Both the position numbers and the translations under genes were made by a program. Shown one piece after another: positions 1 to 64,000 of a DNA stretch of 64,000 nucleotides (the first letter of the stretch is position 1; every line of letters begins with the position of its first letter). Source of the stretch: Leptasterias polaris (taxonomy: Eukaryota; Echinodermata; Asteroidea; Forcipulatida; Asteriidae); assembly GCA_037783415.1 (NCBI GenBank), contig JAZGTN010000119.1, forward strand, positions 1 to 64,000. Reading direction: 5' to 3'. The notes beneath the pieces are model-generated. The model worked only from the letters and a program-made list of their open reading frames with translations, did no database searches and had not been told where the DNA came from.

Positions 1-3000
1 TTACCCCTTGTGATTTTATCAAAAATCAGTCAAAAACAGAGAAAATAGCAAGGCTTACCCTTGTGATTTTATCAAAAAGTCAATTACAAACGGAGATAAT
101 TGCAAGGCTTACCCCTTGTGATTTTATCAAAAATCAGTCAAAAACAGAGATAATTGCAAGGCTTACCCCTTGTGATTTTATCAAAAATCAGTCAAAAATG
201 GAGAAAATAGCAAGGCTTACCCCTTGTGATTTTATCAAAAATCAGTCAAAAATGAAGAAAATAGCAAGGCTTACCCCTTGTGATTTTATCAAAAATCAGT
301 CAAAAACAGAGATAATTACAAGGCTTACCCCCTTGTGATTTTATCAAAAATCAGTCAAAAATTGAGAAAATAGCAAGGCTTACCCCTTGTGATTTTATCA
401 AAAATCAGTCAAAAATGGAGAAAATAGCAAGGCTTACCCCTTGTGATTTTATCAAAAATCAGTCAAAAACAGAGATAATTGCAAGGCTTACCCCTTGTGA
501 TTTTATCAAAAATCAGTCAAAAACAGAGATAATTGTGATTTTATCAAAAATTGAAAAAATAGCAAGGCTTACCCCTTGTGATTTTATCAAAAATCAGTCA
601 AAAATGGAGAAAATAGCAAGGCCTACCCCTTGTGATTTTATCAAAAATCAGTCAAAAATGGAGAAAATAGCAAGGCTTACCCCTTGTGATTTTATCAAAA
701 ATCAGTCAAAAACAGAGATAATTGCAAGGCTTACCCCTTGTGATTTTATCAAAAATCAGTCAAAAACAGAGAAAATAGCAAGGCTTACCCCTTGTGATTT
801 TATCAAAAAAGTCAATTACAAACGGAGATAATTGCAAGGCTTACCCCTTGTGATTTTATCAAAAATCAGTCAAAAATGGAGAAAATAGCAAGGCTTACCC
901 CTTGTGATTTTATCAAAAATCAGTCAAAAACAGAGAAAATAGCAAGGCTTACCCCTTGTGATTTTATAAAAAATCAGTCAAAAATGGAGAAAATAGCAAG
1001 GCTTACCCCTTGTGATTTTATAAAAAATCAGTCAAAAACAGAGATAATTGCAAGGCTTACCCCTTGTGATTTTATCAAAAATCAGTCAAAAACAGAGAAA
1101 ATAGCAAGGCTTACCCCTTGTTATTTTATCAAAAATCAGTCAAAAACAGAGATAATTGCAAGGCTTACCCCTTGTGATTTTATCAAAAATCAGTCAAAAA
1201 CAGAGAAAATAGCAAGGCTTACCCCTTGTGATTTTATCAAAAAGTCAATTACAAACGGAGATAATTGCAAACGGAGATAATTTTATCAAAAATCAGTCAA
1301 AAATGAAGAAAATAGCAAGGCTTACCCCTTGTGATTTTATCAAAAATCAGTCAAAAATAGAAAAAATAGCAAGGCTTACCCCTTGTGATTTTATCAAAAA
1401 TCAGTCAAAAACAGAGATAATTGCAAGGCTTACCCCTTGTGATTTTATCAAAATGCAGTTAATAACGGAGATAATTGCAAGGCTTACCCCTTGTGATTTT
1501 ATCAAAAATCAGTCAAAAACGGAGAAAATAGCAAGGCTTACCCGTTGTGATTTTATCAAAAAGTCAATTACAAACAGAGAAAATTGCAAGGCTTACCCCT
1601 TGTGATTTTATCAAAAATCAGTCAAAAATGAAGAAAATAGCAAGGCTTACCCCTTGTGATTTTATCAAAATGCAGTTAATAACGGAGATAATTGCAAGGC
1701 TTACCCCTTGTGATTTTATCAAAATGCAGTTAATAACGGAGATAATTGCAAGGCTTACCCCTTGTGATTTTATCAAAAATCAGTCAAAAATGGAGAAAAT
1801 AGCAAGGCTTACCCCTTGTGATTTTATCAAAATGCAGTTAATAACGGAGATAATTGCAAGGCTTACCCCTTGTGATTTTATTAAAAATCAGTCAAAAACG
1901 GAGAAAATAGCAAGGCTTACCCTTGTGATTTTATCAAAAATCAGTCAAAAATGGAGAAAATAGCAAGGCCTACCCCTTGTGATTTTATCAAAAATCAGTC
2001 AAAAATGGAGAAAATAGCAAGGCTTACCCCTTGTGATTTTATCAAAAATCAGTCAAAAACAGAGATAATTGCAAGGCTTACCCCTTGTGATTTTATCAAA
2101 AATCAGTCAAAAACAGAGAAAATAGCAAGGCTTACCCCTTGTGATTTTATCAAAAAAGTCAATTACAAACGGAGATAATTGCAAGGCTTACCCCTTGTGA
2201 TTTTATCAAAAATCAGTCAAAAATGGAGAAAATAGCAAGGCTTACCCCTTGTGATTTTATCAAAAATCAGTCAAAAACAGAGAAAATAGCAAGGCTTACC
2301 CCTTGTGATTTTATAAAAAATCAGTCAAAAATGGAGAAAATAGCAAGGCTTACCCCTTGTGATTTTATAAAAAATCAGTCAAAAACAGAGATAATTGCAA
2401 GGCTTACCCCTTGTGATTTTATCAAAATGCAGTTAATAACGGAGATAATTGCAAGGCTTACCCCTTGTGATTTTATCAAAAATCAGTCAAAAACGGAGAA
2501 AATAGCAAGGCTTACCCGTTGTGATTTTATCAAAAAGTCAATTACAAACAGAGAAAATTGCAAGGCTTACCCCTTGTGATTTTATCAAAAATCAGTCAAA
2601 AATGAAGAAAATAGCAAGGCTTACCCCTTGTGATTTTATCAAAATGCAGTTAATAACGGAGATAATTGCAAGGCTTACCCCTTGTGATTTTATCAAAATG
2701 CAGTTAATAACGGAGATAATTGCAAGGCTTACCCCTTGTGATTTTATCAAAAATCAGTCAAAAATGGAGAAAATAGCAAGGCTTACCCCTTGTGATTTTA
2801 TCAAAATGCAGTTAATAACGGAGATAATTGCAAGGCTTACCCCTTGTGATTTTATTAAAAATCAGTCAAAAACGGAGAAAATAGCAAGGCTTACCCTTGT
2901 GATTTTATCAAAAATCAGTCAAAAACAGAGATAATTGCAAGGCTTACCCCTTGTGATTTTATCAAAAAACAGTTAATAACGAAGATAATTGCAAGGCTTA

Positions 3001-3060
3001 CTTACCACTAGTGATTTTATCAAAAATCAATTTAAAAACTGAGTTAATTGCAAGGCTTAC
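1..3060. repeat. 54-bp tandem array, about 56 units, runs off the left edge
   Basis: Unit about 54 bases with the core AAGGCTTACCCCTTGTGATT, followed by TTATCAAAAATCAGTCAAAA and variants (CAGAGATAATTGC, TGGAGAAAATAGC, or a version with GCAGTTAATAACGG). Since 54 is a multiple of three, one strand is open over long stretches, giving spurious ORFs. Each unit read on the gene's strand contains GGGGTAAGC, a good donor-like motif. Larger blocks are repeated too. Confidence 0.97.
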
Positions 3061-3236
3061 CTCTTTTGTTTTCTTTCATGAAAATCACAAACATGCTGAA
3101 ATAAGGAAGAGCTGAAGACTTTGTCTCTAAAATAACCACAGCATTTTAATTCATCTGCTCTATTTATCAAAATACATTTGCATGATGGCCTGGAAGCACC
3201 TAGTGTGTTTACATTGTATATACAATCAGTGTCTAC

Positions 3237-3475
3237 AAAATTTTCCATCTGTCCAATGTCAAAGGTGAAAAGTCAAAGGTTAAAACCTGCCATATTACCG
3301 TTAATACGTAATGCTCTTGTCATATGAAAAAAATACAAACCTTTTGTGTAACAAGACAAAATTTTCCATCTGTCCAATGACAAAGGTTAAAAGTCAAAGG
3401 TTAAAACCTGCCATATTACTGTTAATACGTAATGCCTTGTCATATGAAACAAATACAAACCTTTGTGTAACAAGC
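3237..3475. repeat. Tandem duplication, about 119 bp x 2
   Basis: The segment from ATTTTCCATCTGTCCAATG through TTGTGTAACAAGAC is repeated once with few changes. The surrounding 3.06-6.22 kb is AT-rich with no exon I can support. A 63-codon minus ORF at 3057-3248 ends at a donor-like GTAAGC but has no recognisable content. Confidence 0.85.
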
Positions 3476-6222
3476 TCTTAATAAAATCATACAGTGTTAA
3501 CTTACGTCAAAATATTTTTGTTGTTTACCGTTTTTGTTGTAGGTTTTAAAATAAAGATGGCAGTTTCCTAATTTCTTTCATAAAAACCTAGGCTTTTGCT
3601 AACTATTTCAAGAAAGATAAAATGAATTAATTTTAACAGAAAGGGCAGATCTCAAAGAAAACATGAAGTTAACTATTGGTGAAGTTTCTTAAATGAATGA
3701 AAAACACAGCTTTAACAAAATCATTAAAAACAAACTTTCCAAAAATATCACACCTCTTGTCAAAAACAATTCCTGTGTTTTTTTCATAAAATAGTAGCTG
3801 AATAAAGAAGTGCATGTTCAAATATTGAAACACCTCAATCAAAGATCCCTTTTTAAGTCGGGCAATTATTTACCTCGTGCTTCGTTAAATTTTCTAAATT
3901 TCTCAAATTATTAATATCAAACTGATTAAAAATAAACTGAATACAGACTTTGCAGTGAATAATTTTCTCTCACTTTACAACAGAGAAAAGACCTAAATTA
4001 TAAATGTTGGTTAACATAAGACTCGAGCTAAGTTGCATTTCTCTTCATGTCTATTACATTCACAGCAAGCTTCAATCAATTTCAAGGCAAGTTACAATTT
4101 AGTAAAGTTCTGGTTGAGTCACTAACAAACATAACTCAAAAATAATCACCCAAACCACTTTCGAACTGCATTCTTGTTACCAATTTAAAAAAAAGAAAAG
4201 AAAAAGACAATCAATGTTGTTTAAATGGAATTCAGCAATTGACCCTTTCTTTCGAAAATAAAACGACTACTAAAACATTTGATTGAAGTTTGAATTGGGG
4301 TTTTTCTTTGAAAGCATTGTGTTTTTGATTTGTGAGTATTTCCCAACATGTCTTTCTCTGTTGTTTTTGTATTTTCTGGCTTTTTATAACTTCAGAAACT
4401 ATAAGAATTTACATCTGAAAAATGTAAAAATAAAAACTCTGCTAAATACACCTTTCCTTACAAAGGATATATGCACACAACTAAAAATTACACCAAACTT
4501 AAAATAATGCCAAAATTATTAGTGAGATTACAGAACTATACAATTATAGAAATTAAATTTCAGATTAGTATAGATAATAAATGCGTTAAAAATCAAAAGA
4601 GTGAATTCATCTTAAAAAAATTAAAATATCTAAAAGTAGGTTAAGAAGCTATCAATATTCTGTGAATACCATCAAATCTTCATATAGCTTGTGATATAGA
4701 AAAAAAAATTCTATCAGGTAGTGATGGAATAACTAAAAAAACGCACAACATGAAACTCAATATGAAACTTTACTTATTCTTGTTAAAAACGGCATTAGAG
4801 AAGTGATCATCTTAAGATTGCTGGTAGCCACTATATGGTTACCAGCCTCATCTCTCTATGATGTTTTTGTATTGATTATCTGTCAAATCTATTTCCACGG
4901 TAACACATGGTAACTCCCTTACCATGGCATGAACTGTCGAGTCGGCTTCGATGAATCACAAACTTTCAGCCAGCAGTCAAAGAAACGCCACTATCATACA
5001 AGCTTAGACAGTTGCAGACAATCGATGCTAACCAGAGCTTATATTCTCAAGATGGTGTTGCCATGGTAATCTTGTCATCTTGCTAGCGACACTTGTTGAG
5101 GAGGAGTTCCAGTGCTGATCTTCATGCTGCGAACTGTCAAGATTGTTCAATAATAAACAGGTACTTGAGCAATTTTTTGTTTGCCAGGAATGCTATTTAA
5201 ACTTGTTTATAATGTGTTTGGTTATCAATTAAATGTAATATAGATATCTTTACGCTTCTGAGTTCTTCGTAATTATCGGTTAAAAAATTAGGCCCAAACC
5301 TCAAGGTTTTGAAAAACTAGAAAAAATTCTGCTATTGACGGCGGGCGCCAAAATGACAATACCTAGACGTCATTTGTGGGAGTTTGCTTTGTTACATGTA
5401 TAACTCCATGCTGCCATGGCTCCCACACATGTCGTAACATGAGTGATAACGTTACGGGGCTTTTTGCGAATCTTTCTGAAAAGCATCGAAGAAGGGTATT
5501 CAAAACAATCGTTTTTTACACAATTAAAAGTTGTTTAATTCAATGTGAACTCGCTTTCCTTATTGATTGAAAACATTTTAAATGAATTTCACCAAAGATC
5601 ACTTGTTGCCGTTTTCGTTCAAGTAGGTATGTGAGGGAAGTTAGGTAACCACAGGAATAAGGAACCCCAGGGATGACAAAAATGCGGGAAGGTTCCACTA
5701 GCTACTGGTTTCCCAGTTAGCCAAAAAGTTTGATTGGCATGAGGGAAGGGGTGTTGGAAACCTCAAAAACCTAGCACAGGCTCTCAGCAAGACATTTGGA
5801 AGTCTGCTTCAAAGAACAGATGGCTCCACTTTATCAGAGGGTTAGATCAGGGTAGGTCTGTACAGTTTTGTACATGAAGTATACAAGTGAAAATATTGTT
5901 CAGCCCCTCAAATACAATAATCCCCCCTGCACAACTCTGGAGATATGTGGAATGGTCCAATCTAGGATATCAAGGACTTTGACTCCCCCAGGGCATTGCA
6001 CTTTGGAGAAAACAGTGAAGTTATAAGTATTTATAGGAATGTTTTCCCAAGTGTGCTTTTCACACATTGGTGGAAAGGTCAACAACATGGCGAAATCATA
6101 TTTTAAAAAAACACAGTTCAAATTTTGTTCATGTAGTTTGAGTACTTGTACCAACTCAATAAAACAACCTAATTGTCAAACACACAAAATTTGTTTCCAC
6201 TTTGACCTTTAACCCAACTGAC

Positions 6223-6371
6223 CTGCCATGACCTTGCTTTGTTCTTTGACCTCTTGAGCCAATGCTCTTCTCATTGCGAGGACCTCTTTTCTTGCTTGTC
6301 TCTCTTCTTCGAGTTTCATCCTAAGTTCGGTAGACTCGTGGTATCCCTGCACCTGATCCCAGTCAGACAAG
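6223..6371 (-). CDS. PLEKHA7-like: Alternative C-terminal exon: EEERQARKEVLAMRRAL helix
   Basis: A 149-nt exon. AG from the 12.9 kb exon plus C gives Ser, then LSDWDQVQGYHESTELRMKL, EEERQARKEVLAMRRALAQE, VKEQSKVMA. A strongly helical, charged, coiled-coil-like end. The donor GTCAGT is acceptable. If not spliced, the frame stops after GQLG at 6209-6211, so it could also be the final coding exon; no good poly(A) signal follows. Confidence 0.82.
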
Positions 6372-9300
6372 CTGTCGATAAAAACAAGAAAGTATAGAAA
6401 TTGATTTTTTTATCCTCCAATTATTGCACTTGTAATCAAAAGCATTTACTAATCTTTAGTCTAGAGTATTTGGAATTGTAAAAATAGTCAATTTTTACTC
6501 TGGAGGCAGGGGCTATACAAACTGTAATGGCTTTCTTTCTGTATTTCTTCTTTATAAACTCATACTGTAGAAGTAACAAGCAGACAAGACACCCCAATCC
6601 AGGCTTTCGAGTCCTCCAACCCAAAAAGGAAAAAAAAAAAACTCTAAACAAATCCGAAACCTTCTTGTCACACCTTTGACTCTGTGTCATTGTCATTTCT
6701 GATCCAATCTTCCTGTCAAGTATTTGATGGTCTTCCCTCCCCCCCAAAAAAGAAAAACCCCAACCAACCAACTTTTCCTTTTCAGTCTTTGATGTCCAAC
6801 ATAAAAGCAAAAAAAACAAAAACTTATAGTCAGTTTGGACCGTGTTCCTTTAAATATTCAGGTGTTTCCTAAATATTAATTGTAATGTTATTTCTGACCA
6901 ATCTTAAGAAGTCAAGTACGTCTAAGCTTGTACCTCTACTCCTTCAGCTACCTACATGACAGATGATAACGGCTTCCCGTATTGCGCATGAGCATGTTTA
7001 TGCATCAGAGTTCGCTCTGAGTGTATGGGCTGCAAATTGTTATCTTATTTTTTTAAATTATATTTTTGGCGTGTTGTGCAAGACACCTAACCATTATTGC
7101 TGGGTCCTTCGGATGGGACGTAAAGCCGTTGGTCCCTTGTGTTGTGTAATGCACGTAAAAGAACCCAGTGCACTTATCGAAAAGAGAAGGTGTTCGCCCG
7201 GTGTGATTGGCTGCATATTGCGCCACAGCACCTTGTAAACCATTACATGGTGCTATGTAAAGGAATAGGTCTCATACTTCAAAACGTAGCTCCAAATACC
7301 TTGCAGGAAAACACTGACTGTTGAAGCGCCTTGAGCATCACTGAGTGGCGGATATGAGCGCTATATAAGAAGCCACTATTATTATTAATATTTCTGGGTT
7401 TTTACTTGATGTCAAATCTACTAGGCAGCTATAGTACTACATTTAATCCATACAGTTTGAGGCAAAGTGTACACCACAGTAGTGGGATGAAAGGGCTAGG
7501 TGTCAAATCTCCTGTTTCATTTGCTAATAAAAAAAAGGATGAACACAGCAATTATTCCCAACACCAAAGTGACTGTGAGTTTTCTAGAACAGTTATAAAT
7601 GAATTAGCCCACCACAAACCAAGGGGGTAAAAAACACTGATCCATATCATACAAACTGGATACTGCATAGAATGAAGCCATTAAGGTTCCATGTTTCTAC
7701 TATATACTCCAATAAAACACAAAGAGAGCACTAGTTTGCTTAATATGTGAATGTATTTTAGGGGAGTAGTAAGATGGAAACTTGTTGACTTCATTTATTG
7801 ATAATCAAATGCTATTTCCAGTTTTAGTATAATTTAGAGCAGTGGAAAAGAGAGAGATGACAGTGGAAACTTACATTTCACTTGGATGCCAGTCTTGTAA
7901 ACTACTCCGACGAATCGGGAGTTGGTAGAATTGAGAAGGATAAAAGAGCAAGAGAGGAAAGAAAGAGGAAACACAGCAATCGTGATCAATGGAAGCTTCA
8001 ACACACTGTGAGGTCAGTCATTGATCCAGGATGGTAAGGGGGACATTGGGGACTAGGGGAGGGGAGGGGGGGGGGGGTGGAGGCTCATTAGGGGTGGCAT
8101 GAGTGGGTGAAGGGAGGAGATGTACATGTACATGTATAAATGCAATGAGTTGCAAGGAAAGAGATCCTTGAGGATGGGAAAGAGGACACTTAGAGGTGAA
8201 GGAGTAACTTAGGGGTAGAGAGGAAGGGGAAAGGATGAGTTGGGAGGAAAGAGATCATTGAGGGTGGGAAAGAGGTCACTTAGAGGTGAAGGGGTTACTA
8301 AGGGGTAGAGAGGAAGGGGAAGGGGTGAGTTAGGAAGAAAGAGATCCTTAAGGGTGGGAAAGAGGAACACTTAGAAGTGAAGGGGTTACTTAGAGGTAGA
8401 GAGGAAGGGGCAGGGATGAGTTTGGAGGAAAGGTCAACATTTCGGAGATGTGGAGGGGCTACTTGAGGTCACAGAGTGAGGAGAGAAAAGGGGAGAGTGA
8501 AGAGCACCGATGAGAGGAATGGAGGGGAGCAGCAAAGGGTAACGTACTGCGGGAAGAATTGAGCTAAGGGTCAGGAAGTTTGAAATGAAGGGTTAATGGA
8601 GGGAGGAGTAATCTTAAGCAGGAGTCAGAATGGGTGACAATGTTGGGTAGAAGGGAAGAGTAAGAATTTGGGTACTAGGGTAGGGTAAGAGTTTGGGTAC
8701 TAGGGTAAGAGTTTGGGTACTAGGGTAGGGTAAGAGTTTGGGTACTAGGGTAGGGTAAGAGTATTGGGTACTACATGTAGGGTAGGGTAAGAGTTTTGGG
8801 TACTAGGGTAGGGTAAGAGTTTTGGGTACTAGGGTAGGATAAGAGTTTTGGGTACTAGGGTAGGGTAAGAGTTTGGGTACTAGGGTAGGGTAAGAGTTTG
8901 GGTACTAGGGTAGGGTAAGAGTTTGGGTACTAGGGTAGGTAAGAGTTTGGGTACTAGGGTAGGGTAAGAGTTTGGGTACTAGGGTAGGGTAACAGTTTGA
9001 GTACTAGGGCAGGGTAAGAATTTGGGTACTAGGGTACTAGGCCAATTTATCTGCACCTTGATTAGTTATCATAAAGCTCCATGAATTTTGTCATTTTGTT
9101 GTTTGATCAAGTCCGCCACCTACCAGCCTGGATCCATCACTGCATTACGAGACATTTAACATGAATTGTCTGCGTATGAAAACACTTGTTGGACTGAACC
9201 AATGGGAGATCATTGCTTTAATATGCTGATAGTAGTCATTTTGGTTTAGTATTATTCCATTGTGTGTTAATTCAACGTTAGCGTGACACCGTTAACCATT

Positions 9301-12300
9301 CAGCATATATTGCTGTCAACACTCAACCGACATGTGTACTTGTGCTTCTTGGGGCCTTTCTCAAACCTCGGCTTGGACTCCGACTCCAGGCTCCGTCTGA
9401 TGTTCGAACCAACGTGAACAAATACACACTTCGTCAAAAATGTATAACGGAGCCCAAGCAGGAGACGGAGCCCAAGCCGAGGTTTGAGAAAGGCGCTTGA
9501 TATTCCTTTAACACCAAGGTGTAATTCAGTACTCAGATGATTACTTACCTCCCCGGCCCCAGACCCTCCCGACCCCCCTCCCCTTCGACCCACTCTGTTC
9601 AGAATCACTCATGACAAAACAAGGTCCCTCTATGACAACCAATAGGTACCTGCCATTCTAGCGATAATGCTTTGATTTCCACTCAGCGATGATGTTTGTT
9701 TCTAAAGACAAATGTAACATTGCTATACAAATCAAACGGCGACAGTTGAGGGTTTGCTTTGATTAGCTTCCCACAATGCAACATGAATTTCAATGAATGG
9801 CATTGTGGGAAATTGCAACGGACTGATTGGTATGATCACCAAGCATGAGGAAAGCTTAGCATGATACTTAATATTTAGTTTATGATATGGATTCTGATTT
9901 AAAATGGACTACAGAACAACAATGCAAATGTCTCTTCGCAACCCCCCCAAAAAAAACAAAAACTAAAAACACAAAAAATTGCTGAACTTGGTCACACATT
10001 TAATCTATTTGATGGTTGTTTTTTTCATGTGATAATTAATATCTTATTGTATGAACGAGATGAAATTGGGTTAACTTGAAAATTCCTGAGGATGGCCAAG
10101 AATATCTCAGATCTTACAACTCAGGAGGTTAACAGACTCTGTGCATCACCAGAAATACAAAGCTACAGGTTATGTCACAATGTGGACTATTTATTTCCCC
10201 CTTTGGTGACTACCTCACTTCTTCCAAGAAAATGTAAAGGCTCAAGGAGGTTTTAAGATAATCCTGAAATCAGGGGGGAATTCTGAGCAATCAATGCAAC
10301 CTGAATGTAGGTTTCCTAAACCAAGGGTTGAAGGAATCCTTCTACTCGAACAGAAACTTTCAAACAGGTAACAATACTTCAAATAACAGGTGCACGACAA
10401 ACAAACACTGCAACAAAACTACAAGAAAAACGAAATCACTTTCACTCCATACATCCAATGCCCATCACATCCAAACCAAACCAAAACAACAAACAGAGGA
10501 AAATTATCAGAGGGTAGAAAACAAGTGTGCAGGAAACAAACAAAACAACTTTTTGAATCCCTTTAAAAAAAGTTTGTCCCCGAAACACGCTTACAATGGA
10601 TCAGATACTCTAAATATCATTCTTAAAGCTACACCCTCCCAAAAATAATATTTATAATAAGAAAAACAAATGAAAAAAATAAAAAAATTAAAATCCACTT
10701 TCCAAAGCAAGCAAACATCAAGAACAAAACAAACTAATGTGGAACTTTATGTTCATGGGTAGCAGCAGATTGCGAATAGCGAAAGACAAAGGCCGCTGAA
10801 CAGAAGAAACTCTTCCTGCTTTTTAGCATGTTCCAGTTTTCTCTGCACGAAGGAAATAGACAGGGTGAGGGCGCTGCATCATGCATGGATAACCTCTGAC
10901 ATCACTTATGACCTTTGACACAGCAGTACAAATAGTGCAGGGCACATGCTTTTTACAAGGGTAGGGTTCATACACATGTCTTCCCTTTTGAATTCAAACT
11001 AAAACCCCAAATGATAAATTTCTTACCCAGTGAACATGCATTCACTAAAAAAATTACTCCCCTTTGCTTACTCCCCCTTGCCCCGCCCCTTTTATGTGAA
11101 CCACAAGGGTCATTGCATTAAATTGACTCATGATAAAATTAACCACTTTCATAATCTTATGTCAAGTTACAAAATCAACACCTGTAACAATCTACACCTT
11201 GTTTTCCATGTCATAAACACATCTACATCTAGTGGTTACAACTCCAACATTTTCCTGGTTTTCCATTTTATGACCACATCTGGTGGTTATTATTCCCACA
11301 TTTTCCTGGTTTTCCATGTCATGAACACATCTACATGTAGTGCTTACAACTCCCACATTTTTTGTTTTTCCATTTCATAAACACATCTAACGGTTAATAT
11401 TCCAACTTTATCATGGTTTTCCATTTTATAAACGCATCTGGTGGTTATTATTCCCACATTTTCCTGGTTTTCCATGTCATGAACACATCTACATGTAGTG
11501 CTTACAACTCCCACATTTTTTGTTTTTCCATTTCATAAACACATCTAACGGTTAATATTCCAACTTTATCATGGTTTTCCATTTTATAAACGCATCTGGT
11601 GGTTATTATTCCCACATTTTCCTGGTTTTCCATGTCATGAACACATCTACATGTAGTGCTTACAACTCCCACATTTTTTGTTTTTCCATTTCATAAACAC
11701 ATCTAACGGTTAATATTCCAACTTTATCATGGTTTTCCATTTTATAAACGCATCTGGTGGTTATTATTCCCACATTTTCCTGGTTTTCCATGTCATGAAC
11801 ACATCTACATGTAGTGCTTACAACTCCCACATTTTTTGTTTTTCCATTTCATAAACACATCTAACGGTTAAAATTCCAACTTTGTCATGGTTTTCCATTT
11901 TATAAACGCATCTGGTGGTTATTATGCCCACATTTTCCCGGTTTTCCATGTCATGAACACATCTACATGTAATGGTTACAATTCCCACATTTTCCATTTT
12001 ATAAACACATCTAGTGGTTACAATTCCCACATTTTTCTGGTATTCCATGTTATGAACACATCCACATTTTAGTGCTCACAACTCCCACTTTTTCCTGGTT
12101 TTCCATGTTTTAAACACATTCAGTGGTCACAATTCCCACATTTCCCCGGTTTTCCCAATTATGTGTGTGTATGAACCCTGAGTGGACATCCTCTCAAGAC
12201 AGATGCATGCTTCCTATGAGAGAGTGATTGGGAGCTGTTCAAGCAAGGATCAATCAGCAGATTCCTGGTACCCACCTCTGGAAGCCGCTATCAACGACTG

Positions 12301-15300
12301 CTTCAGAATCGGACAGTCTTTGGGGTAACCGTTTGTTTTAAAGAGGTCCGAGGTTTTGTTTTTGTCAAGTTCGGAAAGAGTACAAAGATAAAGCATTGAT
12401 AATGCATTAGTACAAAGACTACCAAAGAAATAAAAATACATGTACTAAGATTGGAAACGGCAGGCTGTTATTTCATCAAACAAACATCCCCCCTTCCCCA
12501 ATCGTACAAGTGTTGGAATCTTTAACCATTTACCCCCAAAAGAAAGAAGAAAAAGATATAATGAGCAACAAGTCTTGCCAGGCAAAGAATCTTCTACAAA
12601 ACATTCAACAAAACAAAGACTAATGATCGATAAAATTTTCTTACAAAAAGAATCAAACAGCGATTTACATTCAGATGACATAATGGACAAAAAGAGACAT
12701 TTCCGTTACTGACCAAAGCCCTGCCATCCATTTTATTACACACACCCTAAAACAACCCCCTGACACACACCCTAAGACATCCCCCGGCATACACCCTTAA
12801 TCGTCCCACGACACCCCAACACCGATACACTCATCCCCAGCACAAACCCACAGACATACAGTGAAACAAGAAATCCGGAAACCAACCTGTGAGCCGATAA
12901 CATCTTAGTGATTCGATCCACTCGTTTCTCCTGTCGTTCTTTCTCTTCTGGTGATAATGCCGTTTCCTCTTCGTCATCTTCCTGGATGTAACGCTCTGGG
13001 ATTACAATCTTGGCTGGCATACCAAGCTAACCAAACAGAAAAAAGGGTCAGAGGTCATTAGAAGGTCACATAAATGTTTGATACTTCTAAAACATAATAT
13101 TTACAATTTTTTTCTTATTTAGAATTAGCTGTTGCAAACTGCTCACCAACCAAAAGGACCTATGGTATAAATAAATAAAAAATAATAGAAAAAAAAAAAA
13201 AATGCAAACTTTTTTTAATGGTCTGAAGTTTCAACCCCTAGCAGTCTTTCTTGAGGGCTAAATGACAACACAACACACATGACTTTGCTAGGGTCGAAAC
13301 ATCTGACCATTAAAAGTTGGCGTTACTGTTTTTTCTTTCTATTATTTTTTTAGTTTTAGTGATTAAGGATCAATTACCTTTTTCCATTACATTCGGTTCT
13401 GAACATTACCAGCAGAAATTAACAATCTCATTAAACAGTTTACAAAATGTAATTCAAACCAGGTAATTCAAGAGGCAAAGCAGAGCTACATGTACAAGCA
13501 AATCAACACATTCATGCTTTTGTAGGAAGGGGAACGTCTTCTAGAGGAAGAACAAACCAGTCAGATGCACAGGTTGCCAGCCATAACAAGAAAGGTACAG
13601 TTTGAACAAACCGCTATCACAGAGTATTTCACCGATCAAGAACAACTTGGATACTTCCCGCCCAAACATGCATCCATCAAGCGCTACTTTAAGCAGCATC
13701 ACCACAGGCATTCAAGCATTCTCCTAAAGACAAGCAGAGTATACTGTTCGAAATGTCAAGACCACACCGGCTCTTGTCAGAGACAACACTCCCACAAAAG
13801 AGATTCAATACACGGTTGTACCCGCAAGTTTACTATTTATTTATTTATAGCTACTTCTTATTTTCACACCATGCAAAGCTTCAAACACCACTCATGTTCA
13901 AACTCGTTCAAACATGAATCAACAACAACTTTGATCAGCTGAAGGAAACAACATTCAATACAAACATTCCTTGAACAAAGCAATTTTCTTACGATCTGAA
14001 CAGGTCCGTGACATTCATGTTGTAATTAATGTGCAGCATGAGGAGGAAGTAGCAACCATGTTAATAAAATATCTTTACCTAACAACTGAGAAATTCTGAC
14101 TAGAGCAGTGTTTCCCAAGAAATCGATTTCCATCAACTTCGCTAGAAAATATGAAACTGTGAAATGAATACGGTTTGATTTCCTGTTGGAAGTCAGAATT
14201 GACATCATTGATTTATTTCCGATCGTGTAAAATGTTTTTCAAACATTTTTGAAATAAAAGGAAACACTGCAAATGACATCATTGATTTATTTCCAATCAC
14301 GTAAAATGTTTTTCAAACATTTTTGAAATAGAAGGAAAACACTGTCTAGTACTCTAGGGGTAAGACCCAAGTCCTGATGTAGCCATCTTGAATCGGTTCC
14401 CTTTTTATGAGTACAGTCAACTCTCCTTAAAAAAACCACTGTTATAAAAAGGTTTTGCTCAAATACAGAACAAACTCTGAAGCACTGAATCTCATTTTCA
14501 CTTTGCGTTTTTTCTTTTCTTTTGCTGTCCTCTTATAACAGCATTCCGGTTATAAAGAGGTAATTTGGCCAGTCTCAGCAACCTTGTATCACTGTACTTG
14601 TTATATGGGATTTGAGGCATTGCATGGTGAGGTATCAATGTATATTTGGTTTGCGGTAACACCATGTGTATACCTACTTGCTAGGTAGATTTTGTTCTTT
14701 GAGAACTTGTCTTGCTATTTGAGACCTATTAAGAACTCACTCCGCGGCAGTGTAGTTAATAATGAGAAGTCCCCTCGATCCACATAGCGAAAGTAGTAGT
14801 CCCGGCCGATTTCCTACCTCCCGCCAAGGTAGTAGTTAATAAGCAGGACAGTTCTTTTCAGAACTGAGAAGTCTCCAGAAGTCTGAATAATCTATCCCGC
14901 GGCAGTAGAATAAATAGCAAGACAAGTTCTCAAAGAACAAAATCTACCTAGCAAGTAGATATACACATGGTGCTACCGCAAACCAAATATACAGTGTACT
15001 TGTTTTTAAGGCCGTATCCGAATTGGCGGCTACGGCTACGGCTACGGCTGTTGCTAAGGGTGTTGCTAAGGACGTCCTATACTTCAATGCACGATGACGC
15101 GGAAATCTAGCCGTAGCCGTAGCTGTAGCCGCCAATTCGGACACGGCCTAATACAAACACAGGGAGCAGACTAATTTCCTTCTCTTCTCAATTTTGGTTC
15201 TTACATGTGACTGGACGGGAAACAAACAAGTTGGCTAAATCATGGTTAGGATCAATGCAAGTAGATTCAGGATTGAACCTGTTGTTGTGACGGAACAGAC

Positions 15301-18300
15301 GACGCAAAGAACCACTCTCTGAGTAACCTCCTCTTGGTCTGATAGTAAGTCAGAGGTACATTGGCAAGAACCTCGTAGGACTGAGGAGAGAGGTGGGTAG
15401 AAGAAAGGAGTGGAAGAGGCCGAGGAGGAGCAGGGTTGATACAAAGATGAGAATATGAAGATAAGTTTAGGGTCAAAGGAACGGAAAGGTGGAAATGCGA
15501 AAGGATTGAGTTTGGGGGGTAGAAGGGATTATGAGACATTTGATAGACAAGGTTTGAAAGAAAAAGAATATGAAAAATGAAAGAAGATGTAAGAATCAAA
15601 GTTAAACCTCTTTGGTAACCATAGTAATGACTGATGAGTACGTTACCATAGTAATGACTAATGAGTACGTTACCATAGTAATGATTGATGAGTACGTTAC
15701 CATAGTAATGATTGATGAGTACGCTACCATAGTAATGACTGATGAGTACGTTACCATAGTAATGATTGATGAGTACGTTACCATAGTAATGATTGATGAG
15801 TACGCTACCATAGTAATGACTGATGAGTACCATTCTTGATCATCGATAATCAAAAATCATCAAACTTGACAAGTTCTTTTATACACAAGACAGCCTCTTA
15901 GATACATTCCTTCACTTTACAACTCATCATTCACAACTATCAAAATAAAAGTCAAAATCTAGTTCTGATTAATTGTTTGAACCTACCAGTCCTCCTCCAG
16001 TGGATTCATCTACTTCTACAGATTTGTAGTCACCACGTACGACGTCAGATGGTGCTGGTTGGGATGGTTCTGCCATAGTGGAGTCTTCATAATCATTATC
16101 AGATACTGTCATAGCTTTCTGAAACTCATGAATAGCAATGTCATCCTGTACACCCTGGAGAAAAACAAACAAACACCGGAACCATATTTAGACAATTTGC
16201 ATTTCTGGACATCCACAATAGAATTAATAAGGTTTTGGGATTTTATTATCATTCGGTCAACTGTGGATTGTTTCATCTACTATCACAACAAGACAGGTCA
16301 ACTGTGGATTGTTTCATCTACTATCACAACAAGACAGGTCAACTGTGGATTGTTTCATCTACTATCACAACAAGACAGGTCAACTGTGGATTGTTTCATC
16401 TACTATCACAAGACAGGTCAACTGTGGATTGTTTCATCTTCTATCACAACAAGACAGGTCAACTGTGGATTGTTTCATCTACTATCACAACAAGACAGGT
16501 CAACTGTGGATTGTTTCATCTACTATCACAAGACAGGTCAACTGTGGATTGTTTCATCTACTATCACAACAAGACAGGTCAACTGTGGATTGTTTCATCT
16601 ACTATCACAACAAGACAGGTCAACTGTGGATTGTTTCATCTACTATCACAACAAGACAGGTCAACTGTGGATTGTTTCATCTACTATCACAACAAGACAG
16701 GTCAACTGTGGATTGTTTCATCTACTATCACAACAAGACAGGTCAACTGTGGATTGTTTCTTCTGTCACAACAAGGCGGTCAACTGTGGATTGTTTCATC
16801 TACTATCACAACAAGACAGGTCAACTGTGGATTGTTTCATCTACTATCACAACAAGACAGGTCAACTGTGGATTGTTTCTTCTGTCACAAAAAGACAGGT
16901 CAACTGTGGATTGTTTCTTCTGTCACAACAAGGCGGTCAACTGTGGATTGTTTCATCTACTATCACAACAAGACAGGTCAATTGTGGATTGTTTCTCTTT
17001 CCACAAGACAGGTTTTTTCTTTTACTATCACAAAAAGACCAGATTAGGATTGATCTTGAATGACTCGAAAAAAGACCAATCAAATTAGAAAAGCTCATAA
17101 CTTTAAACCTCTCCACTGAGACAAAGACTCCACTTTCAAATTTGACACAATGACTTTATCGACATGAAGACCTGTTCACCTAACAATTTCCTTGACCTTT
17201 ACATCAAATAATTAAAAAAAAATTTCAAAAAGCAACAAGTTGCAAATCTACGCCTGGTAAGAAAACTTTCCTTGTGTTAAAAAAAATATACATAAAAATA
17301 TATAAATATATTGATTTCAAACAAGAAAAAACCAAATCAAAAACAAATCAAAAACCCCAACAATATTGCAGAGGCAATCATTACATTTTTGAGAATTAGT
17401 AAGTTTAAAAATGACATTATTTAAGGTTCACTTCTTTATCTAAAAATAAAATAATAATTATTCCTGCGAAACATCCCTGACAAAAAACATGAACTTATTC
17501 TTGTTGCTATGTTTCAATTGGCGTATGTTCTACTATTTTATTGTTATGCCTACCTGGGTCACAGGTCACAGCCTATATCTTTCCCTTGTCTACAGCATCT
17601 TCCTCAGACCTTATGAATATTTATATTTTAGCAGAATGCTTACTCCTGATTGGTTAATATAACTATAAAGGCAACCAATTGCATCCAACATTCCCAACTT
17701 TTTGTGCGCATATTTTAACAGTGCTGTTATTGAACATAATCTTAGTTCACAGCTCTTTTTTAAGTCTGAAAAAAAAAAAATCTACTTTTGAAAACAGCGC
17801 TGCAAAAAGACTTTACTACAGAAAAGTTGTCTCTGAAAGAAAATTTCAATCAAAATTTTGCAGCTGGTAAAGAGGATTTAGAAATGCATGCTTTGAAAAA
17901 ACAAAATTAGCGCTGCAGCCAAGCTTCAATGAAATCAACAAAATTAGCGCTGCAGCCAAGCTTCAATGCAATCAATTAATTTAAACTTTGTAATACAAGA
18001 GTTTGCATAACTTGCTTTGCTATCAGCAAGTGCTCCTACACACCAAGTGGAAAGTTTTAAAAATGCTCCGTTTCAAAATCTTATTAAGAAACAGTTTGGC
18101 AGCAAGAGTGAAACTTTACAATCTAAAAGAGAAAGATTTGTCTATCTTTCAAGATTTTACAAACTATCTGTCCATATCTCCTTCAGTGTGTATTTGTTGT
18201 TTGGACTTTATTCCACCTACAGGTATGTCAACAATTTCTCTCATTGTTAAACTATGCTATTCCTCCATGCTTATTTTAAGTGACAATGTGAATCATGCAG

Positions 18301-21300
18301 TGGGAGTCACTTCGCATTGCTGGTGGTCTAAAACTGCTCTGATTCTGATACAGTTGTGAACTCAGTGTGAGGCGGAATGTAATCAAATGACTTGTCTGTG
18401 ATTCAAAAAAGGTAATTCAAGACGTCCTTGATCATACAAGAAAGGATTTTGTTGCGGCAAGTTGATACTAAACACCTTAAAGCTTTCATAAGAGTATTCA
18501 TCCTCCAGCTGATCTGAGAGCTACTAATGCACAATATTTCCTATTAGCCAATATTATTATTTTTTTTTCCTGACCGTGGTTTATAAAAAATTGTTGAAAC
18601 TTTCAAATCTAACTAAGCAAGATTGACTTAACAGAAACCTACAGATTCCTGACTTTGGTATATAAGTTGTAACCTTCAAATTAACTAAGCAAGATTAAAT
18701 TAACGGAAACCCAAAGATTCCTTACTTTGGTATATGTGTTGAAACTTTCAAAATTAACTACAGATTCCTGACTTTGGTATATAAGTTGTAACCTTCAAAT
18801 TAACTAAGCAAGATTAACTTAACGGAAACCTAAAGATTCCTGAATTTGGTATTAAAGTTGAAACTTTCAAATCTAACTAAGCAAGATTGACTGAACAGTA
18901 ACCAACAGATTCCTGACCTTGGTTCATAAGTTGACACTTTCAAATTAACTAAGCAAGATTAAACTTAACTGAAACCCAAAGGTTCCTGACTTTGGTATAT
19001 AAGTTGAAACTTTCAAATTTAACTAAGCAAGATTAGCTTAACAGAAACCTACAGATTCCTGACTTTGGTATTTAAGTTGAAACTTATAAATTTAACTAAG
19101 CAAGATTGCTGAACAAGAACCCAAAGATTCCTGACCTTGGTATATATAGTTGAAACCTTCAAATTAACTAAGCAAGATTAACTTATTGAAACCAAGTTGA
19201 AACCTTCAAATTAACTAAGCAAGATTAACTTAACGAGACCAAGTTGTAACTTTCAAATTTATCTAGGCAAGATTGACCGAACAGAAACCCACAGATTCCT
19301 GACCTTGGTTCAAAAGTTGAAACTTTCAAATCTAACTAAGCAAGTTTGACCTTCCTGACAAACCGATTAATCCAAAAGCCACGACCTCTTCAGACCACAA
19401 CAAGTTTTCTCAACTCCTTTAAGAATTCACATTGAGCAAACCTTATATAGAAATAATATGAATTGGGACTTCTTTAAAATGAAGTTTTCTTAGAACTTGT
19501 ACTTAAAGTCAAATGCATCATATTTTGTGTTTATTCTTGAAACTTTCCAGAAAGCATCAACAGAAAGAAAGCATCAACAGAAAGAAAGCATCAACAGAAA
19601 CAAACATTTTAAGGAACATATCCGACATTCAAACTGATACAAACTTCTGCGCATGTTGACCGGTTGGCTTCAATAAACCTGGCCCAATTTCATGGCTCTG
19701 CTTACCGCCGAATTCTTCGCTCACGATCACCATTCTCCGCTTACAAGGCAAGAGCCGAATTTCTGTGCTAGCTGTGTAAGCGTAGAATGCCTAGTAAGGT
19801 GGACTACGCAAGCGCACAAGCAAAAATTCCCTGCTTTACGCTTGACGTAAGCACAAAATTCCCTGTTTCCGTAAGCGCTGATTATTTGATAACGGTAAGC
19901 AGAGCCAGGAAATTGGGCCCAGTTTCTTCTTGTGAACACATAATATTTTAATTGATGCTGTGTACTGTAAAGATTTGATGTTTGGGTTTTAGTTTTGTGT
20001 TAATAGCAGAGATATTTCAAATTTTAAGTTTGATTAAACAACGGTAAATAAAATTAGTTCTTCAAAAAAATAAATGTTGCTGGTATCTTCCATTTTTGTT
20101 GTTGTTCTTACACTGTTCAAATAACCAACAAAGAATAAAAAAAAAAACTAGACATAATTTTTTGTTGAAAATTAAAACCTTGCCTTTAAAGGACTAAAAG
20201 AAAAAGAGAATTTTTTTTTATAAGTTTTGGAAAAAAAGAAACGCTCTTTTCAATTTTTCTGTCCTCAACCCACAATTATACAAAATTTACCCAGTCAGTT
20301 TCCCTTGTGGTTTATTATTTGATACTAATTATTTCTCTGAACTTGCTTATACAAAAAAAAAAAAAAATTAATAATAATAATAATATATATAAAAAAAATA
20401 AAAAATAATTAACAAAACCAACTCTTCATTTGAAGATAAAATTTATAATGTTTATAATGGAAGATACCAATGCAAAATAGGGGTGATAGCATTAGTTGTG
20501 CATTTCAGATGGGTCAATGGTTAATAAGTTACTAGCATGCAATGTCCCATGCCTTAAATGGTCCAGAATGCGGTCCCAGCGGGTTACCACTGAACGTATG
20601 CCTCCTTTCCCGCTGCTGTTGCTGTTTACTGTTAGTGCCACGGTTACCACTGTTAGTCAGGTCAGAGGTCAATCGAGGTCGATAAACTGGGAGAGTTTGT
20701 GGTGACTGGTTAGTGAAGCGGCCAGGCAAGGTCTGGGATCGTGCAGAACGGATATGTCGAAGGGAAGGACTCCGTGATTTGGGCTGAGGAAAAAAAGGGT
20801 ATCGAGCAAAGCATGGGAAGGAAAAAACAAATGAAAAGGAAACAAAAAGAAGACGATATTAATGATATTAACAGGACTTGATCAAAATAAAAGCCACATT
20901 TAATATCAACACTAAAGCAAAACATAATGGGGTTATGTGAAAACCGTCTGAGCCGTCCAAAGGAATACAACGATGATCATCTTCACCATGCAAAACTAAA
21001 AAAATTGCTTTCATTAATGATGATAGAAATTATAAAACCTTTCAAGAAAGAGAATGACTAATAAAAAATACAACTCAATTGTGCAGCACTGTTAAATCTT
21101 GTCAGATTTTTTGATTGGAAAAGCTCAAAGTGAAGAAAAAAATAAAAAATAAATAAAGCATAACAAAAAGTGAGCAACATGAACAATTGCAACAGCAAAT
21201 GATGGTGACCGTACACTTCAACAAACAACACTCTTTGTTACAGTCTGTGAGCAATTAACAATAAATTCATTATAGATGTGAGGTGGTGAATCATGCAGCA

Positions 21301-23031
21301 TGGAAAGGATTTGGTAATCAAAATATAGAATATTAACTCTTAGTGTCAAGATCGTACATGTACGATCTATTTTATGTATTCCGAAAGCGCCATTTTGTAC
21401 ATGTTCGATCTATTTTATTTTACTCAGAAAGTGTAATCAATCGTACATGTACGACCCATTATGAACATGTTATCCCAAAAGGGCAGTATCACTCAAGAAA
21501 TACAATAGACCCTTCCCACAAAATATGTAAATTGCACATCGCACATGCGCACTAACATTTTGGTTGGCAAAATGATGGAACAACGCGCCTGTTTGTATAA
21601 TGGTGGTGTGACGCAGACGCGTTTGTGCGTCTATTAGTGCACATCTCTATGGCGTTTGCCAACCAATAGTGTCTGTATGCATGCGTGAATGTAATTAGCA
21701 TATTTCATGGGAAGGGTCTATTGACTTTGGGATGTATCAAAAAACGAAAAAAAGCTGGGTATTTCAGGTTCAAAATGAAATATAAAAAACAGCGGGCACT
21801 GTTAAAGTTAAAGCTACTGAAATCTATCAGCTAAAATTCCGAGTTTTTCACCAGTTTGAAGCAAAGGTATGAAATCTTCTTATCTAGCATGCAACCCTTC
21901 CTTCTGACTAAAAATGAGCAGAGGCAAAACAAATTAGGGAGTCTGATAATGATAGTTTTTCTCAAGATTGATTTGAAAAGGGAAAGCAAGGTTTTTGGAT
22001 TTTGAAATTTATCTGCTGAAAGTCTGCACAAGAACTACTCTTTTCTTTGCACAGCTTTCTTTGTAACATTTTCTGAATGTGGGAAAAGTTCTCATTACGG
22101 GAAAGCTCCATTAAAGAATTTCCAAGTGTGGCCACACAAACTCGGAAGTATACATCCTTTTCACAGAGTGAGTGTGTTTACATTGAATTATTTGGGCCTG
22201 GGGCAGTCAGCAGCACTACTGGTTTGTGCATGATCCAATTAACTCCACTGTTTGGAAAAGGAATTACATGGAGATAACAGGTGTGAGTTGCCAGACAAAA
22301 AGGATGCGTATTTCCAGCTTCTTTCTTTAAAGGAGCTTTCCCATAATGTGAAAGTCTGCACATGAACTACTCTTTTCTTTGCATGTATTTCTTTGTAAAT
22401 TTTTCTTAACGTGTGAAATTTCTGGACATGAACTTCTCTTTTCTTTGCATGTATTTCTTTGTAAACTTTTCTTAACGTGGGAAAAGTTCTGTCAAAAGTT
22501 CTGTCAAATGGTTGTTGAGAAAATTATTTACATTTCACATGATTGAAGAGAACTCTAGATAACATGTCGAGTTGTAGTATCTGTAACAACCCATGTCTGA
22601 TTAGCAATGGGAGACTTTAGAACGCTAGCTGGCAGCAGACTTACCAGGTAAACTTCCACTGTTTACGTAGTTCTGAGCATGCGCACATTACAGAGAACAG
22701 TGGATTTACCTGGTAAGTCTGCTGCCACCTAGCATCCCAAAAGTCCCCCATTAGGATGATGGTAGCGTTGAACTGTTCTCTCTACAATGACTTCTACAAG
22801 AATTTAGGATTAGTATTGAAAGCACAGAACACTGCCAACCGCATGCCAGACACACCTGAAGCCTTTTACCTACAATATAAAACCACTTGTCAATGGTCAA
22901 TGCTGAATGTTTTCAATCATAACTGTAGATGCAGAGGTACTACCCCAATAGACCCCTTGCATTGCCAAAAACCAAAAAGTTGAAGAAAAAAAAACCCCAA
23001 AAACCACCCCAACCCCCTCAAAAAAAGTATA

Positions 23032-23083
<52 letters not shown>

Positions 23084-26000
23084 CACACACCAGCCAACGA
23101 GAGGTCTTCCATTGACCTCAATGAGGGCGCTATTTGAACTTGTGACATCGCAGCAAGGGGTTTATTGCCTCTTCAATACCAAATATTCAATTTTGTATTT
23201 TCCAAGTCTTTTTTAAGGAATCTAACTTGTGGCAAGGTGAATATTTTGATCAACAATTCTCAAAGTACTTATAAAACTTTCTTTCAATAAAAACTTCAGC
23301 GTGTGGAGTTCAACCACTGCATCCGCCTGCAAACAATTTTGCAGACTTTCTTTTTTGACAAGAGGTCTTGTATCTAGACTACATTCTGCATTCTATGACT
23401 GAGCATCTTTAAGCAACACAGCAACCAGATCAGTACCTGTGATCCCTCGCTCACTCTCAAGCTTTTTTTCTTGGATTTGAGGACGGGTTCCGCCTCGGTG
23501 TCGGAGAAGGCGCCATGATTGGAATCAGTGTTGGTGTTCTTGTTGGGTGACCCCGGCATGAGTCGATCCTACGAAAATCGGTTTGCCATTGGTTTAAAAT
23601 CTTAAACTATAGACCATGTGACCTTTGTTTACAGAGTAGTGACCTTGTACATTCTAATGCAATTCCTGACGGGCAAGATACTAGTACACAGGCCATATGG
23701 GAAAATTTACATTTTGTGTCATAATTTTCACATAAATTCAAGAGCTACAAAAGCAACAGCTGTACAACTTTTGAGATGTCCCCCCTTTCTTCATATCAAA
23801 AGTTGAGAAAAATCAGACAGTGCAATCTCCAAAAAACATAACATTGATTGTATTCTTCCATTGAGCTGTGACAAACTGTGCCTGCAGGAAGTCCAGGCTC
23901 TGTCTCTCTTTTGTAAACATGTGACATCACAGGTCACATGGTCTATACTTAACATTTAAAAAAGTTATCGATAGTTATAAACATCTTGAGTTGTCTTTCG
24001 AACTCAATAAGGTCAAAAGGAGTTGAAGTTTGTGGTGTTTGAAGCTTTGCATGGTGTGAAAAACAAGAAATAACTATAAATAGTAAACAAGAAATAACGT
24101 AAACTTGCGGGTACAACCATGTGTAAATCTCTCATGGGAGGAGGAGTGTTGGCTCTGAAAACAACCGGTGTGGTCTGGACGTTTCGAACAGTAGACTCTG
24201 CTCGTCTTGAGTTGAAGTTTGTTCATTTACCCGGAAATTGTGACAAATGTTGGGACTAGAATGGGCTTTCTGTAAGTCTTCATAACATTTCTGAAATAAT
24301 TTGTTGATGTTATTCTTTGATACCGCTTGACTTTAACCAAGATAAGAAGTGCTTCGTGGTCACTATTAGTCATCCTCATTGACCACTTAAACCAGACAGA
24401 TCAATTAACTCTGCATCTTTTCTTGAAGGGTGTAATTAAAAAAGGAATACAGAACAGTTTAGTTATAATGTTTAGTTTACCTAATCCACATGAATGTATT
24501 CAATTAATCAGAACTGTTAATTTATATTAATCATGAAAATAAACTTGCTCAGAACTCCTCCAAATGTTTCCTTGTTTTAAACTCTGTGAGAAAGTTTAAA
24601 CGATGAAATAAATTTGCTTCGAACTCCTCCCAATGTTTCCTTGTTTTAAACTCTGTGAGAAAGTCCAAACGATGAAATAAATTTGCTTCGAACTCCTCCC
24701 AATGTTTCCTTGTTTTAAACTCTGTGAGAAAGTCCAAACGATGAAATAAATTTGCTTCGAACTCCTCCCAATGTTTCCTTGTTTTAAACTCTGTGAGAAA
24801 GTCCAAACGATGAAATAAATTTGCTTCGAACTCCTCCCAATGTTTCCTTGTTTTAAACTCTGTGAGAAAGTCCAAACGATGAAATAAATTTGCTTCGAAC
24901 TCCTCCCAATGTTTCCTTGTTTTAAACTCTGTGAGAAAGTCCAAACGATGAAATAAATTTGCTTCGAACTCCTCCCAATGTTTCCTTGTTTTAAACTCTG
25001 TGAGAAAGTCCAAACGATGAAATAAATTTGCTTCGAACTCCTCCCAATGTTTCCTTGTTTTAAACTCTGTGAGAAAGTCCAAACGATGAAATAAATTTGC
25101 TTCGAACTCCTCCCAATGTTTCCTTGTTTTAAACTCTGTGAGAAAGTTCAAACGATGAAATAAATTTGCTTCGAACTCCTCCCAATGTTTCCTTGTTTTA
25201 AACTCTGTGAGAAAGTTCAAACGATGAAATAAATTTGCTTCGAACTCCTCCCAATGTTTCCTTGTTTTAAACTCTGTGAGAAAGTCCAAACGATGAAATA
25301 AATTTGCTTCGAACTCCTCCCAATGTTTCCTTGTTTTAAACTCTGTGAGAAAGTCCAAACGATGAAATAAATTTGCTTCGAACTCCTCCCAATGTTTCCT
25401 TGTTTTAAACTCTGTGAGAAAGTTCAAACGATGAAATAAATTTGCTTCGAACTTCTCCCAATGTTTCCTTGTTTTAAACTCTGTGAGAAAATTCAAACGA
25501 TGCAGTGCACTTCTCTTGTTTCTTTTTAACCAGACATTTATTGTAAGAAATTAAAAAAAGCTTGAGTTTAATTACCATTGCGGAGAGTTTCCGGTCATCG
25601 CCGTCAGGTGTTAGCCCTTTACGATCAGGGACTGATCGACTCCGACGCATCGGTGACCCCGGGATGACCTCACCGGTACGACTGATGGTGTGATCTGAAA
25701 AGAAAAAGATATATGAAATGATCATCACTGATTTTATATGAAATTTTGATTAAAAGTTATCGAAAGTCAGGAATGAACCATGAAACATTCCCATAAAAAA
25801 TGTAAAGACCAATTTTTCTTTGGAACTCTCTTTCACATCACATCAAAACTGCAAGAACTCAAATTGTATTGAAATCGCTACGTAAAAGTTACCTTTTGTT
25901 TAATTGCCTGTATGCGTGTTTATCTGCCTTAATTGTTGTAAAGCGCATCGAGACTTTTGAGTGATGCGCTATATAAGTACTGTGTTATTATTATTATTAT

Positions 26001-29000
26001 TCTTAGAATGATGTCATCAGATGTTTTGGATGTTGACAAACTTTGCACTGGATGAGTATCAAATACAACGGCAATTTAGACCATTTTAATGTGATGTTAG
26101 AGACTTGTGATTTTTCCCCCACTCACATGAGGACTCTTTCTATAGGAAAATGAGAACATCACAAAATTGAAATCGGGTCATTTGCATTCCTCTTTAAAGT
26201 TATATCTTAATTCATAAGAAGACGTCATCAAAATGAGAACTTACACTTTGACTCTTTTGAGGTTTTTGGTCGCTTCCCATGGCCTCCTATAGTGTTTCTC
26301 TTCTCTGATCTGTCGCCATGTGATGTAGGTTGGGCTGATCCATTTCGTACTAGGGAGGATATAAAAACCGGAAATGGTTTATCGATAGAAACAGATCACA
26401 ACGCCCTGAACCACTCACTGAGGTACTCACAATGGGTCGATTCTTTGGAGAAATTCCTTTCATGAAACACGTGTTATTCCTTTAAAACCAGACGCATAAA
26501 AGAATATTAAGTATTAGATATTGGTAGAGCTAGTTGAAAATCCTACCTCTATCATGAGACAATGGATCACCCCTTGGAGGATCAGTGGAAGGTCTTGAGT
26601 AGTACTGATCATCTCTATTAGGAGATGGTTCCATTTGCTGTTGAGGGGGTTGTTGGTAGCGTGGTTGTGGGTGGAGTATTTGAGGGGAGGCATGATATGT
26701 CGATTGATTTGTTGTTGAGATGGCTGACTCAAGTACAGGAGACTGCTGAACTTGTTGTTCCTTTATTTGCTGTGGACAAAATAAAATAAACATAAATATT
26801 TTGCCTTGGCAACTTTGGCATATACTTTAAATTTCTGATTATATTAGACAATCTATTAAACAAGCTCTAACCCTAGCCCTTTACAGGACTCTTCCTCTGT
26901 GCTGTTCACAGATACAGAGTCCTAGATATGAGGTCCCATCTGGGGCGGAAAAATTTCGACGAAATTGACGGATTCATGAGGAAAATAAGGCGTTCGAAAC
27001 CCACAGCGGAAAAAAGTATGCTGCCATGGAATGTGAATCCGGTGAAATTAGTGGCTACTTGCAGGTACGATTTGAGTTATGAAGCTTTGAAAATTGTCCG
27101 CCCCAGAAATGGACCCTCATATCCAGGACGTCACTGTAGTATAATATGAAAGTGAAAGGACGCCAGGGTTAACCCTAACCCTAACCTACCCTGACTTTGT
27201 TGAAACTATCACCCCTTCTACGGAGTGGTGGAGCTAGTTTAGAGCTGTTATCGTCCGGTGTCGTTGCCATGGTAGCAGATGATGTGTTGATGTCACGTGA
27301 CATCATAGTGTCTAGGTCAGTTACCGTATACTGTTTTGGAGTACGTGGTGAATGCTCGTGTCTACGACGGGGAATCTTCTCCTGCACCACTGTGGACAGA
27401 AAAGAAAAAAAATCAACGATTAACAGGGGTGAGAGTCATTGCTGACAAACAAGTCCGAACCTAGTATCTAAAGTTTAGGAGGCAAGCTAAAACGATGGTA
27501 ATTCCACCTTTTAGTTACCATGGTTACCCCTGGGGTTTAGATTTTACAGAGCTTTTAGAAACCGTGTCCTCAGCACTAGAGAAGCACTAACCTACCCCGA
27601 CTTTGTTGAAACTATCACCCCTTCTACGGAGTGGTGGAGCTAGTTTAGAGCTGTTATCGTCCGGTGTCGTTGCCATGGTAGCAAATGATGTGTTGATGTC
27701 ACGTGACATCATAGTGTCTAGGTCAGTTACCGTATACTGTTTTGGAGCAGGATTTTTTCAATTGTGGGAAAAAATAACAGCCGTTTTTTTTTTTTTCTCC
27801 GGGCAGACCAAACACGTCTGAATTCAGATAAAAAGTCTGAAATTTCTCATCCCTGATTTAATTAAAGAAAAAGTTTCACTTCTCTGTTGAAAAATTATGA
27901 ACTCCTACAACAATTTTGAAAGGTCCACTTTTGATGGCATGGTTTGAAACAAGGAATTTATGTGATGTTTTTGTGGTGTCAAAACAGTTGTATTTTTTAA
28001 AAGTACAAGGTAGCAATGTTTGTAAACCCGAGAACTGCTTTATAATGTCCACAAGTGTTGTGTAATGCACCGTAAAAGAACCCAGTGCACTTATCGAAAA
28101 GAGAAGGGGTTTGCCCCGTTGCTCCTGGTTTGATTGGCTGCATATTGCGCCACAGCACCTTGTAAACCATTACATGGTGCTATGTAAAGGAATAGGTCTC
28201 ATACTTCAAAACGTAGCTCCACATACCTTGCAGGAAAATACTGACTGATGAAGCGCCTTGAGTGCACTGAGTAACGGATATGAGCGCTATATAAGAAGCC
28301 ACTATTATAATACTCTTAGCTGGTAGAACAAATCTTTATGGTTGACGATGAGACAACGCTTTGATTATCAACAGCTTTCATTTGACTTCAACAAGGTTAG
28401 AGGTCAAAGACTGGAGCGACAGTCTGAGATGGTGTTCTCACCTTCAGGGGATCCAAACTTGAGACTCTGCATCTGATTAACGAGCAGGTGTCTCTGTTTA
28501 TCCAAACTGTCCATCAAGGACTGAACTCTGGTGACCTCAGTCTCCATCTGAAGCCTCTCTTTAGTGCTAATTCCATCCTGATTTTGGGTTGAACAAGGAA
28601 AAATTGACTAGAGCGGGATTTGAACCAACGACTTCCGGATTAACATGCCGGAGCTCTACCAACTGAGCTAACTAGCCCTATGTTGGCGGTCTCCCTATGT
28701 TGTCTCCCTTGTGGTTTATTATTTGATATCTAATTCCATCCTGTAAGATCAAGAATCAATAATAATCTACAATTCAACTATGGCGTGTCATGGCCGAGCG
28801 GTCTAGTGCACCTAACTTACGCTCTGGGCCCAATTTCAAGAATGAAACAAATGGCCCAGTGATTGCAATACAAACAGAAACACAGATGGTGGACAAACTG
28901 ATCAACTAACAGATTGCCATACAAACAGAAACACAGATAGTGGACAAACTGATCGACTTACAGGGAGATTGCCATACAAACGTAAACACAGATAGTGGAC

Positions 29001-32000
29001 AAACTGATCAACTAACAGATTGACTTACAGGGAGATTGCCATACATACAGAAACACAGATAGTGGACAAACAGATCAACTAACAGATTGACTTACAAACA
29101 GAAACACAGATAGTGGACAAACTGATCGACTTACAGGGAGATTGCCATACAAACGTAAACACAGATAGTGGACAAACAGATCAACTAACAGATTGACTTA
29201 CAAACAGAAACACAGATAGTGGACAAACTGATCAACTAACAGATTGACTTACAGGGAGATTGCCATACATACAGAAACACAGATAGTGGACAAACAGATC
29301 AACTAACAGATTGACTTACAAACAGAAACACAGATAGTGGACAAACTGATCGACTTACAGGGAGATTGCCATACAAACGTAAACACAGATAGTGGACAAA
29401 CTGATCAACTAACAGATTGACTTACAGGGAGATTGCCATACATACAGAAACACAGATAGTGGACAAACAGATCAACTAACAGATTGACTTACAAACAGAA
29501 ACACAGATAGTGGACAAACTGATCAACTAACAGATTGACTTACAGGGAGATTGCCATACATACAGAAACACAGATAGTGGACAAACAGATCAACTAACAG
29601 ATTGACTTACAAACAGAAACACAGATAGTGGACAAACAGATTGACTTACAGGGAGATTGCCATACAAACGTAAACACAGATAGTGGACAAACAGATCAAC
29701 TAACAGATTGACTTACAAACAGAAACACAGATAGTGGACAAACAGATTGACTTACAGGGAGATTGCCATACATACAGAAACACAGATAGTGGACAAACTG
29801 ATCAACTAACAGATTGACTTACAGGGAGATTGCCATACATACAGAAACACAGATAGTGGACAAACAGATCAACTAACAGATTGACTTACAGGGAGATTGC
29901 CATACATACAGAAACACAGATAGTGGACAAACAGATCAACTAACAGATTGACTTACAGGGAGATTGCCATACATACAGAAACACAGATAGTGGACAAACT
30001 GATCAACTAACAGATTGACTTACAGGGAGATTGCCATACATACAGAAACACAGATAGTGGACAAACAGATCAACCAACAGATTGACTTACAGGGAGATTG
30101 CCATACATACAGAAACACAGATAGTGGACAAACAGATCAACCAACAGATTGACTTACAAACAGAAACACACTCAGAAACTTACGCAGAAACTTACACTCT
30201 GGGCCCAATTTCATAGACCTGCTCAAGCAGAAATTACTGCTCAACAATTTCCTGCTAGGCAGAAATGAGCATGATACCAGTCAAAAATGTTTACATGTGA
30301 GATGGTAGATTGGCTGGTAACCTTATTCTGGTAAGCAAATAAATGTTATTGTGCTTAGCTACTTTTTGTGCTTAAGCAGCTCTATGAAATTGGGCCCAGG
30401 TGGCTTTGTCATTAGGGTGTGGGCTTGAATCCCAGCCAAGACACTTGTGCCCTTGACAGGGATGTGATAGGTTGTTGAAAGCGCGAAAGCTTGCGAGCTC
30501 GAAAACCTGCGAGCACGAAGCCCACTGATAACATTTACCTTTGGTTTTAAAAGCCCTACTCTGCAATCTGGGGCGTTATATATGGTTTTATCTTAATTTT
30601 TGTATAAATTTGATTTTAAGTAGAACAAAAAAAGGAGGGCAAAAATTTCCGGTTAAAAACAGAGGAATCACATCCCTGCCTTGAGCAAGACACTTCCGTT
30701 TTAGCTTGATGCACTACTTACTTAGTAAGCACAGGCTGTAAACTCCTAAGGGAGCTGAGATGGTTCAAAGAATGAAACAAATGGCCCAGTGATTGCAATA
30801 CAAACAGAAACACAGATGGTGGACAAACTGATCAACTAACAGATTGACTTACAGGGAGATTGCCATACAAACAGAAACACAGATAGTGGACAAACTGATC
30901 AACTAACAGATTGACTTACAGGGAGATTGCCATACAAACAGAAACACAGATAGTGGACAAACTGATCAACTAACAGAATGACTTACAGGGAGATTGCCAT
31001 ACAAACAGAAACACAGATAGTGGACAAACTGATCAACTAACAGATTGACTTACAGGGAGATTGCCATACAAACATAAACACAGATAGTGGACAAACTGAT
31101 CAACTAACAGAATGACTTACAGGGAGATTGCCATACAAACAGAAACACAGATAGTGGACAAACTGATCAACTAACAGAATGACTTACAGGGAGATTGCCA
31201 TACAAACATAAACACAGATAGTGGACAAACTGATCAACTAACAGATTGACTTACAGGGAGATTGCCATACATACAGAAACACAGATAGTGGACAAACAGA
31301 TCAACCAACAGATTGACTTACAGGGCTCTTGGCACTACGATTATGACGTCCTTCCAGTTTAGATCTCAACAGAGTCACCTCAAATTCTATCTTTCCATTC
31401 TCTGCAGCTACTTCTTCCAGTTCCTTTTAAAAGGGTGTGTACAACATTGGTAAGATTGAAAATATAAATGCTCACAGATTTGCACATATGGTATAAAGAT
31501 GGTCATGGTGGGAAAACTACAGTTGAAATAGTTTTGCTTGAAATGCTATAGTTTTTAGGAAAATTAGTCTTTATCACTGGTGATAAAATCTGATGATTGA
31601 AAACAGTGAAAACATAGAATGGGGTTTTTCACTGTTTTCTCTTATCATGCTATCGTAAAGAGATAGGGTTCAACCCAGTGTTCCTGGTCTGATCGGCAGC
31701 ATATTGCACCAACGCACCTTTTACCATTACATGGTGCTATAAAGGAAAAAAGGTCTCATACTGTACTAACGTAGCTCCACATACCTTGCAGGAAAATAAT
31801 ACTGAGCGCTTTGATACGCCCCTAGGGGTGTGATAAAGCGCTATATAAGAACCGAGTATTATTATTATTATGATTATTATGTGGTTATTGACAGCAGGAC
31901 AATCATTGTCAATGTCCTCAGGATTCTTTACATCTCTGGCAGTGACATGCTTACCTTTGTTCCAACCGCAAGCTGCGTCCGAACCTTGACCAGATCTCTC

Positions 32001-35000
32001 TCAAGACGATGTTGCTCGTATTCCATATCGGCGACTGCATCAGGTTCATCCCAGTACTTATCCATCTGACGTCGGAGACGATCCAAAGACGTCTCAATCC
32101 TATCTTTGTCTTCTTTAAGGAGTGAGACGTGAGCGGACATCTCCTGTAACTTCTTATCTAAACTGTATAGATGGTTTAACTTCTCCTGTATATACACAAA
32201 GTATTTGAGATTTAATAGGAGACCGTCGACCTCTCACTTTGAAAGTTTGACGAGGTAAAATAAATGATAAGAAATCAAGGAATACAAGCAGGCAGTTTGG
32301 GAGATGGAAATTAAATAAACGTGTCAGTTGATCACTGTAATGTATGGGAAGAGTCATCAACATAATATACCAAGATATAAACCATTAGGGAAACGGACTG
32401 GGTAATTTTTTTAAAATTTGAACAAAGAAAAAAGTTACTAGAGCAGGACTTGATCATGCGACCTCCGGATCAACGTGCCAGCGCTCTATATACCAACTGA
32501 GCTATCTAGCCCTAACGACAGGAAGACTGCCAACACTAGGGCTAGATAGCTCAGTTGGTAAAGTGCCCACACGTTGACCAGAGGTCTCAGGTTCAAGTCC
32601 CGCTCTCGTCAAATTTACTTTATTCAAGCAAAAACATATATCTATAAGCATTATTAAGTTGGTTTGATGACACAACAAACACAAAAAACAGTGATAAGTG
32701 GAAAACAGGTTTGTTGTCATAACAAATAGACAGGATATGAATATTCAACAAAATGAACTTCCAGGGTAACATAATCTGCTCTAACAGAAGGGAGGTCAGA
32801 TATTTAGAAATTATTTTGGAGATCTAGGGATTCAGAGCATGGAAATTAATATATGAGAAAAACAAACAGAATGCCTTTGGATTTGACGAATGTCTATTCA
32901 AAATAAAAACAGCTATTCTTTACAACAATTCAAAGATCTTTATACCACATTTTGCACCAAACAGCCACTTTAACACAATTCGTTTACATTCAATATCACA
33001 AAATAAGACGCTCACAAAACTTGTCACAATATCGTTTGACAAATGACGTCAAATATACAACTTCATTTTCAGGTGCAGAAATCACTTCACTGTTTATTTA
33101 TGTCACATTTATGATTTGGAAAGTGTAGGCCAGGCATAGGGTGATGCAGGATTTGAGGATGGCAATTGGAAAAAAGGAAAAAAGGAAAAAAAAGGATCTT
33201 CCAGAATTGAATGTCTATTTTACCTTCTCTTGAATGAAGTAAACAATCTGATAAAATGATGGAATAGGAATTAAGACAACATGAAAGACAGAACGAAAAG
33301 CAAGATCATTTGGATCACAGTCAGGGGAAATTCAATAACGCCTAAAAAAGAAAAAGTTTTATGTTGGCGTAATGGGCAAGAAAAAATAGGGTAAGTAAGT
33401 AATTTTTTTTTATTTTTTTTATTTTTTATAGTCTAGGTATCTGATAGGACATTCCAGCATTATTAACCTTACAGTATTTAAATGGCCTAGATTGTTGCAG
33501 ACTGGCTGAACGAGACTACATGTATACATGTACTAGAGTATCAGCCAGCGACGATCTTCTGCAATCTGCATGCTGTGCCAAAACAATGTGCACTCCAAAG
33601 TCCCATACAATTGAAGAGAAATGGTCAAAAATGGTTTCAAACCTATTTATAACTGATTTCTATAGATTTTAGTAATTACATTTCTTCTCTTGAAAAAATA
33701 TATAAAAATATCCAGGGTAGTTTAGTCGGGTTACGCCAACTTGTTTTTTTAGGACTAAGCTACAAAGATCACAATTTTAAACCTTGAAACGGAATCTGGA
33801 CACTGTACCAAGAACCCTCGGAGCATGAACAAGTACAAGCGGCAAAATTGCTTTTACTATTTTTATTTCCGATGAAGTTATACTAAAAATATGAATATCT
33901 CTAGGTTATTTATAAAGGGAAGGTATACGTTTGGTAATCACTCTTAAAAGAAACGGCAATAAAAACTAATACTTGGTTAGAAGTACAGCAGCTTTTGACA
34001 CTATAAAGCATTTTGAGAATCATTTCACTTCGAATTAATGTAGGTACGGGAAAAGTATATAAGTTTTCATCCCCCAAAATTTGAGTCTGATAAACGTAAC
34101 AGTCAGAAACCTTGTGTATTCCAATTACGGATTATTCTTCCTGCGTGGACATATTCGCTCCGGTTTTTCGCCGATATCACAAAAACATTACCACCTTTTG
34201 AAATGAAATTTTCAGTTAGTTTTATTTTATATATCTACATTTATACAGGATTAAAATAATCGAACGGTTCCAAAAACCAAAGGTTTACGCTCCCTTTAAT
34301 ATTATATTGATATTGAAGTAATGCGCCCTGACCTCTAGAAGTTTATCTTCAACCGTCTGTATCTGTTGTAATTCTCCTTTTAAGTCCCGGTTTAGTTTCT
34401 CTTCTTCGAGGCGTCGAGAGAACTCAATCAGTTTCTTAGGTTGAATATGATCCAAGTCTTTCTGTACCTTGTCCTGGGGAGTTAAAAAATCAAATCATTG
34501 GAATCACTCCAGGTCATTCTGAGTCAGGTTTTAACTCTTTCCTTACCATAGGCAATTTTAGTCAACTGCACTCATACCCCCTCTTCCTTACCATTGGCGA
34601 CTTTAGTCGACCAAGCTTACACACAAAAAAGCACTCAAGCCTGAGCACAAAGGTCATTTGTAATAAAGCTGCATTTTTGTCCATGTTCACCCTCCATACC
34701 CAAGCTTACCATCAAGATCGGATCTTTCCGATGATGGTCAAATAAAATAAGGTTGCTATTTTGCAATCTCTTCAAATCGGAGTTGAAAGATCCGAAATGC
34801 CAAACACCTACGGAGAGCAATATGGTTGTGTACAAAAAAGTGTTTGAGATTACAGATCACACTGAGGAAAGAAAGACAAAGAACTTTGGCATTTATTTAC
34901 CGATCTTAATGATTGTTTGATTATATGAAAGGGAATTCAATAAGTGAGAACTTTTTTATTTATTTTGCAGTAAAACAGTATCTTCACAGAGATAACTGAC

Positions 35001-38000
35001 TTTGTAAAAATGGCCTCAAACGAAAGCTTTCTGTTGTCTATGTGTGCTTCACGCTTGAGTGGTCAAACAATGCGGTCACCAGCAGTTTTTTATGTCCAAA
35101 CAATTCGATAACGAAAAGGTTAATTCATTCATGCTTTTTGGAAATTTAGTCTAGGGTAATCTGTGCGATGGTGAAACAGTACAAGTCCCATGTGTGTAAG
35201 CTTCTAATGTGGAGTTAAGACAAAATCGGCGACTGCAGTCATGTGACCCATAGTGGGTATACAATGTAAACAAATCAAGCAAGCAACGCACAGCGTGAAT
35301 GGAAACGCATGGCTGCTTCCGAGCGCTTCTGCTGTAACATGGGAAGCAGCCATGCTTTTCCATGCTCACTGTGCATTGCTCGCTGGGTTTGTTTACATTG
35401 TATGCCCACTATGAGTCACGTGACTCCGGTCGCCCATTGTGTCTATTCCATGAAGGGCTGCTAACTTATGATGTAGTTTTTCCCTAAGTGGTTAGACCTT
35501 GCTAGCATTCCTTGGTATTAGAAATACAAGTTTACTTTGTTTTTATTACAGAACGTTAAAATAATGAGGTAGTTCTCCCTACCTTGTAGAACTTTCTAGT
35601 ATTCCTTGGTATTACAAAGCTAAAGGTACTTTGTTATTATACACAAAATAGTAAAATAATGATGCAGTTTTCCCTACCTTGTAGAACTTGCTAGAATTAT
35701 TTGGTTTTACAAAGCTAAAGTTACCCTGTTTTTATTTACAGAATGGTAAAATAATGATGAAGTTTTCCCCTACTTTGTAGAACTACCTGGCTAGCATTCT
35801 TTGGTTTTACAAAGCTAAAATCACCCTGATTTTATTTACAGAATGGTAAAATAATGATGCAGTTTTCCCTACCTTGTAGAACTTGCTAGAATTATTTGGT
35901 TTTACAAAGCTAAAGTTACCCTGTTTTTATTTACAGAATGGTAAAATAATGAATAAGTTTTCCCCTACTTTGTAGAACTACCTGGCTAGCATTCTTTGGT
36001 TTTACAAAGCTAAAATCACCCTGATTTTATTTACAGAATGGTAAAATAATGATGTTTTCCCCTACTTTGTAGAACTACCTGGCTAGCATTCTTTGGTTTT
36101 ACAAAGCTAAAATCACCCTGATTTTATTTACAGAATGGTAAAATATGGTAAAATAATGATGAAGTTTTCCCCTACTTTGTAGAACTACCTGGCTAGCATT
36201 CTTTGGTTTTACAAAGCTAAAATCACCCTGATTTTATTTACAGAATGGTAAAATAATGATGAAGTTTTCCCCTACTTTGTAGAACTACCTGGCTAGCATT
36301 CTTTGGTTTTACAAAGCTAAAATCACCCTGATTTTATTTACAGAATGGTAAAATAATGATGAAGTTTTCCCTACCTTGTAGAACTACCTGGCTAGCATTC
36401 TTTGGTTTTACAAAGCTAAAATCACCCTGTTTTTATTTACAGAATGGTAAAATAATGAATAAGTTTTCCCCTACTTTGTAGAACTACCTGGCTAGCATTC
36501 TTTGGTTTTACAAAGCTAAAATCACCCTGATTTTATTTACAGAATGGTAAAATAATGATGAAGTTTTCCCCTACTTTGTAGAACTACCTGGCTAGCATTC
36601 TTTGGTTTTACAAAGCTAAAATCACCCTGATTTTATTTACAGAATGGTAAAATAATGATGAAGTTTTCCCCTACTTTGTAGAACTACCTGGCTAGCATTC
36701 TTTGGTTTTACAAAGCTAAAATCACCCTGATTTTATTTACAGAATGGTAAAATATGGTAAAATAATGATGAAGTTTTCCCCTACTTTGTAGAACTACCTG
36801 GCTAGCATTCTTTGGTTTTACAAAGCTAAAATCACCCTGATTTTATTTACAGAATGGTAAAATAATGATGAAGTTTTCCCCTACTTTGTAGAACTACCTG
36901 GCTAGCATTCTTTGGTTTTACAAAGCTAAAATCACCCTGATTTTATTTACAGAATGGTAAAATAATGATGAAGTTTTCCCCTACTTTGTAGAACTACCTG
37001 GCTAGCATTCTTTGGTTTTACAAAGCTAAAATCACCCTGATTTTATTTACAGAATGGTAAAATAATGATGAAGTTTTCCCCTACTTTGTAGAACTACCTG
37101 GCTAGCATTCTTTGGTTTTACAAAGCTAAAATCACCCTGATTTTATTTACAGAATGGTAAAATAATGATGAAGTTTTCCCCTACTTTGTAGAACTACCTG
37201 GCTAGCATTCTTTGGTTTTACGAAGATAAAATCACCCTGATTTTATTTACAGAATGGTAAAATAATGATGAAGTTTTCCCCTACTTTGTAGAACTACCTG
37301 GCTAGCATTCTTTGGTTTTACGAAGCTAAAATCACCCTGATTTTATTTACAGAATGGTAAAATATTGATGAAGTTTTCCCCTACTTTGTAGAACTACAAT
37401 GCTATCATTCTTTGGTTTTACAAAGTGAAGGGCACAATGTACTTTGATTTTTATTAACAGAATGTCAAAAATAATGATTGAATTGTACGTACCCTGTAGA
37501 ATTCCCTCGCTATCATATGGTTCTCCCCTCCATACAAACTTCCCATCCGGACCAGGTTGTCCACCAGGTGGACCAGGGGACCGCTGATCTCAAGTTCTCG
37601 CTGAACCTCTTCTCGCTCTAGCTCCAACTCTTCATAGAACTGTCTCTCTTCATTCAGGTTTGGATTGGAACGACGATGTAAGGAGTCACCATGCCTATAA
37701 GTCAATAAAATAATTTAAAAAAAAACCAAAAAAACCCCCAAGATTTTAAAATATGGGATTTGAGGCATTGCATGGTGCGGTATCAATATATATTTGGTTT
37801 GCAGTAACACCATGTGTATATCTACTTGCTAGGTAGATTTTGTTCTTTGAGAAGTTGTCTTGCTATTTATTCTACTGCCACGGAGTAGATTATTCGGAAT
37901 TCGGGAGACTTCTCAGTTCTTAAAAGAACTGTCCTGCTTATTAACTACTACCTGGGCGGGAGGTAGGAAATCGGCCGGGACTACTAGATTTGTAAATCTC

Positions 38001-41000
38001 TAAAAGATTCGACAATATTAGAAAATATACATGTAGCACTGAAGTAAATGTACAGCCGACCAAAGACAGATATGCATTATGCAACAACTGTATAGTATTT
38101 TGGGGGTTGAACAAAGAAAAATTTACTAAAGCGGGATTCAAAACAAGGACCTCCAGAGACATGCCAGTGCTCTATCAACTGAGCTATCTAGCCCTATGTA
38201 GGCGGTCCCCCTATTTTGTCAATATCTTTGTTCACGGGTGCCAGTCAGAAGTCAGGGATCACACCCAAGTTTACGATACAACCTGGGAAGCGGCAGCCAA
38301 GGGATCTTCTTAAGGGGATGCAATTTTGTTTAATTTCAAATATCAAGTAATAAACCACAAGGGAAACTGACTGGGTAAAGTTGAAACAATTTGGGGTTGA
38401 ACAAAGAACATTGTATTAAACAGTAAATTATTCTTTGTTCAACTCTAATTATTAAAAATTTACCCCGTCAGTTTCCCTTGTGGTTTATTACTTAATGTTT
38501 AGTATTTTTTAAACATATACATGTAGTTATTTAGATATACTGAAAAACTGATTTCTTAGCAAATTCTGTTAGGATCCTTCATCAATGCGAGTTCTTGATA
38601 CAGAAAGACCAAGAGACAGATAGACAAATAAAAGTTGAACCAAATTACCGTGCTCTTATCTTGCTTGGACTTCCAGGTGGGGTAGTCGGATCAATCAACA
38701 AAGCTAATTCTTGATCAATCATATCCAACCATCGCTCCAAGTTGGACTGATCTCGACGAAGTTGAATCAATAACAACACCAGCTCTTCATGCTACAATAA
38801 AACCCAAACAATCAAAAAAAAATAATTGTTTGCAAAATGTTCAAAAAGAAACCAAAGTGGAATAAAGGACATCACACAAACATACGTTTGTGAATCCCGC
38901 TAATCAAGGACTTCTCTTTGTTCTCCCATTGTTTGGACTTCGGTTTTTTTAGCGACGTCCCCACTGGTTTTGTACACGAAAGCAAAGCAAGGACGTCCTC
39001 GCTCTGTCAAACACCCGGATCCCTTTTGTTAAAGTCCTCGGTTTGAATGGATAGACACGCTCACACACATACATATACAATGTAGCTCTCTGTTGCAGTC
39101 ACTCTGTGGACATTCCTTTGTTCTATACACTAATGGAAAATCCTATTCCTCAACACTGTAAATAACACTGTGTGGATGTGTGTAAGTCCACATAGTGTTT
39201 CAAGTCCCTACATTGTGTAGACCTCTTTTGTTCTTAGGTCCACACTTCGTATGTAGCATTAAAACACACACACACAGCCTATTTTTTACATCCCTGTGGA
39301 GACACCTTTTGTTCTTTCCTTTGTCTCTGTACTTGAACATCCTCCCATAGACTTTGTACACAATTTGTATTATTATTATGGTTGATTAAAATACTGCAAT
39401 ACAGCAGCTAAAAGCAGAAATGTACAGTTTATAAAAAACAGTCATTAAAATCTAAAAAGAGCACCAGCAATAAATTACATGTACATAAACAGATAGAAAT
39501 ATCAAACAGTTATTAAGAAATATATAAAAAACACATGCAATAAGTTTGTGATAGCAGAATATACTCAAAAAGCCCAAAGTGGTTTGATTAGATTATAATT
39601 CATCCATTGCTCATGACCCGAAGAGCCTGTCCACAAGATAAAAGTATTAAAGTGTGGAAAAGGTGCATCATTTTGTAATGCAATGTGACTATCATTTCAG
39701 CTATTATTATTGTTGCACTTATTACAAATTCCTTGTGGACCACCAAAGTCTTTAGATTTCCACTATGGAGACCTTTTAGTTTTCTCTTTTTTTGTTTTGT
39801 CCTCTGTCTCCATAAGGTAGTGAATTTTATGAGGAATACTTAAAGGAAATGAGGTCTGGTAGGAGGCTGAGAAGTCTCAAGTGCAGAACCAATAGATATT
39901 TAAACTCCTTTCTACCACATTCTATTCGTATTCTTTACGACAGTCGGTAACTTTCTTTCCTGTTATTTCTTGTTTTAGTTTTTTATGAAGTAAATTTTGG
40001 GATGTGCCTTTGTGTAAATACAGTTTTTAAGTTTTTATTAAGTGTAAAATATTGTTCTTCTTCAGAATAATTTGTAATTCTGTTATTTTTAAAATACATT
40101 TTTACAGTTATGAGCATGTTCGACAAAGCAAATTTCCATTTTGTGGACAATAAACATTAAATTGAATATTAAAACAAACGGGAAATGCAGTATTATGTAC
40201 TAACCGATTTCCCAAGAAGATCCCCAGCAGCAATGCTCAGACGAAGACGGATACCGGTCGACAGGAGGATATAAGGCTGGGTTTTCATCTGCCACTTACG
40301 GAAACGGCTTGTAGGCTCTCTCGGCTGAAAATGAGGGGAAAAAATCATCATCAGCGAAAAATATTACACTTGCTTTGAAATACAAGATTATTGCCTTACG
40401 GAAACGAGTTGTAGGCTCTCTCGGCTGAAATTGAGGTAACAAAAATCATTATCAGCAAAAATATTACACTTGCTTTAAATGCAAAGTATACCATTGGTTT
40501 TTGGAATCGTTCAATTGGAGACTTTTGGAAATCTCTGCCACAAGAGGGCAGCAGACCTACCAGGTAAAGTTGTTGTTTGGCTGTTGCACTAGTACTACAC
40601 AGTGTTAGGCTTTCGGATGGCGGGAGAAAAGGAAATAAACAACTATGTCGTCTGTCTGTGATCCCACTGTCTGGCAGTGTTGTCAGTGTATGTTCCGTCT
40701 CTAAAAATGCTTAGAGTAAATCATGTCACTTGCAGATTGGCCTCCTAGATCGGCCCTTGTCGTTTGTGACTGTACGGATTGCAATGCTACTGTGCTACTC
40801 GCCACACTCAGCACACCACTTTTTATTCCAGAACAGTTTGGTACTGCACACGACGTGTTTGGTATTGTGTTATCAAATCAAAAATACAGTAGGGTTGAAT
40901 CTAAAAAAACTAAAAAAACAAAACAAAAAAACAACACGCAAAACGCGAAGTATTTGTTGACGAGTGCTGTCGGTGACCGTCACTCCCATGCTTTTCCTAT

Positions 41001-44000
41001 TCCTAAAATTTTGACTTTACCTGGTGACGAGCGCCCTCTCTTGGTGATTAGCTGAAAGTCTAAAGTCTCCCATTATATTAATCCCATACAAATGTACACA
41101 CAATGTGATGGAAAAAGTTCTCAGACTCAATTTTGGGGGTTCATAAAAACTGATATCTTTTTACATAACCACATTTCTTCGAAGTGAAATGTTTCTCAAA
41201 ATTACTTCTAACAAAGTAAGTTTTTATAGCCATTAATTTTAAGAGTGATTACCAAACGTACGTATGGACCATGTTACCTTTGTTTACAGAAATAGTAACC
41301 TTGTACATTCTAATGCATTTCCTGACAGGCAAGATACTACACAGGCCATGTGGGAAAATTTACATTTTGTGTCATAATTTTCCACATAAATTCAAGAGTT
41401 ACAAAAGCAACAGCTGTACAGCTTTTGAGATGTCCCCCCTTTCTTCGTATCAAAAGTTGAGAAAAATCAGACAGTGCAATCTCCATAAAACATAAGATTT
41501 ATTGTATTCTTCCATTGAGCTGCGTACAAACTGTGCCTGCAGGTAGTCCAGGCTCTGTGGCTCTTTTGTAAACATGTGATGTCACAGGTCACATGGTCTA
41601 TACCTTCCCTTTAAAGATTGTACTCACCCCTTTACTAGGTCCGTTACCCTCAGTGAGTGGGGCTAACATATCCCCTCCATTGTACTCATTTCTCTCCAAA
41701 GTATTCCTGTTTGAACGACCCTTCTGCTTGCCATTCTTGGGTCGGCTTGGAGCAATGTCTGCCTCCGTGACTCCACCTGGGATCATTAGAAATGAGTTTA
41801 ATTCATAACCCAGCATTCAATTACAGACAGAACTTCTTCTGAAATGGCGTGTTGTGGCCGAGCGGATAAGAGCACCGGACTCAAGCTCTTGTGCTTCTGT
41901 TCAGCAGAGTGTGGGTTCGAGTCCCGGTCGTGACACTTGTGTCCTTATGCAAGACACTTAACCATTATTGTTGCGTCCTTTGGATGGGACGTAAAGCCGA
42001 GCGGATAAGAGCACCAGACTTAAGCTCTTGTGTTTCTGTTCAGCACGTGAGTACGTCACTGTGCATGTACGCTGCTAGTCAGTGGTCAATCATGGGTCGA
42101 CTATAAAATGTGCGCACTCGAACTTGCTCATTTTTGAAAAATGTACAGGGTTCTTAAAATTGTTCAAGCGTACGTGACAGCTGCAAAGTACATGTATATG
42201 GGGGTTTACTTACCAGTTTCCTCTTCACTGATTGGTGACGCTAACCTACGCGGATGGTCATAGTGGGAGGCCCTCTGTTGGTTGGGACTCTGAGAGGGTG
42301 CGGCAAATGTTGGATTGGTTGGTGTTGAGCGCTGTATGACGGCTTCAACAGGTTGTGGTATGTAGTCAGATTGTGGTAGATGCTCCATGCTACGCTGAAC
42401 TGGAGTCTGCCTGTCACTGTGGGGTGTAAAAATACAAGCAGATCCTAATCGTAAGAAACAATAATATGGAGTCAAGATCTACTATGGTTGTTAAGGGAGC
42501 ATTGTACACATTCTGCCTGCATAAAGTCCAGGCTCAGTGGCTCTTTTATGATTATGATCAGGTAACATGGTCTATCATAGGACAGTTGCCTTGACACCTG
42601 TTTATTATAAATCTAAAATGATTTTGCTAAATGCACAAATTCAATTTCTTTTAGAACATGGTATGCTTTCCTACCCTTCTGACTGTTTGTCTTTCGCCTT
42701 GTAGTATGAATCTGGTATGTTGGTCGGCCATTCAGCCTCGTTCTTCTGATAAACCATGGGACTATTGAGGTCTGATCGCTGCTCAGGGGTCAAGAGGTCA
42801 TGGGTCGGCTGAACTAGAGGACTCTGAAGGATTGACCTCTGTTCTAGAGTTACGCCACCTTGTTCCTGGAAGAAAACAACAAAAGGAGATATCAGTATTT
42901 GATCGGGATTATTGTCAATACATTTTAGAGGCGATATTACAAGATTTTTCATGGCTCATTTTCAAACTCAATTGTCAGCAGACTTCTCTCAAACCATTAG
43001 TGTTGCATCTAATCACAAGGTCGCAGAAGCCTTGACTATAAACCATTAAGCAAAACACTTAACCATTATTGCTGCGTCCTTCGAATGGGACGTGAAGCTG
43101 TTGGTCCTGTGTGTTGCAAGGTTTTAGCCAGGATTTGGTAAAAGGGTGTCCAAATCTGCTGGAAATTTAAAAACTGGGTGTCCAAATTGTTCACTTACAA
43201 TACATTTACATGTAAATGACAGATGAAACAGGGTGTCCAAATTTAAAACAGGGTGTCCAAAAGACACCCAGACATCCCTCTGGCTAACACTATGGTGTGT
43301 TGTGAATGCACGTAAAAGAACCCAGTGCACTTATTGAAAAGAGAAGGGGTTCGCCCCGGTGTTCCTGGTTTGATTGGCTGTATATTGTGCCACAGCACCT
43401 TGTAAACCATTACATGTAAAGGAATAGGTCTCATACTGCAAAAAGTAGCTCCACATACCTTGCAGAAAAATACTTAATGTTGAAGTGCCTTGAGCGTCAC
43501 TTAGTAACGGATATGAGCGCTATACAACAAACCACTATCATTATTATCATTATTGTTATTATTATTGACTATCTTATGGACACCCTTGATTTTAAAATCA
43601 ACAAAAGAGGCAAGTAGAGTCTCACCATAATCCCATTCTTGGGGATCTTGAAATGCAATGCCTCTGGTGGACGCCTTCCTTGGGTTGCTTCCACTTCCCT
43701 CTTATCATCATCTTGGGGCCCAACTCTACTAGGATCAATCCTCTGGGGGTCACTTCTTCTTCTGGGGTCACCTCTAAGATCTCTTCTTTGGTCACCTCTT
43801 GGGTCAATCCGTCTTGGATCACTTTGTCTAGGATCGCCTCTTGGGTCACCTCTTGGGTCACTTCTTCTAGGGTCCCCTCTCGGGTCACTTCGTCTTGGGT
43901 CCCTTCTGGGGCCAGTTTGTCTCGGGTCCCCTCTTGGGTCACTTCGTCTTGGGTCACCTCTGGGGTCACCTCTGGGGTCACCTCTTGGGTCACTTCTTCT

Positions 44001-47000
44001 GGGGTCACTTCGTCTTGGGTCACTTCTTGGTTCTCTTCCTTGAAGAGGATCTCTAGATTGAGATTGTCTCCCATCAACTGATCCATGAGCAGATCCTGTT
44101 GGAGTTGACGATTTGGAGATATCCGAGCCAGGTCTGTCTTGGCCTCTAGGTTTGCGATAATCAGGAGGTAAGGTGGCCGCTTGATGAGGTCCTCTTGGTG
44201 AACCCTCCATAGATGACGGATATGGTGACCTCTGGCTACGATCAAGGGACCTAGTGGCTTGTACATCACGAGGATCACGTCTACGATCGTCCCGGTCTTG
44301 ACTTCTATTTGAATCGGACCAAGCATCATGATCTTGAGGTCGTTGTCCTCTCTGAGGTTGGTCGGGTCTTCGTCCATCGCCCCACGGAGACAATGCAGGA
44401 TTGCCGGAGGGACTTGGTAACGAGTCTGTAGTAGACGAGTCATAGTTACCTCTGTTGCCATGGTCACCAGGATGCCCAGACAGACTGTTGTCTAATTAAA
44501 AACAAAAACAACCAAATAGAAAGTTTCAAGAAAATGAAGGAAACAATTTATCTCCCTAAAGGGTGTTTGTAACATTGGTAAGAGTAAAAATAAAATTGTT
44601 CACAGATTCAAGCATAACTTACATGGTATAAAGATGGCCATGGTGGGAAACTCCCTTTCAAATATTTTTGCTTGAAATGCCATAGTTTTTGAGAAATGAG
44701 TAAAACAATTAGTTTTGATCTCACGAGTCAAAAACTCAATGTTTGAAAACAGTGAAAACATATACGGTTTTTTCCCACTTTTTTCTTGTGATTCCAATGA
44801 CCGATTGAGCTTAAACTTTCACAGGTTTGTTATTTCATGTATATGTTGGGTCACATCAAGTGTGGATACAGGTCTTTGGCAATTACCAATGTTACAAATG
44901 TGCTTTAAAGGGTGTGTACTGGTAATTGCAAAAGACCTGTATCCAAACTTGATGTGACCCAACATATACATGAATAACAACCTGTGAAAGTTAAAGCTAA
45001 ATCGGTCTTCGGAGTCATGAGAAAACAGTGAAAAACCCCCTTATGTGTTTTAACTTCTTTTCAAACATCGGAATTTATCCTGCAGGATAAAGACTATTAT
45101 TTTACTCATTTCCTAAAAACTATGGCATTTCAAGCAAAACTATTTCAAGGGAAGTTTTCCACCATGACCATCTTTATACCATGTAAGTTATGTGTGAATC
45201 TGTGAACATTTATATTTTCATTCTTACCAATGTTGTACACACCCTTTAAACTCACAGAGACATATCAATGCTAATTTGAAATTCATCGGAAAAAGAAACA
45301 TTCATTTTGATTTGTTGGTCGAGATAGGGAGAGAAGTATTACCCGTGTCTCTGCGCTCCCTGGATTTGGACCTTGGCCGGGGAAGCGTTTTATAAGAGTC
45401 CGGATACTGACCAGGAGAATGTGGGGCTGTCCGCTCTCGACCCATGGACCGGGTTCGAGTTTTACCACCACTGGACAACGATCCACTCTCACGATCCCAA
45501 CTACGACGTTGATCTCCACTTTGCCTATCGCTGTTTCTATCGCCGTGTCTCTCACCGTCTCTGTCACTGTGTCTGTCCTGGGAAGCGTGACTCGACTCTG
45601 AATCTCTGTAAAGGAAAAAAAAGTTAATTAAAATTCAACAATATTAAAACGTTCATTAGTCAGTACATATCTTTATCGAGAATATGTGATATTATTGGTT
45701 TATTGAAATCATTAAAATAAATACATTTTCCATCGCAGCCTAGGGCCGAATTAGGGAAAACAATCACAAAGAAAAAGGAAAAGAAAAAACAAACAAAACA
45801 CACACATGAATAACAATATAAAAAAAACAGAAATATAAAACAAATTGATTCAAATATCAAACCCAAAACATCAAAATCAAAAGCGGCACAAAAAAAAAAA
45901 GAACAAATCACAAAAAGTAAACTGGAGAGCACTAGAGAGAATTTTTTTAAAAATAATTTAAAATCACTAACAAAAATTTAAAAAATAACAATTGACTACA
46001 TGAGACATTTTAGCTGAACAAGATTACCTTGTTCTGGGTCTATCTTGTCCCCGTCTTCTGTCCTCATCACGACCAGCAGTCCTTGACCCCTGCTTGGGCT
46101 GACCACTCCTTGGTCTCTCCTCATACTCAGCCCTCTCGACTGGAGCTGAGGAACTGACAACTCTCTCCGTTTCGGCCACAATTTGTCTATCCTGGTCACT
46201 TTCAGACAGTGAATTATATCCATCAGGTCTTGCATCACGTGAATCCAGTGAGTTGTATCCGTCTTGCTGATACCGTTCATTGTTTTCATCATCACCGCGG
46301 TAACGCTTATTGTAATTATCATTCTGGTCACGTTGATGTTGATCGGTCATCTCTTTCTGTTGATCATCGCCATCAGACTTTGACCGAGGGTCGTCGTCAT
46401 AGTAACGCTTCTTAAGATCTTGTTTCCCTTCTTCTAACGATGAGTAGCCATCTATGTCCTCATCTGGTGGGTAATCATAGATAGCTGGTGGATTAGTGTC
46501 TCCGTCACGTCCTCTCTTAATCTCTTCAGGCCATCTTCCTTGACCCTGGTCGAAACGCTCTCTTGCCTCCCAATAACCCTCCGGAGCGTTGTTATAACCC
46601 TCCTCATTGTTATGACGTTTCCTCTCAGGCTCATGTGGTTCCCTCGGTAACCGACCGTTAGGGTCAAACCCATTGGCCTGTTGTGGTGTTCTGTCGTCGT
46701 TGTAGTCATCGGGTATTGTGTCGTTGAAGTCCTTGGGGCTTTTGAATAACCAGTCCTCCTCATCCCTTCTGGAATTGTTGAGTGAACGAGATTGGTAATC
46801 TCTAAATCCTGCATCATCCTCATCATACTGAGGCCTCTCATGTTGCCTGTATTATACCAAAAATAACCATAATTGTAGCCTCTGCTACTAGGAATATACT
46901 CTTCTCTTTTCTCTCATATACACCCCTTCAATGATAACAAAAATAAGGACATTGCATGTTTATGCACATTGTATTCTGGTTACAAATATGAAAACATAAG

Positions 47001-50000
47001 GTAAACAAAGCCTGTGACGGTTACACAGTAAACCAATCGATCGTCCAGTTACATGTTTACACTTTTACGGAAAAAAAAATTCACTCAAAAAGTGGCGCGA
47101 AACGCTGACCACATTGCGACCCGATGTACACAACGCCTGATCCCATGCGACACACACAAGCGTATCGTTTTCAATTTACATACAGGCTTGTAGTCTTTAT
47201 TATTTTGTTACTGTGCATGCGCGGTTGTGTCCAAATTTGTTCAACTCCAAATTTTGTTCATGAAACGAGCGAATACACAAGGAACCAAACATATCAGAAA
47301 TGATAACACGTTTACAAAAATAACAGAAAACGCCGAGTTTAAAGGAAACGACAACTAGGGGATTCAAATAGTCTCAATTACTCACCCATCAATCTGCAAC
47401 TTGGCAGCAAGGTTTAAAGCTCTCATCCACTGATTCATATCACTCTGATTCTCAGCAGCTAGGTAGTATGTTCTCATATTATCATGCTCACACTGGGGGA
47501 AAAAAATAAAAAAATAATTCTCAGCAGCTGGGGAGTATGTTCTCATATTCTCATGCTTATACTGGGGGGGATTTTTTCTTTCTTTTTTTCTCAGCAGCTA
47601 GGGAGTATGTTCTCATATTCTCATGCTCACATTGGGGAAAGTAACCATTTTAATTCTCAGCAGCTAGGGAGTATGTTCTCATGCTCACACTGGGGAGGAA
47701 AAAGAATCATTTTAATTCTCAGCAGCTAGGGAGTATGTTCTCATGCTCACACTGGGGGAAAAGGAATCATTTTAATTCTCAGCAGCTAGGGAGTATGTTC
47801 TCATGCTCACACTGGGGGGAAAAAAGAATCATTTTAATTCTCAGCAGCTAGGGAGTATGTTCTCATATTCTCATGCTCACACTGGGGGAAAATCATTTTT
47901 AACTCAGCAGCTAGGGAGTATGTTCTAATGCTCACACTGGGAGGAAAAAGAATCATTTTAATTCTCAGCAGTTAGGGAGTATGTTCTATGCTCACACTGG
48001 GGGAAGAATCATTTTAATTCTCAGCAGCTAGGGAGTATGTTCTCATGCTCACACTGGGGGGGAAAAGAATCATTTTAATTCTCAGCAGCTAGGGAGTATG
48101 TTTTCATGCTCACACTGACTGGGGAGAATTATTTTTAATTCTCAGCAGCTAGGGAGTATGCTCTCATATTCTCATGCTCACATGGGGAAAAAATAATCAT
48201 TTTAATTCTCAGCAGCTAGGGAGTATGTTCTCATGCTCACACTGGGGGAATTATTTTAATTCTCAGCAGCTAGGGAGTATGTTCTCATGCTCACACTGGG
48301 GGAATTATTTTAATTCTCAGCAGCTAGGGAGTATGTTCTATGCTCACACTGGGGGAAAAGGGAATCGTTTTAATTATCAGCAGCTAGGGAGTATGTTTTC
48401 ATATTCTCATGCTCACACTAGGCGAAAAAAAAGATTTTTTTAATTCTCAGCAGCTAGGGAGTATGTTCTATGCTCACACTAGGCGAAAAAAACTATTTTT
48501 TTAAGTCTCAGCAGCTATGGAGTTTGTTTTCATATTTCCATGCTCTCACACTGGGGGAAATAACCATTTTAACTGTTCAGAGTAAATTAGTCAGAACAAA
48601 ATTACACACAAATTATTATTAAAATCTGACTAATTTCATTTATAATCGCTGGTGCAAGAATACAACATCAATCACGATTCAGATGAATCCCATTCAGATA
48701 AATGTAGTAATGACTTTACATGAACATGAAATACGGTAGGATCTAATATTCAAACAAAATAAAGGTGTGGCATTTGGTCTTAGGGGAAAAATAATTTCAC
48801 AACAAAAATACATCATTGCTTGTGCTTCGAAGGGCAAGAAATAAAAAATAACATAACATTTCTTTTTTTAAATACACTAATGTTTAATTAAACATAAGAA
48901 TTTAGACAATTAAAAAAACCCAGTTTCAGTCTTTTTTAAAAGTATATTATAAAATATACTTGTAGATTTCACATACATGTAAAACCATCAGATATTTTTT
49001 ATGTTGAACAATTTTGTCTGCATATTTTCATTCTTGAACCGAATTGTTAAAGAAGACAAACACAAATAAATCTGAGCAAAGATTAACAGAAACTGTCTTG
49101 AAAAACTTACCTTGAAAGCAAATTTCCTTGTAATTTTATCCTGAGGACCCACCGGACCAACAACATAACTAGGAATCAGAATGGAGCCAGCCTCACTCTT
49201 GGACTTGTCAACCCCTGGATGAAAATGATCATTAAACAAATAGAATTTTATGACTGTGTGGGTTTTTACGACTGTTGAATACCAAATGAGATGTTCTAAG
49301 TCAAAGAGATCATATTGTTTGTACATGGCACTTTAAAGGGAATGTATGCGTTTGGTAATCACTCTTAAAATTAATGGCAATAAAAACTCACCTAGAACTA
49401 AGACAGCTTTCAATAGTATAAAGCATTGAGAACCATTTTCAAGTAATGTCGTTATGAGAAAATATATCAGTTTTTATGCCCCAAATTTGAATCTGAGAAA
49501 CGTTACTGTTAGAAACATTTGCCAGATTGTTTATTCCTATAGGGATTATTTTTCCTGCGTGGACATATTCGCTCCGTTTTTGGGGCGATATCTGAAGTTA
49601 ATTTTTCACAAGTTAGTTTTTTTGTATACTACTTTTATACAGGATTAAAACAATCAAACGTTTCCCAAAACCAAAGGTATACTTTGCCTTTAAAGCAGTC
49701 TCTTGTCTATTACTGCCAACACATTTTACCCCCAGGACATTGTCAGGGATGTGACAGGCTGTTGAAAAAAACACCTGAACCCTGCATGGCCGTGACTACT
49801 ACTTTCGCTTAGCGGATCGAGCGGTCTCCTGACAATAACTAGAGCAAGCTAGTTGAATCGTTGAGACCAATTAAGCAATTAAGAACTCACTCCGTGGCAG
49901 TGAAATTAATCAAGAGAAGTCCCCTCGATCCACTAAGGTAGTATTCCCAGCCGATTTCCTACCTTCTGCCCAGGTAATAGTTAATAAGCAGGACAGTTCT

Positions 50001-52702: not shown

Positions 52703-52854
52703 CTGTCAAATCAAAACAGAAAACATGTCATTAGGTTAATCCCTGCCAATAACTTATCATCAATTCCAGAGTTCTCCCCATGCACAAGCTACTGTATCAG
52801 GCGGATACGGGCGAATTTCGTGCAAATTTTGGCCGATACGCAAAAAGATAGAAT

Positions 52855-53120
52855 TTTTTTTTGGGGGGGGTTGAACAAAGACAAAATGACTAGAGCGGAA
52901 TTTGAACCAACAACCTCCAGATTAATGTGCTCTACCAACTGACCTATCTAGCCCTATGTTTGCGGTCTCCCTATTTGTCAATATCTTTGTTCGGCAGGGG
53001 GGGGGGGGCAGCCAGAAGCCATTCAAACTGTTAACTGCCGTGTAGCCAGGGATCACACCCAAGTATACGATACAACCTGGGAAGCGGCAGCCAGGGGGAT
53101 CACCTTAAGGGGATGTGACT
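52855..53120 (-). mobile_element. tRNA-Asn-like SINE with tail
   Basis: GGGTTGAACAAAGACAAAAT GACTAGAGCGG, minus-oriented head (AACCTCCAGATTAATG ... CTATCTAGCCC), TTGTCAATATCTTTGTTC, CCGTGTAGCCAGGGATCACA, GGGAAGCGGCAGCCAGG, AAGGGGATG. Confidence 0.85.
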
Positions 53121-53336
53121 TAAAAAGAAAAGAAAAAAATAATAATTTCACAAAAATCATCAACATAAAACCATTTAGAATGCCACAGATTGCACAGTAG
53201 GGCTTTTTAAGACCAAGATAAACACCAAGTAGAAACCATTCTAAAGACCTTGTTTCAATTCAGCGTGCTTCGGCCAAACTTCAGAATGCTCCACAGTTTT
53301 GAAAAAACCTGGGGAGAACCCCGATTTCAATTAGGC

Positions 53337-53790
53337 CGTTCAAAATAAAAATTGTTTTGTTGGCGTAACGGTCCAGAAATAAAAGGGTAGGTACATGTAG
53401 GTATTTTTTTATTATTTTTAAAATAGGATAGGATGTTCCAGCAATATGAACCTTTCACTCAAGTGTTTTAAAAAAAAAAAAAATCATAGATTTTGGGAAA
53501 TCCTAATTACTTGTTGCAGACTGGTTGAACAAGACTATCTAAAGTATCGGCCAGCGACGATCTTCTGCATGTTGTGCAAAACATTGTGCACTCCAAAGTG
53601 CCATGGACGCTACTGCCATACAATTGAAGAGAAACTGTCAGAAATGGTTTCAAACGTATTTATAACTGATTTCTATAGACTTTAATGATTAAATTTCTTC
53701 CATTGAAAAAAGAAATTTAATAAAAATCCAGGGAAAGTCCTTTTTTTTAAGGGTAGGTCGGGTTACACCAACATAATTTTTTTTAAAAAG
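53337..53790. mobile_element. Dispersed repeat related to 33340-33770
   Basis: GTTGGCGTAACGG near the left and GGTCGGGTTACACCAAC at the right; interior shared with the 33.3 kb copy. Confidence 0.75.
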
Positions 53791-53828
53791 GGCCTAATGC
53801 ATCATTTAAATAGACTGTGTACAAGAGT

Positions 53829-54522
53829 GAAAGTTCAACCTAATAAAAGGTTTGATGATCACTAGGGCAATAACATTCAAAAGACTCCTGTGTAATTAAC
53901 CTGTATATATCGAATTTCAAATGTAACATGATTTGTATGATCGTGAAGAAAATCGTTTTTAAAAGCAGACTCTTAAATCTTAGAATGATTCATGCCGGTG
54001 TGTTTACTTGAAAATCACTGCCACGATAATGTTACAAGGTGCCTTGGTGACCATGGAGGAGTCTCTAATGTGTTGTAAAATGCACATGGGCTGGTTCAAG
54101 CTTCAAGGAAGTTGGACAATTTAGAGTTTACACAAACCTTTCCGAAAACCTTTGATTCTTGAAACTAAGAACGCTCTTATTAATCGATGACATTACAATT
54201 CATTGGAGAATTTGTCAAACCCGACACCTGATGTCCCTGTCTATCACAACATAAGGCATTAACGGGCTCATTAGAGGATAGACTGGTAGAGTTGATTTGT
54301 TTGTTGTGGACCGATTTAGACTTTTACCAGTTTGAGCCTGCACATCATTGAGCCGGCATGAATCATTCTAAGATTTAAGAGTCTGCTTTTAAAAACGATT
54401 TTCTTCACGATTATACAAATCATGTTACATTTGAAATTCGATATATACAGGTTAATTACACAGGAGTCTTTTGAATATTATTGCCCTAGTGACCATCAAA
54501 CCTTTTATTAGGTTGAACTTTC
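53829..54522. mobile_element. Foldback element E with 170-bp inverted arms
   Basis: Arm 53829-53998 (GAAAGTTCAACCTAATAAAA to AGAATGATTCATGCCGG) is inverted at 54353-54522 with only a few differences. The 354-bp loop has no recognised coding sequence. Confidence 0.95.
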
Positions 54523-54775
54523 TACACATCATTTTCGTCTATAGAAAGTTATTCAAAGAACAAAATATAAATATTTTTATCGGCAGGCTGAACCTGAAAT
54601 TGGTTATTTATAGGAATTTATAGAAATTTTACATTTTCTTCCTCAGTCTTGCCTTCTCCATATATATATAATATCTATTTCATATTTTTTTGGTTTTTTT
54701 TAGTGCTATTTTATTGAACTTGTGGAGAGAAATAAAATAATAATGATAATAAAAAATTCCCTAGGTACATCAATC

Positions 54776-55207
54776 TGTCGTGGCCAAACGGATAAGAGCA
54801 CAGGACTCAAGCTCTGGTGTTTCTGTTCAGCAAGGTGTAGGTTCGAGTCCCGGTCGTGACACTTGTGTCCTTAAGCAAGACACTTAACCAAGACACTTAA
54901 CCATTATTGCTGCATCCTTCGGATGGGACGTAAAGCTGATGTGTTGTGTAATACACGTAAAAGAACTCAGTGCACTTATCGAAAAGAGAAGGGGTTCACC
55001 CTGGTTTGATTGGCTGCATATTGCACCACAGCACCTTGTAAACCATTACATGGTGCTACAATGTATGTAAAGGAAATAGGTCTCTTATTAGTCATACTTC
55101 AAAAACGTAGCTCCACATACCTTGCAGAAAAATACTGACTGTTGAAGCGCCTTGAGCGTCACTGAGTGGATATGAGTGCTATATAAGAAGCCCCTATTAT
55201 TATTAAA
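54776..55207 (+). mobile_element. Full-length tRNA-Leu(CAA)-type SINE, about 430 bp
   Basis: Head TGTCGTGGCCAAACGGATAA GAGCACAGG, anticodon loop CTCAAGC with anticodon CAA (Leu), long variable arm as in class II tRNAs, B box GGTTCGAGTCCCG. Body CGTAAAAGAACTCAGTGCAC, ACCATTACATGGTGCTAC. Tail GAAGCGCCTTGAGCGTCACT ... GCTATATAAG and TATTATTATTA. GACACTTAACCA is doubled near 54880. Confidence 0.93.
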
Positions 55208-56330
55208 CGGTTCATACTCATTATTGCACTGTTCCGAGGTATTGTTTCAAGTGCATTGCAACCATCCATAAAATATGCTTTATAATATAACTGTTTGTAT
55301 ACTATTTAGTACAATTGACAAGTGTACTACAGTATGTGACATCAACTGCAAGTTCTTACTTTACAAAACATATGTCATTGACACTCTGTTTGCAATCTCT
55401 CAACCCTATCATATGTCTTCCTTTGCTTCTTTCCATCACGTAGTTGATACCTTCAAAAGGTCTCCAGACAAATGGTGCTGCAACTTTAGAGCGCATTCTC
55501 AATGAACAAAGGCTAATGACTGGAAATTCAATCTGTCTGCATACTACTTGTACTGTGTGTTACACAGCTTAGATTGAAAGAGATTAAAGCTGGGACTATG
55601 TACATCTACTGCTGTGGATAATATGTAAAAAGGTATAAGACTTATGCAAAAGTAGCCATTTACTGTTCAGAAATGTCAAAAAAAAAAAAAAAAAAAAAAA
55701 TTGTTTTTAATATTGATTGGCTTCATAATATCAATCTATAAACTGAAGAACAAAAGTAATGCCTAAAATGAACCAGATATTTTATATCAAAGGTCTCCAA
55801 CATCAGTAGTTCTCACTGGCTTTTTCTGGCTTAAACAAAACAACTTTGCAGTTAAATCAGGAATGAAATTGACGATCTTGGCCAACTGGGCATTTATACC
55901 CTTTTTTTTATTTATACAAATTTAATTTGGTTTTCAGTTATTTCTTTTGACCCACCCACAATTTCGAGAAAAAAAAAACACCCCAAAAACCAAAACAAAC
56001 AATCAAATTTGTTAAACATTTACTATTCTGAACGGCACCTAAATTATATGTGTGCATGTTACATGCAAAGGCAGCGATGTCCCCACAATGATTATTTGTT
56101 CATCTATTCTTGTAGGGATGGTTTCAATTGAAGTAATTGAAAGATCGCACATTGCACTCAGCAATTGACTATTTACGTCATCATAATGCAAGTATTCCCA
56201 TCTGGTCAAGATCTGTGCGTAGCTTGTAGTATAAACTTCGGCTGACCTTTAGATAATTTATAAACAAATTAAAAAAATATACGCAATTTACAATGGCAAG
56301 CTTACAGACACAAGACAAACTCTGTTACTA
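55208..56330. other. Upstream intron, no feature recognised
   Basis: AT-rich with a poly(A) run near 55680. The 76-codon plus ORF at 55275 shows no domain or splice context. Confidence 0.6.
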
Positions 56331-56333
56331 CCT

Positions 56334-56577
56334 GGGCCCAATTTCATGGCTCTGCTTGAGCACAAAATTTGCTTAAGCACCAAAAAACCTTGCTTAGTAA
56401 AACCAGATTACCGGCCAATACTCCACTCGATTGTTATGCTAACTAAACAACAGCTAAATACAAGTCACGAGCAATGTACATCGCATGGAGTTTTGGCCAA
56501 CAACACGAGTATAATAAGCAAGCTTTTTTCGTGCTTAAGCAAATTTTGTGCTTAAGCAGCTCCATGAAATTGGCCCC
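56334..56577. mobile_element. MITE family C, copy 3
   Basis: GGGCCCAATTTCATGGCTCT GCTTGAGCACAAAATTTGC and inverse GCAAATTTTGTGCTTAAGCA GCTCCATGAAATTGGCCCC. Confidence 0.92.
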
Positions 56578-56734
56578 TGGGCCATACTGGTTTTGTATTC
56601 CATTGTCAACACAGTACATGTACATGTGTACATAAAAACTCAGCAAACATTTTTGTTTAAGTGCATGTTTACGTATTGAACGATTTATAATATAATTGTT
56701 TATTTACTTGTCAATCAATTTATGTACTGTGGTT

Positions 56735-57463
56735 AAATTAAAAAACAGTTGAAGGCAAAGAATTGTTCGATTGTTCTAATTCGATATAAATGTAGATAAT
56801 ACACAATAAAACTAACCTGTGAAAATTTCATTTCAAATGGTCACGTTTTTGAGATATTGCTGAAAATCCAGGGAGAATATGTCTACGTAGGAAGAATATT
56901 CCCTATCGACCATGTGACCTGCGACATCACATGTTTACAAAAGAGCCACAGAGCCTGGACTACCTGCAGGCACAGTTTGTACGCAGCTCAATGGAAGAAT
57001 ACAATAAATCTTATGTTTTTATGAAGATTGCACTGTCTGATTTTTCTCAACTTTTGATACGAAGAAAGGGGGGACATCTCAAAAGCTGTACAGCTGTTGC
57101 TTTTGTAACTCTTGAATTTATGCGAAAATTATGACACAAAATGTAAATTTTCCCATATGGCCTGTGTAGTATCTTGCCTGTCAGGAAATGCATTAGAATA
57201 TACAAGGTCACCACTCTGTAAACAAAGGTCACATGGTCTATAGGAATACACAATCTGAGAAACGTTTCTGACAGCAGCGTTTCTCAGATTCAAATTTTGG
57301 GGGGCATGAAAACTGATATCTTTTTACATAACCACAATACCTCGAAGTGAAATGTTTCTCAAAATGCTGTATACTATCGAAAGCTGCTGTACTTCTAACC
57401 AATAAGTTTGTATTGCCGTTAATTTTAAGAGTGATTACCAAACGAATAACCTTCCCCTTAAAA
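56735..57463. mobile_element. MITE family B interrupted by family A
   Basis: Left part to 56905 (ATTTCATTTCAAATGGTCAC, GAGAATATGTCTACG) and right part from 57241 (AGGAATACACAATCTGAG to ACCAAACGAATAACC TTCCCC TTAAA) make one family B copy when the nested element is ignored. Confidence 0.87.
56904..57242. mobile_element. MITE family A, copy 3 (nested, inverted)
   Basis: TATCGACCATGTGACCT ... AGGTCACATGGTCTATA. Internal sequence runs opposite to the other copies. Confidence 0.93.
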
Positions 57464-57631
57464 CAGTGTACATTACACAGACTTATCAGAACACGATGCA
57501 GCATGCACACATTGTACACTTTTATGAATGTAAAATGTTCAGCGAGCAAAACTGCAGCTTGAAAATAAATCTTCTTCTGAAACAGTATTCCTTCCAGCTA
57601 CGCTGATCTGTATAGTTTCACATGCAGTTGG

Positions 57632-57966
57632 TATAGACCATGTTACCTTTGCTTACAGAGTGGTGACCTTGTACATTCTAATGCATTTCCTGACAGGCAA
57701 GATACTACACAGGCTATATGGGAAAATTTACATTTTGTGTCATAATTTTCACATAAATTCAAAATTTACAAAAGCAACAGCTGTACAGCTTTTGAGATGT
57801 CCCCCCTTTCTTCATATCAAAAGTTGAGAAAAATCAGACAGTGCAATCTCCATAAAACATAAGATTTGTTGTTCTCTTCCATTGATCTGTGTACAAATGT
57901 GCCTGCAGAAGTCCAGGCTCTGTGGCTCTTTTGTAAACATGTGATGTCACAGGTCACATCGTCTAT
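57632..57966. mobile_element. MITE family A, copy 4
   Basis: TATAGACCATGTTACCT ... AGGTCACATCGTCTAT; only about 170 bp from copy 3's host element. Confidence 0.92.
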
Positions 57967-58187
57967 GAGTCTGAATTACTAAAGATGTACAAACTAACAT
58001 TCCCCAAGTGCTGGTATGTATAACATGTACTTTCAAGGCCAATATCAAAGCCACCCAATAATAAATAAATAACAAGATGTAATTTGTCTTGCTTTTACCC
58101 ATATACACTGATGTGTGCTGGTGCACAGCACCGTACTCAGTACTTTCCAGAGTTCAGTGAAAAATAAGACCACCTTTAGGCATCTAT

Positions 58188-58275
58188 TCTTACCCGGGTG
58201 GGATTCGAACCCATGACATTTGCCATTCTAGAGCAGATGTCTTACATGTGTACCACTAGACTTGGACAATAAATA
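58188..58275 (-). mobile_element. tRNA-like SINE head
   Basis: On the minus strand AAGTCTAGTGGTACACATGT (A-box-like) and GGGTTCGAATCCCACCC (B box) with a plausible arm spacing. No full tRNA fold, so a retroposon head. Confidence 0.55.
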
Positions 58276-59204
58276 AAAGTAGCCATGTTAGTCTGATCAT
58301 GGAGGTACCTACATGGTCTAATAGATGAAGGTAGCACTTGTAGACTAACTAAAAACATAAAAAACTACATAAGCTTTCGTAGCAACAAATACTTCCACAA
58401 CTACTTCTTAGACCAGGTGTAAGTTGTAAAACTTACAAGATAAAAACTTAAAGGTTATAAACCCTACAAGATGTGAGTTGTAAAACTTACAAAACAACTT
58501 ACAGGTTATAAACCTTACAAGATGTCAATTACAAAACCACAGTAGACAATTTTCAAAAACTAAAAACTAGAAAAATTGGCTTTAATACAAACATGAATTT
58601 CATAATTTGAACAACCAAAGAAACAAACCTCTGCTGGTTTGCAGACACAAAACATACTCTAAGACGAGGAGGTCCAAACTGCACTCTTATAAAATCCTAG
58701 AGTCGTAGCCATGGTATGGTTATCGCATGGAGGTAGAAATACCTCTATGGTTGTTGTGAGCATGGACACCCAGCTCTGGTGTTTATACGATAGATGTAGG
58801 CTTACAACATGTATATGGTACACACATGAAGAGTTGAGTATTTGCTATCCACCACTCACAGCCTCTTACTCCAGAATCTATTCTTTTACTATAGAAACAT
58901 CCTGGCATGCCTGGTAGGGTGTCCCTGCACTGAATGCCGGCTGGTATTTCATGGTATGTCGTGCTCATATTAAAGAGTTAGTGTGGGAATACACAACCCA
59001 GATGAATGATGATCTACAATAAATGTAGGTCAAGGCATGGTCAAGGTTAGCAAACCAGGGCCGTTTAGCTTCAGGAAGTTTAGGTACACTAGGGTAAAAT
59101 ATATCTCCATGGTTGTCTTAAACGTTTCTCAAAGGAAAACCACAACATTGAGATGAATTTAGACCAATGTCTTTGTATTCAATGTTTTGCCCTCCTCTAT
59201 ACCT

Positions 59205-59360
59205 TGGCAGTCAGGTTGGTGTAGTGGGTGTCTTGCCTCAGCTTCCACCTCTGGGACCCCGGTTCGAATCCCACCAGGGGCACTATGTTGATTGGGTTTT
59301 CAGTCCCTGCCTGATTGCGTGGGTTTTCCCTGGATTGGGGTTTTCCTACCACTTCTAAAA
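59205..59360 (+). mobile_element. tRNA-like SINE head, another type
   Basis: GGCAGTCAGGTTGGTGTAGT GGGTGTC (A box) and CCGGTTCGAATCCCACCAGG (B box) followed by TTTTCAGTCCCTGCC. Not a convincing tRNA gene. Confidence 0.6.
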
Positions 59361-59493
59361 CTGAAACTTCCTTCATTGTCTTCTCTCCACAGGGTTCTTG
59401 GCTAGTGATTAAGTTCGCTTTTCTGAGAGTCCTTGGCTTCATAACCAGAATTAATAAATGAAAAAATGAAACGACCGTCTGGTCTACAGTCCA

Positions 59494-59787
59494 GGGGCCG
59501 ATTCCATAGCACAGCTTAATGGTAAACACATTTTCATGCTTACTATAGCAGGAAAACTTGCCTTATAAGCGTAAGCGTATTTCACAGGTTAGCAAGAAAA
59601 TTAGGCGGCCAACTTCCGCGTTCACCATGGATAATTTTGTATTGTTACGTCATTCATTTTCATGCAGTAAGCACCGGAAGGTTAGCATGTCTTTTTTGTG
59701 TGCTTACGGTTTATCGCAGCACTATGAAGTGGAGCTCGCACAGTAAGCAGAAAATCGGCCGTTAAGCGGCTCTATGAAATTGGGCAC
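59494..59787. mobile_element. MITE family C, copy 4
   Basis: AGGGGCCGATTCCATAGCAC AGCTTAA and inverse TTAAGCGGCTCTATGAAATT GGGC; longer centre than the other copies. Confidence 0.82.
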
Positions 59788-60035
59788 TGTTGTGATGATG
59801 GCTGTCAGGACACATCCAGAGAAACTCTTCTACCAATACAGCTTTGTTAATTACTGGTTTTAAACTCTAGAACACTATTCCACTACACCTCATTCAATAA
59901 AATATTGTTATGTTCTATTGATGCTTAGCGCCATGATCTACACTGTAGATGGAATTATTATTATTATTGGTTTATTTCATACAAATAAAAACGTGAACAA
60001 ATTGTACAGTATGGCAACCGATAGGTTGACATGCA

Positions 60036-60345
60036 CTATTAAGAACTCACTCCGCGGCAGTGTAGTTATTAACGAGAAGTCTCCCCCGATCCACATAGCG
60101 AAAGTAGTAGTCCCACCCGATTTCCTACCTCCCGCCCAGGTAGTAGTTAATAAGCAGGACAGTTCTTTTCAGAACTGAGAAGTCTCCCGAATTCCGAATA
60201 TTCTACTCCGCGGCAGTAGAATAAAAAGCAAGACAAGTTCTCAAAGAACAAAATCTACCTAGCAAGTAGATATACACATGGTGTTACCGCAAACCAAATA
60301 TATATATTGATACCTCACCATGCAATGCCTCAAATCCCATATGCA
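60036..60345. mobile_element. MITE family D, copy 4
   Basis: ATTAAGAACTCACTCCGCGG CAGTG through CACATGGTGTTACCGCAAAC CAAATATAT and GATACCTCACCATGCAATGC CTCAAATCCCATAT. The right arm is complete, the left missing. Confidence 0.88.
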
Positions 60346-60499
60346 CTATACAGTAATACATAAACAAATGGGTTATAAAGAAAGAATGGAATTGTACTGT
60401 GTAAACCCTGCTATCATTATTCACTGTTGATGTATCTTTGTGTAACAACAACCCATACAGTAACAACATTACGTCCACAACACTACCAGTTCCTACCAG

Positions 60500-60835
60500 T
60501 ATAGACCATGTTACCTTTGTTTACAGAGTAGTGACCTTGTACATCATAATGCATTTCATGACTGGCAAGATACTACACAGGCTATATGGGAAAATTTACA
60601 TTTTGTGTCATAATTTTTACATAAATTCAAACTTTACAAAACCAACAGCTGTACAGCTTTTGAGATGTCCCCCTTTCTTCATATCAAAAGTTGAGAAAAA
60701 TCAGACAGTGCAATCTCCATAAAACATAAGATTTAGCGTATTCTTCCATTGAGCTGTGTACAAACATGCCTGTAGGAAGTCCAGGCTCTGTGGCTCTTTT
60801 GTAAACATGTGATGTCACAGGTCACATGGTCTATA
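60500..60835. mobile_element. MITE family A, copy 5
   Basis: TATAGACCATGTTACCT ... AGGTCACATGGTCTATA with TA flanks, 336 bp. Confidence 0.94.
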
Positions 60836-61019
60836 AAACATCAAACAACTGCACAGAATATGACCTCATTAAAACAGATCTAAATAAACATTCTTAATTC
60901 ATTCTGAATCGCCTTGGAACCACAGAGAGACCTGACGCTTTCCAGTTACAGTCAACAAGCTGGATTGGTTTGCAAATTTGTCATTTCTTTAAAACTTGTG
61001 ATATTTTGTATTGGATGTT

Positions 61020-61325
61020 AGGCAAAATAAAAATAAAAACTTGTTTAGCGTCCTGCCTTTTTAAGAAAAAGGAAGGAGGAGGGTGTTTTTTATTCAGTAA
61101 TGGCCACCAGACTTTTTTTTCAAGACAACCGGCCAGGCTTTTTTTCAAAATGGCTGCCAGCTTTTTCGATGTGCATTTTCGATGTGCTAAATTCTAAATG
61201 TACGATCTTGTTTAATAAAAAAAAAAAAAAATTCATCAGAGATCATTAAAATGTATCCTTTTTTGAAAAAAAAAAAAGGAGGCGGCCTCTAAAAAAGAAG
61301 CGGGCGGGGACGCTAAACATGTTTT
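61020..61325. mobile_element. Inverted-repeat element with GTTTAGCGTCC ends
   Basis: ACTTGTTTAGCGTCCTGCC at the left and GGGCGGGGACGCTAAACATGT at the right; contains AAAATGGCTGCC-type stretches and an A-rich centre. Confidence 0.7.
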
Positions 61326-61731
61326 CTTATTTATTTGGCCTTATTGACTGATTGTGTGCACGTTTACCATTCCTCTATAGTCTTATTAGAACCCCTTCAG
61401 GAAGTATACCTTCCGCTATGCAGAGCTTAATAAACTGCTTACGGATTTCTCACATGTTGTATGTATACCTGCGCAAAGATCCAAGATTTGTTCAGAACAG
61501 GTGTTTTCAAATTAAATTATGACTTACTAGTCTGTCAACAAAATGTGTTGTGCACCTTTTAAGATTTGCTCAGGTAAAGAAAAATCAATTTCAAACTAAC
61601 AAGAGACAAGAATTGTTATTTCCTCTCCCCCCCCCCCCCCCCCCCCCATCCTTTAGAGAGCATAGCACTAGCAGCCTCAAGTTACCAAAATGGCTACAAC
61701 AGCTGTGAAAAGCTTAGGCCAAGTAAAATAA

Positions 61732-62227
61732 ATAACATGTTGCTCGTCCAGAATTTAAAAAAAGTTGGTGAGGGAGGTCCTTGTTATTTGTTATTTTCAA
61801 ATTTTTTGTGATTTTTTACAAGATGGCCACCATGTCTAAGATGGCCGACATATCGTATTTGAAGATGTTTTTATGGTTTTATGAGCATGTTCTGTATGTC
61901 CTCAAATTCTGTTTAAAGTTGCCATGTGTGTTTCTGTGTCCATTTCGATACATATTGTTATTCTTTCCAAGAGTTCTTCTTGCTTTTGCTCCAAAATTAT
62001 TCTGTGTGTGTGGCATCACGTCCTGGTGCAAAGATCTCGTTCAAAAAAGAACTGTGGCATGCAAACGTGGAGGGCAAAACGTTTCAAAGAAAATGTGGAG
62101 TTTCTCACGATTGCGTTGTGGAAATAGCATTTTTTGTAGGCCTACGTGCAAGAAAGATGATGAAATTGCTCAATAAAAATGAAGGATACATTTGAAATAG
62201 CTCTCAATATGTAAATTGATTTCAAAG

Positions 62228-62260
<33 letters not shown>

Positions 62261-62358
62261 AAATGATTATTATTATTATTATTTTTTAAATAACAAATAA
62301 CAAAAAATTTGGTGCGGCCTCCAAAATCGGAGCGGGCGGGGACGAGCAACATGTTATT
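61732..62358. mobile_element. Inverted-repeat element with ACATGTTGCTCGTCC ends
   Basis: AAATAACATGTTGCTCGTCC and inverse GGACGAGCAACATGTTATTT, 20 of 20 paired. It shares the inner GAGCGGGCGGGGACG and GCGGCCTC motifs with the element at 61020, so the two are relatives. The open frames inside (61781-62195) show no known domain. It ends with a 30-A run. Confidence 0.85.
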
Positions 62359-63644
62359 TATTTTACTTGGCCTTACAAGATTGAGCTACTTCCACTCAAC
62401 AAAAATGGTAATAGGCCTAATAAGAAAACTAGTTGTACATAGTCCTGATTTGATACTTTCCAGTGCTTCCTGTGATAATATTCTACCTTTTTTCATGCAC
62501 ACCAAATCTATGCATTGTATCATTTAGTCTAATCAAACATTTTTACTGAAAAATAATATTTTATAAATAAATATCCACATCAACAGCCAGAGCCAAGTTC
62601 ACGCAAGGACCAATGGTTAACTAGTGGTTGTTAAGTGACGTGAGCATGTGCACAGAAGTTGTAGTGTGGGAACGACTCTAGTCATGTCATATCATATCAA
62701 CGCTAACGTGTGCTATCATTTTCTTATAACTGGTCCACTCTGCACTGTGCCATGAAACCGGCTGTTGATAACCAGCGATGTGACCATGCCCCGTAGGCTG
62801 GTTCTAAATAGTTGACTAGCGTAGTCCAACTGTCGACTAGACAGAGTTCAGACTTACTTAGTCGAACTATGGTCAACGATAGTCCTTGCGCGAAATTTCG
62901 CATGTCTGGGTTTATGGTGATGGTTTTATACACAAATGAAAGGTCTCTGAAGGGGTTAAATGCAAGGTGGGTAAATGTTACATTTAAAGTTGACATTCTT
63001 CTGCAGCCAACATTTTCTCGAATGTTTTGCCTAAATCAGCCTGTAAAAGATAACAAATCTGGGCATAAAGGAACAATGAGAGTGGCTTGTCAGAGAAACA
63101 GGTCTTTTCATTATGAAGGAATCACTGGTTACCAGTGAAACTCAAGTGCTTTTCAGTACGAAGGAATCGCTGGCTACCAGTGAGACTACACTAATTGAAG
63201 ATTACAATCTGTGTTTTTTTGTTATAATGCAAACATTCCAGAATGTTGACAGAGCTTTTCATAACTTCGAATTTGGCTGACATTCCTTGATGATTGTGGT
63301 TTGATATCCTGAAAGTATTAAGTTATTGTGTGGGTGTAGACAGTACATGTACCGCCCAGGGCAGACAAGCTCCAGCTTGGTCTGGGTAATTATTTTGTAT
63401 CAATTGGATTTGGGAGTAGGTGCGGCAACTGGCTAGCAAGGCCCTACACTTGAGTACTGTTATTTCCTCCATGAAAACAATAATACACTTTTAGTCACTA
63501 TACCCATTTGCACTTGTTTCTGTCACCATTTCACTTACTCTCAACACATCAATGAAGACTTAAATAGTGGCATATTTGACAGTAGATTTGGAATGCAAGT
63601 TTAATACGTATGTAATTCTAATAAGGTGACCTCAGGTACATGCT
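62359..63644. other. Upstream intron, no gene recognised
   Basis: Contains short inverted segments (GGTTGACTAG/CTAGTCAACC-like near 62.6-62.9 kb) and a 31-bp direct repeat GAAGGAATCACTGGTTACCA GTGA at 63115 and 63160. No exon supported. Confidence 0.5.
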
Positions 63645-63873
63645 TATAGATAGTTCCCAGTAGACGCCATCTTTACGGGCAAATCACATTTTGGCTCGCA
63701 GGCGCGTCAAGCGCTCAATTATTAACGCAGCCGCGTCATTCACTAACCAATCATGCAATGAGTTTTGTGAAATGTGCGCGTGCTGCACGCTGTTCTCACG
63801 CGTAACGCATGACTGTGTGTTCCAAATTGCCCGTAAAGATGGCCGACTTACGTCATACTGCAACCTATCTATA
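63645..63873. mobile_element. MITE with GCCATCTTTACGGGCAA arms
   Basis: ATAGATAGTT ... GCCATCTTTACGGGCAA at the left pairs with TTGCCCGTAAAGATGGC ... AACCTATCTAT at the right; about 229 bp. Confidence 0.85.
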
Positions 63874-64000
63874 ATCACCAACTTAAAGACTTTCAGAGCT
63901 TTGGCTTTCAAGATCATGTGATCTGTAATGAACACAGTGATTGGACATAATTTATGAACGGCAGTTGGTCAATGTTGTTTTTGGCAAAGTGCACTGCATA

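Follow-up and report, generated by a model that had tools for sequence, protein, structure and literature searches.

Mirage minisatellites at splice junctions of a PLEKHA5/6/7-type gene in the sea star Leptasterias polaris

Mirages were reportedly first described by Canestro in 2002. The term refers to minisatellites of lancelet genes whose repeat units span an exon-intron boundary (PMC3087553, PMC3902484). The reported examples are in Adh3, the globins BflGb6 and BflGb9, troponin C, and PGBD5, with units of 10-160 bp (PMC3087553, PMC3902484); troponin C and PGBD5 (60- and 108-bp units) were added by the second of these reports (PMC3902484). Splicing at lancelet mirages is reported to stay normal, as judged by RT-PCR (PMC3087553). 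Two human polymorphisms in CBS are similar. The first, c.844_845ins68, is reported to duplicate 68 bp at an intron-exon junction, with splicing strongly favouring the distal site, and the second is a 31-bp VNTR, c.1444_1467+7, which forms an array at an exon end (PMC2630376). Internal tandem repeats (minisatellites) at exon-intron boundaries have also been reported in human segmental duplications (PMC2812944), and a potato gene is reported to have gained an intron via a tandem duplication across an intron-exon boundary (PMC4974935).

Here we describe arrays at five splice junctions of one sea star gene. A first-pass annotation of this DNA had placed such arrays outside any described class of tandem repeat, but the lancelet mirages and the human CBS cases had already been described. 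The sea star arrays are new members of the known class of mirages, not a new class. No earlier report of mirages in echinoderms was found in the open-licence literature, as judged by titles and the openings of abstracts.

The window (the whole stretch of DNA that we analysed, 64,000 nucleotides from Leptasterias polaris) contains one large gene of the PLEKHA5/6/7 type on the minus strand. Its coding exons, E1 to E29 (6209-52702), were placed by reading frame and by aligning the junctions with four sea star proteins. When 28 of them are joined, using AG acceptors and GT donors, they read as one open frame of 1,843 codons that ends with a stop codon. E27 was left out of the model because it breaks the frame, and no exon upstream of E1 was found for the gene model. 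A 1,420-amino-acid query from the joined protein aligns over its whole length with proteins from Asterias rubens and A. amurensis at 84% identity and with those from Patiria miniata and Acanthaster planci at 56%, in keeping with a source near Asterias among the sea stars. The predicted protein contains a PH domain (E = 1.4e-20), and its further protein matches carry the names PLEKHA5 or PLEKHA7. Three other features of the gene deserve mention. E23 (20553-20783) has a GC donor (AAG/GCATGG), and this exon is found in three of the four sea star proteins compared. A 24-nt microexon (33224-33247) is present in the A. rubens protein, but the compared proteins from A. amurensis, Patiria, and Acanthaster lack it. 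And E7 contains a 27-bp tandem repeat (43756-44042), entirely within the exon, that codes for a DPRG/DPRR-rich stretch.

The first-pass annotation had described arrays in four introns of this gene. TRF recovers all four where they had been placed and with the unit lengths that had been given, and the gene and its arrays are all read on the minus strand; but a fifth array, A11 at the acceptor of E11, had been overlooked. As the gene is read, A2 and A4 lie upstream of E2 and E4, at their acceptors, while A13 and A16 lie downstream of E13 and E16, at their donors. We placed the five adjoining exons by frame and junction alignment.

As had been claimed, A2 and A4 repeat an acceptor together with the first bases of the exon. 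A2 (50742-52447 by TRF, minus strand) has a 116-bp unit and holds 15 copies of the acceptor and first 37 bases of E2 (50447-50778, the start of the PH region). The real acceptor is immediately above 50778, and the inner copies are 88-95% identical over 60 bp in the edge-probe alignment. A4 (47448-48575, minus strand) has a unit of about 60 bp and holds 18 copies of the acceptor and first 45 bases of E4 (47386-47492, the end of the PH domain). TRF puts its limits at 47448-48533, and a divergent farthest copy, seen in the edge-probe alignment, extends it to 48575. In at least two of the inner A4 copies, the junction AG is missing. The overlooked array, A11 (40295-40484 by TRF, minus strand), is small: it has a unit of about 100 bp and two copies of the acceptor and 30 bases of E11 (40205-40324).

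The other two arrays had been described as repeats of an exon end and its donor. For A13 this holds, with a degenerate copy at the edge. A13 (35541-37516, minus strand) has a 100-bp unit and 20 copies of the donor region of E13 (37493-37694). (The copy numbers for A2, A4, A11, and A13 come from edge-probe alignment and include the real site.) The TRF limits of A13 (35541-37425) contain 0 bp of the exon because the edge copy is degenerate, with a mean identity of 64% to the inner copies. The exon part of this copy matches the consensus unit with a score of 24, which was reached by none of 2000 shuffles and by none of 1102 coding 26-mers, and the best score among 28 other exon ends was 11. The match to an early unit is less clear: the score is 17, one other exon end reaches 18, and P is 0.0075 when the final four bases are kept fixed. 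For A16 the description is weak. A16 (28861-31325 by TRF, minus strand) has a 67-bp unit, in two blocks (28861-30170 and 30791-31325), with copies of the donor of E16 (31322-31423). It shares the donor and four exon bases with E16, and only those four exon bases are beyond doubt: similarity that reaches farther into the exon has P = 0.13-0.15 if the four are fixed and P = 0.004 if they are not. So the similarity to exon edges survives alignment in A2, A4, and A13 (at its degenerate edge), but not in A16 beyond four exon bases. Chance similarity to the exon edges was ruled out for A2, A4, A11, and A13 by the edge-probe alignments and the exon-part test.

The five arrays differ from each other in unit sequence as well as in unit length (about 60, 67, 100, 100, and 116 bp), and all five lengths are within the 10-160 bp reported for mirages. 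In A2, A4, A11, and A13, the unit spans the exon-intron boundary including the splice signal, as it does in mirages. The criteria for mirages also include copy-number polymorphism or somatic instability (the sea star sequence comes from a single haploid assembly), and concerted evolution of the inner copies without the boundary copy. The inner copies resemble each other more than they resemble the edge copy in A13 (identity of 0.86 among inner copies and 0.64 between edge and inner copies) and in A16 (0.97 and 0.83, with 13 units used), but not in A2 (0.938 for both) or A4 (0.727 and 0.721).

We then examined which copy is the real splice site. In all five arrays, comparison at the protein level identifies the outermost copy as the site that yields the protein conserved in Asterias, and the five array-flanked junctions align without gaps to the A. 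rubens and A. amurensis proteins. This bears out, for the protein, the earlier claim that the outermost unit serves as the real site.

To compare the strength of real and inner (decoy) sites, we used a matrix trained on the window gene itself (28 donors and 28 acceptors, the tested sites among them). The A4 decoys score -1.6 to 15.5 (real site, 19.4), the A11 decoy scores 8.6 (real acceptor, 11.9), and the A13 decoy donors score either 4.1 (15 copies) or 9.8 (4 copies; real donor, 9.0). In A2, the 14 decoy acceptors score 14.0-18.1, whereas the real site scores 17.0 and the median for the gene is 11.9. In A16, 21 decoys have a 9-base donor that is identical to the real one (score 6.7). Because these decoys are as strong as the real sites, the choice of site at E2 and E16 must depend on more than strength. 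Given the established principle of exon definition, where a site lies across the exon might account for it. This makes A2 and A16 natural experiments on exon definition, in which signal strength is nearly constant and position varies.

We think that these arrays are probably mirage minisatellites that began as random duplications across junctions, were tolerated, and then grew as ordinary arrays do. In the first step, a tandem duplication of only 60 to 116 bp would by accident span, or in one case touch, an exon-intron junction. The message would be unharmed and the duplication would survive because the outermost copy keeps the whole exon edge and the splice site. Slippage and unequal exchange would then enlarge the array within the intron, as they do in other minisatellites. 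The simplest reason for the spliceosome to stay with the outermost copy would be that exon definition pairs the sites closest to each other across the exon, and the inner copies would be passive decoys.

Similar arrays are found in other genes of the same genome. Our sample comprised 20 of 77 myosin head matches and 51 of 98 dynein AAA_6 exon matches with their flanks, or 71 exons and 142 edges. The exons were picked by contig and closeness before their flanks were seen, and they were not selected for repeats. (Distances were taken from the ends of the profile matches, which are not proven exon ends.) Arrays cross 2 of the 142 edges (95% interval, 0.2 to 5%). One precedes the myosin exon that reads EPYYVRCVKPNE and has four inner copies of the acceptor and first exon bases (L044, G000:C25:4926942-4928363). 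In the other, the acceptor of the dynein exon that reads VLFRTVAMMVPDYALI is present a second time ahead of the exon, together with about 50 of its bases and nearly unchanged (L051, G000:C98:1801210-1805738). Because L044 and L051 are in other genes, exon-edge arrays are not restricted to the window gene. Four near misses were not counted as edge-crossing arrays: in L057, the array begins about 22 bp past the donor, and the others are L034, L042, and L055. Thus, the recurrence of edge-anchored arrays with unrelated units, which the first-pass annotation had proposed, holds in the window gene and in two others, but the sample does not support the process that it had proposed, by which arrays are seeded at junctions.

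The main alternative is that splice junctions are true hotspots: arrays would be seeded there, by breaks or slippage tied to splicing or to transcription, at a higher rate than in other parts of introns. We compared the window gene with random placement. Our first null model drops single units into the gene after each array is collapsed to one copy. It used 17 arrays (the two A16 blocks were joined, A13 was extended to its degenerate edge copy, and the array within E7 was omitted). It predicts 1.18-1.63 crossings, and 5 are seen (P = 0.005-0.017); if only 4 crossings are counted, P = 0.025-0.07. Our second null model places whole arrays, with unaltered TRF limits, at random in the gene, allowing at most 36 to 60 exonic bases. 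It predicts that 1.8-2.7 of 18 or 19 arrays would cross an edge, and 4 do (P = 0.09-0.27); without the limit on exonic bases, it predicts 7.2. (TRF rows with a period below 20 were dropped for the window, and those below 25 for the sample.) The single-unit model suits growth by duplication better than the whole-array model does. The earlier judgement that the anchoring is unlikely by chance is thus upheld by the first model but not by the second. Also, these P values flatter the excess, because the window was singled out as striking in the first place. We consider the excess of edge-crossing arrays in the window gene, a post hoc finding, to be no more than suggestive.

The observations point in both directions. 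Five crossings among 17 arrays, with 1.2-1.6 expected under the single-unit model, count against random placement and for hotspots. The crossing rate per edge, which is higher in the window gene (5/56) than in the small sample (2/142; Fisher P = 0.02), also counts against random placement. In favour of hotspots, donors and acceptors are both affected, and similar arrays recur in lancelets, as reported in PMC3087553. On the other side, 12 of the 17 arrays of the window gene reach no exon edge, and the share of arrays that cross an edge does not differ between the window gene (5/17) and the sample (2/11; P = 0.67). Within the sample, the 2 crossings compare with 0.7-1.4 expected from the density of arrays in the flanks (P = 0.15-0.39). 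Nor is there a spike of array ends at the exon edge in this small sample (11 sightings of 10 distinct arrays, one of which was seen twice, from the overlapping stretches L034 and L035): counting in 60-bp bins from inside the exon outward, the numbers of exon-proximal ends are 2, 2, 2, 0, 3, and 1, with one farther away. The expectation that array ends fall closer to exon edges than random placement would put them was therefore not borne out in the sample.

Overall, random duplication and minisatellite growth account for the cases outside the window, and seeding at junctions is not needed. We consider it unlikely that junctions are hotspots. The broader version, that junctions of sea stars and lancelets are birth hotspots for minisatellites via a process linked to splicing or to transcription structures, with a sizeable share of splice sites multiplied, seems to us similarly doubtful. 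If it were true, each multiplied splice site would be a natural test of how the outermost site is chosen.

The window is rich in arrays: they make up 23% of its bases, as compared to 5.8% of the next 200 kb. No clear mirage was seen beside the 23 arrays of those 200 kb, where exons were sought by codon usage, a look with low power. Two more arrays in the window lie off the exon edges. A 69-bp array (24537-25502), which is 98% uniform, lies 74 bp past the donor of E21 without crossing the edge, and it is open as a 333-codon frame on the strand of the window gene. A long 54-bp minisatellite (1-3072) lies at the start of the window, downstream of the gene's stop codon.

Could the multiplied splice sites be selected, either for alternative isoforms or for keeping splicing factors near the exon? 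The A2 and A16 decoys, which are equal in strength or identical to the real sites, are what this proposal would lead us to expect. But 50 of the 51 decoys that we tested would bring a stop codon into the message if used (14 of 14 at E2, 16 of 17 at E4, 1 of 1 at E11, and all of those tested at E13 and E16, 9 and 10 respectively). The inner donors that we checked were 9 out of 52 listed at E13 and 10 out of 34 listed at E16; the remaining ones should also lead to a stop, because a stop codon lies within 12 codons of E13 and within 6 codons of E16. The sole stop-free decoy, at position 47561 beside E4, does speak for the proposal, since its use would insert 69 nt and keep the frame. It is, however, a poor acceptor (score -1.6). 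Also, the cores of the decoys are not clearly better preserved than the rest of the unit, although this is a weak test as the copies are similar from recent events. Selection for multiplied splice sites, which the first-pass annotation had listed among the possible causes, is very unlikely.

Another proposal is that the arrays are steps in intron gain, in which an inner copy turns into an exon and divides the intron. This has been proposed for the lancelet globins (PMC3087553), and the potato intron (PMC4974935) is a precedent for gain by duplication across a boundary. But in our gene model none of the arrays has given rise to an extra exon or a further intron: the exons that flank each array join in frame as they do in Asterias, with no additional exon between them. 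We consider this proposal highly improbable.

An origin from mobile or satellite DNA that carries splice sites, or from faulty assembly, is just as improbable. In its favour, another acceptor of the window gene has received a SINE (at 28567-28743). But each array resembles its own exon edge, and a search of the genome with the A16 unit gave 14 matches, all of them in its own intron (within 28830-31322 of this contig), which speaks, for A16, against a source elsewhere in the genome.

Splice sites of this gene have also been doubled in other ways. The SINE is tRNA-like, 149 bp long, and sits on the acceptor of E17. Its 14-bp target-site duplication consists of the acceptor AG and the first 11 bases of E17, and because this duplication copies the acceptor, the E17 splice site is present twice, by another route. 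Splicing to the distal copy would bring in 163 nt more, shift the frame, and lead to a stop codon. Four more stretches of the window resemble this SINE. In addition, a 161-bp copy of the end and donor of E18, 98.8% identical, is found in the intron upstream of E18 (27587-27747).

For annotators, these arrays are a caution that exon edges next to minisatellites are easily misplaced. With one weak case included, three genes of this sea star now provide seven examples, which suggests that mirages also occur outside the lancelets. The sea star arrays differ from the lancelet mirages in their host and in their number, with five in one gene and up to 20 or more copies in an array. The CBS cases, in contrast, are human polymorphisms in a single gene. 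The repeats in human segmental duplications alter exon-intron structure, whereas the exon model of the sea star gene is unchanged. Finally, the potato gene shares a boundary-crossing tandem duplication with the sea star gene, but the sea star gene has no new intron.
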